From Planctomycetota bacterium (GTDB lineage Bacteria > Planctomycetota > Planctomycetia > Gemmatales > Gemmataceae), in contig JACPPF010000110.1 in assembly GCA_016191165.1 (NCBI GenBank), positions 1 to 64,000 of the forward strand: DNA of 64,000 nt. The letters run 5' to 3'. This document shows, piece after piece, positions 1 to 64,000 of this stretch; the first letter of the stretch is position 1; every line of letters begins with the position of its first letter. The notes beneath the pieces are model-generated. The model made no database searches. It was given only the letters and a program-made list of their open reading frames with translations, and was not told the DNA's origin. The translations under genes were made by a program, and so were the position numbers.

Positions 1-37
1 CGGGGAAGGTACAAGGAGTCGGCAGTGGACCTGGCAT
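1..37 (-). CDS. Possible 5' end of a leftward gene cut by the window edge
   Basis: On the minus strand an ATG at 37-35 is preceded by a purine-rich AAGGAAAGGA about six bases upstream and stays open for the 12 codons left in the window (Met-Pro-Gly-Pro-Leu-Pro...). A stronger AAGGAGG lies further upstream at about 80-86. The rest of 38-133 holds a T-run at 61-67 and nothing else recognisable. No product can be named from 12 residues and the call may be wrong. Confidence 0.25.
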   Translation of the reverse strand, partial: MPGPLPTPCTFP

Positions 38-133
38 AGCGGCTTCCTTTCCTTGCCGGGTTTTTTTCTGGGGGTTCACCTCCTTATACCAAAAGTCTAA
101 ACTAACCACGACGTTATTTGTGAAACGGACCAC

Positions 134-1297
134 TTAGTTCGTCCCATAAAGCACGATGCCGCCGTTCGCGGTTCCGACCGCCAGGCGGCGGTTGTCCGTG
201 GACCAGGCGAGTTGCGACACCTCCGCGTCGTGCTTGGCGATTGCCAGCACGCCGCGCTGTTTGTGGGGTCGCCACAGCGCGACCTGGCCGTCTTCGCCGC
301 CGGAGGCGAGTAGGTCGCCCTTGGGTTGATAGGTCAGACAGGTGATGCTCGATTTGTGACTTTCGAGCTGGATCGGTGTCGTCCCGGCGGGGCCTTTGCC
401 GGCGAAATCCCAGACGCAAACCACGTCCGCTCCGCCGGTGGCGAGCCAGCGGCTCGATGCGTCCCAGGCGAGTTCGCGGACCTTGCGTGGGTAGCCGGCC
501 ATCTGCAAATCGTCGCCGGTGGACAAGTTCCAGAAATGAACCGTGGCATCCTGGCCGCCCGCAGCGATATACTTCGCATCAGGGCTCCAGGCCAGCGCGA
601 GCATCGAGCCTTGCCAGGCGAACTCGCGCACGGCCTTGATTTCTCCGCGCCCGTAGGTCAGGCTTTCCAGCCTGACGCTCTTGACACTCTTGGCGCCTGG
701 GTCAGGCTGGAAAGCCTGACCTACGGGGGGGAGAGGCCAAAGAGAAAGCTTGCCGTAGGCGGCGGATGCGAGGATTGGCTCTTTGGGATTCCACTGGAGG
801 TCGGTGATGGTGCTGGGATGATCGGGATATTCGCACAGGAGTTCGCCGGCGGCATTCCACAGTCGGAGCTTCTTGCCGGCCGCGGACGCCAGGATGCCGG
901 AGGCGTTGGGGCACCAGGCGACGCGTTCGACCCAGGCGGCGCCGGCGGGCATCTCGCGTGTTTGCGTGCCGGTGACGGGGTCCCACAGGCGTACCTTGCC
1001 ATCCTGCCCCGCGGAGGCGAGCAGGTTCCCCCCTCTCCCCTCGCGGGAGAGGGGCGGGGGTGAGGGGGAGTCCGGCGACCAGGCGACCTGCGCCGTGCCG
1101 AAGCCGTGGCCCGGCAGATTGCAGCGTGGTTGCCCGGTGGCGGCATCGAAGAGCGCGATCGGCCCGTCCGCCGACGCTGCCGCGATCAGCCCCAGCGGGT
1201 CGGACCACGCCAACGACACGACATGCCCATCGATGGCCGCTTCCCACAGCTTCGACAGCTTCATGCGCCCCAGCGCGAACGGATTCAAACGCGTCAT
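134..1297 (-). CDS. WD40-repeat beta-propeller protein with two repeat-derived insertions
   Basis: A 387-residue protein made almost entirely of WD40 blades (recurring 'LAWSPDAKYIAAGGQDATV', 'LASGGEDGQVALW', 'LASAGQDGKVRLWD'). It has no signal peptide, so it is probably a cytoplasmic protein-interaction scaffold. The ATG at 1297 is preferred over an upstream TTG because GGGAG lies eight bases before it. Two different palindromic repeats are translated in frame. One gives residues 76-91 ('SPSPPPLSREGRGG'), exactly in the loop of a 'VAWSPDG/NLLASAG' blade. The other gives about 25 residues containing 'VGQAFQPD' and 'VRLESLTYG'. The blades on both sides are intact, so the gene is probably functional. 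Partners are unknown. Confidence 0.85.
   Translation of the reverse strand: MTRLNPFALGRMKLSKLWEAAIDGHVVSLAWSDPLGLIAAASADGPIALFDAATGQPRCNLPGHGFGTAQVAWSPDSPSPPPLSREGRGGNLLASAGQDGKVRLWDPVTGTQTREMPAGAAWVERVAWCPNASGILASAAGKKLRLWNAAGELLCEYPDHPSTITDLQWNPKEPILASAAYGKLSLWPLPPVGQAFQPDPGAKSVKSVRLESLTYGRGEIKAVREFAWQGSMLALAWSPDAKYIAAGGQDATVHFWNLSTGDDLQMAGYPRKVRELAWDASSRWLATGGADVVCVWDFAGKGPAGTTPIQLESHKSSITCLTYQPKGDLLASGGEDGQVALWRPHKQRGVLAIAKHDAEVSQLAWSTDNRRLAVGTANGGIVLYGTN
650..727. repeat. Palindrome, GTCAGGCT family, in frame in the WD40 gene
   Basis: Inverted arms CCCGTAGGTCAGGCTTTCCA and its complement (ends CCTGACCTACGGG) flank a 24-base centre. On the coding strand it is read as 'VGQAFQPD...VRLESLTYG'. 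Confidence 0.85.
1028..1070. repeat. Palindrome, CCCCTCACCCCC family, in frame in the WD40 gene
   Basis: CCCCCTCTCCCCTCGCGGGA followed by GAGGGGCGGGGGTGAGGGGG. It is the same family as the copies at 2105, 8964, 31336 and 33918. Confidence 0.85.
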
Positions 1298-1388
1298 CGG
1301 CGTCTCCCGGGTTGATCGTCTCCTGGCCAAAGGTTAGTATTGTGCGCTACCCTGCATTTGGCCATCAAGCGGATTCCCAATCCCAAGG

Positions 1389-1528
1389 AACCACGGGGGA
1401 CACGGGGAACACGGGGGAATACAAGATATAGAATGCAGTTCGTTGATCTTGGCCTCGTTGCAACGAAGAATTCAGGCGGGAGGCGTGCCGACATCCCGTT
1501 GGTATGTCCCCGCGTCCCCCCGTGGTGC
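1389..1528. repeat. MITE-like element with CACGGGGGACACGGGGA termini
   Basis: About 140 bases with inverted ends: ACCACGGGGGACACGGGGA on the left, TCCCCGCGTCCCCCCGTGGT on the right. The unique centre is AT-richer. It fills most of the spacer between the divergent WD40 and heme dehydrogenase genes, so their promoters must lie in or beside it. Confidence 0.7.
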
Positions 1529-1552
1529 TTGATGCATTTGAGAAGAGCGAGA

Positions 1553-4500
1553 ATGATCGTGCGTTGGTTTCTGGTTGGTCTGATCGCCGCCGTTGTCTGG
1601 GCGCCTCCCGTGTCCGCGCAGCCGGATGCGTCGGTCGATGCCGGGCTGAGGATCGTGCCGATTGACTCCGATGCGAAGGAATCGTTTCTCTCGGTGCGCG
1701 TCGACACGATGGGCCGGCTGTTCGTCGGCGGGCGCGAGGGGTTGTTCGTTTATGAGCCGAACGCTCAAGGTGGGTATCAGCCGCGCAAGCTGCTGTATCG
1801 TTTTCCGGCCCATTCGTGGGTCTATGACATCGAAATCCGCGGCAACGACCTGTACGTATTAACTCTTAGCGCGCTTTACCTTTTTCCCGATGCGGTGAGC
1901 AAGCGTGAAAACTTGCGGCCCAGGAAGCTGATCTGGGGCGTGCCGCTGGGGCACGTGCATCAATGTTTTCATTCGCTGGCGTGGGGACCTGAGGGCGATC
2001 TTTACATCTCGATGGGGGATCCGCTCTGGTATTACGGCGACTTCAATCGGCCCGACCACTGGGGGCACTGGACGTTTTTCTCGCAACCCTGGCGACCATC
2101 GCAACCCCTCACCCCCGGCCCCTCTCCCACAAGGGGAGAGGGGAGCAAGATTCCGTACAACGGGGTCGGCGGGGTGTTTCGCTGCAAGCCGGATGGGTCG
2201 GGGTTTCAGGTTGTCGCGCGCGGTTTGCGCAATTCGTGCGGCCTGGCATTCGACAGGCACTGGAACCTGTTCAGCAACGACAATGACCATGAAGGGCTGC
2301 CGGCTCTTTACGTTCCCGGCCGGCTTGTGCATGTGACGCCGCACGCCTATTTCAGTTGGCCGCGCGGTTGGATGGTCCACAAGGCGCCCGACCGGGCCGA
2401 CCTTTTGCAAACGATGTTCGACGGCATGGGGCGGGCGGTGCCAGTAGGTCAAAGTTATTATGATGAAACATTCTTACCGGAGAAATACCGACACAATCTT
2501 CTGATCGCGCGCTGGGGCATTCGCGCGCTGACGCGCTACCCGCTGGAGCCTCGCGGTGCGAGCTTCAAGGCGACGGAGCATGGGTTATTGCAGGGGAAAA
2601 ACCTGGTGCGTCCGGTGGGCGTTTCGGTTGGGCGCGGCGGGCGCATCTTCGCGACGATCGCCCACATGGCTCACAACGAGGGTTCGCCGATCTACAAGAG
2701 CGATCTCGTGATGATAACCAGAAAGGACGATCCGAAGTCGCATCCCTTCGCCGCCTACGATGCCGTCACGGCTCCCCCGGCCAAGCTCTGGCAGGAACTG
2801 AGCGATTCGTCCTGGCAGCGACGCTATCGCGCCCATATCGAGCTAACGCGCCGCGGCGGCGATCTTTTGAAGCAGGCGAACAAACGCCTCTTCGATGCCA
2901 GGCCGAGTGACCCCGCGCTGCATTCGCTGATCTGGCTGGCTGCCCGGAGCCAGCAGGGAAGTTTGCATCTGCTGGGGTTGCTCGGGGATGCCGATCCCAG
3001 AATTCGCGCGCAAACCATCCGCGCCCTGACCGAATTCCCCGAACAAATGCGCGGCGAAACGCTTTTCAACAAGGCGCTGCATGACAAGAACCTTCAAGTG
3101 CAACATGCCGCCGTGTCGGCGTTTTTCTCACCGAAGATTGCCTGGAACGCGGCGATTCGCCTGGCCATCGAGCGCGGCCCCGCGTGCAGCAAGGACACCT
3201 ATTTGCGCCAGGCCGCCACGCTCCTGCTTGCGAAGAAGGCGACGCGCCAGCAACTCGAAGCCCTGTGCGAAAGCGTCGACGAACCGCTGCGCCTGGCGGG
3301 CGTCCTGGCCATCGGCTCGCGTTTGACTATTCCGCCCATTGACAAAAAACTCCCTTCCAACCTGCCGCTCGCCAGGCTGCGCGAGGAGTCGGCCTACGTC
3401 ATCGAATACGCCGACGGCAAGGTCGATCTCCGCAAGCACGGGCGCGTGGGCAACTACACCGTCGCCGAACACTGGAAGGCCGACATGCATTCCGAAGAGC
3501 AAGAACTGCTCTTCAAGCGTCTGCGGCTCATGCTCAAGGATCGCAAGGAACCAATACGCTTGCAAGCGGCCTTCTACCTCTCCCTGCTCAACGATCCGCG
3601 CAGCGAACCGGAGGTCGCGAAGATCCGGATTGCCAGCGAGGACCGCCGACTCGCGACCGCGCCGATTCAGGCGATCAAGGAAGTTTGGGCGATCGGACCG
3701 TTCCATGATGGCAAGGCCGGGTTCAAGAAGGTGCATGCGCCCGAACGCGGGCCCATCGATTTGACTGCCGACTACACGGAAAGGAAAAAACTGCGCTGGC
3801 AGGTCGTCAAGCCGGGTTCACGTCATTACGTATTCAGCGACGTCTTTGGGCCGTGCGAGCAATCATCGTTCTACGCCCACACTCGGCTCGAAAGCGCGAC
3901 CCGGCAGAAGGTTCACCTGCTGGTGGGTTCCGACGACGGGGTGAAGGTTTGGCACAATGGGACGCTCGTCTTCACCAACGCCGTCAGTCGCGGCGCGCTG
4001 CCGTTTCAGGATGTCGTCCCGCTCGAATTGCAGCCGGGCAGTAACGACTTGCTCGTTCGCGTCAACAACCTGACCGGCGAATGTGCCATGTACCTTCATG
4101 TGCGCCATCGCCTGCCGGTCGTGCCAACGCTGCCCGAAAAAATCTCGACTGCCACGCTGGCCGAGCGTTTGAAGAGTGCCGACAAGAACGTCGCCATCGG
4201 CAAGGAGTTTCTTTCCGTTGATTGGAACGAAGCGGTGAAAAAGGGGGATGCGAAGAAAGGCAGGCAGCTCTTTGAATCGCTGGCGTGCGCCAAGTGCCAC
4301 GGGATTTCCAGCACTTCGGCCGTCGCGGGAGGCCCGAGCCTGGCGGACGCGAAGAAACGCTTCACGATTCCCTACCTGGTCGAATCGATCCTGTTGCCAG
4401 GCAAACAGATTTCGCCGGTATTCAGGGCGACGTATCTCGAGTTGAAATCGGGTAAGGTGCTGACCGGCCTGGTGGTGAACGAGACGGCGGAAAAGCTCGA

Positions 4501-4648
4501 GGTGCTTCTGCCAGACGCGATGCGGTCAAGCGTTCCGGTCAAGCAGATTGAGGTACGCCGCCTGGTCAACGTATCGCCGATGCCCGCGGGCGTCGTGCGC
4601 CGTCCGGAAGAGTTGCGCGATTTGCTGGCGTTCTTGTTGAAAGAATAA
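1553..4648 (+). CDS. PVC-type heme-binding dehydrogenase (sorbosone-dehydrogenase-like propeller, HEAT repeats, cytochrome c)
   Basis: A 1031-residue exported protein. Signal peptide 'MIVRWFLVGLIAAVVW...SAQ'; the ATG at 1553 was chosen because it begins this peptide and the frame upstream runs into a repeat. Next comes a beta-propeller of the L-sorbosone dehydrogenase type, a HEAT-like region ('GLLGDADPRIRAQTIRALTE'), a sugar-binding-like module ('IGPFHDGKAGF...'), and a C-terminal mono-heme domain with 'ACAKCHG' near residue 912 followed by the typical PVC tail ('GKVLTGLVVNETAEKLEVLL'). This family is abundant in planctomycetes and is inferred to oxidise carbohydrate-like substrates in the periplasm; the substrate is unknown. 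A repeat-derived insertion lies near residues 184-197. Confidence 0.88.
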   Translation: MIVRWFLVGLIAAVVWAPPVSAQPDASVDAGLRIVPIDSDAKESFLSVRVDTMGRLFVGGREGLFVYEPNAQGGYQPRKLLYRFPAHSWVYDIEIRGNDLYVLTLSALYLFPDAVSKRENLRPRKLIWGVPLGHVHQCFHSLAWGPEGDLYISMGDPLWYYGDFNRPDHWGHWTFFSQPWRPSQPLTPGPSPTRGEGSKIPYNGVGGVFRCKPDGSGFQVVARGLRNSCGLAFDRHWNLFSNDNDHEGLPALYVPGRLVHVTPHAYFSWPRGWMVHKAPDRADLLQTMFDGMGRAVPVGQSYYDETFLPEKYRHNLLIARWGIRALTRYPLEPRGASFKATEHGLLQGKNLVRPVGVSVGRGGRIFATIAHMAHNEGSPIYKSDLVMITRKDDPKSHPFAAYDAVTAPPAKLWQELSDSSWQRRYRAHIELTRRGGDLLKQANKRLFDARPSDPALHSLIWLAARSQQGSLHLLGLLGDADPRIRAQTIRALTEFPEQMRGETLFNKALHDKNLQVQHAAVSAFFSPKIAWNAAIRLAIERGPACSKDTYLRQAATLLLAKKATRQQLEALCESVDEPLRLAGVLAIGSRLTIPPIDKKLPSNLPLARLREESAYVIEYADGKVDLRKHGRVGNYTVAEHWKADMHSEEQELLFKRLRLMLKDRKEPIRLQAAFYLSLLNDPRSEPEVAKIRIASEDRRLATAPIQAIKEVWAIGPFHDGKAGFKKVHAPERGPIDLTADYTERKKLRWQVVKPGSRHYVFSDVFGPCEQSSFYAHTRLESATRQKVHLLVGSDDGVKVWHNGTLVFTNAVSRGALPFQDVVPLELQPGSNDLLVRVNNLTGECAMYLHVRHRLPVVPTLPEKISTATLAERLKSADKNVAIGKEFLSVDWNEAVKKGDAKKGRQLFESLACAKCHGISSTSAVAGGPSLADAKKRFTIPYLVESILLPGKQISPVFRATYLELKSGKVLTGLVVNETAEKLEVLLPDAMRSSVPVKQIEVRRLVNVSPMPAGVVRRPEELRDLLAFLLKE
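2105..2143. repeat. Palindrome, CCCCTCACCCCC family, in frame in the heme dehydrogenase gene
   Basis: CCCCTCACCCCCGGCCCCTC then TCCCACAAGGGGAGAGGGG. It is translated as 'PLTPGPSPTRGEG' inside the propeller domain. Confidence 0.85.
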
Positions 4649-4688
4649 CGCGACATTCGCCAAAAAAAGGTATTTGCGAGTAGCCTTG

Positions 4689-5387
4689 ATGGATCCCGTC
4701 ATTACGAGCGCGTCCCAGGGAATTCCCGAGCTGTGCCACTTCCCGGGCTGCCATGAGCCATTTAGCGCCCTCAGTCACCTGGCGGGGGCCGTGTTGTTTT
4801 TATTCCTGGGCGCCTTTCTGCTTCAGCGCGGGCGCGGTGATCGCACCCGTTTGGCTTTCCTTGGAGTCTATGCTGCCTCATGCGTCTTGCTGTTCACCAT
4901 GAGCAGTCTTTTTCATATGGCGGTGCGCGGCGGGTCGGCACATCGGATCTTTGAACGGCTCGACCACAGCGCGATCTTCCTGCTCGTCGCCGGGACGTTC
5001 ACGCCGATTCACGGCCTGCTCTTCCAGGGCTGGCTGCGCTGGGGCCCGCTGATTCTGATCTGGACCGGGGCCCTCCTCGGCATCACGCTCAAGACCATTT
5101 TCTTCGAGCAAGTGGCGGACTGGTTCGGCCTGTTCCTCTACCTCGCGCTGGGTTGGTTCGGAGTTTTTGGCGTCATCCTCCTGGCGCGCCGGCATGGCTT
5201 CACCTACGCCCGGCCACTCCTTCTGGGTGGGCTCGTCTATTCCATCGGGGGCATCCTGGACCTCCAGTCCTGGCCAATCGTCATCCCCGGCTGGCTTCAT
5301 GCCCATGAGCTTTTCCATGTGACGGTTCTGCTCGGCGCCTTGTTGCACTGGGGCTTCATCTGGCGAATCGCACGTAGCGATAGGTAG
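4689..5387 (+). CDS. HlyIII/PAQR-family membrane protein
   Basis: About 232 residues with seven hydrophobic segments. It carries the family signatures: 'SSLFHM' after the second segment, 'LDHSAIFLLVAGTFTPI' in the middle, and 'HELFHVTVLLGALLH' in the last segments, which together supply the Ser/His/Asp/His metal site of the hemolysin III/adiponectin-receptor superfamily. Members act in the inner membrane; a hydrolase role is proposed for the superfamily, but the substrate of this branch is not known. A TTG at 4674 with AAAGG close by would add five residues, so the start is uncertain. It lies 40 bases after the heme dehydrogenase and may be co-transcribed with it. Confidence 0.85.
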   Translation: MDPVITSASQGIPELCHFPGCHEPFSALSHLAGAVLFLFLGAFLLQRGRGDRTRLAFLGVYAASCVLLFTMSSLFHMAVRGGSAHRIFERLDHSAIFLLVAGTFTPIHGLLFQGWLRWGPLILIWTGALLGITLKTIFFEQVADWFGLFLYLALGWFGVFGVILLARRHGFTYARPLLLGGLVYSIGGILDLQSWPIVIPGWLHAHELFHVTVLLGALLHWGFIWRIARSDR

Positions 5388-5396
5388 GAGGTCCGT

Positions 5397-5423
5397 GGCC
5401 GCGCTCCCCTTCGGGTCGCGGCC
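5397..5423. terminator. Hairpin between convergent genes
   Basis: Stem GGCCGCG (5397-5403) / CGCGGCC (5417-5423) between the stop codons of the HlyIII-like gene and ppk2. There is no long T-run, so termination is inferred from position and stem stability only. Confidence 0.45.
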
Positions 5424-5434
5424 AAACGACTGGT

Positions 5435-6331
5435 TCAGGCTTCCGCTTCCAGTTGCTGTTTCGCAGCCTTGATTTGTTCCCGTTTCGCTTCGGGCACCTC
5501 GGGATATTTCAGGCCCAGGCGCTCGATCGCGCTGGTCACGATGTGGGCCACCAGCGCCCGACTCACCCACTTCTTGTCGGCGGGGATCACGTACCAGGGG
5601 GCGTATTCGGTGCTTGTCGCATTCAGACAGGTTTCGTAGGCGTCCATGTAGTCATCCCAGAAACCGCGCTCCTTCAGATCGGAATCGGAAAATTTCCAGT
5701 GCTTCGTCGGATCGTCCAGGCGCGCAAGGAAACGTTGACACTGCTCCGCCTTGGAGAGGTGCAGGAAGAACTTGAGGATGACCGTCCCGTTCTGCCTGAG
5801 GTGGCGCTCAAAGTTGTTAATGTCCTCGTAACGGGCCTGCCAGAATTCCTTGCCCGGTTTGGCGTCCGGGATGCGTTGGTTCGCCAGGATTTCCTTGTGA
5901 ACCTTGACGACCAGAACTTCTTCGTAGTAGGAACGATTGAAGATGCCGATCCGCCCGCGCTCGGGCAGCGCCTTGGCGTAACGCCACATGAAGTTGTGAT
6001 CCAACTCCTCCGCGGAAGGGTGCTTGAACGAAAACACCTGGCAGCCTTGCGGATTGACGCCGGACATCACGTGCTTGATCGTGCTGTCCTTCCCTGCCGC
6101 GTCCATGGCCTGAAAAATCAACAGGATCGAATAGGTGTCGGCCGCGTAGAGCAGGTCCTGCGCGGCGGCCAGGGCGGTGATGTCCTCGCTGAACGTTTTT
6201 TCCGCAAAGGCCTTGCGCTCCTTCTTGGCCACCTCCAGATCGCCCGCCCAGGCGGGGTCGTGGTCCCTCAGCCGAAATTTCTTGCCCGGCTTAACGCGGA
6301 TCATGTCGAGTATGTCGGCAGTGAGGGACAT
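5435..6331 (-). CDS. ppk2: Polyphosphate kinase 2 family phosphotransferase
   Basis: A 298-residue cytosolic enzyme that moves phosphate between polyphosphate and nucleotides. Walker A 'FQAMDAAGKDSTIKHV' spans residues 73-88. The lid and Walker B region 'GRIGIFNRSYYEEVLV' spans 126-141. 'HKEILANQRIP' and the C-terminal 'EYAPWYVIPADKKW' are also typical. Length and single-domain layout match the short PPK2 proteins that make ADP/ATP or GTP from polyphosphate; which nucleotide is used cannot be read from sequence. It is convergent with the upstream membrane-protein gene. Confidence 0.93.
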   Translation of the reverse strand: MSLTADILDMIRVKPGKKFRLRDHDPAWAGDLEVAKKERKAFAEKTFSEDITALAAAQDLLYAADTYSILLIFQAMDAAGKDSTIKHVMSGVNPQGCQVFSFKHPSAEELDHNFMWRYAKALPERGRIGIFNRSYYEEVLVVKVHKEILANQRIPDAKPGKEFWQARYEDINNFERHLRQNGTVILKFFLHLSKAEQCQRFLARLDDPTKHWKFSDSDLKERGFWDDYMDAYETCLNATSTEYAPWYVIPADKKWVSRALVAHIVTSAIERLGLKYPEVPEAKREQIKAAKQQLEAEA

Positions 6332-6393
6332 GGTGAGGCCTCCGCATTCGAGCTATCAACGCGCAGCCGGCAGTTACCAGCCCCGCAGGATTG

Positions 6394-6521
6394 TTTCTCG
6401 CAAAAACGCAAAGGACGCAAAGAAAGAAAAGAGAACACAAGATCGAGGAGTACAAAGATGGAACAACTACAGGGGGTTCCCTCACCTGGATTCCTTTGCG
6501 TCCTTTGCGCCTTTGCGAGAA
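6394..6521. repeat. MITE-like element with TTTCTCGCAAAAACGCAAAG termini
   Basis: Inverted ends (left TTTCTCG...ACGCAAAGGACGCAAAG, right CTTTGCGTCCTTTGCGCC then TTTGCGAGAA) enclose about 65 unrelated bases. A second copy is at 19505-19637. Together with the palindrome at 6621 it fills the 416-base gap between ppk2 and the deacetylase gene; no other feature is visible there. Confidence 0.8.
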
Positions 6522-6620
6522 CTCGGGTTCTGGGCACTCGCTTACCCCTTTTCAACACGGCCGGCTTAGGTTCGTTGTAGCAATTTTGGCGACGGAATAT
6601 CCGGTAGTGTCTCAGTTTGA

Positions 6621-6676
6621 TGGTAGACCTCACGCTCCGCGTGAGGAATTCCTCACGCGAAGCGTGAGGTCTACCA
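6621..6676. repeat. Palindrome, TGGTAGACCTCACGC family
   Basis: TGGTAGACCTCACGCTCCGC / GCGAAGCGTGAGGTCTACCA with GAATTC at the centre: a near-perfect 56-base inverted repeat about 70 bases upstream of the deacetylase start. Confidence 0.85.
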
Positions 6677-6747
6677 TGCGCCGAAGCAAAGTGAGACACC
6701 ACCGAATATCCCCAGGCGAGGCGAATGTCCAGGCGTACAACAGCAAC

Positions 6748-7935
6748 ATGAAACCAATCCTGTTCACGAACGGCACCATCCTTTTGGCGGATCGCGAACT
6801 TCCCCTCGGCCAGGTCCTGGTGGTGGGCGATCGGATCGACCAGGTCGAGGCCAGGGCCGGGGCCGCGCCGGCGGACGCGGAGGTGATCGATCTGGCGGGT
6901 GGCTATCTGTCGCCCGGGTTTGTCGATGTCCACGTTCACGGCGGCGCCGGGCACGACTTCATGGACGGAACGGAAGCAGCGTTCCGCGCCGTATGCGTGG
7001 CCCACGCTCGCCACGGCACGACGAGCCTCCTGCCGACCACGACCGTGGCCCGGCACGAGCAGCATCTCGCGTTTCTGGAGGTTTGCCGGGCCTTGCGGGA
7101 TCGCGATACGGGCGGCGCACGAATTCTCGGCGCGCATTTCTATGGCCCGTATTTCGCCCGGGAGATGCGCGGTTGCCATCCGGGCGACCCGGTAAGGGCG
7201 CCGCTGGAACCAGAATACGAACAATATCTTAGCTTCGACTGCATCACGCGCGCCACGGTCGCGCCGGAGTTGCCCGGCGCCGAGGCGTTCCTGCGCGCGT
7301 GCCGGGCGCGAGGCATCGGAGGCAACGCCGGGCATTCTCATGCAACCTTCGAGCAGATGGAAGCCGCCCGGACCTGGGGCGTCACCCATGTCGATCATCT
7401 CTTCTGCGCCATGTCCGATCGCGCCCGCCTGCGCATCGAACAAACCTACCCCATGCGCGGCGGCGTCATGGAGGCGACACTTTTCTTCGACGATCTCACC
7501 ACCGAGGTGATCGCCGACGGCAAACATCTCCAGCGCGAGTTGCTCCTGCTGGCCTACAAGATCAAGGGGCCCGATCGCCTTGCCCTGGTCACCGATTGCA
7601 ATCGCGCCCTCGACATGCCCGACGGTCCCTACGTTTTCGGCCCCACGGACGGCGGCGAGACGATCCTGCGCCAGGACGGCGTCGGCATCACGCGCGACGG
7701 CAAGTCGCTCGCCTCCGGCGTCGTCGGCATGATCGAATGCGTCCGCACGTTTCATCGTCTCACCGGCGTGCCGCTCGTGGCGGTCATTCGCATGGCCAGC
7801 CTCACCCCCGCGCGCATCGCCGGCGCCGAACGCGACCTCGGCAGCATCGCCCCGGGCAAACGCGCGGATTTGCTGGTGCTGGATCGAGGGTTGAACGTGA
7901 AACAGGTTTTCGTGAGCGGCACCTGGGTGCCGTAA
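6748..7935 (+). CDS. nagA: N-acetylglucosamine-6-phosphate deacetylase-like amidohydrolase
   Basis: A 395-residue amidohydrolase. In the family this reaction converts GlcNAc-6-P to GlcN-6-P for amino-sugar catabolism or wall recycling. Visible motifs: 'GFVDVHVHGG' (His62, His64), 'GNAGHSHATFEQ' (His196), 'THVDHLFCAM' (His214/His217) and 'LVTDCNRALDMPDG' (Asp283). The usual 'HLEGP' metal-binding motif reads 'HFYGP' here, so the Glu ligand (Glu131 in E. coli NagA) is replaced by Tyr132. Folding and most catalytic residues look intact, but metal use or substrate may differ. The ATG at 6748 was chosen because the frame upstream consists of repeats. No nagB or sugar transporter is adjacent. Confidence 0.82.
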   Translation: MKPILFTNGTILLADRELPLGQVLVVGDRIDQVEARAGAAPADAEVIDLAGGYLSPGFVDVHVHGGAGHDFMDGTEAAFRAVCVAHARHGTTSLLPTTTVARHEQHLAFLEVCRALRDRDTGGARILGAHFYGPYFAREMRGCHPGDPVRAPLEPEYEQYLSFDCITRATVAPELPGAEAFLRACRARGIGGNAGHSHATFEQMEAARTWGVTHVDHLFCAMSDRARLRIEQTYPMRGGVMEATLFFDDLTTEVIADGKHLQRELLLLAYKIKGPDRLALVTDCNRALDMPDGPYVFGPTDGGETILRQDGVGITRDGKSLASGVVGMIECVRTFHRLTGVPLVAVIRMASLTPARIAGAERDLGSIAPGKRADLLVLDRGLNVKQVFVSGTWVP

Positions 7936-8039
7936 ACCCCATCTTCCGCCAGTGGTTTTCGCTCTTTCATCGTGACCATCCATGCGCATTCGGTTATCAT
8001 AACCATTAGAAAACGAACTCTCCGCCTGAGCATCAAATT

Positions 8040-11000
8040 ATGAAACAGTCCCTCCTGATTCTCTCGGTTCTCGTTTTGGCCCGCCCAGCCGCCGCCCAGG
8101 ACAAGATCACGCCAGAGCAACTCGAATTCTTCGAGAAGAACGTTCGCCCGGTCCTGGTGCAGCACTGTTTCGAATGCCACGCGGCAACGTCCAAGCGCGT
8201 GAAGGGCGGGTTGCGGCTTGACAGCCGGGCCGGATTGCTGGAAGGCGGCGACAACGGGCCGGCCATCGTGCCGGGTCAGCCCGAGAAGAGCCGGTTGATC
8301 GAGGCGATACGCTACACCAACGTCGATTTGAAGATGCCCAAGAAAGGCAAGTTGCCCGAGGCGATCATCGCCGACCTGGGCACGTGGGTCAAGATGGGCG
8401 CGCCCTGGCCGAATGAGAAGCTTATCAAGAAAAACACGTATACGGAATTTAACCTACAAAAAAGAAAAAACGCGCACTGGTGCTGGCAGCCGATCCGGGC
8501 CGGGAAGGCGCCGGCGGTGAAGGAAGCCAGCTGGCCCAAAGACGACGTGGATCGTTTCTTGCTCGCGAAGCTGGAGGCGAAGGGGCTCCAGCCTGCCAGG
8601 GATGCCGACCCGCGCACGTTGCTTCGGCGCGTTTATTTTGACCTCATTGGACTGCCGCCACCGCGGTCCGAGGTGGAGGAGTTTGTCAAGGCGTGCGAGG
8701 GGGCGAACGCCAGGCCGCAAGCGGCTTATGAAAAGGTCGTGGAGCGCCTGCTGGCATCGCCGCGGTTCGGCGAACGCTGGGCGCGCCACTGGCTCGACCT
8801 GGTGCGCTACGCCGAGAGCCGGGGGCATGAATTTGATTACACCATCCCGAATGCCCACCATTATCGCGATTACGTCATCCGCGCTTTCAACGGCGATGTG
8901 CCTTACAACCAGTTTGTCACCGAACATCTCGCGGGTGATCTGCTTGCGAAGCCGCGCATGCATCCCCTCACCCCCGACCCCTCTTCCGCGAAGGGGCGAG
9001 GGGGGGATAGCTTCAACGAATCGATCCTCGGCACCGCGTTCTGGTTCCTCGGCGAGGAGTGCCATTCCCCGGTCGATATTCGGCAGGATCAAGCCGACCG
9101 CTTCGACAACCGCATCGACGTGATGACGAAAACGTTCCTCGGCCTGACCGTGGCCTGCGCGCGCTGCCACGATCACAAGTTCGATGCGATTTCGACGAAG
9201 GATTATTACGCCCTGTTCGGCATTCTGGAGAGCAGCAACTATCGGCTGGCGCGGTTTGATACGATTGCGCACGAGCGCAAGATCGCGCGCGAACTCTGGC
9301 AACAGCGAATGGATGCCCGGCGCGAACTTCAGCAAGCGGTTGGCCTGGCCGTCGAGCCGGTCGTGCGCCAGATGGCTCGCTATCTGCTGACGGCGGCGGA
9401 CATCGAGGACCAAGGCGCCGGCCTGGATCCGGCGTTGCTCAAGCGCTGGAAGGCGGCCCTGGCTCGCGACGCCAGGGACGAAACGTCCCCGCTTTTCGCC
9501 TTCGCTCAGGTGGCGGCTCAGCGCAATCGCCCGGCGGCCGAGGTGCTGGCGCCACTCTTGCAGCGCTGGAAGCGCGAAGCAGAGAAACTCCCCAAAGGCG
9601 CGGAAGTCATCGTCGATTTCGCGACGGACGACGGGAACCCCATCGAGCCGGGTTTCGTCCGTTTGCAACCGGGCGACATCATTCTGGGGCCTTCGCCAGG
9701 CCGGCCCATCGGGCGAATCGTTGAACAGGCGGCGGTCGAACGCGATCGCGACTGGCATGGCTTGAAAGTCGCCGCCGGCACGCAGAACGAATCGGGCGCC
9801 CTGGGCGGCATGTTGCGCGCGGGGCGGACCCTGCGAACGCCCGAGTTCACGATCAAGCACCCCCGGGCCTTCGCGCTCGTCAAGGGCGTGGGCATGATCT
9901 ACGCCGGCGTCGGCCAGCACATCATGCTGGCCGGTCCGCTACACGGCAGCTTGGTCCAGCGATTTAACACCGGGGGCAAATTCCAGTGGGTGCCGATTTC
10001 GTTGCAGCCCTACCTGGGCCAGCGAGCTCATCTCGAGTTCACACCGAACGATGGGACCGATTTCGCCATCGTCAAAGTGATTCAATGCTCCGAGCCGCCA
10101 GCGCCTTATCAATTGTTTCCCCAGGCGCAGCTGCGTACGAACCTGATTAACGCGACGACGGCCCAGCGAACCGCCATGCTGACGCAATCAATGCACATCG
10201 GTCTGGTCAGCGTGTTGACGAAAGACCTGTTCCACAAACCGCCAAGCAAGACCGGCTTCGCGCCGATGGCCAACTGGTTGATGGGAAACCTCGACTTGTT
10301 CGTGCCGATCGGCGGTGCTGCCGAAAAGCGGCTGATCGAGACAGCGCGGCCAATCCTCGAAGCCCATGGCGCCAAGGTTGCCCAGATCCCGCGCGTGTCG
10401 CGCCTCGCCCCCGCCATGCAAGACGGCAGCGGCACCGACGAGTACGTCTTCACGCGGGGCAACCCCAAAACGCTCGGCGCAATCGCGCCACGCCGCTTCC
10501 TCGAAGCCTTCACCGGCGCCCAGGCGCTCAAGATCAAGTGCGGCAGCGGCCGGCTCGAACTTGCCGAACAAATGACCAACCCCGCCGTCACTCCGCTCAT
10601 CACGCGCGTCTACGTCAATCGCGTCTGGCATCACCTTTTTGGCCGGGGGATTGTCCCGTCGGTCGATAACTTCGGCGTTCTCGGCGAGGCGCCGACGCAT
10701 CCGGAGTTGCTCGACTATCTTGCGCATCGCTTTGCCCAACCCGACGGCCTCGACTGGTCCACGAAGAAGCTCATCCGCGCCCTGGTGCTGACACGCGCCT
10801 ATCAGATGGCATCGACGCCGGTCGCGAAGGCCGACGAGGCCGATCCGGAAAATCACCTATGGCATCGCCGAAACATCCGCCGGCTCGAAGGCGAAGCGAT
10901 CCGCGATTCGATCCTGAGCGTGTCGGGCCGATTGAATGACGCCATGTATGGCCCCGCGGTCCCGGTGTACCTGACGCCTTTTCAGGACGGTCGGGGCCGA

Positions 11001-11399
11001 CCGGGTTCGGGCCCGCTCGATGGCGCCGGTCGGCGGAGCGTGTATCTGGCAGTGCGGCGCAACTTCCTGTCGTCGTTCCTGCTCGCGTTTGACACGCCGG
11101 CGCCGTTTTCCACCGTGGGCCGGCGCACCGTCTCCAACGTGCCGGCGCAAGCGCTGATCCTGATGAACGATCCCTTCGTGCATCAGCAAGCCGAGGTCTG
11201 GGCGAAACGCGTCGTTGCCGAGAAAGGGAGTATCGAGGACCGCGTGCGCGGCATGTACGTGGATGCATTCGCCCGGTCGCCGAATGCGGCCGAGTTGCGC
11301 GCCTGCATGACCTACCTGGGAGCGACGCCGGATGCGCGGCGCTGGGCGGATCTGGGGCATGTGTTGATCAATACGAAGGAATTCTATTTCGTGAATTGA
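8040..11399 (+). CDS. PSCyt1-DUF1549-DUF1553 planctomycete cytochrome (PSD1 family)
   Basis: A 1119-residue exported protein with signal peptide 'MKQSLLILSVLVLA...AAAQ'. PSCyt1 heme site 'CFECH' at residues 43-47, followed by 'GGLRLDSRAGLLEGGDNGPA'. A DUF1549 domain has 'FGERWARHWLDLVRYAESRG' and a second CxxCH in 'CARCHDHKFDAI' near residue 375. The C-terminal DUF1553 domain has 'RVYVNRVWHHLFGRGIV'. These proteins are usually encoded next to a DUF1501 partner and are inferred to act in the periplasm on complex carbohydrate or sulfate-rich polymers; the biochemistry is unproven. The expected DUF1501 partner lies downstream, separated by a transposase. A repeat-derived insertion is at about residues 309-322. 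Confidence 0.92.
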   Translation: MKQSLLILSVLVLARPAAAQDKITPEQLEFFEKNVRPVLVQHCFECHAATSKRVKGGLRLDSRAGLLEGGDNGPAIVPGQPEKSRLIEAIRYTNVDLKMPKKGKLPEAIIADLGTWVKMGAPWPNEKLIKKNTYTEFNLQKRKNAHWCWQPIRAGKAPAVKEASWPKDDVDRFLLAKLEAKGLQPARDADPRTLLRRVYFDLIGLPPPRSEVEEFVKACEGANARPQAAYEKVVERLLASPRFGERWARHWLDLVRYAESRGHEFDYTIPNAHHYRDYVIRAFNGDVPYNQFVTEHLAGDLLAKPRMHPLTPDPSSAKGRGGDSFNESILGTAFWFLGEECHSPVDIRQDQADRFDNRIDVMTKTFLGLTVACARCHDHKFDAISTKDYYALFGILESSNYRLARFDTIAHERKIARELWQQRMDARRELQQAVGLAVEPVVRQMARYLLTAADIEDQGAGLDPALLKRWKAALARDARDETSPLFAFAQVAAQRNRPAAEVLAPLLQRWKREAEKLPKGAEVIVDFATDDGNPIEPGFVRLQPGDIILGPSPGRPIGRIVEQAAVERDRDWHGLKVAAGTQNESGALGGMLRAGRTLRTPEFTIKHPRAFALVKGVGMIYAGVGQHIMLAGPLHGSLVQRFNTGGKFQWVPISLQPYLGQRAHLEFTPNDGTDFAIVKVIQCSEPPAPYQLFPQAQLRTNLINATTAQRTAMLTQSMHIGLVSVLTKDLFHKPPSKTGFAPMANWLMGNLDLFVPIGGAAEKRLIETARPILEAHGAKVAQIPRVSRLAPAMQDGSGTDEYVFTRGNPKTLGAIAPRRFLEAFTGAQALKIKCGSGRLELAEQMTNPAVTPLITRVYVNRVWHHLFGRGIVPSVDNFGVLGEAPTHPELLDYLAHRFAQPDGLDWSTKKLIRALVLTRAYQMASTPVAKADEADPENHLWHRRNIRRLEGEAIRDSILSVSGRLNDAMYGPAVPVYLTPFQDGRGRPGSGPLDGAGRRSVYLAVRRNFLSSFLLAFDTPAPFSTVGRRTVSNVPAQALILMNDPFVHQQAEVWAKRVVAEKGSIEDRVRGMYVDAFARSPNAAELRACMTYLGATPDARRWADLGHVLINTKEFYFVN
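8964..9006. repeat. Palindrome, CCCCTCACCCCC family, in frame in the PSD1 gene
   Basis: CCCCTCACCCCCGACCCCTC ... GAAGGGGCGAGGGGGG, read as 'PLTPDPSSAKGRGG' just before the 'NESILGTAFWFLGE' motif of DUF1549. Confidence 0.85.
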
Positions 11400-11419
11400 C
11401 GTACTACAAGCGCCGCGCG

Positions 11420-11490
11420 CTACCAGCCCCACGCGCAAGCGTGGGGATTTGAGCAACCCCGATCCCCACGCTTGCGCGTGGGGCTGGTGG
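11420..11490. repeat. Paired REP palindromes upstream of the RAYT gene
   Basis: Two inverted copies: CCAGCCCCACGCGCAAGCGT (then GGGG) and its reverse complement, joined by a 14-base linker ATTTGAGCAACCCC. The arrangement is that of a paired REP (BIME-like) unit. It begins 20 bases after the PSD1 stop codon and ends in the ribosome-binding region of the transposase. Confidence 0.9.
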
Positions 11491-11493
11491 AAA

Positions 11494-11499
11494 AGGAGG
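11494..11499 (+). promoter_or_regulatory. Ribosome-binding site deciding the RAYT start
   Basis: AGGAGG directly abuts an ATG at 11500 but stands six bases before an in-frame GTG at 11506, which makes the GTG the better-spaced start. Confidence 0.55.
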
Positions 11500-11505
11500 A
11501 TGAAC

Positions 11506-11958
11506 GTGTCGGAACCGATCGCCTATCACATCACATGGACGACCTATGGGACGTGGCTTCCGGGCGACGCACGCGGATGGGTCAAGAAAACCGAAGCCGG
11601 AATTCACGCTGGCCGGGAATCGCTGAAAGCAAGCGCAGAAAGAGGCATCGCACAAGCCGCAGTGACCTTGAGCGACGCTCAGCGACAGACCGTCGAGGAA
11701 ACAATCCACCGCCATTGCCACATCCGCGGCTGGGAAATTCACGCGTTGAATGTACGCACCAATCATGTTCACGTGATCGTGTCGGCGCCGGAGGTTCCAG
11801 AAAAGGTGATGGGGGAATTCAAGGCATGGTGCTCACGAAAATTGAATGAAATGGCAGGCGTCAACCAAAAATGGTGGACGCATCACGGCAGCACGAAATG
11901 GATCAACGACGGCGCGTACCTGGAGAATGCGATAAGATACGTAGTGGAAGGGCAATAA
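11506..11958 (+). CDS. REP-associated tyrosine transposase (RAYT, IS200-like Y1 family)
   Basis: About 150 residues. The HUH motif is 'TNHVHVIVS' and the family N-terminus is 'YHITWTTYGTWLPGDARGW'. The C-terminal catalytic Tyr lies in 'LENAIRYVVEGQ'. These are hallmarks of RAYTs, single-strand DNA transposases domesticated to act on REP palindromes. The gene is flanked on both sides by paired palindromes of one family, as expected for a RAYT and its cognate REPs. The GTG at 11506 (or ATG at 11500) is the likely start; longer frames run into the repeat. The gene separates the PSD1 cytochrome from its usual DUF1501 partner. It appears intact. Confidence 0.88.
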   Translation: MSEPIAYHITWTTYGTWLPGDARGWVKKTEAGIHAGRESLKASAERGIAQAAVTLSDAQRQTVEETIHRHCHIRGWEIHALNVRTNHVHVIVSAPEVPEKVMGEFKAWCSRKLNEMAGVNQKWWTHHGSTKWINDGAYLENAIRYVVEGQ

Positions 11959-11963
11959 AGCCA

Positions 11964-12101
11964 ACTAGCCCCGCGCGCTACCAGCCCCGCGCGCTACCAG
12001 CCCCACGCGCAAGCGTGGGGATTTGAGCAACCCCGATCCCCACGCGCAAGCGTCGGGATTTGAGCAACCCCGATTCCCACGCTTGCGCGTGGGGCTGGTA
12101 T
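11964..12101. repeat. REP palindrome cluster downstream of the RAYT gene
   Basis: Starts with two direct units of GCGCGCTACCAGCCCC, then CCACGCGCAAGCGTGGGGAT, a second direct copy (CCCACGCGCAAGCGTCGGGA) and finally an inverted copy ending TTGCGCGTGGGGCTGGTA. The linker TTTGAGCAACCCCGAT recurs twice, as in the upstream pair. The cluster shows both tandem and inverted amplification of the same unit. Confidence 0.9.
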
Positions 12102-12127
12102 CGTATGGGCATCGTGAGGGAAAACCA

Positions 12128-13537
12128 ATGTTTGATTGCAACCGTTTTCGCACAGCGCCGCTCACCCGCCGCGAGATGCTCGCCACCTGTGCAGGCGGAT
12201 TCGGCGCCGTGGCTCTCGCGGCCTTGAGCGCCGATGCCACGCCGCAAGCGGCGCCGGGAATCCATCATGCGCCGAGGGCTAAGAACGTCATCTTCCTTTA
12301 CATGGACGGCGGCGTCAGCCAGGTCGATTCGTTCGACTACAAGCCGATGCTCGAACGCTATCAGGGCCGCGATCCGCATTCCATCTTTCGCGTCGAGCCG
12401 ACGCAGTTCAATAACGTCGGGCGCGTGATGATGTCCCCCTGGCGTTTTCGCCAGTACGGGCAATGCGGACGCCGCGTGAGCGAATTGTTTCCCAACATCG
12501 CCCGTCACGTGGACGATCTCGCGTTCGTCCATTCGATGACGTCGCGCTTTCCGGAACACACCAGCGCCAATTATTTCCTGCACACCGGCAACGGGCTGCA
12601 AGGCCGACCGAGCATGGGCGCCTGGATCAACTATGGCCTGGGGAGTGAAAACCGAAACCTGCCCGGCTTCATCGTTCTCAACGGCGGCCTCATCCCGCCG
12701 GGCGGGCTCGACAACTTCAACAGCGGCTTTTTGCCCGCGGCCTACCAGGGTTCCGTGTTTCGCCCGGGCGATCCCCCGGTCGCCAACATCCGCCCGCTCG
12801 AACGCGATCCGAATCAGCAACGCCAAAAACTCGAATTACTCAGGCAACTCGACCGCGCCGGCCAGGAACGCCTGGGCCGCGTTGACGAGATCGACTCCGC
12901 CATCGCCAACGCCGAGACGGCGTTCCGCATGCAGGCCGCCGTCCCCGAGTTGATGGACCTCACGGGCGAATCGAATGCCACTCGTGCGTTATACGGCATC
13001 ACGTCCACGTTCGCCGGCACGCGCACCTTCGGGACCGAGTGCCTGATCGCGCGCCGCCTCGTCGAGCGCGGCGTTCGCTTCGTCGAACTCACCTGCCCCG
13101 GCGTCGGGCATGACCGCTGGGACCAGCATGGCAACCTGCGCCGCGGCCACGCCGACAACGCCCGGGCCGTCGATCAACCGATCGCCGCGCTCCTGACCGA
13201 CCTCAAGACCCGCGGCCTGTGGAACGATACCCTGGTCGTCTGGACCGGCGAATTCGGCCGGACGCCTTTTGCGCAAGGCTCCGATGGCCGCGATCACAAC
13301 CCATTCGGCTTCACCCTCTGGCTTGCCGGCGGCGGCGTCAAGGGGGGCACTTCCTGCGGCGCGACCGATGAGTTCGGGTACAAGGCCGTGGATGGCGTCC
13401 GCGAAATCCACGACCTGCACGCCACCATGCTTCATCTCCTTGGCGTCGATCACACCCGGCAGACGTTTCGCTTCGGCGGCCGCGACATGCGCCTGACCGA
13501 CGTCCATGGCGAGGTGATTCACGAGGTGCTTGCCTGA
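12128..13537 (+). CDS. DUF1501 domain protein, Tat-exported
   Basis: A 469-residue member of the DUF1501 family, which has a sulfatase/alkaline-phosphatase-like fold. Tat-type signal 'TRREMLATCAGGFGAVAL' near residue 15. Conserved family segments: 'IFLYMDGGVSQVDSFDYKP' with a metal-type Asp, 'RFPEHTSANYFLHTGNG', 'DRWDQHGNL' and 'WTGEFGRTPF'. It is inferred to work with the PSD1 cytochrome encoded upstream on an extracytoplasmic substrate. The start at 12128 begins the signal region; the frame upstream is REP sequence. The C-terminal segment 'HATMLHLLGVDH' is intact, so the gene is full length. Confidence 0.9.
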   Translation: MFDCNRFRTAPLTRREMLATCAGGFGAVALAALSADATPQAAPGIHHAPRAKNVIFLYMDGGVSQVDSFDYKPMLERYQGRDPHSIFRVEPTQFNNVGRVMMSPWRFRQYGQCGRRVSELFPNIARHVDDLAFVHSMTSRFPEHTSANYFLHTGNGLQGRPSMGAWINYGLGSENRNLPGFIVLNGGLIPPGGLDNFNSGFLPAAYQGSVFRPGDPPVANIRPLERDPNQQRQKLELLRQLDRAGQERLGRVDEIDSAIANAETAFRMQAAVPELMDLTGESNATRALYGITSTFAGTRTFGTECLIARRLVERGVRFVELTCPGVGHDRWDQHGNLRRGHADNARAVDQPIAALLTDLKTRGLWNDTLVVWTGEFGRTPFAQGSDGRDHNPFGFTLWLAGGGVKGGTSCGATDEFGYKAVDGVREIHDLHATMLHLLGVDHTRQTFRFGGRDMRLTDVHGEVIHEVLA

Positions 13538-13560
13538 GCGGCAGGGGCAGACTCCGCCCA

Positions 13561-13626
13561 CTAGCCCCACGCGCAAGCGTGGGGATCTTGAACAGCCCGA
13601 TCCCCACGCTCGCGCGTGGGGCTGGT
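13561..13626. repeat. Paired REP palindrome (RAYT family)
   Basis: TAGCCCCACGCGCAAGCGTG and its inverted partner joined by ATCTTGAACAGCCCGAT. It lies just after the DUF1501 stop codon and may serve as a 3'-end hairpin. Confidence 0.88.
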
Positions 13627-13764
13627 TGAGGGATCGCGCTTTTTTGGTCTCAGGATTGCACGCGCTGTTTGAATATGATAACCTGTTAATAATCAGGCAA
13701 ATCCCGCCCGCATCAGCGTTTTCTGAGCGGTCGGCGCTTTCATTTTTTTCATTCCAAGGAGTCG

Positions 13765-14649
13765 ATGATGAAACCCCGTTGGAGTCCGCGGTCGGCATTC
13801 ACGCTGATCGAATTGCTGGTGGTGATCGCAATTATTGCGATCCTGATTGCCCTGCTGGTGCCGGCCGTGCAGAAGGTGCGCGAGGCGGCGAATCGCACCC
13901 AGTGCCTGAACAACCTCAAACAGATCGGTATCGCCTGCCATAGCCACCATGACGCTCTCAAGCGTCTGCCGGCGAACAGCTACAGCTGGACGTACCCGCC
14001 AACCTTCATCGCCCCGGGGCAACCCGCCAGCGGCGCCGCCCAGCAAGGCGGGTGGGCCTACCAGATTTTGCCCTATCTCGAACAGTCAGCCGTGTGGCGC
14101 GGCGGCAACCAGGCGACCATCGCCGATTGCCAGATCTTCGCCATCAAAACGCCGATTCCCGTCTACTTCTGCCCGTCGCGCCGTTCCCCCCAGGCCCTGC
14201 CCGCCATCGGCGCCTGGTATGGACCCGGCGGCACCTACGAACACGCCCCCTGGGATTACGGCGGCAGCAATACCGAAAATACCGGCGCGATCGCCTACGG
14301 CCTCATCGGCCTGCGCTTCGCCGACATCGTGGACGGGACCTCCAACACCTTCCTCGCCGGCGATGCCCGCAAGGACACCTGCTACATCGGCCAATACCAG
14401 AGCGACGACAACGAGGGCTACACCTCCGGCTGGGACCACGATTCCATGCGCCGCGCCAACAACCAGCCCATGCCCGATAGCCGAACCTGCTCCGGATGGG
14501 GTGAAGAACGCTTCGGCTCCTCCCACGGCTCCGGGTTCAACATGCTCTTCGTCGATGGCACGGTCCGCTTCGTCAGCTATTCCACCGGACTTGCCACCTT
14601 CTACGCCATGAGCACTCGCAACGGCAATGATCCCGCCTCGCTCGATTAA
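13765..14649 (+). CDS. DUF1559 pseudopilin-like protein
   Basis: About 294 residues. Type IV prepilin-like N-terminus '[20 protein letters not shown]' with cleavage expected before Phe, followed by '[20 protein letters not shown]'. The C-terminal half is the planctomycete DUF1559 domain, ending with the family motif '[12 protein letters not shown]'. AAGGAG lies eight bases before a double ATG. Processing by a prepilin peptidase and placement in the envelope follow from family knowledge; the role is unknown. It is followed by a small lipoprotein gene, and a mirror-image cassette faces it at 15.4-16.8 kb. Confidence 0.92.
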
Positions 14650-14671
14650 CCTCAATCGCAAGCCCCGGGAC

Positions 14672-14742
14672 ACCAGCCCCACGCGCAGACGTGGGGGTTT
14701 GGGCAGCCTCCCAAAACCCCCACGTCTGCGCGTCGGGCTGGT
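14672..14742. repeat. Paired REP palindrome (RAYT family variant)
   Basis: ACCAGCCCCACGCGCAGACG and inverted partner; the CAAGC core is changed to CAGAC in both arms, so the stem is kept. Confidence 0.85.
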
Positions 14743-14791
14743 CAAGCACTCGTCGACGAACGGTATTGGGTTTAGGCCTGGAGTTCACGCC

Positions 14792-15205
14792 ATGATTCAT
14801 GTCAAGGCATTTGCCGTTGTCGCCACGGTCCTCGGCTGCTTCGTGTTAACCGGATGCGGCGGCGTGCCCAAGAGCGTCGTGACGGGGCGAATCACCAACA
14901 AGGGCGAACCGATACCCGTCAAGCCGATGGTCGGCAAACTCAAGGTCTGGTTCATCCTGCAGGATGTGCCGCCGCCGGTCGATCCGAAATACGCGAACGT
15001 AAAGGACGACGGCAGCTTTGACGTGACGGACAGCGGGAATGGCATTGTCGCGGGAAAATACAAAATCTGCATTCAATGGTACGACAATTTCCCGCAAGGG
15101 CCTGACAAACTCAAGGAGCGGTTCAGCGAAAAGAACTCGAAGATCTTTCGCAAAATCCCGGACGATGGCGTTCTCAACATCGACGTGAGCCGGCCGGAGG
15201 GGTAG
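14792..15205 (+). CDS. Small lipoprotein, carboxypeptidase-regulatory-like
   Basis: 137 residues with a lipoprotein signal peptide ending in lipobox 'VLTGC'. The mature part begins 'GGVPKSVVTGRITNKGEPIP', which resembles the beta-sandwich opening of small planctomycete lipoproteins encoded beside DUF1559 genes. It is probably anchored in the envelope next to the pseudopilin product. The ATG at 14792 starts the signal peptide. No catalytic motif is seen and the function is unknown. Confidence 0.75.
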   Translation: MIHVKAFAVVATVLGCFVLTGCGGVPKSVVTGRITNKGEPIPVKPMVGKLKVWFILQDVPPPVDPKYANVKDDGSFDVTDSGNGIVAGKYKICIQWYDNFPQGPDKLKERFSEKNSKIFRKIPDDGVLNIDVSRPEG

Positions 15206-15228
15206 GATAATTCTTGTAATCAGCGTGG

Positions 15229-15290
15229 ACGAGCCGAAAGCGTGAGCGACGGATTGCGATGTCAGACCGTCGCTCACGCTTTCGGCTCGT
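15229..15290. repeat. REP-like palindrome, GAGCCGAAAGCGTGAGCGAC type
   Basis: ACGAGCCGAAAGCGTGAGCG with exact inverted partner ending CACGCTTTCGGCTCGT. It lies between convergent pseudopilin cassettes. Confidence 0.88.
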
Positions 15291-15314
15291 TGTTGTTTGC
15301 TGCACGCGCTCGAG

Positions 15315-15429
15315 ATTGGCACTTTCGTTACGAGCCGCGACCGCAAGGGAGCGGGAACGAGCCCAACGCTCCGTTACGGTCGCGGCTCGTTTATGAGGAT
15401 TTGTCATTTCGTGGCACGTACGGCATAAG
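15315..15429. repeat. 115-base repeat with hairpin and conserved tail
   Basis: Starts ATTGGCAC, carries a hairpin of GAGCCGCGACCGCAAGGGAG against CTCCGTTACGGTCGCGGCTC, then the tail ATGAGGATTTGTCATTTCGT up to TAAG. A copy of identical length is at 56866-56980, so the mobile unit is larger than its palindrome. Confidence 0.85.
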
Positions 15430-15430
15430 A

Positions 15431-16360
15431 TCACGGATCCAGACTGACGGCCTCGTCCCCCTTGATGGATGCCATGCCGCGATAGACGGTCGGGCTCACG
15501 GAGTCCATGACGAAACGAACGGTCCCGTCGGCGAGGCAGAAGTTCGCGCCGCCGGTATGCCGGCTGCGGAAGGAGTAGACGTTCGGCCAATCCCAGGGGG
15601 CGTTATAGCCCGGCTGTCCGGGGACCATGGCGTTGTTGAGCGGGATGGAGCAGGTGCCGCAGGCGTAGTTGGAGTTGGTCCACCCGCAATGGGTATTCTT
15701 GTCTGGGAGGTCCTCGCCGATCATGAAGGTGTTGCTTGTGCCGTCGGGGATGGTGGTCATGGTGAGTTTGCGGGAGTCGTCGCTCCGATAAAAGATGCCG
15801 TCGCCCGCGTCGAGGCCGTTATTGTTTCCGCTGGGCCCGGTGTTGGTGTAACTGCCCCAGGCCCAGTTGGAGCCGGAAACGCCGCGGTAATTGGTGCTGC
15901 CGGCAGTATAGCCAGGCGTGTTGGCCCGGTCGGTCCGCGGCGTCGAACTGGACGCGTCGCTGGGGCACAGGAACACGGAAACCTGGGTGCCATAGACATT
16001 CAAAACACTCGCGAACGTCGGCAGATTGCCGCCCACCTGCATGAGATTTCCCTGACGGTACAGATTGTCCTGTTCGATATACGGCAGGATCTTGGAGAAC
16101 CAGCTCCAGGAACGCCCGTTGATGTCATACCCGTAGGTATTCGGGCTCGTGTTGTAAGGAAAGCGTTTGGTCGCATCATGGTAGCTGTGGACGGCGACGC
16201 CCAGCTGCTTGAGGTTGTTGATGCAGGTCGTGCGATTGGCGGCCTCGCGCACCTTCTGGACCGCGGGGACCAACAGCGCGATCAGGATGGCGATGATCGC
16301 GATCACCACCAGCAATTCGATGAGCGTAAAGCCCATCCGGGATCGGGAGAGAGGTTTCAT
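15431..16360 (-). CDS. DUF1559 pseudopilin-like protein
   Basis: 309 residues. N-terminus '[19 protein letters not shown]' with prepilin-type cleavage before Phe, then '[20 protein letters not shown]' and the DUF1559 body ending '[20 protein letters not shown]'. It is paralogous to the protein at 13765-14649 and faces it across two palindromes. It lies 47 bases downstream of a lipoprotein gene on the same strand, so the two are probably co-transcribed. Confidence 0.92.
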
Positions 16361-16407
16361 GGTTCAAACGCCTTCATGAAAAAAGGAATGGAGGAAGAAA
16401 CGAACGG

Positions 16408-16848
16408 TTATTTCTTTTCGACGGCCTTCAGATCGTAAGCCCCCGGCGCCGGCGCGGCGACCACCTCGATGGCGAGCGGCGTCTTCTCGGCGCTGCGAAA
16501 CTTCTCGGGCACCGAATCCTTGACCTTGTCGATCTTCGTCGAATCCGGAATCTCGGAACTGGCGATCGTCACCTTGTACCAACCAGGCGGCGCTCCCGCG
16601 CGGCCGTTCGTCATGACTCGGTACCGGCCATTCTCGACTTCACCCGTCGGGATGACCGTAGCGGTATTTTTCTTGGCCGCGTCAGGCCAAAGCGTCACGG
16701 TCCCTTTCGGCAACGCCTTGCCGTTGATGGTCAATTCTCCTTCCACCGGATGTTGGCCAGAACTGCAACCGGACAAGAGCACACATCCCGCGGCAAGAAA
16801 CACCACGCCAATCGTTGTGCGGAAAGCAGCCAGAAAAGGAATTCGCAT
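16408..16848 (-). CDS. Small lipoprotein paired with the DUF1559 gene
   Basis: 146 residues with lipobox 'VLLSGC' after a hydrophobic stretch 'TTIGVVFLAAGCVLL'. The mature part ('HPVEGELTINGKALPKGTVT', later 'NGRYRVMTNGRAGAPPGWYK') is a beta-sandwich-like domain common in planctomycete lipoproteins next to pseudopilin genes. It is first in a two-gene unit, behind a good sigma-70-like promoter. Function unknown; envelope location inferred from the lipobox. Confidence 0.78.
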   Translation of the reverse strand: MRIPFLAAFRTTIGVVFLAAGCVLLSGCSSGQHPVEGELTINGKALPKGTVTLWPDAAKKNTATVIPTGEVENGRYRVMTNGRAGAPPGWYKVTIASSEIPDSTKIDKVKDSVPEKFRSAEKTPLAIEVVAAPAPGAYDLKAVEKK

Positions 16849-16974
16849 GGGGATGATCTCAACGCCCCTGGGACAAAAGGGGGGTTATTGATGGCAATGA
16901 AGGGCAAACAAAGCCGACGGTCGGTGCAGGCGAGTGGAAATCTTGTCGAACGAACAACATCTTATTTCAATGCA

Positions 16975-17003
16975 ATGATAACACAAACTTTATGATTGAC
17001 CAA
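16975..17003 (-). promoter_or_regulatory. Sigma-70-like promoter for the lipoprotein/pseudopilin unit
   Basis: On the minus strand TTGGTC (17003-16998), 17-base spacer, TATCAT (16980-16975). It sits in an unusually AT-rich patch for this window and predicts a leader of about 120 bases. The rest of 16849-17120 shows nothing recognisable. Confidence 0.5.
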
Positions 17004-17120
17004 CGCGAATGAAATTAAAAATGGCTCATCATTATCCGCTTCCACGAAAAATGTAGGTGGGATCCTACTCCGCGCGGCCAAGATTGCCGATCGGAAGGGC
17101 GGCGTTTGAACCAGGGGGGA

Positions 17121-17843
17121 CTAATACTTGGACAATTTCTGGCGCCATTGCAGGAGCTTTCGAATCGCAAGCGGGGCAATACCGAGCAGCGCGAGCGACG
17201 CCATGAGCGTCCAGGATAATCGCAGGGTCGCCAATTCGCTGCCGGCGTTGGCGTAAAGGAAGGAACCTGGCGCCATGCCGATCAGGCTGACCCAGAAGAA
17301 TGTCGCGGCACGCATCGGCGTCAGGCCCATGGCGAGGTTGATCAGGAAGAACGGGAAAATCGGCGCCAGGCGCAGCGAGAAAAGGTAGAGGGCGCCGTCC
17401 TTCTCCAGACCGCGATTGAAAGCTTCCAGCCGGGAGCCGAAACGCGCCTGGACCCAGTCATGCAGCAGGAACCGGCTGGTCCAGAAAGCCAGCGTTGCGC
17501 CGACCGTGGCAGCGAGGAGGGCCACGGCCGCCCCGAGGAATCGGCCAAACAATGCGCCCGCGACCAGCGTCAGGATCCACGCCGCCGGCACGGAAAACCC
17601 GGCCAGCACAGCGTAGAGCGCGAAGAAAAGAAAGAGAGCCAGGAAAAGATTGTCGTCCACGCGGGACTGGAGCGTACCCGCATTTGCTCGTAGGGCGTCC
17701 CACGAAAGATATTCTTGTAAGCCAAAAACGTAGAAGCCAGCGACCCCGGAAACCAGCACGGCAAGAATCGACCAGCGAATCCAGACTGGTCGGGAGGGCG
17801 AAGCGGGGAGCGGGGGGGAATCCTCGCGCGGCGATTCGTTCAT
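17121..17843 (-). CDS. TVP38/TMEM64 (DedA-like) membrane protein
   Basis: 240 residues, about six hydrophobic segments. The SNARE-associated/VTT-type core shows as 'GALFGRFLGAAVALLAATVG', 'FWTSRFLLHDWVQARFG' and the typical 'LFSLRLAPIFPFFLINLAMG'. The family sits in the inner membrane; lipid transport or scrambling is proposed. Its ATG overlaps the stop of the upstream DUF1501 gene as ATGA, so translation is probably coupled. Confidence 0.88.
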   Translation of the reverse strand: MNESPREDSPPLPASPSRPVWIRWSILAVLVSGVAGFYVFGLQEYLSWDALRANAGTLQSRVDDNLFLALFLFFALYAVLAGFSVPAAWILTLVAGALFGRFLGAAVALLAATVGATLAFWTSRFLLHDWVQARFGSRLEAFNRGLEKDGALYLFSLRLAPIFPFFLINLAMGLTPMRAATFFWVSLIGMAPGSFLYANAGSELATLRLSWTLMASLALLGIAPLAIRKLLQWRQKLSKY

Positions 17844-19276
17844 GCGAGCACGCCCTGCACCGGATCGCCGCCGTGGGCGATGGGGATCGGCCGGCCCAGG
17901 CGGTCGGGCACCATCAAATGCGGGTCGATGCCGAGCAGGTGATAGAAGGTCGCCACCAGGTTGGCGGGCGAGACCGGAAAGCTCGTCGGATACGCCGCCT
18001 GTCGATCGGTGGCGCCGTAGACGTGCCCCGCGCGGACGCCGCCGCCGGTCAAAAGGCTGAATCCGCACTGAGGCCAATGATCACGGCCGGCCTTGGCATT
18101 GATCCGCGGCGTACGACCCATCTCGCCCATGACAATGACCAGCGTGTCGTCCAACATGCCGCGCGATTCAAGATCCTCGATCAATGCCGGGTAGAGTTGA
18201 TCCAGGAGCGGCAGGTTGTGATCCTTGAGCATGCCGAAGTTGTTTTCATGCATGTCGTAGGCGTGCCCATAGTGGCGGAAAATCTCCTGGTGGACGCTGA
18301 CGAAGGGAACCCCGGCTTCGACGAGGCGACGAGCTATGAGCAAACTACTTCCATAAAGGTTTCGGCCATAGCGATCGCGCATCCGCGCGGATTCCTTGGA
18401 CAGGTCGAATGCGTCGCGGGTTCGGCTGGAGGTCAGCATGGCGAACGCGCGCTGCTGGATGCGCCCGAGGCGGTCCAGCGCCGGCGAGCGGCGCGTCTGC
18501 TCGAACGCCCGGTCGACTTGCTGGACCAGCGTCTGCCGGCCATCGAAGCGGTTGACGGTCATGTCGGGGAGTTGATCCAGACCGGGAAGATACGGTTCGC
18601 CGATTGGCATGACCGGGTCATAGTGGTTCGTGCGAGGCTCCCGCGCGAAGCGCGGGTTGCAAAGCCCGAACGTCGGGTCATACTGGCTGCCGAGGTACCC
18701 GCCGTAGGGGCCGCCGCGTTTGTAACTGTTTTCGCCCCAGCCCGGGTAGCAAGGCAGGCACACGGCTCCCGGCAAATCGCGCGGACCCATGCCGAGGTAC
18801 TGGCAGATGGCGCCAATGTCCGGCGGGTCGCTTGGCTGCGCCTGCAGTGCCGCGTTACCGCCGGTCCAGCCGGTCATGATGGGCAGCGGATCGTGGGAGT
18901 TGTAACTGTGCGTAATGCTCCGGATCAAACAAGCCTTGTGCATCAACCGGGCAATGTTCGGCAAGTGCTCGCAGATTTGAGTTCCCGGAACCGACGTGGA
19001 GATTGGCCGAAACTCACCGCGCACTTCCGATGGCGCGTTGGGCTTCAGGTCGAACATATCCATGTGGCTCGGTCCGCCGAGCAGGTTGAACAGGATCACC
19101 GCCTTGGCACGTCCGCGTCGGTTCGCCGGGTTCCGATTAGGCGCTGCTCGCTCCGTTGCGTGAAGCAGGCGTGGCAACGTCATGCCCCCGAAAAGCGAAA
19201 GGCCGCCGACACGCAGGAATTCCCTGCGATTGACCCCATCGCACAACCGGGCGCCGCGACCGAGAACGCTGAGCAT
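17840..19276 (-). CDS. DUF1501 domain protein, Tat-exported
   Basis: 478 residues. Tat signal 'NRREFLRVGGLSLFGGMTLP' near residue 16. Family segments 'ILFNLLGGPSHMDMFDLKP', 'ITHSYNSHDPLPIMTGWTGG', 'FRHYGHAYDMHENNFGMLKD' and 'VIVMGEMGRTPRINAKAGRD'. It belongs to a different DUF1501 subgroup from the protein at 12128. There is no PSD1 gene beside it. Instead its stop codon overlaps the start of a TVP38-family membrane protein by four bases. Extracytoplasmic; substrate unknown. Confidence 0.9.
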   Translation of the reverse strand: MLSVLGRGARLCDGVNRREFLRVGGLSLFGGMTLPRLLHATERAAPNRNPANRRGRAKAVILFNLLGGPSHMDMFDLKPNAPSEVRGEFRPISTSVPGTQICEHLPNIARLMHKACLIRSITHSYNSHDPLPIMTGWTGGNAALQAQPSDPPDIGAICQYLGMGPRDLPGAVCLPCYPGWGENSYKRGGPYGGYLGSQYDPTFGLCNPRFAREPRTNHYDPVMPIGEPYLPGLDQLPDMTVNRFDGRQTLVQQVDRAFEQTRRSPALDRLGRIQQRAFAMLTSSRTRDAFDLSKESARMRDRYGRNLYGSSLLIARRLVEAGVPFVSVHQEIFRHYGHAYDMHENNFGMLKDHNLPLLDQLYPALIEDLESRGMLDDTLVIVMGEMGRTPRINAKAGRDHWPQCGFSLLTGGGVRAGHVYGATDRQAAYPTSFPVSPANLVATFYHLLGIDPHLMVPDRLGRPIPIAHGGDPVQGVLA

Positions 19277-19504
19277 GATTAACCCCCTGCTTTTTCGCCG
19301 GAAAAGCCGCTGCCTTGATCTGCCTAGAATTTACTCGGTCGGAGCGTTTGCAGCAAGGGTTTTGTTGGACGATCCGAAGTACGAAAGCCCGGAGACGGAA
19401 GTCCCCGGGCGCCTGGTCCGCGGCGGTCAGGCCCTTATTTTCCTAGCTCTCAACCTCTTCGCGGGATGCGGAGAACTCCTGGGCCAGCCGACATCGAATC
19501 CTGG

Positions 19505-19637
19505 TTTCTCGCCAAGACGCAAAGGACGCAAAGAAAGACAAGAGAACGGCAGAACGAGGAACACGAGCAGAGACGGGAGGATTACGGGGTGTTTCCTCTC
19601 TTTGAATTCCTTGGCGTCCTTTGCGCCTTTGCGAGAA
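19505..19637. repeat. MITE-like element with TTTCTCGCCAAGACGCAAAG termini
   Basis: Second copy of the element at 6394-6521. The terminal inverted repeats match but the centre differs. It occupies most of the 426-base gap between a DUF1501 gene and the BBP7 gene; I see nothing else in that gap. Confidence 0.8.
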
Positions 19638-19702
19638 CTCAAGTTCTGTGCTCTGGGTTTCCTGAGTGCCGTTCGGTTGCGTCAAGGAAACGAAAACGAT
19701 CT

Positions 19703-21064
19703 TCAGTACCGAAGCTCCATGCCGAAGTTGATGCCGTGGGCCCAGAAGGCGGTGTCCTGGAATACGAAATAGGGCCGACCCTGTTCCTGTCCGGGCAGGA
19801 ATGCGCCGACGGGTGGCGGACGGGTGGGAAGCAAGGCCCCTGTGGGGACGAGTTTCGAGTTCAGGGTGGAATCCATCTGCGCCCCGGGGCGTGCGACGTT
19901 GGACCAGTAAAGGGCGCTGTATCCGGCCTGAAGACTGAGCCACGAGGTGACGGCGTAACGCAGGTTGAGGCCCACTTCGGGCACGACCGTAAACGGATTT
20001 TGCCTGTAGCCGCCAATATTGCTCGGTAGGGCAAATACCCCGCCCGCCGTCGTGGCGTTGGCGATTACCGCTTGCGTGTTCGGATTGATGACCATCGCCG
20101 CAGTCGTGGCGCCGTCGATATTGACCTCCTGAAGCGTCACGCCGACGGCAACCTTGGCGGCCAAATCGAGAGTGAAGTTGCGGTACATCCAGCTGAAACG
20201 CCCGCCGACCTGGGGTCCGTAGAACCGGTTCCGCGCGCCGAAGCGATCGACGATTTTCACCGACGTGTTCGCGACCACGTCCTGGTAGAACCCGGCCCCC
20301 TGACCGGCAGTTGGAAATTGCAGCGAGATATTGCCAGTGGTCGCGGGAGTGATCGTCTGCGCGATGCTCAGGTTTTCATCCATTCCCAGGGACCGGAAGC
20401 CGAACATGACATCCACCGACCGCTCCGCGGTGCGGATGGAATGAGCAATCATGTTGAATTCGTAACCCCACATCTGAAGATCGGAGTGGATCGCGACGCT
20501 ACCCGCCAGGTAGGGTTTGCCGGCCCCATCCTGGGCGTTGACGTCCAACGCACTGGGTTGCCCGGTGGCGGCATCCAGGAATGGAATGCTCAAAAGCGGC
20601 GCCCCATTGGCGCCCCCAACATTGAGATAATCGATGGCGCGTTGGGGCAACACAAAGCCACCCAGCTCCAGACTCCAGAACCCGGCGTCCCCAAAATTGA
20701 AACCCGCTTTGGCGCGCAACCCGGAAAACGCGCCAAATTCCAGATCCCGGGCGGTGAATACATTGAAGGTCCCTGGCTGGCCTAAAATACCGCCCGTCAG
20801 ACCATTGACGTTGCGACCATTGTCCGGCGCGCTGGTCAAAAGGACCGGCGACGGACCGTGCTTGACCCACCAGTGCAAATAGTCCGCATCCACATAAAAC
20901 CGGGACTGCGGACGAACACCCTCCATCGAAAGGAGTCCAGAGCCATCCAACGGTCCGGAATCCGGAACCTGCTTCGGCGCCGGCAGGGTCTTGGGTTCCT
21001 GGGCAACGGCCCACGGCGACAACACCAAAGCAACCACCGTCATCCAGCAAGCTTTGCGGAGCAT
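19703..21064 (-). CDS. BBP7-type outer-membrane beta-barrel protein
   Basis: 453 residues. Signal peptide 'CWMTVVALVLSPWAVAQ'. The mature N-terminus has 'FYVDADYLHWWVKHGPSP', the opening strand typical of planctomycete BBP7-family barrels. It continues with alternating strands ('YGPQVGGRFSWMYRNFTLD', 'VGLNLRYAVTSWLSLQAGYS') and ends with a C-terminal aromatic strand '...GMELRY'. Inferred to be an outer-membrane porin-like protein. GAAGGAG lies before the ATG. It is alone and convergent to nothing obvious. Confidence 0.85.
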   Translation of the reverse strand: MLRKACWMTVVALVLSPWAVAQEPKTLPAPKQVPDSGPLDGSGLLSMEGVRPQSRFYVDADYLHWWVKHGPSPVLLTSAPDNGRNVNGLTGGILGQPGTFNVFTARDLEFGAFSGLRAKAGFNFGDAGFWSLELGGFVLPQRAIDYLNVGGANGAPLLSIPFLDAATGQPSALDVNAQDGAGKPYLAGSVAIHSDLQMWGYEFNMIAHSIRTAERSVDVMFGFRSLGMDENLSIAQTITPATTGNISLQFPTAGQGAGFYQDVVANTSVKIVDRFGARNRFYGPQVGGRFSWMYRNFTLDLAAKVAVGVTLQEVNIDGATTAAMVINPNTQAVIANATTAGGVFALPSNIGGYRQNPFTVVPEVGLNLRYAVTSWLSLQAGYSALYWSNVARPGAQMDSTLNSKLVPTGALLPTRPPPVGAFLPGQEQGRPYFVFQDTAFWAHGINFGMELRY

Positions 21065-21325
21065 TGTTGCTCTCCTTCGACCGGTACCACACTCTTACCA
21101 ACGCTTCGGCGTTTCCCGAATCCTCCATCTTGCTCAATCGGCAAACGTGGAATATCCGGTTCCAACGGTACTATCGGCATTTGCGGACCCTTCGACGCAT
21201 TTTTTTTGGGAATCACGCATTCTGGGCCTGGACACCCAAAAAGCCGTCATCCTCGCCAGGTCGCCAAACGACATTCTGTCCTGTCAAACCGACTGATCCC
21301 TGCGCAATTTGCGCAACCTTGAATT

Positions 21326-21408
21326 GTAGGGTGCGTCAAGCGCAGCGCAGACGCACCACACATTCGCAGGTTCAACGGTGCGTCCGCGCTGCGCTGGACG
21401 CACCCTAC
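21326..21408. repeat. Palindrome, GTAGGGTGCGTC family
   Basis: GTAGGGTGCGTCAAGCGCAG against CTGCGCTGGACGCACCCTAC with a 40-base centre. It lies in the 1 kb non-coding stretch 21065-22086 between BBP7 and the large sigma factor. The rest of that stretch is AT-richer than average, with a T-run at 21664 and no gene I can support. Confidence 0.85.
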
Positions 21409-22072
21409 GGTCGGCTAAAGATTGGCGCTGCCCGAGACCCCCCAAAATCTACGGTTGACGGGGCGCTGGATGGAAGCCTTGGAATCGGCCAAAAGCACAA
21501 GGCGTGTCGGCCCAAAAATCGAACGTCAATTGTCCTGTTTTGGCAGTCAAATGTGCAACGAAATTGCAAGATTGAACAAATTGAGTGTAAATCTGTTCAT
21601 TAGACAAGCTCGGTTAGCGAAGACAGAACTGGCGGGTGCGCTTTCTTGATTTCGTCGTAAGTCATTTTTTTACATGAAGATATTTCACGGGTTGATCACC
21701 TAAACTGGCCTGTTCATACCACCAAAGCCCTCCCAGCGGCATAGGCTTTGCTAAGAAATCCTTCGCCCAGCCAAGCCTGGCTCGGCAAACAGGATTTGCG
21801 AAATGAATACGCCGGAAAAGCGAATTACTGACAAGATTGCTTAGCAGCGGCGTCTAATGATTAGGGCACGAAGGAACCGGAAACAAAAGTGAACCCAATG
21901 TTCCGGAACGGCATCCAAGAGGATGGGATTTCATCGACACCTGGAACCACGGAACTTTAATCCGTTTATTTGAACATCCTGGATATCGGGGCCGAACAGA
22001 GAGTGCAGGTAGCCTCGCAAGGAAAACAACGAATTCACCCAAGCCCACCGGGAAACAGGCCGCGGCGATCGG

Positions 22073-22078
22073 AAGGAG
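22073..22078 (+). promoter_or_regulatory. Ribosome-binding site deciding the sigma factor start
   Basis: AAGGAG eight bases before GTG at 22087; an earlier GTG at 22078 overlaps the site itself and is unlikely. Confidence 0.7.
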
Positions 22079-22086
22079 TGAGCGCT

Positions 22087-23778
22087 GTGAAAAAATATCT
22101 AAACCAGGCACTGAAGGAACTCGCCAGCCAACAGGTGAAATACGCCCCCGTGGCGCGCCGCCTGGAGCAAATGCGCCGGGCGGAGAAGTTGCTAACCGAG
22201 ATCGACCCGCAAAAGGCCTACCCCTATCAATTCGTCTGTTTCCGCGTCACCGAATTCCGGTCCGACGCGAATCCAAACCTGTTGATACCGGGCACGGACC
22301 TGATTCCCGATCTGGGGTTGTGGATCAACGAGCTGGCCAATTCGCTCCCGGCGGTTCCGGTAGAGGAAGTCGCCGAGCCGGTGCTGACCCTGGACCAGAT
22401 GAGCAAACGTTTGAACGTCACCACCAAGACGATCAACCGCTGGCGCAAGCGCGGACTGATCGGAATTCCGGTGTTGTACAACGGTCGTCGCCAGATGGGG
22501 TTCCTCGCCTCGCTGGTCGATCCGTTCCTGGCTGCCAACAAAGACCGCATCGCCAAGAGCGGAAGGTTTACGCTTCTGACGCAAGAGGAAAAGGACGAGA
22601 TCCTCCGCCGAGCTCAGCGTTTCGCTCGCCTGGGCCTTGGCAGCTTGTCCGAGATAAGCAAACGCATCGCCCGTCGCCTCGGTCGGTCCACCGAGACCGT
22701 ACGCTACACAATCAAGAACTTCGACCGCGAGCACCCAGAGCAGGCCCTGTATCCCGAAGTGACCGGCCCTCTGGATCAGGCTGACAAGATGGTCATTTTC
22801 GACTCCTACCGAAGGGGGATGGACGTGGATACGTTAGCCAAGAATTTCCAACGCAACCGCTCGTGCATGTACCGCGTTCTGAACGAGATCCGCGCCCAGC
22901 GGTTTCTCGATCAGCCGCTGGAATTCATCTATCACGAGTCGTTCGACGACCCGGACCAGGCCGCGCGCATCGTCGCGCCGATGCCCAACGCCGAGGCCTT
23001 TGAACTGGCCCGACGCCACATGCGGATCCCGAAAGACGCGCCTCCGGAGTTGTTCTCCAACTACGAGATGCCGCTCCTGACCAAGGATCAGGAGCAACAC
23101 CTGTTTCGCAAGATGAATTTTCTCAAGCACCGCGCAGCCAAGAAGCTGGGCGAGATGAAGTTGCCCAGCGGTCTCATCAACTACGCCAAGCTTCGCGTCG
23201 AAGCGCTCGACCAGATTGAGGCGGACCTCAAGGAAGCCAATCAGGTCAAGGACCTGTTGATCCGCTGCAACATGCGCCTGGTGACCTCCATTGCCAAACG
23301 GCATTCCGGACAGGTGGAGAATTTCTTCGAGTTGCTTTCCGATGGCAACATCTCGTTGATGCGCGCGGTCGAAAAATTCGATTATAGCCGCGGCAACAAG
23401 TTCAGCACCTACGCCAGCTGGGCCATCATGAAAAACTTCGCCCGCAGCATTCCCGATGAGAAGAACCGACGCGAGCGCTTCGTTACCGGGAACGAAGAAA
23501 TATTCGACGCGGCCGAGGATCGGCGCACCGACGAAAAAGAGTGCATCGCCGCCGCCGAACAAGCATCGGCCAAGGTCAATGACCTGCTCGAGTCCCTCGA
23601 ACCACGGGAACGCGAGATTATTCGCCTCCGCGCCGGCCTGGATAATATCGACCAGGGCCTGACCCTGGAAAAGATCGGCGAACGCCTCGGCATCACCAAG
23701 GAGCGCGTCCGCCAGCTCAACGTGCGGGCGATGAAAAAGCTCCGCACCATTGTTGAAAAGCAGAAGGAAGAGGTGTGA
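22087..23778 (+). CDS. Sigma-70 family RNA polymerase sigma factor with a long HTH-rich N-terminal region
   Basis: About 563 residues, starting at GTG 22087. The C-terminal half is a normal sigma core: region 2 'FFELLSDGNISLMRAVEKFD' with 'NKFSTYASWAIMKNFARSIP', and region 4 'LEPREREIIRLRAGLDN' with the HTH 'TLEKIGERLGITKERVRQLN'. Before it lie about 300 residues that are not region 1.1: a MerR-like helix-turn-helix 'MSKRLNVTTKTINRWRKRGL', a second 'LSEISKRIARRLGRSTETVR' and a third HTH-like 'DVDTLAKNFQRNRSCMYRVL'. Three extra DNA-binding-like segments suggest special promoter recognition. A 1 kb non-coding region lies upstream. Confidence 0.88.
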   Translation: MKKYLNQALKELASQQVKYAPVARRLEQMRRAEKLLTEIDPQKAYPYQFVCFRVTEFRSDANPNLLIPGTDLIPDLGLWINELANSLPAVPVEEVAEPVLTLDQMSKRLNVTTKTINRWRKRGLIGIPVLYNGRRQMGFLASLVDPFLAANKDRIAKSGRFTLLTQEEKDEILRRAQRFARLGLGSLSEISKRIARRLGRSTETVRYTIKNFDREHPEQALYPEVTGPLDQADKMVIFDSYRRGMDVDTLAKNFQRNRSCMYRVLNEIRAQRFLDQPLEFIYHESFDDPDQAARIVAPMPNAEAFELARRHMRIPKDAPPELFSNYEMPLLTKDQEQHLFRKMNFLKHRAAKKLGEMKLPSGLINYAKLRVEALDQIEADLKEANQVKDLLIRCNMRLVTSIAKRHSGQVENFFELLSDGNISLMRAVEKFDYSRGNKFSTYASWAIMKNFARSIPDEKNRRERFVTGNEEIFDAAEDRRTDEKECIAAAEQASAKVNDLLESLEPREREIIRLRAGLDNIDQGLTLEKIGERLGITKERVRQLNVRAMKKLRTIVEKQKEEV

Positions 23779-23844
23779 TCCAACCTCCCTCCTTGGTGGC
23801 AGGGTATCCCGACCTTGCTGCAACCCCGGTGTGAACCAAAACCC

Positions 23845-23883
23845 CGTTTAGCGCTCGCAGGTCGCCTGTGCGGGTGCTAAACG
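23845..23883. repeat. Palindrome, GTTTAGC family
   Basis: CGTTTAGCGCTCGCAGGTCG with partner CCTGTGCGGGTGCTAAACG. It lies between the convergent sigma factor and metallophosphoesterase genes and could act as a shared 3' hairpin. Confidence 0.8.
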
Positions 23884-23893
23884 GTACGTGTTT

Positions 23894-24673
23894 TCAATGC
23901 CGCCCGCGTTTTCGCTCCTTCGCTGGCAACACCTCCAGGCACGTCGTCCACCATCCTGTCAGCACTGTCTCGACAAACTCCGCGGGAAGATTCTCGGCGC
24001 GCATCTCCGCCGCCAAGCGTTCGTGATCGTAATCCACCGGCACGAACTCGACACTGATGCCCCCGCTCAAGGAAATAATCGCGTACCACACATTCGTCCT
24101 GCCGTCATTCTCCGGCCGGCCAAGAACGCCGACGTTGACGAAATGTCGATCCGGCGCCAGCGCTCGATGCCATTTGATGCCGGTGTGGGTAGCAAGAATA
24201 ACATCGGCCTGATGCGAGTCGAAGAGGTGTTCGAGGAACGCCGAGGAAGTGGTCGACTCCCAGAGGAATTCGTTCGTACGCCGTGGGCTGCCATGGCACA
24301 TCAGCACGCGGTATTGGCCAAGTTGCACGCGAAGCTGTGGCGGCAGGCCGCGCAGCCAGGCGCGATTCGCCTGGCTCGTGTTGGCGAACGTGTAGGCATA
24401 GCTGAGGCGAGCGAAATGATTGTCGCGCGGATCCGTGTACCCGCACTGGCAATCCGCCAGGCCGTTGCCGACGGAGTTGTCGTAATTACCCTGAACGCAC
24501 CGGACCTGGTGCCCGCCAAGGAGCGGAAAGACGCGATCCGGATGCGGACCGAAGGCGCCGAGGTCGCCGAGGCAAAAGATCGCGTCCACGTCGCGCCGGT
24601 GCGCATCGTGAAGCGCGGCCTCCAGGGCGAGGTAGTTGTTGTAGATGCCGCCGAACACCGCGATGCGTTTCAC
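23894..24673 (-). CDS. Calcineurin-like metallophosphoesterase lacking the first metal motif
   Basis: 259 residues of the YfcE/MJ0936-like group. Visible motifs: 'GDLGAFGP' (second), 'GNYDN' (third), 'CHGSP' and 'THTG' (later His ligands). The first motif, normally D-x-H-x-N near residue 9, reads 'FGGIYNNYLALEAAL', so the Asp and His ligands are replaced by Gly and Tyr. Only one metal site may remain. It is the second gene of a pair with a radical SAM protein; the whole spacer between them is a palindrome. Confidence 0.82.
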   Translation of the reverse strand: MKRIAVFGGIYNNYLALEAALHDAHRRDVDAIFCLGDLGAFGPHPDRVFPLLGGHQVRCVQGNYDNSVGNGLADCQCGYTDPRDNHFARLSYAYTFANTSQANRAWLRGLPPQLRVQLGQYRVLMCHGSPRRTNEFLWESTTSSAFLEHLFDSHQADVILATHTGIKWHRALAPDRHFVNVGVLGRPENDGRTNVWYAIISLSGGISVEFVPVDYDHERLAAEMRAENLPAEFVETVLTGWWTTCLEVLPAKERKRGRH

Positions 24674-24680
24674 GTTGACT

Positions 24681-24803
24681 CCGGAAGCCCAGCGGTGAGC
24701 GCAGCGAACCCCTGGGAACCCGACATCCCGTTCCCTTTGGGAGAGCGGTGCGGCGTGATGGTTCTATCCCAGGGATTCGCTGCGCTCACCCCTGGGCTTC
24801 CGG
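24681..24803. repeat. Palindrome, CCGGAAGCCCAG family, spanning a gene junction
   Basis: CCGGAAGCCCAGCGGTGAGC...CGAACCCCTGGG on the left is inverted on the right (CCCAGGGATTCGCTGCGCTC then ACCCCTGGGCTTCCGG). It fills the spacer and encodes the last five codons and stop of the radical SAM gene. Confidence 0.88.
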
Positions 24804-25670
24804 ATCTACATTGGCGCATAGTGCGCCGTACTGCCAGCACGTGTAACACGCCGACTGGTTGATCGCAAAAGGCCGTAGCGATTCGCCAAGCGTTGTTCCC
24901 AACCGTGCGGCCGGCGTTTCGATCAGGATCGGGCACACGTACACCCCGCGATCGGTAACCATGCGGGCATGGCTGCACAAGAGCTGGTTCTGATCGTGCC
25001 CGTCCAGCATCTCGGACGTGACGCGCTCGGTATCGGCATAGCCGCGACAGCGCTCCGCTTCCGCGCCGATGCGCAGGGTCGGTAGAATCTTGATGCGCGG
25101 ATTGGCGTAGCCGTTGGCCTTGAGCAGGCGCACGAAGCCCGCGAAAAGCTCCGCGTCCTCCTGCTCGTCGCGCGTGCGTGTCACCGTCAGGATGGGTAAA
25201 AAACCGTATTCCAGCAAGAGCCGCACACCGGCGAGGATGCGTTCGAAAGTCCCGTCGCCGCGAACCGGATCGTTTTCTTTTGCCGTGAAGCCGTCCATCG
25301 ATACACGAAATTCGAGGCAATACGGGGACTTGCTTTCGGCCGTTCGCAGGCGTTCCAGCCACGCGCTTTGGAGCACCGTTCCGTTGGTCAGTACGGTGGC
25401 CGGGCCGAAATCGAGCGTACGTTCAAGGATTGCCGTCATGTCGCGATTGAGAAACGGCTCGCCGCCCGTGAAGTAGTATTCCTTGACGCCAAGCGCCACC
25501 GACTCGTGCAGGTAACGCTCGACGGTGGCGAGGTCGAGAAAGCCGAAGTTGCGGTTGTGCGGACTGCAACTGATGAAGCAATGTTGGCAGGTGAGGTTGC
25601 ACCACGTCCCCGCGACCTGAAACCAGAGGTCGTCGAGGTGGTTCAGGGTGACCATCGGCAAAACCATCAT
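24786..25670 (-). CDS. Radical SAM protein with C-terminal auxiliary-cluster cysteines
   Basis: About 294 residues. The Fe-S/SAM motif 'CNLTCQHCF' is near residue 25, followed by 'EYYFTGGEPFLNRDM' (GGEP) and 'EFRVSMDGF'. C-terminal cysteines 'LLCSHARMVTDRGVYVCP' and 'CYTCWQYGALC' suggest a SPASM/Twitch-type auxiliary cluster, as in enzymes that modify peptides or small molecules. No precursor peptide is evident nearby. Starts at 25670 or 25667; the upstream frame is repeat sequence. The C-terminus 'PEAQG' and the stop come from the palindrome at 24681-24803. It is first in a unit with the metallophosphoesterase. Confidence 0.85.
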   Translation of the reverse strand: MMVLPMVTLNHLDDLWFQVAGTWCNLTCQHCFISCSPHNRNFGFLDLATVERYLHESVALGVKEYYFTGGEPFLNRDMTAILERTLDFGPATVLTNGTVLQSAWLERLRTAESKSPYCLEFRVSMDGFTAKENDPVRGDGTFERILAGVRLLLEYGFLPILTVTRTRDEQEDAELFAGFVRLLKANGYANPRIKILPTLRIGAEAERCRGYADTERVTSEMLDGHDQNQLLCSHARMVTDRGVYVCPILIETPAARLGTTLGESLRPFAINQSACYTCWQYGALCANVDPEAQG

Positions 25671-25732
25671 GCCTTCGTTCCCAGATTCCGCCTCGCCCGT
25701 CGCGCGACCAGGCCTTTTCTCCACGGGAAAGG

Positions 25733-25790
25733 CAGCGCCTGCCTGGCAGTGCGTTCCCAGGCAGAGCCTGAGAACGAGGGCGTTCAATCG
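25733..25790. repeat. GTTCCCAGGCAGAGCCTGAG repeat
   Basis: Imperfect inverted repeat (GGCAGCGCCTGCCTGGCAGT, GTTCCCAGGCAGAGCCTGAG, AACGAGGGCG) between the divergent radical SAM and ApbE genes. Confidence 0.65.
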
Positions 25791-25830
25791 TTTGTTTTAC
25801 AACCCCGCCCCCATCCGATACAGTGAAGGC

Positions 25831-26871
25831 ATGAATCGCCGCGAATTTTTGCATCCGCGCCGCCTGGCGAAAGTTGCCGGACCGGTGCTGGGGATAGCTG
25901 ACGAACTGGAGTCGCCGGCGCCGTCCACGAGCGACCCGGTGCTTCTGCGTTTCGCGCGCCGGGCCATGGCGACGATGTTTGAGGTCATCGTGCCGTTAGA
26001 TTCGCCCGGCGCGAGCGAATATGCAACCGCGGCACTCGACGAGATCGATCGGCTCGAAACGCAACTCACGGTTTATCGTACCACCAGCGAGGTCAGTCGG
26101 CTCAACGCGCGCGCGGCCGATCATCCGGTGCGGGTCGAGAAGAACCTGTTCAATCTGCTCGCCCTCGCCCAGCGCATCCATCGCGACACCGACGGCGCTT
26201 TTGACGTTGCGCTCGGCGCGCTTATCAAAACGTGGGGGTTCTTCCGCCGCCAGGGCCGCATGCCGACGCCTATGGAACTCAAGGCGGTGCGCGAACGCAT
26301 TGGCATGAATCACGTGCTGCTCGATGCCAAGCGGCAAACGGTATTTTTCGATCGGCCTGGCATCGAGATCAATCTCGCCTCCATCGGCAAGGGGTATGCC
26401 CTCGATTGCGCCGCCCGCATTGGCAAGGCGCCCAGCGTGTTCCTCCACGGGGGCCACAGCAGCATCCTTGCGTTCGGAAACGAAACCCCGAATTCCCAGG
26501 GCTGGACGGTCGGCCTGACCGATCCGGAGCGTCCGCAATGCCGCCGGGCCCTCGTGCGCCTTGTCAATCGCGCCATGGCCACGTCGGCGCTCACGCATCA
26601 ACATTTCGAGCATGCGGGAAAAAAGCTCGGCCACCTGCTTGACCCGCGCTCCGCCTGGCCGGCGGAAGGCATGCTGAGCGCAACCGTGACCGCCCCCACC
26701 GCCGCCGAGGCCGACGCCTTGGCGACCGCATTCTTCATCCTCGGCGTTGAGAAAGCGCGGACTTATTGCGAGACGCATCCGGAGATCGGGGCGGCGCTGA
26801 TTGCCGTGGATGCGCCGGGACGATTGGTGGTTTTGGGGAGAGGAACGGACGAGGTCGAGGTGTTGCGCTGA
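25831..26871 (+). CDS. apbE: FAD:protein FMN transferase (ApbE family)
   Basis: 346 residues. It would attach FMN to a Thr of target flavoproteins, typically RNF/NQR subunits or exported reductases. Family motifs: 'RRAMATMFEVIVPLD', 'DGAFDVALGALIKTWGFF', the nucleotide-binding 'EINLASIGKGYALD', 'FLHGGHSSILAFG' and 'GHLLDPRSAWP'. The N-terminus 'MNRREFLHPRRLAKVAG' has a twin-Arg motif but a poor hydrophobic stretch, so export is uncertain. No obvious target flavoprotein is encoded in the window. Confidence 0.9.
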   Translation: MNRREFLHPRRLAKVAGPVLGIADELESPAPSTSDPVLLRFARRAMATMFEVIVPLDSPGASEYATAALDEIDRLETQLTVYRTTSEVSRLNARAADHPVRVEKNLFNLLALAQRIHRDTDGAFDVALGALIKTWGFFRRQGRMPTPMELKAVRERIGMNHVLLDAKRQTVFFDRPGIEINLASIGKGYALDCAARIGKAPSVFLHGGHSSILAFGNETPNSQGWTVGLTDPERPQCRRALVRLVNRAMATSALTHQHFEHAGKKLGHLLDPRSAWPAEGMLSATVTAPTAAEADALATAFFILGVEKARTYCETHPEIGAALIAVDAPGRLVVLGRGTDEVEVLR

Positions 26872-26890
26872 TCCCGCGGGCCGGCGGACC

Positions 26891-27463
26891 TCACTTGGCG
26901 AGTTTGGCGCGGCCCAGCACCGCGTAGGTCGGCCCATCCGAGCCTAGCACGCTCGACATCACGCACACTTCCTTCACCGTTACCTCGCCGGCCCTCCAGG
27001 TCGTGAACTTGGCCAATGCCCTGGACAGTTCGTCGTCGTCGCGTTCACCTTTCACGCGGCCCACGGTCACGTGCGGCGCGTAGGCGCGCGTCTCGCGGCG
27101 GTAGTTGCCCAGCTCCAATAGCGGCGGCTCGATCGCATCGTGAACGGCACGCACTTCCGCCAGGCCGGCGCCGACGCCAACCCACAGCGTCCGCGGCCGG
27201 CGCGCGTTCGGGAACGCACCCGCTCCCTCAATGCTCATCGCGAACGCCGGCATCGTCGCGATCGCCTTCTGCGCGGCCCGGCAAATGTCGATCGTCTCGC
27301 GCTGTGCCACCTCGCCCAAAAAAAACAGCGTCAGATGCAGGTTCTCCGACTCCACCCAGTTCACCTCCGGCGCGACCGTCGCAAGTTCCTCTTGCAGCGC
27401 GACGAGCCGAGCGCGAATGTCGTCGCCGACATCGATGGCCAGGAAGGTACGAATGCGTGCCAT
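26891..27463 (-). CDS. thpR: RNA 2',3'-cyclic phosphodiesterase
   Basis: 190 residues of the 2H phosphoesterase superfamily. Both catalytic HxTx motifs are present: 'NLHLTLFFLG' (His43, Thr45) and 'YAPHVTVGRVKG' (His131, Thr133). The length and the opening 'RTFLAIDVGDDIRARL' match ThpR/LigT, which opens 2',3'-cyclic phosphate RNA ends. It is convergent with apbE, 19 bases away, and downstream of oligoendopeptidase F on the same strand. Confidence 0.92.
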   Translation of the reverse strand: MARIRTFLAIDVGDDIRARLVALQEELATVAPEVNWVESENLHLTLFFLGEVAQRETIDICRAAQKAIATMPAFAMSIEGAGAFPNARRPRTLWVGVGAGLAEVRAVHDAIEPPLLELGNYRRETRAYAPHVTVGRVKGERDDDELSRALAKFTTWRAGEVTVKEVCVMSSVLGSDGPTYAVLGRAKLAK

Positions 27464-27466
27464 GAT

Positions 27467-27614
27467 TTGTTCCTTTCACCGCTTAGCGCCCGCCTGGCGC
27501 CGCGCGGGCGTTAAACGAATTCAGACGCTCGCCAGCCGCGTTGGTTCCTTGCACCGTTTAGCGCCCGCCCGGCGCCGCGCGGGCGTTAAACGAATTCAGA
27601 CGCTCGCCAGCCGC
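27467..27614. repeat. 75-base tandem duplication with GTTTAGC palindrome at the pepF 3' end
   Basis: Copies 27467-27539 and 27542-27614 are offset by 75 bases. Each holds the palindrome TTTAGCGCCCGCC...GCGGGCGTTAAAC and then TTCAGACGCTCGCCAGCCGC, the last codons of pepF. The second copy is the one in use; the first is a duplicated gene tail. Confidence 0.88.
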
Positions 27615-29389
27615 TCCGCTTCCGCGACCATTTCGCCAAGCAAATGCAAGCCAAGCTCCCAGAAGCCGGGATCGGTCACGTCAACGCCAAGTTCGGCGAG
27701 CAAAACGTGCGGCGCCGCGGACCCGCCGGACGACAGGAGTTCCAGGTACTTCGGCACGAACGACTCGCCTTCGTCCTTGTACTTTTGATAAAGCGCCAGC
27801 ACCAGCAATTCGCCAAAGGAATACGCATAGCAATAAAACGGGCTGCGGATGAAATGGCCGATGTACGACCACCAGGTCGCATAGCCGGGCGTGAATTCGA
27901 CGACCTCGCCGAACATGGCTTGATTGGCCTTCATCCACAACTGGTTGATCGCGTCGGCGCTGAGTTCGCCCTGTCCTTGCCGGGCGGCGTGCAGGGTTTG
28001 CTCGAAGCGCGTCAGCACGACCTGGCGGAACACCGTCGCGAACGCGTCCTCGATCTTGCCGCACAGCATCGCGAGCCGTTGCTCGGGATAACGCTCCAGC
28101 AGACGGCGAAACGTCAGCATCTCGCCGAAGACGCTCGCGGTCTCCGCGGTCGTCAGCGGCGTATCGCATTGCAGGTAGCCCTGGCCGCGCGCGAGGTATT
28201 GATGGACCCCGTGCCCCAGTTCATGCGCGAGCGTCATCACATCGCGCAGGCGTTCGGTGAAATTCATCAGGATGTACGGATGCGCGCTCGGCACCGCGCT
28301 CGACGAAAACGCGCCGCCGCGCTTGCCTGGGCGAAGCTCTGCGTCGATCCAGCGTTTCTCGAAGAATTCCGCCACAATTCCGCCGGCCTGGGAGCTGAAT
28401 GCGTCATAGCTCTCCTGCACGATCGACCGGGCGGTTGGCCAATCGCATTTCGGCATCTCGCCCGAAAGCGGGGCGTACCGGTCGTAGTCGTACAGCTTGT
28501 CGATTTTGAGCAACTTGCCTTTCAGGCGATAGTAGCGCTGCACCAGCGAGTAATGTTTCTCGGTCGCGGCCATCAGGGCTTCGACGACCTTGCCATCGAT
28601 CTCGTTGGCGAGGTTGCGGGCCGCCATCACATCGGGATAGTTGCGTAACTGGCAGTCGGTCTGGTGATCGAACACGATCGTGTTGAAGATAAACGTCAAC
28701 AGTCGATTCTGGTTTTGCAAGCCGATCGATAACCCTTCGGCGGCGGCCTTGCGCACCGGCCGGTCAGGATCGTACAATTTCGCCAGGATTTCCTGCACGC
28801 TCAGCTCGGTCGTCACGCCGCCCTGCGTGAAGGGGCACTTCATGCTCGCGGTCGTCTCCTCGAACAGCCGGCCGAAGGCGCTCTTCCCGGTCAGCGACTT
28901 CGCGTCGAGGATTTTTTCTTCCGGCTCGCTCAGGTAATAGGGCTTCCACACTCGTTTTTGCTCGAGCCAGTGGCGGTATTTCGCAAGGCTCGATTTCTTG
29001 ACGAGTTTCCTGGCAGTTGATTTGGGGACCTTGACCCATTCGAGGTCAAAAAAGATGAGGTGTTTATTGATTTCCGTGCGTTGCTCCTGGGTCCGGGCCA
29101 GCAGGGCGCCGTATTTCGGATCATCCGATTTACTCGAATGCAAGAGCATGGCGTAAACGAGCGGTCGGTCCATCTGTTCGTACAGACTTTCCAGGTCGAC
29201 GATGGCGCTCAGCAGGAATTTCGCGCGCGTTGGCCCGAGACGCTCAATACGGCCCCGATATTTCTTCTCGAAAGCCCTGGCACGTTTGAGAGCCTGGGCG
29301 AGATCTTTCTCGAGTGCGGCGTCGTCGGCGTTGTGGTAGAGATCACCAAGATCCCAGGCGATGCCGGCGGCGGAATTGGACGTTGACAT
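27596..29389 (-). CDS. pepF: Oligoendopeptidase F (M3 family zinc metallopeptidase)
   Basis: 597 residues, cytosolic. The zinc site 'MTLAHELGHGVHQYLARG' (HExxH) with the downstream Glu in 'TTAETASVFGEMLTF' is complete. The N-terminal lobe ('WDLGDLYHNADDAALEKDL') and the C-terminal 'YCYAYSFGELLVLALYQKY' are typical of PepF. It degrades short peptides. The ATG at 29389 was selected because the upstream frame enters a palindrome. The 3' end was copied together with a palindrome in a 75-base tandem duplication. Confidence 0.93.
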   Translation of the reverse strand: MSTSNSAAGIAWDLGDLYHNADDAALEKDLAQALKRARAFEKKYRGRIERLGPTRAKFLLSAIVDLESLYEQMDRPLVYAMLLHSSKSDDPKYGALLARTQEQRTEINKHLIFFDLEWVKVPKSTARKLVKKSSLAKYRHWLEQKRVWKPYYLSEPEEKILDAKSLTGKSAFGRLFEETTASMKCPFTQGGVTTELSVQEILAKLYDPDRPVRKAAAEGLSIGLQNQNRLLTFIFNTIVFDHQTDCQLRNYPDVMAARNLANEIDGKVVEALMAATEKHYSLVQRYYRLKGKLLKIDKLYDYDRYAPLSGEMPKCDWPTARSIVQESYDAFSSQAGGIVAEFFEKRWIDAELRPGKRGGAFSSSAVPSAHPYILMNFTERLRDVMTLAHELGHGVHQYLARGQGYLQCDTPLTTAETASVFGEMLTFRRLLERYPEQRLAMLCGKIEDAFATVFRQVVLTRFEQTLHAARQGQGELSADAINQLWMKANQAMFGEVVEFTPGYATWWSYIGHFIRSPFYCYAYSFGELLVLALYQKYKDEGESFVPKYLELLSSGGSAAPHVLLAELGVDVTDPGFWELGLHLLGEMVAEAERLASV

Positions 29390-29399
29390 GGCTGTTCCA

Positions 29400-29482
29400 G
29401 GAAGCCCCGGGTGAGCGCAGCGAACCCAGAAGCTAGAAATATCCTTGATCCCGGAGGTTGGTTGCGCTCCCCCCGGGGCTGG
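29400..29482. repeat. Degenerate palindrome, CCGGAAGCCCAG family
   Basis: GGAAGCCCCGGGTGAGCGCA ... GGTTGCGCTCCCCCCGGGGC. It lies upstream of pepF and ends 5 bases before the PSD1 stop. Confidence 0.7.
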
Positions 29483-29486
29483 CGTG

Positions 29487-32276
29487 TCAATCCACAAACA
29501 TCAGTTCATTCGTCATCAACAGCACTTGAGCGTACTGCTGCCACGCCGTCAGTTGAGAGGGCGCATTCCCCGCGGGCGTCTCGACGAAACGCAGGCCGAT
29601 TTTCACCTCGCCGGCATTGGCGTTCCTGACCAGCGCGAGCCGATAGAGTGCGCGCACCCGCGCCTCGCCCTCGAGCTTTGCGGTGCGAGCGGCCAGGGCC
29701 TTGGCTTGCTCGGCCATGAACGCTGAATTGAGGGCAAACAGCGCCTGTTGCGGGACGGTGGTCATCGGCCGGCGTTCGACCGATTGATCGGGGACGGCGA
29801 AATCAAAGGCGCGGAAGAAGCCTGGCAGGCTCTGGCGATCGACCAGGCCGTAAACCGTTCGGCGTGGATTCTTCGCATCCTGGACGATATCGACAGGCCG
29901 GCCGTACATGGCGCGGTCGAGCCGGCCTGCGATCAGAAGATACGAATCGCGCATCGCTTCCAGGTCGAGCCGACGGCGGTTGGCGCGCCAGTAGAGCCGA
30001 TTCTCCGGATCGATCTTGCGTGCCGCCGGACGATCCAGGCTCGCCTGGAGGTAAACCGACGATAAAACGATGCGACGATGCAGCTTCTTGAGCGACCACC
30101 CATCCTCCATGAACGTCCACGCCAGCCAGTCGAGCAATTCGGGATGGCTCGGCGGCGTGCTGCGGACGCCAAAATCGCTGGGCGACGAAACCAACGGCTC
30201 ACCGAAATGATGCATCAAGACCCGGTTGACGATCACGCGCGCCGTGAGCGGATTATCCTTCGACGCAATCGCACGGGCGAGATCGAGCCGACCGCTCCCG
30301 GGACCGAACGGCAAACGATTGTCGCCCACCAGGATGCGCAAGAATTGGCGCGGCACCATCGCGCCGGGGGACGCGGGGTTGCCACGCTTGAAGATACGGG
30401 GCTCCGTTGGCTCAGGGACATCGAATAAGACCATTGCCCGCGGCGGGGCGTCCTTCATGCGCAAGGCGATCTTGTCGAATTGCGTCTTCATGCCGCCGTA
30501 GGCGTCCTTTTCGCCACGCGACATGTTGTGCCAGGTTTGCGAGCGCGGGAAGTAGCAGGGACTTTGCTGGCTCTCCAGCACCAACAGCAGTTGCCGCACC
30601 GGTTCCGTGGCCGGCTTGTTTTTGTTGTTCTTGTAGACATCAATCAGAACGTTGCCGTACGCGCGGGCCACATCGGCCTTGCTCTTCAAGTTGGCGGCTT
30701 TCAGGGCCGTCTCGATCAGTGGGTTCGACTTTCCTTTCCATTGGCCAAGGACGCTATTGGCCTGGGCGGCAAAAAGGGCGTCGGGGAGGTTCATCAACGC
30801 AGGCCAGGGACCAAATACGGGATCGCGGGCACGGTCGGCATGATCGAGATATTTACGCCATTGGTTGACCATGGGCGGGCGCAGGTCGGTCGGCGCCAGC
30901 GACAGGAAATAAATCGCCGTCTCCGCGTTATCCGGCTCCGTGGTGGCGACGCGCATCAGATAATCGCCGACGCGCAGCTTCGCGGTTTCGCGCAGCAGGG
31001 CGTACTGGCTGTCGAGCATCTTGCGCATCTTTTCCCGGTGCGGGCCGGCTTGCTTTTCGTAGGCGGCCAGCGTCGTCAGGTTCTTCGGGCGATCCGCGAG
31101 CGGCGGCTCTAGCGGCGCTTCCGAGTTCGCGAATACCCCGTAGAGCGAATAGTAATCCGCAGTCGGGATCGCATCATACTTGTGATCGTGACAGCGCGCA
31201 CACGACACCGTCAAACCGAGGAAGCCACGCGTCACCGTGTCGATGCGGTCATCGATCACGTCGGGGATATTGTTGTCGTACTGTCGGCCGAGCGTCAGAA
31301 AACCCATGGCCGCCATGCGCCAGGGCTCGATTCCCGCCTCCCCTTGCCCCTTGGCAGTGGGATTGGGGGTAAGGGCCAGACGATCGGCCGCGAGCTGCTC
31401 GATAATAAAGCGATTAAACGGCGTGTCGTCGTTGAAGGCCCGAATAACGTAATCGCGGTAGGTGTAGGCGTAGGGCCGCACGCGATCGTCGCCGTACATG
31501 AGCACGCCATCCTTGGTGTCGGCATAGCGCGCCACATCCAGCCAGTGCCGACCCCAGCGCTCGCCATAGTGTGGGCTTGCCAGCAGTTTTTCAACCAGCA
31601 GGCCCAGGGGTGAGCCCACCGCGCCCTTGGGATCCGCCTCGCAGGCCTTCACGAACCCTTCCACCTCTTCAAACGTGGGGGGAATCCCGATCAGGTCGAT
31701 ATACAAGCGTCGAATCAGCGTGCGCGGCTCAGCGATCGGCGACGGCGACAATCCCTTCGCCTCCAACTTCGCCAGTACAAAACGGTCGATCGGAGTTTGC
31801 AGCCACGCTTGATGTTTCACCTTTGGCAGCGCGGGTTTCTTGATCGGCTGATAGGCCCAGTGTTCGCGGGCCGTCTTGGAGCCGATGCTTGCCACAACCT
31901 TCTCATCGCGGGGATCGGGCGCACCCAGGGCGATCCAGCGCTCGAAGTCGGCGATCACCGCCGGCGTCAACTTGCCGTCCCGCGGCATTTTCAGCTTGGG
32001 ATCCAGGTGCCTGATTGCCTTGAGGAGCAGGCTCTGGGCCGGCTTCCCGGGCACAATCGCCGGGCCGTGGTCGCCCCCCTGGCGCAGACCGGCCCGCGTG
32101 TCAACGTACAAACCGCCGCGCTGTTTGTTCGCCTGCCGCGAATGGCACGAATAACAACGCTCGACAAGCACCGGGCGGATGCGCTTCTCGAAAAAATCGC
32201 GGGCCGATTCCTGCGCCGTGGCTTCCGCAAAACCGCTGGCGATCCACACCATTCCAAGCAACCAGAATTTTCGCAT
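29487..32276 (-). CDS. PSCyt1-DUF1549-DUF1553 planctomycete cytochrome (PSD1 family)
   Basis: 929 residues. Signal peptide 'MRKFWLLGMVWIASGFAEA'. PSCyt1 heme motif 'CYSCH' at residues 41-45 with 'GGLYVDTRAGLRQGGDHGPA'. DUF1549 has 'YGERWGRHWLDVARYADTKD' and the second heme motif 'CARCHDHKYDAIPTADYYS'. DUF1553 has 'ARVIVNRVLMHHFGEPLVSS'. It ends with the usual 'LLMTNELMFVD'. No DUF1501 partner is adjacent, which is unusual. A repeat-derived insertion ('LTPNPTAKGQGEAG') lies in the same loop as in the paralogue at 8040. Confidence 0.92.
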   Translation of the reverse strand: MRKFWLLGMVWIASGFAEATAQESARDFFEKRIRPVLVERCYSCHSRQANKQRGGLYVDTRAGLRQGGDHGPAIVPGKPAQSLLLKAIRHLDPKLKMPRDGKLTPAVIADFERWIALGAPDPRDEKVVASIGSKTAREHWAYQPIKKPALPKVKHQAWLQTPIDRFVLAKLEAKGLSPSPIAEPRTLIRRLYIDLIGIPPTFEEVEGFVKACEADPKGAVGSPLGLLVEKLLASPHYGERWGRHWLDVARYADTKDGVLMYGDDRVRPYAYTYRDYVIRAFNDDTPFNRFIIEQLAADRLALTPNPTAKGQGEAGIEPWRMAAMGFLTLGRQYDNNIPDVIDDRIDTVTRGFLGLTVSCARCHDHKYDAIPTADYYSLYGVFANSEAPLEPPLADRPKNLTTLAAYEKQAGPHREKMRKMLDSQYALLRETAKLRVGDYLMRVATTEPDNAETAIYFLSLAPTDLRPPMVNQWRKYLDHADRARDPVFGPWPALMNLPDALFAAQANSVLGQWKGKSNPLIETALKAANLKSKADVARAYGNVLIDVYKNNKNKPATEPVRQLLLVLESQQSPCYFPRSQTWHNMSRGEKDAYGGMKTQFDKIALRMKDAPPRAMVLFDVPEPTEPRIFKRGNPASPGAMVPRQFLRILVGDNRLPFGPGSGRLDLARAIASKDNPLTARVIVNRVLMHHFGEPLVSSPSDFGVRSTPPSHPELLDWLAWTFMEDGWSLKKLHRRIVLSSVYLQASLDRPAARKIDPENRLYWRANRRRLDLEAMRDSYLLIAGRLDRAMYGRPVDIVQDAKNPRRTVYGLVDRQSLPGFFRAFDFAVPDQSVERRPMTTVPQQALFALNSAFMAEQAKALAARTAKLEGEARVRALYRLALVRNANAGEVKIGLRFVETPAGNAPSQLTAWQQYAQVLLMTNELMFVD
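31336..31375. repeat. Palindrome, CCCCTCACCCCC family (diverged), in frame in the second PSD1 gene
   Basis: GCCTCCCCTTGCCCCTTGGC ... GTGGGATTGGGGGTAAGGGC. Mismatches suggest an old insertion. Confidence 0.7.
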
Positions 32277-32400
32277 GGCGCCCATTCGTAATACCTGAAA
32301 TGGCAACGCTTGGCGGACCCTTTCGGCACGAACGAAGCTTCCACCAAGCCTCGTGTGCCGGTATTCATCTTACCGGCGGGGGTGCTCACGTCAAACCGCC

Positions 32401-32428
32401 TTGTCGCCGGTGTCTCCTTTGCTATATT
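32401..32428 (+). promoter_or_regulatory. Sigma-70-like promoter for rpmB
   Basis: TTGTCG (32401-32406), 16-base spacer, TATATT (32423-32428), about 35 bases before the rpmB ATG. Confidence 0.5.
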
Positions 32429-32463
32429 GTAAGTTCCCACTATTTGCGAAAGTGAGACCGATC

Positions 32464-32724
32464 ATGACCATGCAATGTGCCCTCACCGGCAAGAAACCGT
32501 CCCGTGGCAATGCCTACGCGCGCCGCGGCAAGGCGAAATACCTCGGCGGCGTCGGCAAGAAAGTGACCGGCAAGACCAAACGCCGCTTCAAGCCCAACCT
32601 CCAGCGCGTGAAAATCGAAATCAATGGCACCGTCAAGACCGTGCGCGTGAGCGTCAAGGCCATCCGCGGCGGCCTCGCCAAACGTCCCATCAAACGCAAG
32701 CCCTTTCAGATGCCAACCCTTTGA
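32464..32724 (+). CDS. rpmB: Large ribosomal subunit protein bL28
   Basis: 86 residues, very basic. Opening '[20 protein letters not shown]' corresponds to the 'C.iTGK.p..GN..Sh' start of bL28, followed by '[19 protein letters not shown]' and '[19 protein letters not shown]', typical of the core. The N-terminal single Cys and absence of a CxxC pair suggest the zinc-free form. It precedes gatC and gatA on the same strand and is probably transcribed from the TTGTCG/TATATT promoter. Confidence 0.92.
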
Positions 32725-32737
32725 TCAAACCGCCACG

Positions 32738-32759
32738 CCCGTAGCCGAAAGGCTGCGGG
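32738..32759 (+). promoter_or_regulatory. GAAA-tetraloop hairpin before gatC
   Basis: CCCGTAGCC (32738-32746), GAAA loop, GGCTGCGGG (32751-32759), with one G-U pair in RNA. It lies 16 bases before the gatC start and could tune read-through or translation; it is also a common planctomycete short palindrome. Confidence 0.45.
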
Positions 32760-32775
32760 ATTTGGACTATTCCCC

Positions 32776-33066
32776 ATGTCCCTCAGCGCCGACGAAGTCC
32801 GCCAGGTCGCCGACCTGGCCCGCCTGGAAATCTCCGACGCGGACCTGGAACCGATGGCCCGCCAGCTCAGTGCCATCCTCGATTACATCAACCAACTGCA
32901 AAAAGTGAATACCGACGGCGTTGAACCGCTGGCGCACGCGCTGGAGTTGCACGATGTCTTTCGCGAAGACGTGACCGGCCATTCGTTGAGCGTCGAGGAA
33001 GCGCTTGCCAACGCGCCTGCGCGCAAGAACGATTTTTATCGCGTCCCGCCTGTGTTTGGTGAATAG
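32776..33066 (+). CDS. gatC: Asp/Glu-tRNA amidotransferase subunit C
   Basis: 96 residues. 'LSADEVRQVADLARLEISD' and 'ILDYINQLQKVNTDGVEPL' match GatC, which stabilises GatA and GatB in the complex that converts Glu-tRNA(Gln) or Asp-tRNA(Asn) to the amide form. The C-terminal 'ALANAPARKNDFYRVPPVF' is canonical. It is followed by gatA after a perfect palindrome; gatB is not in the window. Confidence 0.95.
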   Translation: MSLSADEVRQVADLARLEISDADLEPMARQLSAILDYINQLQKVNTDGVEPLAHALELHDVFREDVTGHSLSVEEALANAPARKNDFYRVPPVFGE

Positions 33067-33070
33067 AGTT

Positions 33071-33112
33071 CACGTTTAGCGCACGCCTGGCGCCAGGCGT
33101 GCGCTAAACGTG
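33071..33112. repeat. Perfect 42-base palindrome between gatC and gatA
   Basis: CACGTTTAGCGCACGCCTGG, centre CG, then the exact reverse complement. GTTTAGC family. It fills the whole spacer (stop at 33066, start at 33126) and would form a strong mRNA hairpin inside the operon. Confidence 0.92.
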
Positions 33113-33125
33113 AGCCGCGTGTAAC

Positions 33126-34610
33126 ATGACCAACTTCACCGCCACCGAGCTTTTGCAAAAACAAGCCGCCGGCGACCTTACCGCCGAGGCGATTACCACG
33201 TCGTTCCTCGCTCGCATCACCCAACACGACCCGCATATCCACGCGTTTCTCGCCGTCACGGACCCCACCGAACAGGCCAGGGCCGTTGATGCCAAACGCC
33301 GCCGCGGCGACGCCCTCGGCAGGCTCGCCGGCATTCCCGTTGCCGTCAAGGACGTGCTTTGCACCAGGGGCCAGCGCACCACCTGTGGCAGCAAGATTCT
33401 GCGGGATTTCGTGGCGCCCTACGACGCACATGTCATCACCCGATTGAAGGAAGCCGACGCGATCTTGATCGGCAAGACCAACTGCGACGAGTTCGCCATG
33501 GGCTCGTCCACAGAGAACAGCGCGTACCAGGTCACGCGCAATCCGTGGGACCTCGAACGAACGCCCGGCGGGTCCAGCGGCGGTTCGGCGGCGGCGGTCG
33601 CGGCCTGCTTCACCCCCCTCGCGCTCGGCAGCGACACCGGCGGGTCCATTCGCCAACCCGCCAGCCTCTGCGGCATCGCCGGCATGAAGCCCAGCTATGG
33701 CCGGGTGTCACGCTATGGCCTCATCGCCTACGGCAGTTCACTCGACCAGGTCGGCCCGTTCGCGCACGATGTCCGGGACGCCGCCTTGTTGCTCGAAGTA
33801 ATCGCCGGCCACGATCCGCGCGACAGCACCAGCGTCGATTTGCCGGTCCTGCAATACGCGAAGGTCGTGGATACGCCGATCAACCAGATGACTATCGGCG
33901 TCCCGAAGGAATTCTTTCTCCCCTCTCCTTCTGGGAGAGGGGCCGGGGGTGAGGGTGCTGGGCTGGACGCTGAAGTCGAAAAATCCGTGCGCGAAGCCCT
34001 GAATATCTACGAATCACTCGGCGCCACCATCAAGGAAATTTCCCTACCTCACACTCCCCATGCGGTCGCCGTCTACTACCTCGTCGCCACCGCCGAAGCA
34101 TCCAGCAATCTGGCGCGCTACGACGGCGTCCACTTCGGCCATCGCGCCGCGGCGTTCAACGGCCTGATCGACATGGTCAAGAAATCGCGCGGTGAAGGCT
34201 TCGGCGCCGAGGTCAAGCGCCGCATCATGCTTGGCACCTATGCCCTGTCGAGCGGGTACATCGACGCCTACTATCTGAAGGCGCTGAAGGTCCGCCGCCT
34301 GATCCGCCAGGATTTCGATCGCGCCTTCGCCGACTGCGATGTCATCATGGGGCCCACGGCGCCGACGGCCGCGTTCAAAATCGGCGAGAAAACCGCTGAC
34401 CCGCTGGCGATGTACCTGTCCGACATCTACACGATCAGCGCAAATCTGGCGGGCATCCCCGGCATCAGCATTCCGTGCGGCTTCACGAAAGCGGGGCTGC
34501 CGATCGGTTTGCAGATTCTGGGAGCGCCGTTCACCGAGGAGAAACTGCTGCGCACCGCGCGGATGTACGAGCGGGAAACGGAATGGCATCAAAGGCGCCC
34601 GGTGCTGTAG
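33126..34610 (+). CDS. gatA: Asp/Glu-tRNA amidotransferase subunit A with a repeat-derived loop
   Basis: 494 residues, amidase-signature family. It hydrolyses glutamine and passes ammonia to GatB. The Ser-cisSer-Lys triad is in place: '[14 protein letters not shown]' (Lys), '[16 protein letters not shown]' (cis Ser) and '[17 protein letters not shown]' (nucleophile). Near residues 265-277 a palindrome is translated as '[14 protein letters not shown]' between 'VPKEFF' and '[13 protein letters not shown]', where GatA normally has a short linker. As an essential enzyme it must tolerate the extra loop. Confidence 0.95.
33918..33955. repeat. Palindrome, CCCCTCACCCCC family, in frame in gatA
   Basis: CTCCCCTCTCCTTCTGGGAG then AGGGGCCGGGGGTGAGGG. 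It is the opposite orientation to the copy at 2105. Confidence 0.88.
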
Positions 34611-34656
34611 AATGGGCTCCCTTCTAGCGCCGGCCAGGGGTGAGCCCGATTGCAAA

Positions 34657-35061
34657 TCATCGGCCTACCCGTCGCCCATGCTTCCACTGGAGCAAGCGAG
34701 CCGGAACCTCGCCTTCCGGGACATCCAGCATCGTTGCGGCCTTGTGGAAACCGGCGCCAAATGGCATCGGGCGTTCCCAGCTCGGCCTGGGTTCGGCTTG
34801 AAGGTCGCCGTCGCGCTTGTGGCGCAACAGCACGTCAAGATCCGAGCCGGCCTGCGCGCCGCCGCCCACATCGACTTCCAGGTTCGCGACCAGAAACAGG
34901 GCCATCAAGACGAGCGGCGGGATTGCCAAGATAGCGAGGAAACCCAGCGTCGCCGCCGACATTCGGAACTCCCGGGCCAGGAATGCGATTCCCGCCATCA
35001 CGGCGATCCCGGCCAACGCGAACAGGAAGAGCGGCAGGCCTGCGTTGCGTATGGCGGACAT
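34657..35061 (-). CDS. Small two-helix membrane protein, unknown
   Basis: 134 residues. Two hydrophobic segments at about 8-28 ('LPLFLFALAGIAVMAGIAFL') and 38-60 ('LGFLAILAIPPLVLMALFLV') precede an acidic-to-basic soluble tail with no recognised motif. CAGGAG lies nine bases before the ATG. It follows the NHL-repeat gene by 18 bases on the same strand and is probably co-transcribed. No function can be assigned. Confidence 0.6.
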   Translation of the reverse strand: MSAIRNAGLPLFLFALAGIAVMAGIAFLAREFRMSAATLGFLAILAIPPLVLMALFLVANLEVDVGGGAQAGSDLDVLLRHKRDGDLQAEPRPSWERPMPFGAGFHKAATMLDVPEGEVPARLLQWKHGRRVGR

Positions 35062-35079
35062 GTGGTTGCTCCTGTCGTT

Positions 35080-36084
35080 TCACGGCTGTGGTATCGCGAG
35101 CACCTGGATGCGCTGATTGCCCGCGTCGGCGACGTACAGGCGGTTCCTGCTGTCGAAGGCCATGCCGTGCGGATGAATGAACTGGCCTGGTTTTTTCCCT
35201 GCCTCGGCGATGCCGAAGAGGTACTTGCCCTGGGGGGTGAAGCATTGCACGCGGTCATTGAGGCTGGTGACCCAGACGCGGTCGTGTCGATCAATCGCGA
35301 CGCCGATCGGGCCGAAAGTGTTCTTGAGATTGCCGAACTGATAGCCGCCGAAGCCGCCCGGCTTGTCGCTCTTGTTTCCCCAGGCAGCGAGCGGCTTGCC
35401 GTCTTGCGTCAACATCTGCACGCGGCCATGGGCGCCCTCGGTGGTGAAGAATCGGCTTTTGCTGTCCATGGCCAGGAAATGCGGGCCGCCGAAGCGGGAG
35501 CCCCTGGGTTCGAGGCCGTCGAAATGGCCAGGCTTTTTGCCGTGTTCGCCCCATTTGGCGAGGAACTTACCATCGCGGGTGAATTTTTGGATGCGGTGGT
35601 TGCATTGATCGGCGACGAAGAGCGTGTTGCCCGGTGTCAAGACGATACCGCCGGGCTGATGAAACTCGCCGTCGCCCTTGCCTTTCTTGCCCCACTCGCG
35701 CAGCAGTTTTCCCTTTTCGTCAAAGACAGCGAGCTTGTGCTGGTTCATGAATGCGAGGTAGATGTGACCGGCGTCGTCGAGGGCGATGCCGCCGAGGATC
35801 GTCGATTTGCGCTTGGGGGCGTCCCAGGGGAGATCGAAACCGCCCAGGTATTCGCCGTCGGCGCTGAATTTTTGCACGCGGGCGTTGTTGAGATCGGTGA
35901 CGAAAACCTCGTCCTTCTTGTTGATGGCAATGCCGATCGGCGAATAGAATTCGCCCGGCTTGCTGCCTTTCTTGCCCCAGGAGAAGAGAAACTTGGGCGT
36001 CTTGATTTCATCGCCCGCACAGGCCGACGGCGCGACAACAGGGAAGACGGCCACGCAAGCCAGCAGGGAGAGGAAGCTTTTCAT
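35080..36084 (-). CDS. NHL-repeat beta-propeller protein, exported
   Basis: 334 residues. Signal peptide 'FLSLLACVAVFPVVAPSACA'. Six or so NHL blades, each with the pattern 'W G.kG..pGeF..P.Gia.d..g.vyVtD..N.RvQkF' (for example 'GIAINKKDEVFVTDLNNARV', 'GMAFDSRNRLYVADAGNQRI'). NHL propellers bind proteins or small ligands; here it would be periplasmic or surface-exposed. It sits between two tiny membrane-protein genes on the same strand. Confidence 0.88.
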   Translation of the reverse strand: MKSFLSLLACVAVFPVVAPSACAGDEIKTPKFLFSWGKKGSKPGEFYSPIGIAINKKDEVFVTDLNNARVQKFSADGEYLGGFDLPWDAPKRKSTILGGIALDDAGHIYLAFMNQHKLAVFDEKGKLLREWGKKGKGDGEFHQPGGIVLTPGNTLFVADQCNHRIQKFTRDGKFLAKWGEHGKKPGHFDGLEPRGSRFGGPHFLAMDSKSRFFTTEGAHGRVQMLTQDGKPLAAWGNKSDKPGGFGGYQFGNLKNTFGPIGVAIDRHDRVWVTSLNDRVQCFTPQGKYLFGIAEAGKKPGQFIHPHGMAFDSRNRLYVADAGNQRIQVLAIPQP

Positions 36085-36099
36085 GTAGCGCGTCCCCGT

Positions 36100-36252
36100 T
36101 CAACGCATCGCGTAGATCAGCCCAGCGATTAGACAGCCGATGGCGAGTAGCACCAAGACCGGCAGCACATACCTGTCGGCCGCATTGCTGGTCTTGGTTC
36201 GGCCCTCTCCGTACCACAGCGATGCGAAAAGGAGGTCGATGAGCCAGTACAT
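36100..36252 (-). CDS. 50-residue single-span membrane protein, unknown
   Basis: Starts 'MYWLIDLLFASLWYGEGRT' and has one strong hydrophobic segment 'VLPVLVLLAIGCLIAGLIYA' at the C-terminus. AGGAG precedes the ATG by six bases. The gene lies 15 bases upstream of the NHL gene, so it may be the first gene of a three-gene unit. Too short for a family call; a longer frame upstream lacks a ribosome-binding site. Confidence 0.55.
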   Translation of the reverse strand: MYWLIDLLFASLWYGEGRTKTSNAADRYVLPVLVLLAIGCLIAGLIYAMR

Positions 36253-36335
36253 GGAATGCTCCTGGAATGTCAGTGAAAGCGCGGTGTCGCATTCCAATTC
36301 TGGCACACGAAATCGGCCTGGGCAAGGACCAGGCA

Positions 36336-39300
36336 TTATTGCTTCCCCCGCTGCCGCAGCAAATAGGCCATCAGGTGATGGAAGTCCGCCTCGCCAATCT
36401 GCTCGGCGAAATTGCTTGGCATCGGTGACAGGGGACTCAGAGCGCGTTCGTCGATTTCCTTTTTGTCGATGCGCAGGTCCTTGCCAAGTGGGTCGGCGAG
36501 GATGACGATGTTGCCTTCTTCGCGCAAAAACAGACCGCTCTTGGTCTGGCCATTCTTGGTAGTGATGACGGTGGTGCGGAAAGCCTGGTCGACGTTGCGG
36601 CTGGGATCGACGATGTCTTCAAGGATGCGTTCGAGGCCGCGGATACCGATGCCGTCGAGCTGCGGGCCGATCTTCGCGCCTTGTCCCGCGACCTGATGGC
36701 AGGCGGCGCAATGCTTCTGAAAGACCTTTTGGCCCAGGTTCACGTCGGCCTTGAAGGATGCGAATGCGTCGCGCTTGACGGCGATGAGCTGCTGCGTTTT
36801 TTGATCGGCCGGAGGCAAGCCCTGGGTGAGCTTCTTGAGCCGATTCTTGACGTTGCCGATTTTGGCGCTGGCCAGGCGAACCTCGATGGTGCGGATTTGC
36901 AAAAGGTGGCGCGAGGCCTTGCCGGCTTCGATCGCTTGCAGCAAGCGAGCGCCGCCTTGCGGGCTGCCGGCCATGCCGAGGGCGATGGTCGTTTGCAATC
37001 GGGCCGGCGATTTCTCCAGCGCTTTCACGAGCGCATTGTGGGCGGCCGGATTATTGGTCGCGGCCAGGGCGTTGGCGACTTGCTCGCGGATCGTGATGGC
37101 TTCGCCTTCATTCAACAACAAGGGCTCAAGCGCCGGGATTGCCTTCTGGGCGTCGATCTGGATCAGCGAATTCACGCAAGTCTTGCGCAACGTCGCGGGC
37201 ACGATTGCGCTCCTGACAAGCGCCAGCAAATCCGGCTGAACCTTGGCTAGCCTGATCGCGCCGGCGAGTTCGGCGCCGACGGCCCAGGTGCCCGAATTCT
37301 CCGCCGCGAGAAAGCGAAAGACGACGGCCTCCAGTTCTTTGCGGTCGGCTTCCGCGAGTTGTACGCCGCGCTCCTGGTTGGCTTGAAGAATGGTCTTGAG
37401 CAGGACGCCCTGCGCGGCGGTGGAGTCGCCGAACTTTTTCACGGCGAACTGGATCGCCCACGGAACCGTACCGGGGCCGCCTTCACGGACGATGTAATGC
37501 ACGAAGGCACGGGTTCGCTCCGGACTTTCATCGAAGCGTTTCAGATACGATTGCAGAAAGGAAGCCGAGGGTTGATTGTGGACGCCGAGGCACACGTCGG
37601 CGAGCGCGCGATGATCCTGGTCGGAAAAAGCGCCAGGGGTGAACCGTCGCCAAATCGATTCGTCGCGAAGTTGATTCCGTAGGGCAAGGCGAACCGCGTA
37701 AATCAGGTGCTGATCGCCCGCGGGAATCTTGTGCCGCAGCGACAGAAGTGCGGGAATCTGAAGGATCTCCGGATGGGCCGCCATGGCCTCGACGGCGGCG
37801 CGTTGGACCAGGGCATCCTCATCGAGAAGGCCGATCTTGGCCATGGCGAGGTATTTGATCGACCAGGTTTTTTTCTCCGTCAGGATGCGCTGGGCATGAA
37901 CGCGCACTTCTTTCTCCTGCGCGGAAAGAGCTGACAAGAGCGTGATTTCATCGAGTTGGCCGAGCCTTTCCAGAATCCACAGGGCATGAGCCTTGGCATC
38001 GGCCTGACCTTTCTTGCCGATACCTTTGGCAAAGGGCCTCAACATCTCGACCGCTTCCCTGCCGCCGCGCTCCACAAGCTGATTGGCGGCGAGCAGGCGC
38101 ACCGTGATGTTGGGGCTGGCCAGACTGTGGACCAGCGTTTTCACGTCGGCCCTGGCGAGATTGGTGACGGGTTGCGGCCTTCCTCCCCCCGCTGATCCGG
38201 GAGGCTCGCCGGGCTTGCCGCGATAGACGATGCGCCAGATGCGGCCCTTGTCGCGGTCGCGGCCCGGGTGTTTTAGATCGACCTCGTAGTGCCCGATGAT
38301 GCGGTTGTAAAAGTCGGCGAAATACAGGCAGCCGTCCGGCCCGAGCTTGATATCGACGGGGCGGAACCACGGGTCGCTGCACGTCACGAAATCCTCCATG
38401 ATCGCCCGCGGGCTGGCGCCGGTCCATTCCAGCTTGTACGCATTGAGTCGATTGAGCACCACGTCGCCCAGGAAGAGTTTGCCATGATACTCTTTCGGAA
38501 ACTGGTCGGCCGCGTAGTAGCTTACGCCGCACAGGGCGGTGGAGTGATTTTTGAACGTGTTCATGTGCGGCGCAAAGCCGAGGCCGTCGTGGGGCCGAGA
38601 GAAGCTCTGGTACCACGCACCGCGTAGGAGCATGGTCAGAGGCAAGCTATGGCAATCCCCGGTGTAGATGTTGCCGAACGGGCCGATCGCCATGCCGAAC
38701 GGGTTGACCTGCCCGGTCGTGAACTTTTCGATGCGTGAGCCGTCTGGCTTGATGCGATAGGTGTTGCCGGAGGTCATGTCGATCGACGTCTTGCCGTCCC
38801 TGCTCTTGACGACAGAGTGATTGCGAAAGCCGTGGCAGGCGTAGATCCAGCCATCGAAGCCCCACTGGAACTCGCCGGTCATGCCGTGGGTGTCGTCATG
38901 GCCGAAGCCGCTGTAATAGATTTCGCATTGGTCGGCCTTGCCTTTCCCGGTGGTGTCGCGCAGATGAGAGATGGCGGGAATGCTGTAGACGAGGGCGCCT
39001 TTGCCATCGGTATCGGGCATGACGCCGATGGGGATGTTGAGCTTGCCGGCGAACGTGGTGATTTTGCGGGCACGTCCATCCGGCCCGAAGTCTTCGAGAA
39101 TCTTGACAGCATCGCGCCCCTTGCCCGGCGGCGCGGCGAAAGGGTACTCGATCGTCTCGGTGACCCACAGCCGCCCGGCCGCGTCGAAGGCGATGTTGAT
39201 CGGCTTGCGGATATCCGGATCGGCGGCGACGAGCTGAATCTCGAAGCCGGGCGGGACTTTCATCTTCTTGATCTGCTCCTCCGGCCGCAGCGGGTCGGTC

Positions 39301-39413
39301 GCCGCGACGTTCGGGTTCGGGGCCCACTTGGGTTTTTGCTTTTGCTGTGCGCCGAGTGGGACGGCGCCAATCAGAACGACAATCATCCCGGCAATCAAAT
39401 CACCAAGTCGCAT
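36336..39413 (-). CDS. PVC-type heme-binding dehydrogenase (propeller, HEAT repeats, cytochrome c)
   Basis: 1025 residues. Signal peptide 'LGDLIAGMIVVLIGAVPLGA'. The N-terminal propeller has 'VPPGFEIQLVAADPDIRKP' and 'AFDAAGRLWVTETIEYPF', the standard opening of this planctomycete family. A HEAT region follows ('LEPLLLNEGEAITIREQVAN'). The C-terminal mono-heme domain has 'FQKHCAACHQVAGQGAKIGP' near residue 900 and 'ILEDIVDPSRNVDQAFRTTV'. Probably a periplasmic sugar or alcohol dehydrogenase passing electrons through its own heme. ATG 39413 begins the signal peptide. It is of a different subgroup from the protein at 1553. A Gly/Pro-rich segment 'GKPGEPPGSAGGGRPQP' may be repeat-derived. Confidence 0.9.
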   Translation of the reverse strand: MRLGDLIAGMIVVLIGAVPLGAQQKQKPKWAPNPNVAATDPLRPEEQIKKMKVPPGFEIQLVAADPDIRKPINIAFDAAGRLWVTETIEYPFAAPPGKGRDAVKILEDFGPDGRARKITTFAGKLNIPIGVMPDTDGKGALVYSIPAISHLRDTTGKGKADQCEIYYSGFGHDDTHGMTGEFQWGFDGWIYACHGFRNHSVVKSRDGKTSIDMTSGNTYRIKPDGSRIEKFTTGQVNPFGMAIGPFGNIYTGDCHSLPLTMLLRGAWYQSFSRPHDGLGFAPHMNTFKNHSTALCGVSYYAADQFPKEYHGKLFLGDVVLNRLNAYKLEWTGASPRAIMEDFVTCSDPWFRPVDIKLGPDGCLYFADFYNRIIGHYEVDLKHPGRDRDKGRIWRIVYRGKPGEPPGSAGGGRPQPVTNLARADVKTLVHSLASPNITVRLLAANQLVERGGREAVEMLRPFAKGIGKKGQADAKAHALWILERLGQLDEITLLSALSAQEKEVRVHAQRILTEKKTWSIKYLAMAKIGLLDEDALVQRAAVEAMAAHPEILQIPALLSLRHKIPAGDQHLIYAVRLALRNQLRDESIWRRFTPGAFSDQDHRALADVCLGVHNQPSASFLQSYLKRFDESPERTRAFVHYIVREGGPGTVPWAIQFAVKKFGDSTAAQGVLLKTILQANQERGVQLAEADRKELEAVVFRFLAAENSGTWAVGAELAGAIRLAKVQPDLLALVRSAIVPATLRKTCVNSLIQIDAQKAIPALEPLLLNEGEAITIREQVANALAATNNPAAHNALVKALEKSPARLQTTIALGMAGSPQGGARLLQAIEAGKASRHLLQIRTIEVRLASAKIGNVKNRLKKLTQGLPPADQKTQQLIAVKRDAFASFKADVNLGQKVFQKHCAACHQVAGQGAKIGPQLDGIGIRGLERILEDIVDPSRNVDQAFRTTVITTKNGQTKSGLFLREEGNIVILADPLGKDLRIDKKEIDERALSPLSPMPSNFAEQIGEADFHHLMAYLLRQRGKQ
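38170..38213. repeat. Possible degenerate repeat in frame in the heme dehydrogenase gene
   Basis: GGTTGCGGCCTTCCTCCCCC and GCTGATCCGGGAGGCTCGCC, read as 'GEPPGSAGGGRPQP' between the propeller and HEAT regions. The arms pair poorly, so this is tentative. Confidence 0.35.
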
Positions 39414-39567
39414 GATGCACCTTTCAATGGTCGCTCGTCGTTGAGCGAAAGGTGAGAACTGAAACGGGCAGGGCTTTTTGCCTCCACGCATGTTCTATTC
39501 AAAGACGGCGCCGCCGCTTCGCGGAAATGGCTGGCAGGCGTTGCAAAACGCGTAGGGCTGGTGTCAA

Positions 39568-40749
39568 TCACGTCGTGTAATCCGCGTTCAACCGGACATA
39601 GTCATACGTCAAGTCGCACGTGTAAAACGTACAGCGCCCGGAGCCGAGTGTGAAAAGCAACCGCATCGTCAACTCGCGATTCGCTTTCATGTAGCCCGAC
39701 ACCGCGGCGGCGTCGAATGGGAGCGGCGTGCCCTTGTCATATAAAAGGAAATCGCCCAGCCACAACGATAACTGCTGTTCCTCAAACGGAACGCCCGCGT
39801 AGCCGGCGGCGGAAACGAAACGGCCCCAGTTCGGGTCGGCGCCGAAAAACGCGGTCTTGACCAGCGCGCTTTCCGCAATGGTCTTGGCAATCTTGTGAGC
39901 GTCGGCATCGGTGCGCGTGCCTTCGATCAGAATCGTCACCAGATGGCTCGCGCCTTCGGCGTCGGACGCCATGTCGCGCGCCAGCTCGGCGCAGACCTCG
40001 ATGGCCGCTTCGCGAAACTGGGCCAGCGCGGCGCCTTTCAACTTCGGCCCGGCGCCATTGGCAAGAAAGATGAGCGAATCGTTGGTGCTGGTGTGGCCTT
40101 CGACGCTGATGCAATTGAACGAATGGTCCGCCGCCACGGGCGCCAGCGCGGCGAGGTCGGCGACATCGATCGGCGCGTCAGTCAGGACGAACGCCAGCAT
40201 CGTCGCCATGTTCGGCCCGATCATAGCGGCGCCCTTGGCAAACCCGGTCACGCGATATTCGTTTAGCGCTCGCGTGCAGGTTTTCGTTCGCGTATCGGTG
40301 GTCAAGATCGCCCGGGCCGCCCGTTCCAGTGCCCCGGCGTCCCCTCCGAGATCCGCAGCGGCGAGAGGAATTCCCGCTTCCATCACCGCCATCGGCAACA
40401 ATCGCCCGATGACGCCCGTGGAGCAGACCAGCATCTGCCTGGCGTCCACCCCAACCGCTTTCGCAGCCAGGGCCGCCATCCGGCGCGCGTCGTCAAGCCC
40501 CTGCTCACCGGTGCAGGCATTGGCATTGCCAGAGCAGATGACAATGCCGCGTGTGTCGCTCGATGGCAAGCGTTCGCGGCAGATATGGACCGGCGCGGCA
40601 CAGACGCGATTTTGCGTGAAGACCCCGGCCGCGGCAGCGGGTACATCGCTGACAATGAGCGCAAGATCAAGCCGGCCCGGTTCGGACGCGCGCAGGCCCG
40701 AATGGACGCCGGCGAAGCGGTAACCGGTCGCGTTTTCCGTTGAGTTCAT
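39568..40749 (-). CDS. argJ: Glutamate N-acetyltransferase / amino-acid acetyltransferase
   Basis: 393 residues. ArgJ transfers acetyl from N-acetylornithine to glutamate in cyclic arginine synthesis and, if bifunctional, also uses acetyl-CoA. The autocleavage site 'KGAAMIGPNMATMLAF' with nucleophile Thr in 'ATML' is present, with 'NANACTGEQGLDDARRMA' upstream and 'VEGHTSTNDSLIFLANG' downstream. The C-terminus 'YTCDLTYDYVRLNADYTT' is full length. A TATAAT lies six bases before the ATG, suggesting a leaderless transcript. Other arg genes are absent from the window. Confidence 0.95.
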   Translation of the reverse strand: MNSTENATGYRFAGVHSGLRASEPGRLDLALIVSDVPAAAAGVFTQNRVCAAPVHICRERLPSSDTRGIVICSGNANACTGEQGLDDARRMAALAAKAVGVDARQMLVCSTGVIGRLLPMAVMEAGIPLAAADLGGDAGALERAARAILTTDTRTKTCTRALNEYRVTGFAKGAAMIGPNMATMLAFVLTDAPIDVADLAALAPVAADHSFNCISVEGHTSTNDSLIFLANGAGPKLKGAALAQFREAAIEVCAELARDMASDAEGASHLVTILIEGTRTDADAHKIAKTIAESALVKTAFFGADPNWGRFVSAAGYAGVPFEEQQLSLWLGDFLLYDKGTPLPFDAAAVSGYMKANRELTMRLLFTLGSGRCTFYTCDLTYDYVRLNADYTT

Positions 40750-40755
40750 TGGGGC

Positions 40756-40761
40756 ATTATA
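40756..40761 (-). promoter_or_regulatory. TATAAT box just before argJ
   Basis: On the minus strand TATAAT ends six bases before the argJ ATG, so transcription would start at or next to the start codon. A weak TTCGCC lies 16 bases upstream. It sits in the 18-base gap after the preceding gene. Confidence 0.45.
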
Positions 40762-40767
40762 TCGGCG

Positions 40768-41271
40768 TCACGGTCCAGGCGAAGGCACAAGGCAGCCAAG
40801 GGCCCACCGCGATACCTTTCCGTCGGAATCCTCGGCGAGAAAAACGTATCGCTCGCCACGCTCCCGGACCAGGTGAAACACGACCGTTTTCGTTTTCCAT
40901 CCTGACTGGACCGTCAAACGGTCGCCGGGCTCGGCCTGGCTAAGGATGTGCCAGCGCTCGCGGTTCTCGCCCGTGGCCCGCTGTGCTTCCCATTTGGCGC
41001 GGGCCCGGCCGTTCAAGACCTCGAGACTATCGTTGTCCGGCAAAGTCCGCTTTCGATTGAGCGCCGCGCGGACGCCCTCAACGCCCAGTTCGGGAAGCAC
41101 CTCTCCGATCTTCTCCAGATCCTTTTCCTCCAGCAAAAACTCCTTCTTGCTTTTTAGACTGATCCCATCGTATTTTACAGTCGGACCGTTTCGCGCCACG
41201 GAAAGGATCATGAGACAATCGAGCGATGAGCTGGGGTCAAAAATACAAATATCACCCGCCTTGAATTTCAC
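40768..41271 (-). CDS. Hypothetical 167-residue protein
   Basis: Begins 'MKFKAGDICIFDPSSSLDCL', with a beta-rich start that resembles small SH3-like or KOW-type folds, then a charged helical middle ('KKEFLLEEKDLEKIGEVLPE') and a second beta segment 'WKTKTVVFHLVRERGERYVF'. No signal peptide or membrane segment. It ends 18 bases before argJ on the same strand. I do not recognise the family. Confidence 0.6.
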   Translation of the reverse strand: MKFKAGDICIFDPSSSLDCLMILSVARNGPTVKYDGISLKSKKEFLLEEKDLEKIGEVLPELGVEGVRAALNRKRTLPDNDSLEVLNGRARAKWEAQRATGENRERWHILSQAEPGDRLTVQSGWKTKTVVFHLVRERGERYVFLAEDSDGKVSRWALGCLVPSPGP

Positions 41272-41305
41272 GGCAGCAAACCCTCCGTATCACGCCTGAC
41301 ATTCC

Positions 41306-41749
41306 TCAGATCGGCACCTCGTGATAATCAAGCGCCCATTCCTTCATGAACCGCACCCGTGTCGGCCTGACACGGTAGACGATCAGCATCGGATTGTCGA
41401 TGCTGCCCAGATATTGCCGCAGGAGCGGGTTCGCGTCCCAGATTTCTTGCAAGAGCGGCCGTTCCGTGACGATCTCCGCCACGCCCGTGATGCGCACCTG
41501 GTCGTGATGATCGTCGAGGTAGCATAGCTCGACTCGGGGATTGGCGGCAATCTCCTGCGTCTTATGATAGGAACGCAGGTTGGCAACGTAGACCGTGAAT
41601 CCATCGGTCCGCACGGGAGAGACTGGGCGCACACGCGGCTGATCGCCGTCGATCGATGCCAGATAGGGGAAGCGGTCCGCCTTGACAACGCCCTGAGCCA
41701 GTTCAAGCACCCGGGCAGGATCGAGCGGCGCGGGAATTGGTTGCGCCAT
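41306..41749 (-). CDS. Pyridoxamine 5'-phosphate oxidase-like flavin protein
   Basis: 147 residues with a split-barrel FMN-binding fold: 'FPYLASIDGDQPRVRPVSPV', 'DGFTVYVANLRSYHKTQEIA' and 'NPRVELCYLDDHHDQVRITG'. Members bind FMN or F420 and reduce small substrates; this one is too short and lacks the residues for a true PdxH. It probably follows the 323-residue lipoprotein gene in one unit (19-base gap). Confidence 0.85.
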   Translation of the reverse strand: MAQPIPAPLDPARVLELAQGVVKADRFPYLASIDGDQPRVRPVSPVRTDGFTVYVANLRSYHKTQEIAANPRVELCYLDDHHDQVRITGVAEIVTERPLLQEIWDANPLLRQYLGSIDNPMLIVYRVRPTRVRFMKEWALDYHEVPI

Positions 41750-41768
41750 GATAAACCTCCATAACAGA

Positions 41769-42740
41769 TCACAGGCGATCCGGACACAAACGCCGCGCCG
41801 TGCGGCGTTTCCACCAGAACACGATATAACGCGTCAGAAACATGAGCACCACCGGCGTCGCAAACCAGGCGGCAATGATGCCGAGCGTGGTCGTCTGCAA
41901 ACCGCTCATCCATTTGCGCAACGGATACAGCACGGCTCGAATCAGCACCCGGTCGGTCAGGAAATCGGTCAGTTCCTTGTGCGTCATCAAATCATCCCCG
42001 TCCTTGGTCGCCTCGGCCTTCATCTCGTCCAGGAAATCGGGAATGCCATACTCTTTCATCTTGGCGTGGAGTTTGCGATTGAGCAAGTATTTGAGCAACG
42101 GCGGCAAAGTCCAGTCGATGACCGTTTCGCCCACCCCGCCTTTCAAATCGGGATTCTCCTCGAACAGTTTCTCCTTGGCCTTGGCCGTGAGCTTCTCCGC
42201 GGCCTCGGCCTTGAGGCGATCGATTCGCTCGCACAGGCGCGTGATGTTGACGGAGTGTTTCTTGCCGTGCACCTCCTCCCATTCTTCAGGCCCGGCAACC
42301 TCTCGTTCGAGCATCCTGTCCGCGGCCACCAGCACGTCCGCACATTCCTCCGCGACCTTCGGCAGCACCTCGCGGCCAATCACGCTGCGGCGCAGCGCCA
42401 CCTCGCCGGAGCGGTAGACTCCCTCGAAAAAGCCGATCACGCCAAACAGAATTGGCATCGCGATCAGGTTGAGCGTGATGATAAGGCATTGCAGCCAAAA
42501 CCGCACGCGCGGCCATGGCAGGCGATAGGCGCCCCAGCGGCGCAGAAGGAAAGTGAACAGAATGCCGATCATCAGCCCAAGGGCAGCGCCGAGGAGCGTC
42601 CAGAGCCCAAGCCGCCAGATGACGCTCCACCAGGGGAATTCATTCCAGACGACGCGGACGACGCCCCATTCGTCCTCGGGCAACCGGCAGCCGGCGAGGG
42701 CGAGGAGCATCAGCCCAACAAGTAGCGGGTGGTGGCGCAT
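41769..42740 (-). CDS. Membrane lipoprotein of unknown function
   Basis: 323 residues. A lipobox 'LLALAGC' ends a short signal peptide. Two hydrophobic segments follow ('WRLGLWTLLGAALGLMIGIL', 'LQCLIITLNLIAMPILFGVI'), then a charged helical domain of about 150 residues ('ECADVLVAADRMLEREVAG', 'LCERIDRLKAEAAEKLTAKA'), and a final membrane segment 'TLGIIAAWFATPVVLMFLT'. Lipid anchor plus several membrane spans is odd, so the lipobox may be fortuitous. No family recognised. Confidence 0.6.
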   Translation of the reverse strand: MRHHPLLVGLMLLALAGCRLPEDEWGVVRVVWNEFPWWSVIWRLGLWTLLGAALGLMIGILFTFLLRRWGAYRLPWPRVRFWLQCLIITLNLIAMPILFGVIGFFEGVYRSGEVALRRSVIGREVLPKVAEECADVLVAADRMLEREVAGPEEWEEVHGKKHSVNITRLCERIDRLKAEAAEKLTAKAKEKLFEENPDLKGGVGETVIDWTLPPLLKYLLNRKLHAKMKEYGIPDFLDEMKAEATKDGDDLMTHKELTDFLTDRVLIRAVLYPLRKWMSGLQTTTLGIIAAWFATPVVLMFLTRYIVFWWKRRTARRLCPDRL

Positions 42741-42787
42741 CGAGACATTATTCTGTTGGTACCGGCCGCCTGTCCACGACCTTGGGA

Positions 42788-43138
42788 TCAAACGAACGGC
42801 AAATGCTCAACGATATTTTCCCAATCTTCTGGCTCGCTTGCCTTGGCGATCAACTCCAGGTCTTTTACATATTTTCCAATGACAACGTCGAGTTGGCGAC
42901 CGTGGAGCAGACCTGAAAACCGCTTACCCTGCCGCTGCCGTTCCTCCGCCAGGACCTTAAAATTAACGTCGTGCGTCACGACGATTCGGCCAAGTTTAGT
43001 CGCACGCTCGAGCAGTTCTTCATCAGTAAGCTCGCCGGCATCATCGTCCTGTGCTCGCAGGACATCCACGCCTCGCCGGCGGAGTTGATCATGAATGGCC
43101 TTGTCGACATGAACGTCGAAATAAAACGAAGCCGCCAT
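42788..43138 (-). CDS. DUF5615 PIN-like toxin-type protein
   Basis: 116 residues. 'SFYFDVHVDKAIHDQLRRRG' gives the first acidic position, 'DDAGELTDEELLERATKLGR' the second, and 'IVVTHDVNFKVLAEE' the terminal Asp motif of DUF5615, a PIN-like nuclease fold found as the toxin half of pairs with DUF433. The gene follows the DUF433 gene by 41 bases on the same strand. An upstream in-frame start at 43252 would overlap DUF433 and is less likely. Confidence 0.8.
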   Translation of the reverse strand: MAASFYFDVHVDKAIHDQLRRRGVDVLRAQDDDAGELTDEELLERATKLGRIVVTHDVNFKVLAEERQRQGKRFSGLLHGRQLDVVIGKYVKDLELIAKASEPEDWENIVEHLPFV

Positions 43139-43179
43139 GCGCTTCTCCAGCCGACGAATCAAGAAGACTGGATAACTTT

Positions 43180-43503
43180 TTATTTCGGCGCCAACAAGCC
43201 CTGAGCTCGCATCCGCAGCAGAAACGGCGATGGCGGCGTTTTCTTTCGCCATTCGTCAATCAGTTTTGACTCTTCCTGAATCTCGTTTTCAATTTCCTTC
43301 TGGTGATCGAAATAGTACGCCATCGCGGAATGCACTTCGGCGGGTTTCAGGTGGGGGTAATGAAGGCAAATCTCGTCCGCCGACCAACCGTGATTCAAGT
43401 AATCGATCACGATCTGGGCGACCCGAATCCGCGGCAAGCGTTCGAGCCGCGCCGGGCCATCGTCGGTCTTCACGATATGGGGATAGCTAACCGCCGTTGC
43501 CAT
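43180..43503 (-). CDS. DUF433 antitoxin-type protein
   Basis: 107 residues. The core 'RLPRIRVAQIVIDYLNHGWS' followed by 'ADEICLHYPHLKPAEVHSAM' is the helix-turn-helix of DUF433 antitoxins. It should bind DNA and neutralise the DUF5615 protein encoded just downstream. ATG 43503 was chosen because it starts the conserved part. The C-terminal helix 'QKEIENEIQEESKLIDEWRK' is likely the toxin-binding part. Confidence 0.8.
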   Translation of the reverse strand: MATAVSYPHIVKTDDGPARLERLPRIRVAQIVIDYLNHGWSADEICLHYPHLKPAEVHSAMAYYFDHQKEIENEIQEESKLIDEWRKKTPPSPFLLRMRAQGLLAPK

Positions 43504-43532
43504 GAGAATCTCCGGAAAAGTGCCTTGGGCTA

Positions 43533-43901
43533 TTATCGCAGTTCGTTGCGCCATTTGTCCAGCACTTCCGGTAACGGATATTCCGGAATCGCGATGCCCA
43601 GAGTCGGGATCGCTTGCAGACGGCGCCAGGCGCACGTCACAAGCTCCTCCTGTTGCGACACGAATTGCGCGTCGAGATTCACCTTCGCAAACATGCTCGC
43701 GCACACGATCGGCTCGAACGCGGGATCGACGATGTATTGCGCAAGCGCCGGATTGCAGCGGATGTGCCTCTCGCGCTGGCGTGGCAATTCGAGCGGGTTC
43801 ACTTCGCCCATGATGTAGCGCAGATAGAGATCGGACTCGGTGATCGCCGCGACGTCTTCGCCGCATACGTCACATAAGTAGCCTTGATCGCACGCGGCCA
43901 T
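43533..43901 (-). CDS. Hypothetical 122-residue protein with a Cys pair
   Basis: N-terminus 'ACDQGYLCDVCGEDVAAI' has a CxxC pair that could bind zinc. The middle contains 'LPRQRERHIRCNPALAQYIV' and the C-terminus 'LQAIPTLGIAIPEYPLPEVL'. It lies 29 bases upstream of the DUF433 gene on the same strand and may be co-transcribed. Family not recognised. Confidence 0.6.
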   Translation of the reverse strand: MAACDQGYLCDVCGEDVAAITESDLYLRYIMGEVNPLELPRQRERHIRCNPALAQYIVDPAFEPIVCASMFAKVNLDAQFVSQQEELVTCAWRRLQAIPTLGIAIPEYPLPEVLDKWRNELR

Positions 43902-43937
43902 GATGAATCCACCGATGCCCCGGGGTTAGTAATGCCC

Positions 43938-43975
43938 GATCCCAGAGGTTCGCTGCGCTCACCTCTGGGCTTCGA
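43938..43975. repeat. Short palindrome, CCGGAAGCCCAG family
   Basis: GATCCCAGAGGTTCGCTGCG and partner CTCACCTCTGGGCTTC, upstream of the acyl-CoA dehydrogenase gene; a half-size member of the family at 24681. Confidence 0.7.
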
Positions 43976-44028
43976 GGTTTGTTGGTACAATAATACCGAG
44001 TACCCTTCATTGTGACACGGAGGCCCTC

Positions 44029-45981
44029 ATGAATCCAGTCACCGACACGCCCGAAAAAGAAACCGCGAGCTTTGCCGAGACCGCCATGCGCATGGGCGGC
44101 AAGAGCGAGGAAGAAGCGCGCCGCATGGGCGCGATGGACAAGGCCGACGAACAAGTCGATCGCATGTTCCGTTTTCACACGTCGAACAGCCCGATCCACA
44201 AGGCGATCTGGGACGGCAAGGTCCCGCTTGACCTTTTCCAGGCCCCGCCCGTGACGGGCTCGGCGCCATGCGACGTGGTGATGGACAAATCGCTTGACGT
44301 GATCCGCCATCGGCGCGAGCAAGGCGCGTTGCTCAATCAAGACAAGAAACTCTCCGATGAAACGATCAACGAACTCGCCGCCGCCGGCTACTGGGGCTTG
44401 CTCATCGATCCCAAGTACGGCGGGTCGGGCGCTCCGTTTGTGCGCTTCGCCCCCTTTCTCACGCGCATGGGCGTCCTTGATTCGATGACCTCAGCCTTGG
44501 CGTCCGTGCATGGTTGCATCGGCGCCGTGGATCCGCTGCGCACGTTTGGCACCGACGAGCAGAAGGATCGCCTGTTGCCGATCCTCGCAAGCGGTTCGAA
44601 AATCTCCGGATTCGCGCTGACGGAACCATGCGCGGGCTCCGATCTCACCGCGCTCAAGACGACCGCGACGCTGGTCGGCGATCATTACGAGATCACGGGC
44701 GAAAAGCTCTTCATCACCAACATCGTACCAGGGCGAATCATCGGCCTCGTTGCCGTCCTTGATGGCAAACCTGCCGTGTTTATCGCTGAACTTCCGGACC
44801 AGGAGAACGAAGAATTCCAGATTGTGCGCTATGGCCTCTACGCGCTCAAGCAAGCTTACAACGTCGGCATGAAGTTCAACCGCTTTCGCGTGCCCAAGGA
44901 AAACCTGCTCAAGCCGCCGTCGGGCGACGGGCTCACCATCGCCTACCACGGCCTCAACCTCGGCCGACTGTCGCTTTGCGCTGGCGCAGCCGCCAGCATG
45001 CGCATCTTCCTGGCAAACATTCTGCCGTGGGCCAACTTTCGCAGGACCTACGGCCAACCGATTGAAACGCGCGAGCTGGTCAAGCGCCGCATCGCTCGCC
45101 TGGCGGCGCTGATCGCCGGGGCCGACGCGCTCGTTGCCTGGGGTTCCTGGCTCATCGACCAGGGTTACCGCGGCGAGCTGGAGTGTATCATCGCCAAGAT
45201 CTTTGGGTCCGAGGCGCAGAAGGAAGCCGCCATCGAGTTGTTCATGAAAACGCACGGCGGTCGCTCGTTCCTCCACGGCCATCTGTTCGGCGACAACGTT
45301 CACGAATACCTGGCGCCCTGCATCTACGAGGGCGAAGGCGAGATGCTCGGCATGGCGTTTTTCAAGTCGCTCGTCAAGGAACATGGCAAAGCCTACTTCG
45401 AGCCGATCGGCAAAGCGCTGCAAACACATCAGATCAAGAATTTCAATCCGCTCAATCCCGCGCACCTCTGGAAGCTGCGCGGCGAATTGTCCGCGTATGC
45501 GAAATGGACCTTTAGCCGCAAATGGATGAGCGTGGACCGTGACAGCGTCGAAGGCCTCGACGGCAGGCTGGCCGAGCATCTGCGTTTCGCCCAGGACATG
45601 TGCCAGAAGCACGCGACGGAACTTTCAAACGCGATGAGCAAGCACCAGCTCAAGCTCGCCGATCGCCAGTGCCGGATCGCGGAGCTATCGCAGCGCGTGC
45701 AGGACACGATCGTGATGATTGTCACGCTGATGTGGGCCCACAACACTCCCCTCGCCCCCGCCAGCCCCGAGCGCGAGCGAGGGGGTTCGAGAGCGGGGAA
45801 ACGGGACATCGCCATCGCGTCCGCCGACATCCTGTGCCAGGACCTGCGCCGCAAGCTGACAGGCGAACGGCCCTCGGACCAATACTTCCGCGCCGTGGGT
45901 GAGCTGGCCGACCAGATCATCGCGGGCGGGTTTGAGGAGTTGAGCGGGGTGCCACGCGAGGAGATATTGATGAAGTATTGA
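44029..45981 (+). CDS. Acyl-CoA dehydrogenase family protein with repeat-derived insertion
   Basis: 650 residues, longer than the usual 380-400 because of a C-terminal domain as in FadE-like/VLCAD-type enzymes. The FAD-binding and catalytic core shows in 'GFALTEPCAGSDLTALKTTA', 'GEKLFITNI', 'AIELFMKTHGGRSFLHGHLF' and the active-site region 'CIYEGEGEMLGMAFF' (Glu base). The first step of beta-oxidation is the likely reaction. Near residues 573-590 a repeat is translated as 'PLAPASPERERGGSRAG', after 'VMIVTLMWAHN'. ACGGAGG precedes the ATG. No other beta-oxidation gene is adjacent. Confidence 0.92.
   Translation: MNPVTDTPEKETASFAETAMRMGGKSEEEARRMGAMDKADEQVDRMFRFHTSNSPIHKAIWDGKVPLDLFQAPPVTGSAPCDVVMDKSLDVIRHRREQGALLNQDKKLSDETINELAAAGYWGLLIDPKYGGSGAPFVRFAPFLTRMGVLDSMTSALASVHGCIGAVDPLRTFGTDEQKDRLLPILASGSKISGFALTEPCAGSDLTALKTTATLVGDHYEITGEKLFITNIVPGRIIGLVAVLDGKPAVFIAELPDQENEEFQIVRYGLYALKQAYNVGMKFNRFRVPKENLLKPPSGDGLTIAYHGLNLGRLSLCAGAAASMRIFLANILPWANFRRTYGQPIETRELVKRRIARLAALIAGADALVAWGSWLIDQGYRGELECIIAKIFGSEAQKEAAIELFMKTHGGRSFLHGHLFGDNVHEYLAPCIYEGEGEMLGMAFFKSLVKEHGKAYFEPIGKALQTHQIKNFNPLNPAHLWKLRGELSAYAKWTFSRKWMSVDRDSVEGLDGRLAEHLRFAQDMCQKHATELSNAMSKHQLKLADRQCRIAELSQRVQDTIVMIVTLMWAHNTPLAPASPERERGGSRAGKRDIAIASADILCQDLRRKLTGERPSDQYFRAVGELADQIIAGGFEELSGVPREEILMKY
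45746..45797. repeat. Half-REP of the RAYT family, in frame in the acyl-CoA dehydrogenase gene
   Basis: ACTCCCCTCGCCCCCGCCAG, CCCCGAGCGCGAGCGAGGGG. The stretch CCAGCCCCGAGCGCGAGCGA resembles the RAYT-type REP (CCAGCCCCACGCGCAAGCGT). Confidence 0.75.
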
Positions 45982-46031
45982 CAGTGCGTCCCTGGTACAA
46001 TGGACTGATTGATCCAATCGGGAGGTCCGTC

Positions 46032-46352
46032 ATGGAATTGCCCGTGATTATTGAGCCGTTGCCCGCCCGGCCTGGGTTTTCCGCGCGGCTGGCGGCGTCG
46101 ATCGATATATCGGCCGAAGGCGCGACCGCGGACGAGGCCGAGCAGAAGTTGGCGGAGCTTGTGTACGAGAAACTCCGCAACGGGACCGAGCTTCGCACGC
46201 CGCGCCTCGGCGTGCCGCGCGGCGGTTGGTTGCCGGACGACGAGTTGACCCGGGAATGGTTGCAGCACATGAAGGATTATCGAGACGAATGCGACGCTCG
46301 GGATCGCGAGGAACTTGAGCAACTCGAAAAATCTGAAGAGGGATCAAAATGA
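46032..46352 (+). CDS. Antitoxin-like protein paired with a PIN toxin
   Basis: 106 residues. N-terminal 'PLPARPGFSARLAASIDISA' and 'ATADEAEQKLAELVYEKLRN' resemble the beta-alpha HicB-like fold used by some antitoxins. The C-terminal acidic helix ('KDYRDECDARDREELEQLEK') could wrap a toxin. GGGAGG precedes the ATG. The stop overlaps the next ATG as ATGA, so the two are translationally coupled. Assigned by context. Confidence 0.65.
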   Translation: MELPVIIEPLPARPGFSARLAASIDISAEGATADEAEQKLAELVYEKLRNGTELRTPRLGVPRGGWLPDDELTREWLQHMKDYRDECDARDREELEQLEKSEEGSK

Positions 46353-46768
46353 CGTTGTTCGTTTTGGACACGGATCACGTGTCCTTGCTCGAAAAGGGCA
46401 ACGTTCAAATTCTCAAGACAATCATCGCGCACAGCATGGACACGATTGCGATTACCGTGATAACCATTGAGGAACAACTCGAAGGCTGGCAACGAGCGCT
46501 TCGCCAAGCCACGCAAGACATCCACCGCGAGCAAATCTATCGGCGCATGGCCCAAACCGTCGAAAGTCTTTCGGGCCGGCCCATTCTGCCCTACACTTGC
46601 GTTGCCATGCAACACCGCCTGTCACTTCTCCGAATGCGCCTGAACGTCGGCAGCAATGACCTGAAAATCAGCGCTATTGCGCTCGAATTTCAGGCCACCG
46701 TCGTCACGCGGAACAAACGTGATTTTGGCCGGATTCCGCGACTGCCGCTGGCGGATTGGAGCGTGTGA
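46349..46768 (+). CDS. PIN-domain ribonuclease (VapC-like toxin)
   Basis: 139 residues. First acidic motif 'LFVLDTDHVSLLEKG', central 'VITIEEQLEGWQRALRQA' with its Glu, and C-terminal 'VGSNDLKISAIALEFQATVV' with 'TRNKRDFGRIPRL': the four acidic residues of a PIN nuclease. VapC proteins cleave RNA, often tRNA. It overlaps the upstream antitoxin-like gene by four bases. Confidence 0.85.
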   Translation: MTLFVLDTDHVSLLEKGNVQILKTIIAHSMDTIAITVITIEEQLEGWQRALRQATQDIHREQIYRRMAQTVESLSGRPILPYTCVAMQHRLSLLRMRLNVGSNDLKISAIALEFQATVVTRNKRDFGRIPRLPLADWSV

Positions 46769-46795
46769 AGGGACAACCATACATCCCCCCGTAGC

Positions 46796-47630
46796 TCAAG
46801 CCGTTTCGGCCGGCACATTAGACGGCTCAATTGCGGTGACATGAAGTAGTGAGCAGATCTTGAACTCCGCCGGCACGCCGTCGTCGGCGATGTCGATGCC
46901 GACGAGAACATCCGACAATGACCGGCAGACGCTCCTGCATCAGGATCGGGTAAACGTCGTATTTCTCGAAGCGGTTGAAGCGACGCACGCAAACGTGATA
47001 GTCGAACTTTCCCGTCTTGTGCAGCGCCCGGTCGAGCGCCACCGCCGTCGTGTGTTGACCGCCGCGCGGCAGATCGATCTCGACCAGATGAATGCGGCGA
47101 TTCAGAACCGCGCGCTGTTTGCGGCGATAAAGCTTGCGGCCTTTTTCGCCGGGAGCTTTACCGCGAAACTCATGGCGATTGAGTCAAGTTTGCATACTAG
47201 CCCGAAGCGTTAGCGAGGTTTTCCGTTGCAAGCGATCCCTCGCTTACGCTTCGGGCTAGTATGCGTGGGTTGCTTTGGTCTGAGGTGGAAACCTCGCTAA
47301 AACCTCGCTAGGACTTGGAATTTCGATGGTGCAGAACGGCTCCGTCCGTTCGCCAAGCGGCACGGCAACGGTAACGGGTTTGGCCATCGTCGCCACGCCG
47401 GCCGATGGCTTCAATGTCCCTTTCACGAAGTTGCCGGCGCGTCCGACGAGGACATCCGGCTCAATCCAACTTGCCGTGTCGATCCAAACCCGTTCCTTGG
47501 AAATTGCGAAGTAATCCTCGGGAAGGCGATCTTGCATCGACTCTTCGAGATAGGTGATCATTTTCCCATGCAGGGAGCCGAAATATTGCGACTCCAGGAA
47601 CGGGTCCATGCCCGGGAAAGGGGACGGCAT
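46796..47630 (-). pseudogene. Decayed DUF4058 gene interrupted by a palindrome
   Basis: The 5' part (47630-47265) encodes 'MPSPFPGMDPFLESQYFGSL' through 'FCTIEIPSPSEVLARFPPQ', the start of DUF4058. A 73-base palindrome follows. Then, in another frame and without the middle of the domain, comes 'IHLVEIDLPRGGQHTTAVAL', 'DRALHKTGKFDYHVCVRRFN' and 'YDVYPILMQERLPVIV', typical DUF4058 C-terminal sequence. After one more frame change a stretch 'VLVGIDIADDGVPAEFKIC' ends at a stop near 46796. Frameshifts and lost segments show it is not functional. An intact relative is at 58923. Confidence 0.8.
47192..47264. repeat. REP-like palindrome, CTAGCCCGAAGCG type
   Basis: GCATACTAGCCCGAAGCGTT (then AGCGAGG) with inverted partner CCTCGCTTACGCTTCGGGCT (then AGTATGC). 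It lies inside the DUF4058 pseudogene. Confidence 0.88.
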
Positions 47631-47660
47631 AAGGGAGCCTCCTGAATGGGAACTCCCGGC

Positions 47661-47697
47661 GAACCCCCGCGAATCGCTGCGCTCATCGCGGGGCTTG
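47661..47697. repeat. Short palindrome after the vWA gene
   Basis: GAACCCCCGCGAATCGCTGC / GCGCTCATCGCGGGGCTTG. It starts 9 bases past the vWA stop codon on the minus strand and may be its 3' hairpin. Confidence 0.65.
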
Positions 47698-47705
47698 ACG
47701 GGATT

Positions 47706-49277
47706 TCAGCGCAAGCCCACGAAGCTGCCCTTGTGCTCGCGCGCCAGTGCCCACAGGAAGGCGCCTACGTCGGGGCTTTCGAAAAAGAAACCGACCGCGT
47801 TGATGCGAACGTCGTTGAGATTGGCCGCGGGGCGATTCCATTCGGACTTGAGCTTTTCGCGAACGAATTTGCTCAGGTAGTGGTTCTTTTGCGTTTCGGA
47901 TGGGCGGGCGATGGTGCTGGGTACGCCATCCCCCAGGTTGGGCAGGCCGTCGGAGAAGAGGTAGATGGTGTCGAGCTGGCTTTTGCGATACCGGAAGGCC
48001 TCGTCGAAGGCGTCGTGCATGTTGGTGCCCCCCTCGACTTTGATCTTGCGCAGCGCGTCGCGGGCCATCTTCGCGGTGGCGGGGCCTTCGTATTTGAACC
48101 ACGAATCGCGCTTGCCGAATAAGTACGATGTCTTATCAGAAAAAAGTATGATCTGAAAACGCCGCATGGTCGGGATGCTCTTCATGAGCTTCATCAGCGT
48201 TTCGCACAGGAAGGGCCATTTTTCGGGATCGTCGGTGTTTTCATCTTTAAGGGCCATGCTGCCGGAGATGTCGATGAGGAAGATGACATTCTCGCCGGTG
48301 AGCGGGATGCCGGCGAAGCGCTGATCGACCTCGGCTTGCAAGTCGGCGATGCGGCGTGTCAGCCTGTCCTTTTCGAGGCGTGCGCCGCTCAGCTCCTTGG
48401 CATTGGCGCCGACCTTGTCTTTCCAGCCGTCGCGCTCGGCGGTCAGGGCGGCGATCAGGTCCTTGGCGTCGAGGAGTTCCTTGGCGCCGGCCTTCAGATT
48501 CTTCGCCAGGTTCCCTTTGGTTGTGAGGAGCGTGAGAATGTCGGTGCGGGATTTGTCGAGTTCCTGCTGGCGCATTTTGAGTTGCAGCTCGGTCAAGGTG
48601 AGCTTCGCCTGAGTTTTCTTGCTGTCGTCGCGAAGAGCCGCCAGGAGCAATTGCAACTTGCGGGCGTTTTCTTCGGACAGCTTGAGCAGGCCGGCCTGCT
48701 GTTGTGCCTTCTTGCTCCCGAGCGAGAGTTCGTCCTTGAGGGTCGCGACCTGCTTGCCCGCCAGGGCGATCTTGGCAAGGAGCTCGGCGTTGAGTTTGAC
48801 CAGGCCGGTCTTCTCCGCCGTCGATTTCTTGTAAGACGCCAGCAGTTTTTCGAGATCGTCTTCGAGTTTCTTGAGCTGCTCCCGGCTCAGGGCCAGATTG
48901 GTGCGCGTCTTGTCGAGAACATTGAGGCGATCGGCCGCCATGGCGCGGGCGTCATCCCGTTCCTTTCGCGTGGCGGCGAGAATTCCGCTCAAGGTTTGAT
49001 GCTTGTCGCGCCAGTCCGCGAGGGTCTTTTGTAAGGCGGTGACATCGTTGGCAGCCGACAGAAAATCGGACTGAGCCTTCTCATACTGCTTGCGTGCCCG
49101 CACCGCGGCGGCGCTTTGCGACTGGGCATCGCTCTGGGATTGCCTGGCCGAGGCGGTCTGCGTCTCCGCCTCCTGGTGCGCCACCTGCCAGAGCAGGACC
49201 ACGCAACCCAGCGCGCAGCAGATCACGTCGAGCATGTAGATGTTGAAAATCGTCGGAACCTTATGGCGCAGTAACAT
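47706..49277 (-). CDS. TolR/MotB-like transmembrane coiled-coil protein with C-terminal vWA domain
   Basis: 523 residues. One N-terminal membrane segment 'YMLDVICCALGCVVLLWQVA' with Asp17 at its start, the position of the proton-carrying Asp of ExbD/TolR/MotB. Then about 290 residues of charged coiled coil ('LSREQLKKLEDDLEKLLASY', 'ELQLKMRQQELDKSRTDILT'). Then a vWA domain with a complete MIDAS: 'FLIDISGSM' (Asp336, Ser338, Ser340), Thr418 in 'EGGTNMHDAF' and Asp443 in 'YLFSDGLPN'. The coil and vWA would lie in the periplasm if the topology follows TolR. It is encoded downstream of a MotA/TolQ-like channel and an ASKHA-FHA protein. Partners in an ion-driven complex are inferred. Confidence 0.85.
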   Translation of the reverse strand: MLLRHKVPTIFNIYMLDVICCALGCVVLLWQVAHQEAETQTASARQSQSDAQSQSAAAVRARKQYEKAQSDFLSAANDVTALQKTLADWRDKHQTLSGILAATRKERDDARAMAADRLNVLDKTRTNLALSREQLKKLEDDLEKLLASYKKSTAEKTGLVKLNAELLAKIALAGKQVATLKDELSLGSKKAQQQAGLLKLSEENARKLQLLLAALRDDSKKTQAKLTLTELQLKMRQQELDKSRTDILTLLTTKGNLAKNLKAGAKELLDAKDLIAALTAERDGWKDKVGANAKELSGARLEKDRLTRRIADLQAEVDQRFAGIPLTGENVIFLIDISGSMALKDENTDDPEKWPFLCETLMKLMKSIPTMRRFQIILFSDKTSYLFGKRDSWFKYEGPATAKMARDALRKIKVEGGTNMHDAFDEAFRYRKSQLDTIYLFSDGLPNLGDGVPSTIARPSETQKNHYLSKFVREKLKSEWNRPAANLNDVRINAVGFFFESPDVGAFLWALAREHKGSFVGLR

Positions 49278-49293
49278 CGGGGTATCCTGAAGG

Positions 49294-49360
49294 GTTTAGC
49301 CGCCTGCCTTGGGCGGGCGGGCTGATCCAGCGCTCGCTCGCCAAAGGCGAGCGGCTAAAC
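49294..49360. repeat. Palindrome, GTTTAGC family, with two inner hairpins
   Basis: Outer arms GTTTAGCCGC / GCGGCTAAAC, with inner hairpins CGCCTGCC/GGGCGGGCG and CGCTCGCTCGCC/GGCGAGCG. It fills the spacer between the ASKHA-FHA and vWA genes. Confidence 0.85.
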
Positions 49361-49378
49361 CTGGATTTGGAATTTCGT

Positions 49379-50905
49379 TCACCATTCACCGCGCACCAGC
49401 AAGCGCGGCGGCGCCGTTACCTTGCCCAAGAAACGCAACGTGGGGCCGCGCGCGGAAAGGCGAATGCGGTCGCCCGCTTGCAGGACCTTCGGGCCGGTCA
49501 CCAGCTGCTCATTCACGAGGGTCCCCTGGCTACAAAAGTTATACAGCGTGAACCCGCGCGGCTCCCGCACGATCTGGCAATGCCGCGGCGCCACGTCGGG
49601 GTGTCGGGCCGCGTCAAAATGAAGCTGGCAGCCATATTGCGTGCCGATCGTGAATGTGCCTTCGCGCAGCGAATAGTCGTGACCCTCAAAATGCAGGCGC
49701 GGCGGCCCGGCCTCGACCGGCTCGACCGATGCCAAAGGTGCGATCGTTTCCAGGTGGCCCTTCGGAATCTGGCCGCGCCGAAACGCCTCGCCCAGAGCAT
49801 GCGCCGCCCGCGCCGGCGCTTCGGGTGGCAACACCAGCACCCCGCCGCGCCCCTCGGCCTCGGGGATCATCAACGCCTCGCCGAAATCGTCGTCCTGGAA
49901 ACTCGTCACCCGCGTCGTCGGCAGCTTCGTCTCCGAGCCTGGCGCCGAAAGCACCAGCGCATGCAGGGCATCGACCAGGCCCGGCAGCCTCGCGGCATCG
50001 TGCGTCATCACGATGCTCCGCGCCTCGCCGCTCGGCCAGCCCATCAACAGGCTGTGCGCCTCGGCTTGCGCTTGCCGGGTCAACGCTTCGGTGAAGTGCC
50101 TGACCTGCTCCGGATGGACGATCAGGTGCTTGTACCATTGCTGGGCTTGCACGCCGATCTGGATGGCCTGGTGCTTGAGCGCAGCATCGAGCAGCGGTTC
50201 GAGTTGATCGTAAAGGCCTTGCTCGGCCAGCGGGGCGTCGCGCGGGTCGCGGCGGTGATGCCAGACGAACGCCTCGGCCAGCGCATCGATCAACCGCTCG
50301 CGCCAGGCCTGAAGCCCCAGGCGCGGGAAGGTTTGCACGTCGATCAAATGCGCCTGATCGTTTTGCGCCTGCACCCAGCCGAATGTCAACGCCTGGTCAT
50401 CGGCATCCACCACCAAAACGCTGCGTTGCCAAAATTGCTCCGCGTGCCCCGCCAGCGCCGCGGCCAGCAAAGCCGGCAGCGAGCCGAACACCGGCAGACG
50501 CCCGCGTTCGCCCAGTCCGCGAAGAACGTCCGCCTGCGCAGCCTCCAGGTAGCCGGGCAGGGTCAAGACGATGCTCTTGGAATTCGTGCCGAGATCGCGG
50601 AGGCGGCGCCACACCACCTCGCACGCGGCGCGGGCATCGAGCGCGTGCCTACCCGCCTGCCAGCGCGGACCTTCGTTTGCAGTGCCGGTGACGAAAGGCA
50701 GAAAATTCTGGCAGACCAGATGGGGGGTACGCCGACACACGCGCAGCGCCGCTCCCCCCACCTCCGGCGTCGAGCCCTCAAGCCCAATCGCCAGCGGCAG
50801 GTCCAGGCCCGGCGGCTCCAGCGCGACCGGCAGAGGATATTCCCCCGCCGGACCGAGCACCGCACGCACCCGCGTCGCGTTCCAGTCCAGCGCCAGCACC
50901 GTCAT
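49379..50905 (-). CDS. Actin/Hsp70-like (ASKHA) protein fused to an FHA domain
   Basis: 508 residues. The first 350 follow the Hsp70/actin plan: 'MTVLALDWNATRVRAVLGP' (phosphate-1 loop), 'VGGAALRVCRRTPHLVCQNF', 'VFGSLPALLAAALAGHAE', 'VLVVDADDQALTFGWV' (phosphate-2, but with the Gly-rich loop replaced) and 'SIVMTHDAARLPGLVDALHA' (adenosine loop). Eroded loops suggest weak or no ATP hydrolysis. From about 405 comes a forkhead-associated domain: 'EGTFTIGTQYGCQLHF', 'VAPRHCQIVREPRGFTLYNF', 'QGTLVNEQLV', 'LQAGDRIRLS'. FHA reads phospho-Thr peptides in the cytoplasm. Its ATG overlaps the stop of the MotA-like gene (ATGA). No family known to me combines these domains. Confidence 0.75.
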   Translation of the reverse strand: MTVLALDWNATRVRAVLGPAGEYPLPVALEPPGLDLPLAIGLEGSTPEVGGAALRVCRRTPHLVCQNFLPFVTGTANEGPRWQAGRHALDARAACEVVWRRLRDLGTNSKSIVLTLPGYLEAAQADVLRGLGERGRLPVFGSLPALLAAALAGHAEQFWQRSVLVVDADDQALTFGWVQAQNDQAHLIDVQTFPRLGLQAWRERLIDALAEAFVWHHRRDPRDAPLAEQGLYDQLEPLLDAALKHQAIQIGVQAQQWYKHLIVHPEQVRHFTEALTRQAQAEAHSLLMGWPSGEARSIVMTHDAARLPGLVDALHALVLSAPGSETKLPTTRVTSFQDDDFGEALMIPEAEGRGGVLVLPPEAPARAAHALGEAFRRGQIPKGHLETIAPLASVEPVEAGPPRLHFEGHDYSLREGTFTIGTQYGCQLHFDAARHPDVAPRHCQIVREPRGFTLYNFCSQGTLVNEQLVTGPKVLQAGDRIRLSARGPTLRFLGKVTAPPRLLVRGEW

Positions 50906-51759
50906 CGTCCGCCCCTCTCCGGCAAACTTCCCGCGATCATCCCACCAGGCAACATCCCGGGCCCATGCCCAACGCCCCCGGCCGACAAGACCGGTTCGTA
51001 AAGACGATTGACCAGATGTTCCAGGCAGAACTGCTGGCAATCGATCACCAGCGATTCCTCCTCGCGCTGCAACGTGTGTATCATGAACATCGCAATCAGA
51101 CTCAGGCCCAGCGCCACCAGCGTGCAGTCAAACGCAATCGTCAGGTGCTCCGTCGCGATCCGCAATTGCTCACCCCCCTGCCCCGCCAGCGTCATGCTGC
51201 CCGCAAGGCCACGCACGGTGCCGAAGAATCCGATGGCCGGGATCGCCCACGCCAGGTAGTTCATGGTCGCCATGCTGGAGATCAATCGACCCAGATCGAC
51301 ATCGGCCTGCGTCTTCAGCGTCTCCCGCACGTCAAGGCTTGATCGACTCAAGGCGAGTTTTGACAACCCCGCGCGAATCATGTTGGCCAGGATGAACGGG
51401 CCGTACTGCGTGTTGATTTGATCGACGATACGCTGCAAGGGCCTGGCGTCCTCCGGCAAGATGCGCGTACCTTCCTCGGTGGACAACAGGCCCAAAGAAA
51501 AAGCGTGCCGCTGCCGGCGCGTCTCGAAAAATCGCCCCAGGAAAATAAACGCGCTCCAAACGAAACAGACATAGCAGGCGATCTGTTCGGGGCCAAGAAG
51601 CAGTTTCGCCCAGCGTTCCGGCGGCCAGGTCAGCCAGGTGTCGGTTTGTTCCTGGGCGTAGTTCTGCCAGAGCGGAAAAACGATGACCCCGATCAGAAGC
51701 ACTGCCAGGACCAGGAGCGGCCATTCGCGCGTCGAGCGTTGCGAGGGAGTCAAGGGCAT
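50902..51759 (-). CDS. MotA/TolQ/ExbB-like proton channel protein
   Basis: 285 residues. An N-terminal membrane segment 'PLLVLAVLLIGVIVFPLW', a second at 'IACYVCFVWSAFIFLGRFF', then the TolQ/ExbB core: 'YLAWAIPAIGFFGTVRGLAG' and 'AFDCTLVALGLSLIAMFMIH' with a long cytoplasmic helix between. Such proteins form the stator pentamer of ion-driven motors. GAAGGAAC precedes the ATG. It is the first gene of the three-gene cluster. Confidence 0.9.
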   Translation of the reverse strand: MPLTPSQRSTREWPLLVLAVLLIGVIVFPLWQNYAQEQTDTWLTWPPERWAKLLLGPEQIACYVCFVWSAFIFLGRFFETRRQRHAFSLGLLSTEEGTRILPEDARPLQRIVDQINTQYGPFILANMIRAGLSKLALSRSSLDVRETLKTQADVDLGRLISSMATMNYLAWAIPAIGFFGTVRGLAGSMTLAGQGGEQLRIATEHLTIAFDCTLVALGLSLIAMFMIHTLQREEESLVIDCQQFCLEHLVNRLYEPVLSAGGVGHGPGMLPGGMIAGSLPERGGR

Positions 51760-51980
51760 GGTGGTTCCTTCGGGGCAGCCGTTCTCAAGTCGCCTGGACG
51801 CCGGCAGGCCCGCATCTCATCTGAAAAGTCCTTGCTGCGCTGTAAACCATTGCAAATCAAGGGCTTACTGCCATTTTTTCGAGGACTTCTCACGGGGCGC
51901 TGGGGATACCCCGCCCGAGAAGCCGGCAAACCCGGCTTCATGGTTGCTGCCTTATCTAGGCGAGCGGTCGGTATTAACTT

Positions 51981-52046
51981 ACCAGCCCGGAGCGCAAGCG
52001 ACGGGGCAGATGTCCGCTGGACCCGTCGCTTGCGCTCCGGGCTGGT
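51981..52046. repeat. REP-like palindrome with T-run, CCAGCCCGGAGCGC type
   Basis: ACCAGCCCGGAGCGCAAGCG and its inverted partner ending GCTCCGGGCTGGT. It is followed by nine T at 52052-52060, like an intrinsic terminator for rightward transcription, though no rightward gene ends here. The remaining 51760-52237 (478 bases) holds short hairpins (for example GCGCGAG/CTCGCGC at 52197-52222) and no gene. Confidence 0.85.
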
Positions 52047-52237
52047 GGGGATTTTTTTTTCTGCCGCTCGCCTTAGCTGGCCAAGGTTTCCGGGACCTTC
52101 GCGACGACAGGCCAACATCAGCCGGCATATTATACCAGAAGGGAGAGATTTTTGAGCAAGGAAATATTGACGGAAATGACAAACCACCTGCGCGCGGCGC
52201 GAGCAGAAGTGAAAACTCGCGCGGCACGCCTTCACGA

Positions 52238-52936
52238 TCATTTGGCGGCCTTCGCCAATTTGGCGACAAACGCCGTATGTTCGGGCGACCCGATGCCCTG
52301 GCGCAAAACGGCGAGCACTTGTTTGTAGTCACGTCGCAGAAGCGCCGCGGCGTCGAGCCAAAGGCCCGGAAAAACGTGGGAGCGAAGGATGCCGTCGGCA
52401 TCCGGCTTGATTTCCCTGAACTTCCCGCGCCGCCGCACGAACCAGAAGACCTGTTTTGTCCGTGTCGCGACGACGAGATATTCGCGCACCCCGGCCTCTT
52501 CGTAGTCGTTCTTTTTCTGGTGCAGATCGATCGATTGCGTGCTGTCGCTGATTTCGCCGACGAAATCGGGTGGGCCATTGATGTAACCGGCATCGTCCTC
52601 CCAAACCTGCCCGCCGTATTCGGGAAGGACAAACAGGGAGCCATCCGGTTGCGGCTCGCATTCCGGGCCGAGGATCGTAGTCGTGTTTTCGACCGCCTCG
52701 GTTCCCGGCGTGGCGTCTTCGTAGGAGGTGAGCCATTGCGTCAGGCGAGCGCCGGAGCGCCCATGCTTGCGTTTCAAGGGCGACGACATGTAGACAATCC
52801 CCCCGATCAACTCGGCCCGCACATACGGCGGCATGGCCTGGTAACGTTCGTGAAACGTTTTTTGATCCAGGCGGTCGCCGTTTTCCAGCGGCGGCATATC
52901 CTCGCTCACCTTGCGCGTTCGTCCCAATACAATCAT
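52238..52936 (-). CDS. Uma2 family endonuclease-like protein (DUF820)
   Basis: 232 residues with a PD-(D/E)XK-type core: 'YQAMPPYVRAELIGGIVYM', 'PEYGGQVWEDDAGYINGPPD', 'FVGEISDSTQSIDLHQKKND' and 'YEEAGVREYLVVATRTKQVF'. The Asp of 'PPDFVGEI' and Lys of 'KKNDYEEAG' fit the Uma2 active site. The family is expanded in planctomycetes and cyanobacteria, and its biological role is unknown. ATG 52936 was chosen; the upstream frame has no support. Confidence 0.85.
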   Translation of the reverse strand: MIVLGRTRKVSEDMPPLENGDRLDQKTFHERYQAMPPYVRAELIGGIVYMSSPLKRKHGRSGARLTQWLTSYEDATPGTEAVENTTTILGPECEPQPDGSLFVLPEYGGQVWEDDAGYINGPPDFVGEISDSTQSIDLHQKKNDYEEAGVREYLVVATRTKQVFWFVRRRGKFREIKPDADGILRSHVFPGLWLDAAALLRRDYKQVLAVLRQGIGSPEHTAFVAKLAKAAK

Positions 52937-52994
52937 CACGTCGTCCCTCGGCCTTGCCGCTATGATACCCACCTGAACAAGGGCCATTTTTTCG

Positions 52995-53990
52995 TCACGG
53001 ACGCAGCACCACCTTCCCCGTCAGCGTACCTGCCTTTTGCAAGGTGTTCTCTTCCAGATATTGATGAGCCAAGGCGGCTTCGGCAAGGTTGAAGGTTCTG
53101 CCGATCGGGACGTGCAGTTTTTTGGCGGCAAGCCAGGAGTTGATGTCGTCGGCGCACACGCGCTGTTCGTCGGTCGAGGCGTTGAACATCGCGAAGCCGT
53201 GAAGCGAAAGGTCCTTGACGTAGAACGGGCCGACCGGGAATGTCGGTTGGGCTTGCCTTCCCGCCATGACGATCATGCGGCCGCGACGGGCCATGAGATC
53301 GACCATCTTGAAGAAGTCGGGCTCGCGCTGGGTTTCGTACCAGACGTTGACGCCCTGCCCGGCTGTGAAGTCCTTGATGCGGGCGGGGATGTCGTCGGTC
53401 GTGTAATTGAGGACGCAATCGACGCCCCAGCTTTGACAGAGTTTGGCCTTTTCGGGCGAGCCGACGGTGGCGATGGCCTTCGCTCCGACTGCCTTGGCCA
53501 TCTGGGCGACCATGGACCCGACGCCGCCGGTGCCGCCGTTGACGAAGACCGTCTCGCCCGCTTGCAACTGCGCGCGCTGGAAGAGCCCGAGATGCGCAGT
53601 GATGCCAACAAGGGCCACGGCCGCGGCGTCATCGTCGCTGACGCCCGCCGGCGTTGGATAAAAGAAATCCTCGCAAGCACAGACGAATTCGGCACACGTC
53701 CCCTGCCGGCCCAGCAGGCCCTGGTTGGAACCCCAGACGCGGTCGCCGACCTTGAAACGCTTGACGCCAGGGCCGATGGCTTCGACGGCGCCGGCGACAT
53801 CGCTGCCGGTGACGAAAGGCAACGGCAGCGTCATCTTGACAACGCCCGCGCGGATGTAGGTGTCGATGGGATTGAGAGCCGCGCTGGCGACGCGGATCAA
53901 TATCTCGCCCGTCTTCGGCGTTGGTGTTGGCAGATCGCCGAAGCGCAGGACATCGGGGGCGCCGGGCGCGTCGAGAAAGGCGGCTTTCAT
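52995..53990 (-). CDS. Zinc-independent quinone oxidoreductase (MDR family)
   Basis: 331 residues. GroES-like N-terminus 'TGEILIRVASAALNPIDTYI' then a Rossmann fold with 'GETVFVNGGTGGVGSMVAQM' (NADPH-binding AxxGxxG region). It lacks the Cys/His zinc ligands of classical alcohol dehydrogenases and resembles NADPH:quinone reductase (Qor). Cytosolic. The ATG at 53990 is preferred; the longer frame runs into a palindrome. Confidence 0.9.
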   Translation of the reverse strand: MKAAFLDAPGAPDVLRFGDLPTPTPKTGEILIRVASAALNPIDTYIRAGVVKMTLPLPFVTGSDVAGAVEAIGPGVKRFKVGDRVWGSNQGLLGRQGTCAEFVCACEDFFYPTPAGVSDDDAAAVALVGITAHLGLFQRAQLQAGETVFVNGGTGGVGSMVAQMAKAVGAKAIATVGSPEKAKLCQSWGVDCVLNYTTDDIPARIKDFTAGQGVNVWYETQREPDFFKMVDLMARRGRMIVMAGRQAQPTFPVGPFYVKDLSLHGFAMFNASTDEQRVCADDINSWLAAKKLHVPIGRTFNLAEAALAHQYLEENTLQKAGTLTGKVVLRP

Positions 53991-54011
53991 GGCGGACTCC
54001 CAAGGTAAACC

Positions 54012-54064
54012 CGCTTGCGGTTTAGCGCCCGCGCGGCGCCAGGCAAACGCCAAGCCGCAAGCGG
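54012..54064. repeat. Palindrome, GTTTAGC family (diverged)
   Basis: CGCTTGCGGTTTAGCGCCCG with partner GCCAAGCCGCAAGCG, between hppA and the oxidoreductase gene. Confidence 0.7.
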
Positions 54065-54071
54065 CGTCGGC

Positions 54072-56747
54072 TCAATGTCCCGGCGGCGGCGTTGGCGTCC
54101 CTTCCTTGGGCGGAATCCGCATCGCGTAGAACGACCGCCAGACGAAGACCAGCGCCAGCAAGAAAAACCCGATGCCGACCATCCAGGTGAAATCGAACGC
54201 GGAGTTCTGCTTGATCTCGATGGCGATTTCCACGGCCAGAAGACCGAACAGCGTGGAAAACTTGATGATCGGGTTGAGCGACACCGACGTCGTGTCCTTG
54301 AATGGATCGCCGACCGTATCGCCGACCACGGTGGCGGCGTGCAGCGACTTGTACGCTTCCGTGCCCTTTTCCTTGCGGAGATCGACTTCCACGTACTTCT
54401 TGGCATTGTCCCATGACCCGCCCGCGTTGGCCATGTAGATCGCCTGGAACAACCCAAACACGGCGATCGACACCAGATACGCGACGAAGAAGTTGGGATC
54501 GAAGAGCGCGAAGGCGAGCGTGATGAACATGAGGGCGAGGAAGATATTCCACATGCCCGCTTGAGCGTACTCGGTGCAGATTCGCACGACGGTGCGCGAA
54601 TCCTCGATGTCGGCTTCCTTCTTGGTCAGGTCCATATTCTTCTTGATGTACTCCACCGCGCGATACGCGCCGGTGGTGACCGCCTGCATCGACGCGCCGC
54701 AGAACCAGTAGATCACCGACCCGCCGCAAATGAAGCCCAGCAGCACCGGCGCATCGGTCAGGCTCAGGTGCAACATGCCCGCCTTGCCCAGGAGCAAGAT
54801 GATGGCGAAGATCATCGTCGTCGCCCCGACGACCGCGGTGCCGATGAGCACCGGTTTTGCCGTGGCCTTGAACGTGTTGCCCGCGGAATCGTTCGCCTCG
54901 AGATAGTGTTTGCCCTGCTCGAAGTTCGGCACGAAGCCGAAATCGCGCTGGATCTCCTCGCTGATGCCCGGAATGTGCTCCGTCTGCGCGAGTTCAAACA
55001 CCGACTGGGCGTTGTCAGTCACGGGGCCGTAGCTATCGACGGCAATGTTGACCGGTCCCATGCACAGGAACCCGAAGGCGACCAGGCCGAACGCGAAGAT
55101 CGAACCGACGCCAACCTTCTTGGCCGCGTTGAATTCGTTGGTGACCTGCAGCTTGATGCCCGGGTGCATCTGTTCGAGTTGTTCGAGGGTGCGGGTTTTT
55201 TCCTGGGGCACGCGGCTCTGCCATTCGGCGAGCACCTTCTTCTGGGTTTCCAGGTCGGTCTTGTTTTTCAGCGTGGCGGATTCGGACTTTTCAAGTTCGA
55301 CCTGCATGACGCTGTTGATGCCTCCTTCAACGGTGCTGACGAAGAAGGCGGCGCCCATCAAGCCGGCGATGAGGATGCCTTTCCAGAAGGCGCTGAAGTT
55401 GCCCGCGACCAGGCCGGAGAGGATCGTCAGCGATGCGCCGCCTTCGCGGGAGGCGGTGACGATTTCGTGGACGTGCTTGGAGTGCGAGCTGGTGAAGACC
55501 TTGGTGAACTCGGGGATGAGCACTGCCGCGAGGGTTCCACAGCTGATAATCGTGGCAAGCTGCCACCAGAGGTGAGGTTGCAGGTTCCCGCGGATGGTGA
55601 TGTCGCCGATCAAAAGCCAGCTCATGCCGTAGGAAGTCGAGATGCACAGGATGGAGGCGATCCAGATGAGGCGCGTCAGGGGCTGCTCGAAGTCGAATTC
55701 TTTCTTGCCCTTGTACATGCGTTCGGAGATCCACTGGTTGATGAAGTAGGACACGCCGGACATGAAGTCCATCAGGAAGCGCATGCCGAAGATCCAGACG
55801 ATGAGCTTGCCCTGGATGTCTTCATATTCGCCCGGGAAGGCGACTTGCGTGATGGCGAGGGTGATGAACGTGATGAGCGCGACGCCGGTGACGCCGTAGG
55901 TCTCGAAGCCGTCGGCCGTCGGGCCGACCGAGTCGCCAGCGTTGTCGCCGGTGCAGTCGGCGATGACGCCGGGATTGCGCGGATCGTCTTCCTTGACATT
56001 GAAAACGATCTTCATCAGATCCGAGCCGATGTCGGCGATTTTGGTAAAGATGCCGCCCGCGATGCGCAAGGCCGAGGCGCCGAGCGATTCGCCGATCGCG
56101 AAGCCCAGGAAGCAATACCCGACAATTTCGCGTGGCACCGCCAGCAGAATGATGACCATCAAGACCAGTTCAACCGAGATGAGGAACAACCCGACCGACA
56201 TGCCCGCTCGCAGCGGCAGATTGACAACATCCCAGGGTTCGCCGCGCAAGGAGGCGAAAGCGGTGCGAGCATTGGCGTAGGTATTGACCCGGATGCCGTA
56301 CCACGCCACCGCGTAAGACCCGCCCATGCCGACGATGGAGAAACCGAGCACGTAAGCGACCGTGTCGATCCCCTTGTGGCTCAGCCCCATCAGGTAATAA
56401 GTCAACGCGGCCGCGATGATGACGAAGAGCATCAACAGAAATTTGCCCTGCTGAATCAGGTACGTCTTACAAGTCTCGAAAATGATGTCGGCCACGGCGA
56501 GCATGGATTTGTGCGCGGGCTGGGCGTGAATCTGCTTGAGCTGAAACAGGCTGATGCCGATCGTGCCGATGATGACGAAGGAGCCGAAGAAGAGAAACGC
56601 CCCGGCACTGATGTTGAATCCGAAGATCGAGAACGAACCATGTTGCCAAAGGTCCGGAATGACGAGATCGCCTTCACCGGCCTGTGCGACGGTGGCGCCC
56701 AGAAGAAGAATTGGAATTGCCCAGATCAGGTGTTTGAGTAACCGCAT
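54072..56747 (-). CDS. hppA: Membrane-bound ion-translocating pyrophosphatase
   Basis: 891 residues, about 16 membrane spans, longer than usual. It hydrolyses pyrophosphate and pumps H+ (or Na+). Substrate motifs: 'DDPRNPGVIADCTGDNAGDS' near residue 255 and 'VVGDTVGDPFKDTTSVSLNP' near the C-terminus, with 'GGSWDNAKKYVEVDL'. In the 'GNTTAA' region it reads 'GNTFKATAKP': a Lys at the position that separates K+-independent from K+-dependent enzymes, which predicts K+ independence. The 'SVGPTADGFE' stretch replaces the usual 'CAGMAADLFE', placing it in a divergent branch. It lies downstream of a 115-base repeat. Confidence 0.93.
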   Translation of the reverse strand: MRLLKHLIWAIPILLLGATVAQAGEGDLVIPDLWQHGSFSIFGFNISAGAFLFFGSFVIIGTIGISLFQLKQIHAQPAHKSMLAVADIIFETCKTYLIQQGKFLLMLFVIIAAALTYYLMGLSHKGIDTVAYVLGFSIVGMGGSYAVAWYGIRVNTYANARTAFASLRGEPWDVVNLPLRAGMSVGLFLISVELVLMVIILLAVPREIVGYCFLGFAIGESLGASALRIAGGIFTKIADIGSDLMKIVFNVKEDDPRNPGVIADCTGDNAGDSVGPTADGFETYGVTGVALITFITLAITQVAFPGEYEDIQGKLIVWIFGMRFLMDFMSGVSYFINQWISERMYKGKKEFDFEQPLTRLIWIASILCISTSYGMSWLLIGDITIRGNLQPHLWWQLATIISCGTLAAVLIPEFTKVFTSSHSKHVHEIVTASREGGASLTILSGLVAGNFSAFWKGILIAGLMGAAFFVSTVEGGINSVMQVELEKSESATLKNKTDLETQKKVLAEWQSRVPQEKTRTLEQLEQMHPGIKLQVTNEFNAAKKVGVGSIFAFGLVAFGFLCMGPVNIAVDSYGPVTDNAQSVFELAQTEHIPGISEEIQRDFGFVPNFEQGKHYLEANDSAGNTFKATAKPVLIGTAVVGATTMIFAIILLLGKAGMLHLSLTDAPVLLGFICGGSVIYWFCGASMQAVTTGAYRAVEYIKKNMDLTKKEADIEDSRTVVRICTEYAQAGMWNIFLALMFITLAFALFDPNFFVAYLVSIAVFGLFQAIYMANAGGSWDNAKKYVEVDLRKEKGTEAYKSLHAATVVGDTVGDPFKDTTSVSLNPIIKFSTLFGLLAVEIAIEIKQNSAFDFTWMVGIGFFLLALVFVWRSFYAMRIPPKEGTPTPPPGH

Positions 56748-56865
56748 GAACGCTCCACTCCCGTTGTTCGATGTTTCGCTTCAGTTTTTGTCCTCTTTTT
56801 ATAGTGAAAGTTTTCACGAAGTTTAGTCCCGCGCCGTCCAGGCTCGGCATCAGCCCGCACACCGG

Positions 56866-56980
56866 ATTGGCACAATGGCTACGAGCCGCGACCGTGAGGG
56901 AGCGGGAACCGGCCCAGCGCTCCCTCACGGTCGCGGCTCGTTCATGAGGATGTGTCATTTCGTGGCGCGTGCAGGATAAG
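56866..56980. repeat. 115-base repeat with hairpin and conserved tail
   Basis: Copy of 15315-15429: ATTGGCAC, hairpin GAGCCGCGACCGTGAGGGAG / CTCCCTCACGGTCGCGGCTC, tail CATGAGGATGTGTCATTTCG to TAAG. It lies between hppA and the ECF sigma gene. Hairpin bases have co-varied with the other copy. Confidence 0.88.
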
Positions 56981-57019
56981 TAGGGCGCTTGCTTGCACCG
57001 CATGCTCGAAGGGGTAGCC

Positions 57020-57640
57020 CTACGCGGGCGGTGCCAGCAGATCGCGCAGCTTGCGCACAGCACGCAGATACCGCATCGACGCGGCTGCTTCCGTCAGGCC
57101 GAGCGTCGCGGCGACTTCTTGATTGGCGAGCATCTCGTAATGGCGCATCAGGATCACGTCGCGGTCATCGTCGTCGAGTTGTGCGATCGCCTCCCGCAGC
57201 CGGCATTGCATTTCTTCCTGGATGGCGGCGGAGGCGGGGGTCAAATCTTGATCGAGCAGCTGCCCGGCCAAATCGAGCGACGACCGATCCGACCAGCCGG
57301 GCCGATGCATCGGCTGTTCGCGATTGACGCCGCGTTTTTGGGCCTGATGATGGCGGCGGTGCGCGTCGATCACGTGATCCTTGGCGATATGGCGTAGCCA
57401 GAGGTGGAACGGCATCGCCGGCGCCTTGAGGTAATCCTTGAGCCGGCGATTCGCTTCCAGGAGGACTTCCTGCACGACATCGCTGGCGTCGAGCCGTTGC
57501 GCGATGGCGGGATCGAGACGCAAGTCGATCATGCGCCGAATCGGCTCGCGATGCCTGGCCAAGAGTCGATCAACCGCGTCGGCATCGCCGGCCTTGACCT
57601 GATCGAGTAGCTCCTGCGTATTGGTCTGGTCGGGCCACAT
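57020..57640 (-). CDS. ECF-type RNA polymerase sigma factor (planctomycete group)
   Basis: 206 residues. Region 2: 'LDASDVVQEVLLEANRRLKD' and 'MPFHLWLRHIAKDHVIDAHR'. Region 4: 'LDDDDRDVILMRHYEMLANQ' with the HTH 'EVAATLGLTEAAASMRYLRA'. It has the two-domain ECF layout; no anti-sigma gene is next to it. The downstream gene is hppA and the upstream one an M48 protease, 20 bases away on the same strand. Confidence 0.92.
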   Translation of the reverse strand: MWPDQTNTQELLDQVKAGDADAVDRLLARHREPIRRMIDLRLDPAIAQRLDASDVVQEVLLEANRRLKDYLKAPAMPFHLWLRHIAKDHVIDAHRRHHQAQKRGVNREQPMHRPGWSDRSSLDLAGQLLDQDLTPASAAIQEEMQCRLREAIAQLDDDDRDVILMRHYEMLANQEVAATLGLTEAAASMRYLRAVRKLRDLLAPPA

Positions 57641-57660
57641 GGGGTGTCCAGGGTTGATGC

Positions 57661-58926
57661 CTACTGCCTTTTCTTATCCGCCGCGGACGTTTCTTTCCAT
57701 TCGCTGGCCATGCGAATGCGTTGCACCGTGGTGGGATGGCTTGAAAAGAGCCAGACGTTCCACGGCGCCGGGGCGACATTGGACTTGTTGTCGCGGGCCA
57801 TTTTTTTCTCGCCGGCGGCGAAGGCGTCGGGCTGGTCGGCCAGGTGCAAGGACGCCTGATCGGCTTGCCGTTCGAAATACCGGCTCACGACATTGCCCAG
57901 CGGCATGGACAGCCAGCCGCCCAGGACCACCAGCAGGACGACGAGAGGGAAGCCCGCGGGATCGGCCGGGCCTTGCAAATGCCACGGCGCGCGCCAGGCG
58001 GCGCGCAGGAAACGATCGAGGATGAAGCAACCCGCCAACATGCCGAGGGCGCCCAGCAGAATGCCCTTGTTGATGTGATCGTGCTGCCAGTGGCCGATCT
58101 CGTGCCCCAGCACCGACTCGATCTCCTCCGCCGTATGCTTTTTGAGGAGCGTGTCGTAGAGAACGATACGGCGTGTCGAGCCGAAGCCGGTGAAGTAGGC
58201 GTTGGTGTGATTGCTTTGGCGGGAGGCGTTCATGACCAGGATTTCCCGGACGGGAATGTCGGCCTTGTCGATCAGGGCTTGCACGCGGGGTTGCAAATCC
58301 CTCCACTCGGTCTGCTCCAGCGGCGTGAAGTCATTGAAGAGCGGGCTGATGAGAATGGGAGAAAGGAACGCATAGGCGACAGCCAACCCGCTGGCGCCCA
58401 CCGGCGCGAGCAGCCACCAGATGCGCGGGAAGACGATCAGCAGGGCGTAAAAACCGGTCAGGATAATCGCTTCCCAGACCAGGTTGATGCCGAGGCGCAG
58501 CCCGTGCTCGCGCAGCCAGTCGGCGAGATCGAGATTGGACATGCCCCAGGCGCGCGCATGGTAGAGCCGCCCGATGCCAAACGGGAGATACACGATTTCA
58601 CTTAGTAGCAGGTAGACGAACCCGAACAGCAGGGCGGCGGGAATCCGGCGTTGCCCGGTCCAGGCGAGAAAGCGATCTCCCCAGTGCCGGCCAACGGGGG
58701 TCAGCGCCAGCGCGCACAACAGGCCCAGGTCGATGAGCGTTCGGCCCCAGAAGAAAAATCGGCGTTCAAGAAGGTAGTCGAGTCCGGTGGCAATATCGCT
58801 CTCGGAAAAGCCCGCGTCCAGGGCCGCGGCCTTCGCCGGCGGATAGGGGACGAACGTGGTCAGGATGAAAAGCGTGAACCCCGCGACCGCCAGCACCGCG
58901 AACGCCGTTTTGGTGTGGTTGGTCAC
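57661..58926 (-). CDS. M48 family zinc metallopeptidase (CAAX-protease/Ste24-like)
   Basis: 421 residues, several membrane segments in the N-terminal half ('TAFAVLAVAGFTLFILTTFV', 'LLFGFVYLLLSEIVYLPFG'). Zinc site 'VLGHEIGHWQHDHINKG' (HExxH) with a downstream Glu in 'RYFERQADQASLHLAD'. Such proteases act in membrane-protein quality control. It starts at GTG 58926, which overlaps the stop of the upstream DUF4058 gene (GTGA), so translation is probably coupled. Confidence 0.9.
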   Translation of the reverse strand: MTNHTKTAFAVLAVAGFTLFILTTFVPYPPAKAAALDAGFSESDIATGLDYLLERRFFFWGRTLIDLGLLCALALTPVGRHWGDRFLAWTGQRRIPAALLFGFVYLLLSEIVYLPFGIGRLYHARAWGMSNLDLADWLREHGLRLGINLVWEAIILTGFYALLIVFPRIWWLLAPVGASGLAVAYAFLSPILISPLFNDFTPLEQTEWRDLQPRVQALIDKADIPVREILVMNASRQSNHTNAYFTGFGSTRRIVLYDTLLKKHTAEEIESVLGHEIGHWQHDHINKGILLGALGMLAGCFILDRFLRAAWRAPWHLQGPADPAGFPLVVLLVVLGGWLSMPLGNVVSRYFERQADQASLHLADQPDAFAAGEKKMARDNKSNVAPAPWNVWLFSSHPTTVQRIRMASEWKETSAADKKRQ

Positions 58927-59645
58927 AGCTGGCTCCGGTTCCGCGTCGCGGTGTAGGTAGATTCCAGATCGATGGTCACCATGGGACCACGCCGCAGGGC
59001 AAGCAGCGCGCTCGGCAACGGCTCCCCGACGGCCAATGCTCCCAGGCGAATTTCAATTTCATCGCCAATGTCCTCGCGGCGAGTCGGACGATAGGCGGCA
59101 ACGTAAATGGTCCTGCCTCCGGGAAATCGCAGCGCATTGTCCTGGCGCATGAGCGAAACCAATTCGTCGTGTAGATTAAAATGGTGATCGGTCACCACAT
59201 CCACGACGACCACGCCGACGCCCGCATGGAGGTAGGCGGCGCATTTGGTGGCAAAGGCGCGCCGCGCCGCCGGCCGATCCTTGTTGCCCGGGCTGACGAG
59301 TTCGATGGCGCCGACCAGATTGGGACCGCCCGAACGGTCGAGGACGAGCACCTCGAACTCATCTGGAAAAACAGCCGGCATGGTCATCACGCTGGCCAAC
59401 GGCTCCGCCACGATGGCAACCCCGCCGTTGGAGTCCGGCGCCGGCCTGCCGGGACCCTCGCCCTCCAGCGACGCGACATCCACCTCGACCCGGCCTCCAA
59501 GTTGAACCTGCGCCTCCGCGAAATAACCCTTCGGCAAACCGCCTTGATTCAGGTACGCCATGAGCTCCCAGGCCCACCCCGTGTGAAACGATTCCCAATG
59601 GCGCTCAAGCGAAAGCGGCAAATGAAAATGATCGAGCAATGGCAT
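58923..59645 (-). CDS. DUF4058 family protein
   Basis: 240 residues. 'MPLLDHFHLPLSLERHWESF' and 'GYFAEAQVQLGGRVEVDVAS' open the domain; 'NLVGAIELVSPGNKDRPAAR' and 'YLHAGVGVVVVDVVTDHHFN' form the nuclease-like core also seen in Uma2 relatives. Role unknown; the family is expanded in planctomycetes. Coupled to the M48 gene by a four-base overlap. It is an intact relative of the pseudogene at 46796-47630. Confidence 0.8.
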   Translation of the reverse strand: MPLLDHFHLPLSLERHWESFHTGWAWELMAYLNQGGLPKGYFAEAQVQLGGRVEVDVASLEGEGPGRPAPDSNGGVAIVAEPLASVMTMPAVFPDEFEVLVLDRSGGPNLVGAIELVSPGNKDRPAARRAFATKCAAYLHAGVGVVVVDVVTDHHFNLHDELVSLMRQDNALRFPGGRTIYVAAYRPTRREDIGDEIEIRLGALAVGEPLPSALLALRRGPMVTIDLESTYTATRNRSQL

Positions 59646-59663
59646 CGCTTTTCCTCTTCGGGT

Positions 59664-60335
59664 TCACGCCCCCGGCGTCGAGGAAGTCGTTTCCAGAGGC
59701 GCTTGCGCCGGCGCGGGTTCCACCTTCGCGGCGTCCGGGGCCGGGTCCTTCACGAAGAACGAATGCAACAGCAACGTGCCGGCGCCGCAGACGAGGCAGC
59801 AATCGGCAATATTGAAATCGGGCCAAACGTGCGTTTCATAGTACCAGTGCAGAAAATCGCGCACGCCGTGGAAGACGATGCGATCATAAAGATTGCCCAG
59901 CGTGCCGCCGAGAATCAAACCCAGCGCGAGGCAAAGAAACCGATCCTGGGCCACGTGGGCACGGGTGACCCAGCCGACGATGAAGATGGCGGCGAGAACA
60001 CTGACGATGGCGAAGAACCCGTTCATGCCACCCGCTTCGTCGTCGTCGCCGCCCCCGATGCCAAACAACGCGCCGCGATTGACATAGGGCAAGCGGTCGC
60101 CGCTGATCGTGCGCAGAAAGGAAAGCCGGCCTTCGCCGGCGTCGTATTGCCTGGTGTAAAGTGTGCGCAGGTCGAACAGACCCGGGATGACCACCTGCCG
60201 CGTCTCGATCTCGGTTGCCTCGCCTGGGTATAGTTGACTGAAAACCAGGTACTTGGACGCCTGATCCGCCGCCAGGCCGCCGATCGCCAGCACGGCGAAC
60301 AACACGAAATACGAACGATGCGGCACGACGTTCAT
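59664..60335 (-). CDS. lspA: Lipoprotein signal peptidase (signal peptidase II)
   Basis: 223 residues. LspA removes signal peptides from prolipoproteins at the inner membrane. The catalytic Asp residues are in 'GNLYDRIVFHGVRDFLHW' and 'WPDFNIADCCLVCGAGTLLL'. First segment 'SYFVLFAVLAIGGLAADQAS' holds the usual DQxxK. The C-terminal extension (Ala/Pro-rich) and an acidic loop 'GGGDDDEAGG' after 'YVNRGALFGI' make it longer than the 160 residues of E. coli LspA. It would process the window's own lipoproteins. It lies 18 bases upstream of the DUF4058 gene. Confidence 0.93.
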   Translation of the reverse strand: MNVVPHRSYFVLFAVLAIGGLAADQASKYLVFSQLYPGEATEIETRQVVIPGLFDLRTLYTRQYDAGEGRLSFLRTISGDRLPYVNRGALFGIGGGDDDEAGGMNGFFAIVSVLAAIFIVGWVTRAHVAQDRFLCLALGLILGGTLGNLYDRIVFHGVRDFLHWYYETHVWPDFNIADCCLVCGAGTLLLHSFFVKDPAPDAAKVEPAPAQAPLETTSSTPGA

Positions 60336-60502
60336 GGAATCCCCATGCTTGAGGTATCGCTCGACCAGCGCGGCGAGTGGTGTGTGTACGATAACCTAGT
60401 TGGATGGAACCGTCAAGAAGAGCTACCCCTCGAATTGCCCTTGACCTTTCCTCGCCTATCCCCGATAAGTTCGCGCCAACCGCTTTTCGGGGAGGCGACC
60501 GA

Positions 60503-61525
60503 ATGAATGCCCGGCCTTTCATGCTGTTTTGCCTTCTGGTTGGCATGCCCGCTTGCCGCGTTACCGATCTACCGTTCTGGACGCGCGCCAACACAAAAAC
60601 CGACCTTTGCGAAGTGCGACGCGTCAAGGATGTCGCCTACTACGACGGACCCGAGACCAACGCCCGGCGGCATCGAATCGACCTTTTTCTGCCCACGGGG
60701 AAGACCGATTTCCCGGTGGTCGTTCTCGTTCACGGCGGCGCCTGGATGGTGGGGGATAATCGCTGCTGCGGCCTATATTCCGCCGTCGGCGAGTACCTGG
60801 CCAGCCAGGGCATCGGCGCCGTGCTACCCAACTATCGACTCTCGCCGAGCGTCAAACATCCCGAACATATCAAGGACCTCGCGCGCGCCTTCGCATGGAC
60901 CAGGCGCACCATCAAGCAATACGGCGGCGATCCCACGCAACTGTTCCTCGTCGGCCATTCCGCGGGCGGGCATCTCGTCGCTTTGCTTGCCACCGATGAG
61001 CAATATCTGAAAGCTGAGGGCTGCCTGGCCACGGACATCCGCGGCGTCATTGGCATCAGCGGGGTTTATCACATCCCGGCAGGCCAGGCCGAGGTGGAAC
61101 TGGGGGGCACATCGAAGCGCTCCTTGACGCTCGCGGAGATGGCGCCTCTGCGCGGGGAAAGCTCGCCGCGCGATCCGATTGCCATGCCCAGGTCGGGCGT
61201 GCCGTTCAGCGTCAATATCTTCGCGCCGGCGTTTGGCAACGATCCGCAAGCCCGGCGCGCCGCCTCGCCGGTGCATCACGTGCGCCGCGGGCTGCCGCCG
61301 TTCTTGCTCATCAACGCCGAACACGATCTCCCGCTCCTGCCCGAGATGGCGAAAGAGATGGACGAGCAACTGCGGAAACATGGCTGCTCATCGCGTCACG
61401 CCACGATCGCGAAGCGCAATCACAACTCCGTTCTGTTCAAGGCCATCGCCAGCGACGATCCGGTCGGGGCCATGATCATTCAATTTGTTCACCAAATTCC
61501 GAGCCTGAAGCGTGAGCGAAGGTAG
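60503..61525 (+). CDS. Alpha/beta hydrolase (esterase, BD-FAE/HSL-like)
   Basis: 340 residues. A weak lipoprotein-like start 'MLFCLLVGMPAC' suggests export. Oxyanion motif 'VVVLVHGGAWMVGDN', nucleophile elbow 'LFLVGHSAGGHLVALLA' (Ser) and a C-terminal Asp/His in 'LLINAEHDLPLLPEM' and 'IAKRNHNSVLFKA'. Substrate unknown. The last six residues and the stop are contributed by the palindrome that starts at 61494. Confidence 0.87.
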   Translation: MNARPFMLFCLLVGMPACRVTDLPFWTRANTKTDLCEVRRVKDVAYYDGPETNARRHRIDLFLPTGKTDFPVVVLVHGGAWMVGDNRCCGLYSAVGEYLASQGIGAVLPNYRLSPSVKHPEHIKDLARAFAWTRRTIKQYGGDPTQLFLVGHSAGGHLVALLATDEQYLKAEGCLATDIRGVIGISGVYHIPAGQAEVELGGTSKRSLTLAEMAPLRGESSPRDPIAMPRSGVPFSVNIFAPAFGNDPQARRAASPVHHVRRGLPPFLLINAEHDLPLLPEMAKEMDEQLRKHGCSSRHATIAKRNHNSVLFKAIASDDPVGAMIIQFVHQIPSLKRERR

Positions 61526-61559
61526 GCTTTCCTTCGCTCACGCTTCAGGCCCGGAATTT
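61494..61559. repeat. REP-like palindrome, GAGCCTGAAGCGTGAGCGAA type
   Basis: AAATTCCGAGCCTGAAGCGT (then GAGCGAAGG) and inverted partner CCTTCGCTCACGCTTCAGGC (then CCGGAATTT). It overlaps the esterase 3' end and supplies its stop codon. Confidence 0.88.
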
Positions 61560-61635
61560 GTGTCTTTTCGTTTCCGCCCGGACAGTGGTCGCGGTATGAT
61601 GAGTGCAACCCCTGGATGACCACAAGAGACCCCTC

Positions 61636-62646
61636 ATGCGATTGCACCTGACGAACTCGATCGCCGTGTTTCTGGCGTGCCTTTCCGCCCAGCCGCTGAA
61701 CGCTCAGGCAAAGCCCGACGCGATTCGCGCCGCTGCGATCAAGAGCCTGGCGCTCCTGGAAAAAAGTGCGGCGGGGCACACCGCGCATCGCAAGTGTTTT
61801 TCGTGCCATCATCAGGCGCTCCCCGTGCTGGCGCTGACCACGGCGAAGGCGCGCGGGTTCAAGGTGAATGACAAAGAGATCGCCAGGCAAACCAAATGGA
61901 CCGCCGATTTCCTCGAACGCAACCGCGACAACTATCGCGAAGGCAAAGGGCAGGGCGGGCAAGCCGACACCGCGGGCTATGCCCTTTGGACGCTGGCGGC
62001 CGGCGCCTGGAAAGCGGATGCCACGACGGATGCCGTGGTTGACTATCTGTTGCAGCGCGACGCCAAGCGCGACACCTGGCGCCCTGTCTCCCAGCGCCCG
62101 CCCTCCGAGGCGAGCTTGTTCACGACAACCTTCCTCGTGCTGCGCGGCCTGAAACACTACACTCCGAAAACCAGGCAAAAAGAAATGGCCGCGCGATTCG
62201 ACAAGGCCAGCAAGTGGCTCGCAAACGCCAAGGCCAAGGATACCGAGGACCACGTCTTTCGCCTGCGCGCTCTTGAGGTGGTCGGGGCCAAGCCCGAGGT
62301 GATCCGTGCCGCCAGGGAGGGTTTGTTGAAAGCACAACGCAAGGACGGCGGCTGGGCGCAGCTCGCCAAACTGGAAAGCGACGCCTACGCCACCGGTAGC
62401 GTGCTGGCGACGCTCCACCAGGTCGGCGGGCTGGCGACAGGCGATGCCGCCTATCAGCGCGGGCTGGAGTTCCTGCTCAAGTCGCAAAAAGACGACGGCT
62501 CCTGGCACATCGTCTCGCGCTCCCGCCCGTTCCAGACCTACTTCGAAACCGGCTTCCCGCATCGCAAGGACCAGTTCATCTCCTGCGCCGGCTCAAGCTG
62601 GGCAATGATCGCGCTAACCCTGGCGTGCGATGGCGGAAAAAAATGA
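61636..62646 (+). CDS. Prenyltransferase/squalene-cyclase-like alpha/alpha barrel protein with CxxCH
   Basis: 336 residues. Signal peptide 'LTNSIAVFLACLSAQPLNAQ'. A single heme-type motif 'HRKCFSCHHQALPVLALTTA' near residue 55 precedes repeats of the terpene-cyclase/prenyltransferase fold: 'GYALWTLAAGAWKADATTDA', 'LLKAQRKDGGWAQLAKLESD', 'FLLKSQKDDGSWHIVSRSRP'. It lacks the DDTA/DXDD acid motifs of squalene cyclases, so catalysis is doubtful. The combination suggests a periplasmic heme-carrying binding protein. A terminator lies 64 bases after the stop. Confidence 0.82.
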   Translation: MRLHLTNSIAVFLACLSAQPLNAQAKPDAIRAAAIKSLALLEKSAAGHTAHRKCFSCHHQALPVLALTTAKARGFKVNDKEIARQTKWTADFLERNRDNYREGKGQGGQADTAGYALWTLAAGAWKADATTDAVVDYLLQRDAKRDTWRPVSQRPPSEASLFTTTFLVLRGLKHYTPKTRQKEMAARFDKASKWLANAKAKDTEDHVFRLRALEVVGAKPEVIRAAREGLLKAQRKDGGWAQLAKLESDAYATGSVLATLHQVGGLATGDAAYQRGLEFLLKSQKDDGSWHIVSRSRPFQTYFETGFPHRKDQFISCAGSSWAMIALTLACDGGKK

Positions 62647-62707
62647 TTTGGGCTTGAAGCGATTACGCTGTTCAGCCGCCATACCGTTCGTCGCAGAGCA
62701 CTTGACC

Positions 62708-62776
62708 GGCCCCCAGCGCAAGCTGGGGGTTTTTTGAGGCGGCCCAAACCCCCACGCTTGCGCGTGGGGCTGGTAC
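62708..62776. repeat. REP-type palindrome (RAYT family) carrying a terminator
   Basis: GGCCCCCAGCGCAAGCTGGG on the left; CCCACGCTTGCGCGTGGGGC then TGGTA on the right. The left arm has lost CG of the ACGCG core. Confidence 0.8.
62710..62735 (+). terminator. Intrinsic terminator
   Basis: Stem CCCCCAGC (62710-62717), loop GCAA, GCTGGGGG (62722-62729), then six T. It is built into the left arm of a REP-type palindrome and ends the CxxCH protein gene. Confidence 0.8.
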
Positions 62777-62799
62777 CGCTCCGTTTGACGAACGGTAGG

Positions 62800-62835
62800 G
62801 CGTTTAGTTACTCCCCTCCGGGTCGCAGCTAAACG
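62800..62835. repeat. Palindrome, GTTTAG family (diverged)
   Basis: GCGTTTAGTTACTCCCCTCC and GGGTCGCAGCTAAACG, upstream of cbiQ. No cobalamin riboswitch is seen in 62647-62898. Confidence 0.65.
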
Positions 62836-62898
62836 TAAGGGACCCTTCTCCATAGGATTTCGGCAGTCCCCGCGTCGCCGGCCCTTGGGTTTTCAGCC

Positions 62899-63663
62899 AT
62901 GACACTTGCGCTGGATATTTCGGCCGTCAAGCCTTCCGTCATCCAGCGGCTCGATCCGCGCTGGAAACTGGCCGGGGTGCTGCTCGCGACGCTGGCGATG
63001 GGCTGGCTGCGCACCGGGCCCGCGGCGTGCACGGCTCTCCTGAGCGCTTTCGCGCTGGTGCTGCTGGCGCGGCTGCCGCTGCAATGGTATCTTCGCCGGC
63101 TGGGGGCGGCGACGCTGCTATTCGTGGTGTTCCTGGCGTGGTTGCCGTTCGTCGTCGAGGAAGGCGATTTGACCTTCGATCTCAGCATCGTGGCGCTGTC
63201 CTTGACCGGACTGGAGCAGCTGGCGATTCTGAGCGCGCGTCTGGTCGGGATGGTATCGCTAATGTTGGTGCTCGTGGCAACCGCGCCGCTGCACGACACG
63301 TTCAAGGCCGCCCGCGCCTTGTTCATCCCCGGCCTGCTGGTTCAACTCGTGCTTCTGACGTATCGGTACGTCTTTTTGCTTATGGAAGAATTTGGGCGAC
63401 TGCGGACGGCGCTGCGCGTGCGCGGGTTTCGCAATCGGGCCGACCTGCACAGCTACCGGACGATCGGACAGGTGGCCGGCACGCTGCTGGTGCGAAGCTA
63501 CGAGCGGTCCGAGCGCGTGGGGCAGGCGATGCGCTGCCGCGGGTTCGACGGGCAGTTTCGCTCGCTGCACGAATTTCGCACGCGCCCGGCCGACGTGCTG
63601 GCGTTTGGTCTGCTCGCAGGGTGGGCCATCGGTCTGGCGGCATGGGATTGGTTCGCGCGTTGA
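62899..63663 (+). CDS. cbiQ: Energy-coupling factor transporter transmembrane protein
   Basis: 254 residues, five to six membrane spans. The T-component (CbiQ/EcfT) couples ATPases to a substrate-binding S subunit. The two Ala-Arg-Gly coupling motifs are 'LRTALRVRGFRNRADLH' and 'GQAMRCRGFDGQFRSL'. Start 'VIQRLDPRWKLAGVLLATLA' is typical. The ATPase gene follows after 10 bases. The substrate (Co, Ni or a vitamin) cannot be told without the S component. Confidence 0.9.
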   Translation: MTLALDISAVKPSVIQRLDPRWKLAGVLLATLAMGWLRTGPAACTALLSAFALVLLARLPLQWYLRRLGAATLLFVVFLAWLPFVVEEGDLTFDLSIVALSLTGLEQLAILSARLVGMVSLMLVLVATAPLHDTFKAARALFIPGLLVQLVLLTYRYVFLLMEEFGRLRTALRVRGFRNRADLHSYRTIGQVAGTLLVRSYERSERVGQAMRCRGFDGQFRSLHEFRTRPADVLAFGLLAGWAIGLAAWDWFAR

Positions 63664-63673
63664 AAGGGGCCGT

Positions 63674-64000
63674 GTGGAAACGCCGCTCGCCATCGTTATC
63701 AACCATCTGGATTTTACCTACCCCGACGGCAAACAGGCGCTGCGCGCGGTTCAATGTCAGGTCGCCCAGGGCGAGAGCATCGGGCTCGTCGGGCCGAACG
63801 GTGCCGGCAAGACGACGTTGTTCCTGTGCCTGGCGGGTGTGCTAAACGCCGCATCAGGTTCCTTGCGCGTCGCGGGGCTTGATCCGCGCATTCCCGCTGA
63901 GCGCAAGCAACTCCCCGCGCGCGTCGGCATTATTTTCCAGAACAGCGACGATCAACTCTTCAGCACCACGGTCGGCGATGATGTCGCCTTTGGCCCGCTC
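63674..64000 (+). CDS. cbiO: Energy-coupling factor ABC ATPase, partial (cut by the window end)
   Basis: 109 residues present, starting at GTG 63674 behind AAAGGGG. Walker A 'SIGLVGPNGAGKTTLFLCLA' and Q-loop 'VGIIFQNSDDQLFSTTVGDD', with the 'DVAFGPL' that follows in CbiO/EcfA proteins. It powers the transporter whose membrane part is encoded just upstream. The signature and Walker B regions lie outside the window. Confidence 0.92.
   Translation, partial: METPLAIVINHLDFTYPDGKQALRAVQCQVAQGESIGLVGPNGAGKTTLFLCLAGVLNAASGSLRVAGLDPRIPAERKQLPARVGIIFQNSDDQLFSTTVGDDVAFGPL

Follow-up and report, generated by a model that had tools for sequence, protein, structure and literature searches.

A TolQ-like channel, a degenerate Hsp70-like protein and an Asp-helix vWA protein encoded together across Gemmatales: a candidate ion-driven motor with a cytoplasmic third subunit

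In cases where three neighbouring genes on one strand encode a channel subunit of the MotA/TolQ type, an actin/Hsp70-like (ASKHA) protein joined to an FHA domain and a membrane-anchored vWA protein, the question arises whether their products form a single machine and, if so, of what kind. Such a trio is found in the 64,000-nucleotide stretch of contig JACPPF010000110.1 (assembly GCA_016191165.1, a planctomycete of the family Gemmataceae) that was analysed here, and that is referred to below as the window. To our knowledge, the well-studied motors of this family all pair a channel with an Asp-helix protein (plus TonB or TolA). The activation of the Ton and Tol motors is described as still poorly understood (PMC12905483). 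The answer argued for below, which we hold to be probable while leaving room for others, is that the products of the cassette make up an inner-membrane motor that is driven by ions and belongs with TolQR, ExbBD and MotAB, and that has a cytoplasmic Hsp70-like third subunit. If this is true, a conserved cytoplasmic Hsp70-like subunit, together with the FHA domains and kinases of its relatives, would offer a direct route to motor control. The envelope and uptake biology of Gemmatales is debated, and the same reading would give this order a periplasmic machine of near order-wide occurrence, cultivated genera included.

The features of the cassette are collected in Table 1. The ATG start of the Hsp70-like gene at 50905 overlaps the stop codon of the channel gene (ATGA), and both this overlap and the positions of the three genes are as given in a preliminary description of the window, made from its letters alone.

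Table 1 Positions and supporting evidence for the three-gene cassette and its domains in the window.
Feature	Position	Strand	Evidence or remark
Three-gene cassette	51759-47706	minus	order: channel, Hsp70-like, vWA
TolQ/ExbB/MotA-like channel subunit, 285 aa	50902..51759	minus	Pfam MotA_ExbB 3.6e-11, over cut-off
Hsp70 NBD-like (ASKHA) protein with C-terminal FHA, 508 aa	49379..50905	minus	Pfam, profile, fold
Hsp70-NBD-like domain, residues ~1-380	49766..50905	minus	DnaK profile, AF2 fold
FHA domain, residues 419-483	49457..49651	minus	Pfam FHA 7.2e-10
One-helix, coiled-coil, vWA protein, 523 aa	47706..49277	minus	Pfam VWA_2 1.5e-8
vWA-protein membrane helix, residues 10-28	49194..49250	minus	hydropathy and invariance
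vWA domain core, residues 331-444, complete MIDAS	47946..48287	minus	Pfam VWA_2, residue check

The first step is to establish whether the three genes belong together. In an initial set of loci the trio occurs in identical order and on the same strand in 36 of 41, and in a subsequent genome scan all three genes are present in 57 of 74 planctomycete loci. Fifteen of the 17 loci that fall short of the full trio lie where the contig ends, the break falling within the channel gene itself or no more than about 1.2 kb beyond the final gene, and if these are left aside the trio is found in 57 of the 59 sufficiently complete loci; the co-occurrence of the three families, on which the preliminary description had staked its interpretation, thus holds in both sets. 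The median intergenic distances are 56 and 40 bases; channel and ASKHA genes overlap in 13 of 64 pairs. Within Gemmataceae a strong channel orthologue (E < 1e-30) is present in 85 of 95 genomes and the vWA protein (E <= 1e-8) in 84 of the 95, the genera concerned including the cultivated Gemmata, Limnoglobus and Zavarzinella, while in the sister family of Gemmatales the channel orthologue occurs in all 7 genomes; four of the five sister-family loci inspected carry all three genes (L130, L132, L133 and L135), and in the fifth (L131) the channel alone was recognised. Some of the Gemmataceae genomes without the cassette are incomplete assemblies. From three others (G059, G068 and G070), which are 90-100% complete, it seems to be genuinely absent, so that the cassette cannot be essential everywhere.

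No further conserved neighbour was found within about 6 kb of the trio in the loci of relatives, from which it follows both that no separate tolR or exbD accompanies it and that the cassette is self-contained. Conservation of the trio across an order means that the layout is not due to chance, and the view that the three genes form one unit is supported, with the proviso that linkage inside one order in part reflects vertical inheritance. For the same reason the correlations of between-protein distances for the trio (0.88-0.90) are no evidence of contact, such values being expected for vertically inherited genes. As to the surroundings of the cassette, the window encodes, upstream and on the same strand (54072-56747, minus), an 891-aa membrane protein that by eye resembles a proton-pumping pyrophosphatase; conservation of this gene beside the cassette was not found in the neighbourhoods of relatives (about 6 kb). 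One same-genus genome (locus L212; L067 comes from the same genome) has, downstream of its cassette at 10535-12079, a tandem second vWA-like protein of 514 aa, which is about 42% identical to the vWA part of the window's protein and for which Pfam reported no VWA domain. Gemmatales cassettes also turn up in two records titled Bacteroidales and Candidatus Kuenenia (L161 and L205), which are probably misnamed metagenome assemblies.

Turning to the individual proteins, the preliminary description assigned the first gene to the MotA/TolQ channels, and as regards the family this stands (Table 1), the fold being nearer to TolQ and ExbB than to flagellar MotA. As its sequence profile gave no match in the PDB at E-values up to 0.01, the comparison was made by fold. 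The AlphaFold (AF2) model (pLDDT 83.6) lies nearest to TolQ (8odt; Z 15.1 over 209 residues, 3.8 Å), and the ranking runs from TolQ and ExbB through ZorA to the flagellar stators; it must be remembered that mostly helical folds match easily, and the Foldseek E-values for this channel are weak (best 1.2e-3). The match to TolQ begins at residue 44, implying that the first helix (residues 13-31) comes on top of the TolQ core, and the channel is accordingly predicted from the model to carry an extra N-terminal membrane helix ahead of its TolQ-like part. Two threonines, T181 and T213, are invariant in all 72 orthologues and align with T148 and T181 of ExbB from E. coli K-12, so that the channel does carry the threonines that would match an Asp in the vWA protein. 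In the solved complexes ExbB T148/T181, TolQ T145/T178, ExbD Asp25 and TolR Asp23 are reported as the essential residues (PMC12905483).

The position of ZorA in this ranking (Z 10.5-11.1) brings to mind an anti-phage defence motor akin to Zorya (ZorAB), which likewise combines a MotA-like channel and an Asp-helix, MotB-like partner with extra genes. This explanation is in our judgement very improbable: TolQ is closer by fold, there is no long ZorA tail and no ZorC, ZorD or ZorE, the other partners being different, and PADLOC reported no defence family and no match to any Zorya protein, while the near-universal, vertical presence of the cassette in the order contrasts with the scattered occurrence that defence systems usually show.

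The protein that would pair with the channel is the product of the third gene, for which the preliminary description had proposed a single membrane segment, an Asp in the position used by TolR and MotB, and a vWA domain with a complete MIDAS, all three of which are borne out. Hydropathy gives one membrane helix, with the sequence IFNIYMLDVICCALGCVVL, in which the TolR/ExbD-type Asp17 is invariant, together with Cys20, Cys21, Gly24 and Cys25, in 53 of 53 orthologues; the five MIDAS residues (D336, S338, S340, T418 and D443) are invariant in the same 53. The first 12 residues of every one of these orthologues have a net positive charge (+2 to +3), so that under the positive-inside rule the N-terminus would be cytoplasmic and the vWA head would lie outside. 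Between helix and head, a coiled coil spanning residues 35-320 or so is proposed on the basis of weak SMC-like matches and of composition. Adhesion by the vWA head, as suggested in the preliminary description, is considered here as a candidate role, on which these data bear neither way.

The preliminary description knew of no system with this composition. In fact motors made of TolQ and an Asp-bearing vWA protein are already described in a recent study (PMC12204202, Mol Biol Evol 2025), without an Hsp70-like subunit, and the idea of a motor built from channel and vWA protein is therefore already published. That study reports membrane-anchored vWA proteins with an Asp-bearing helix that co-occur tightly with tolQ in the absence of tolR and exbD, mostly as pairs of different vWA genes and mostly in Proteobacteria and Verrucomicrobia, proposes that TolQ and vWA form a motor, and presents AF3 models of the vWA-TolQ complex in which the Asp lies within the Thr ring of a TolQ pentamer. 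The first of its vWA families is stated there to have no reported phenotype, and none is given for the second. The Gemmatales cassette resembles the second family in that a tolQ-like gene adjoins an anchored vWA gene with no tolR or exbD, in its Asp helix and channel threonines, and in a helix that lacks the SHLS motif; it differs in its vWA protein, which is single and very long-stalked, in the Hsp70-like third gene, and in belonging to a planctomycete order. On these shared features the cassette may be placed with the transpore-helix vWA-TolQ type (PMC12204202). Hsp70, ASKHA and DnaK are not mentioned in the text of that paper, and no other relevant literature on TolQ-vWA, FHA and Hsp70 combinations was found in open-licence PMC. 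Measured against the open-licence literature, what appears to be new is thus the Hsp70-like subunit, the single vWA on a long stalk, the occurrence nearly throughout Gemmatales and the link to kinases and FHA domains; the third subunit in particular appears to have been overlooked so far, and would extend by one part the TolQ-vWA motor that was proposed recently, the published description of which has no Hsp70-like gene. As compared with TolQR, ExbBD and MotAB, the cassette shares the channel family, the Thr ring and the Asp helix, whereas the periplasmic part is a vWA head instead of a TolR/ExbD or peptidoglycan-binding domain, and the Hsp70-like subunit and the extra N-terminal helix of the channel are additions.

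For the second protein, the homology to ASKHA proteins suggested in the preliminary description is confirmed over the whole of an Hsp70 nucleotide-binding domain (NBD). A profile built from the orthologues aligns with DnaK across the entire NBD (5obx, 2.6e-15), and the AF2 model of the ASKHA-FHA protein (pLDDT 90.5) superposes on Hsp70 NBDs with Z 33.9 over 347 residues, spanning residues 1-380 and with a low-confidence insert at about residues 320-355; this Z score is to the RAC complex, which contains Ssz1. The protein thus shares a whole NBD with Hsp70 proteins such as DnaK and Ssz1. No substrate-binding domain was found, the NBD being followed directly by the FHA domain or by the end of the protein. 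In the alignment with DnaK the DLGTT phosphate loop, the NEPTAAA motif with the catalytic Glu, the DLGGGT loop and the adenosine motif GG(S)xR are all replaced, while Asp169 is invariant among the orthologues. With its ATP motifs degenerate in this way the protein is unlikely to hydrolyse ATP, although it may still bind it weakly.

The FHA domain fused to it is real in the window, as the preliminary description had it, but the suggestion made there that it senses phosphorylation is not supported in that form. It is present in only 15 of 62 ASKHA orthologues and absent from the other 47, and in the window's copy GT stands for GR, APRH for SxxH and QGT for NGT, so that the three phosphothreonine-binding residues (Arg, Ser and Asn) are lost and phospho-sensing is unsupported in this genome. 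The GR Arg and SxxH Ser are lost in nine of the 15 FHA-bearing orthologues, the window's included, and kept in six. The relatives L116 and L117 (see below) retain the canonical FHA residues and have kinase genes as neighbours, and there the sequences do support the idea.

How the Hsp70-like protein relates to the channel is suggested by locus L206 (Gemmatales bacterium KatS3mg105), in which channel (MotA) and ASKHA are naturally fused in frame as a single protein of 674 aa with no internal stop. Provided that the channel has TolQ-like topology, the ASKHA part then sits on the cytoplasmic C-terminus, and a natural fusion makes it probable that there is one ASKHA protein per channel subunit. This bears on the possibility, which we consider rather unlikely, that the motor is real and that the Hsp70-like protein is merely an assembly chaperone or cytoskeletal adaptor and neither a subunit nor a gate. 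Actin-fold adaptors are known in type II secretion and type IV pili (GspL and PilM), the protein is an Hsp70 homologue by both sequence and fold, and the missing substrate-binding domain and degenerate ATP motifs fit an adaptor well; a fusion to the channel is, however, difficult to reconcile with a chaperone that acts transiently, as is the strict retention of ASKHA in single- and paired-vWA versions of the system and in two phyla.

The evidence for two phyla comes from loci outside Gemmatales. The sample of the class contains two related clusters, of which L117 has genes for a kinase, an FHA protein, an FHA-trypsin protein, ASKHA-FHA, channel and vWA, and L116 resembles it with a short helix protein where the vWA protein stands; kinase and FHA genes occur in both neighbourhoods. 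A third related cluster (L217), from a more distant planctomycete family, has the whole of the extended set described below. When the L117 channel was used as query against 392 genomes of the phylum it found matches in just three, so that either the distant members are rare or the query is too narrow. The genome scan also yielded four gammaproteobacterial channel genes, and in these Gammaproteobacteria the best match to the Hsp70-like profile lies near the channel gene in three cases out of four, whereas in the remaining one the two are on different contigs; a further search gave hits in four of 185 genomes and supplied L243-L245. In the gammaproteobacterial loci and in L243-L245 the ASKHA gene adjoins one or two vWA genes with an Asp helix, and the vWA-helix Asp, Cys21 and Gly24 are invariant in all 12 sequences compared, Gammaproteobacteria included. 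The ASKHA third subunit therefore recurs with channel and vWA in Gammaproteobacteria and in other planctomycetes, where genes for Ser/Thr kinases and FHA proteins are often close by.

Several of these loci (L217, L234-L237 and L243-L245) share an extended operon, common to a planctomycete and Gammaproteobacteria, that comprises two putative lipoproteins, a TPR protein, a protein with four to five PEGA repeats and an FGE-sulfatase domain, a small protein, the channel, ASKHA and a vWA pair. Like the Gemmatales cassette, the extended operons of Gammaproteobacteria and G572 (L235, L245 and L217) keep MotA, ASKHA and vWA together; what they have beyond it is the second vWA of the pair, the TPR protein (fused in L243 to a protein kinase; Pkinase 3.3e-30), the PEGA-FGE protein, the small protein and the two putative lipoproteins. 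In some extended loci the channel gene runs on the other strand, or no channel gene was seen in the stretch examined (L243 and L244). Pairs of vWA genes occur in L217, L235, L237 and L245, a single vWA gene in the window and in nearly all Gemmatales. The small protein, of about 100-130 aa (L235 4395-4721, L217 8613-8954, L245 10053-10352), has a conserved C-terminal tail, FVPT..I.EDL.V.FP.DI.

The kinase, FHA and FGE genes around these relatives lend some colour to a different interpretation, according to which there is no motor at all and the assembly is an ion-flux sensor or anchor, a gated tether by which strain on the envelope is signalled to the cytoplasm via ASKHA and FHA in the manner of a receptor. 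The vWA stalk could pass strain inwards, and TolQ-type parts by themselves are no proof of work; yet the full set of ion-transfer residues is invariant, which would be needless in a passive tether, and the Gemmatales version has no conserved kinase neighbour. This interpretation is, in our estimation, improbable.

Returning to the motor with a cytoplasmic Hsp70-like subunit, the way in which it might work can be outlined as follows. Five TolQ-like subunits would form the channel, and two vWA proteins would send their N-terminal helices into its pore (a 5:2 assembly), where Asp17 would carry ions past the ring formed by T181 and T213. Ion flow would cause the vWA pair to turn or shift, so that force would be passed to the long periplasmic stalk, and the metal-dependent vWA head could then grip a partner in the wall, in the outer membrane or outside the cell, for which the putative lipoproteins and the PEGA-FGE protein of the extended operons are candidates. 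The Hsp70-like protein would dock on the cytoplasmic side of the channel, presumably one copy to each TolQ-like subunit, where its role may be to scaffold or gate the channel and not to hydrolyse ATP. A broader proposal, which we put forward tentatively and with less conviction than the motor itself, is that this is a distinct and ancient class of three-subunit motor common to Planctomycetota and Gammaproteobacteria, with a TolQ-like channel, an Asp-helix vWA rotor and a cytoplasmic ring of Hsp70-derived pseudo-ATPases; it might originally have been switched by Ser/Thr kinases via FHA, the Gemmatales cassette being its minimal, three-gene form.

A few further observations concern the rest of the window and its genome. 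On the upstream side of the cassette, at 51987-52040, lies an inverted repeat of 19 bases, exact on both strands, of which none would be expected by chance, and the interval between the Hsp70-like and vWA genes (49295-49360) is by eye rich in palindromes (gtttagccgc ... gcggctaaac). A scan with Rfam gave no match, and scans for terminators and promoters gave about the number of matches expected by chance. At 45978-46768 on the plus strand a gene for a 124-aa protein is followed by an overlapping one for a PIN-domain protein (139 aa; Pfam PIN 2e-5), a layout like that of toxin-antitoxin pairs. The channel HMM also matches a second, longer MotA paralogue (about 450-600 aa) that occurs in many planctomycetes and was set aside as belonging to another system (L105, L121, L125 and L134), its neighbourhoods containing one or two other coiled-coil helix proteins; in L125 a normal-looking DnaK-type gene lies upstream, and this locus was not counted as a cassette. 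The window's own genome has such a cluster (L105, on contig C119 of G000, 5082-9454), in which a MotA paralogue of about 440 aa stands with two helix/coiled-coil partners, the helix of one reading FPFLAVLLC, with no Asp, and that of the other DSFLDLVTNVVG, with the Asp kept; clusters of this kind may possibly represent another undescribed motor.
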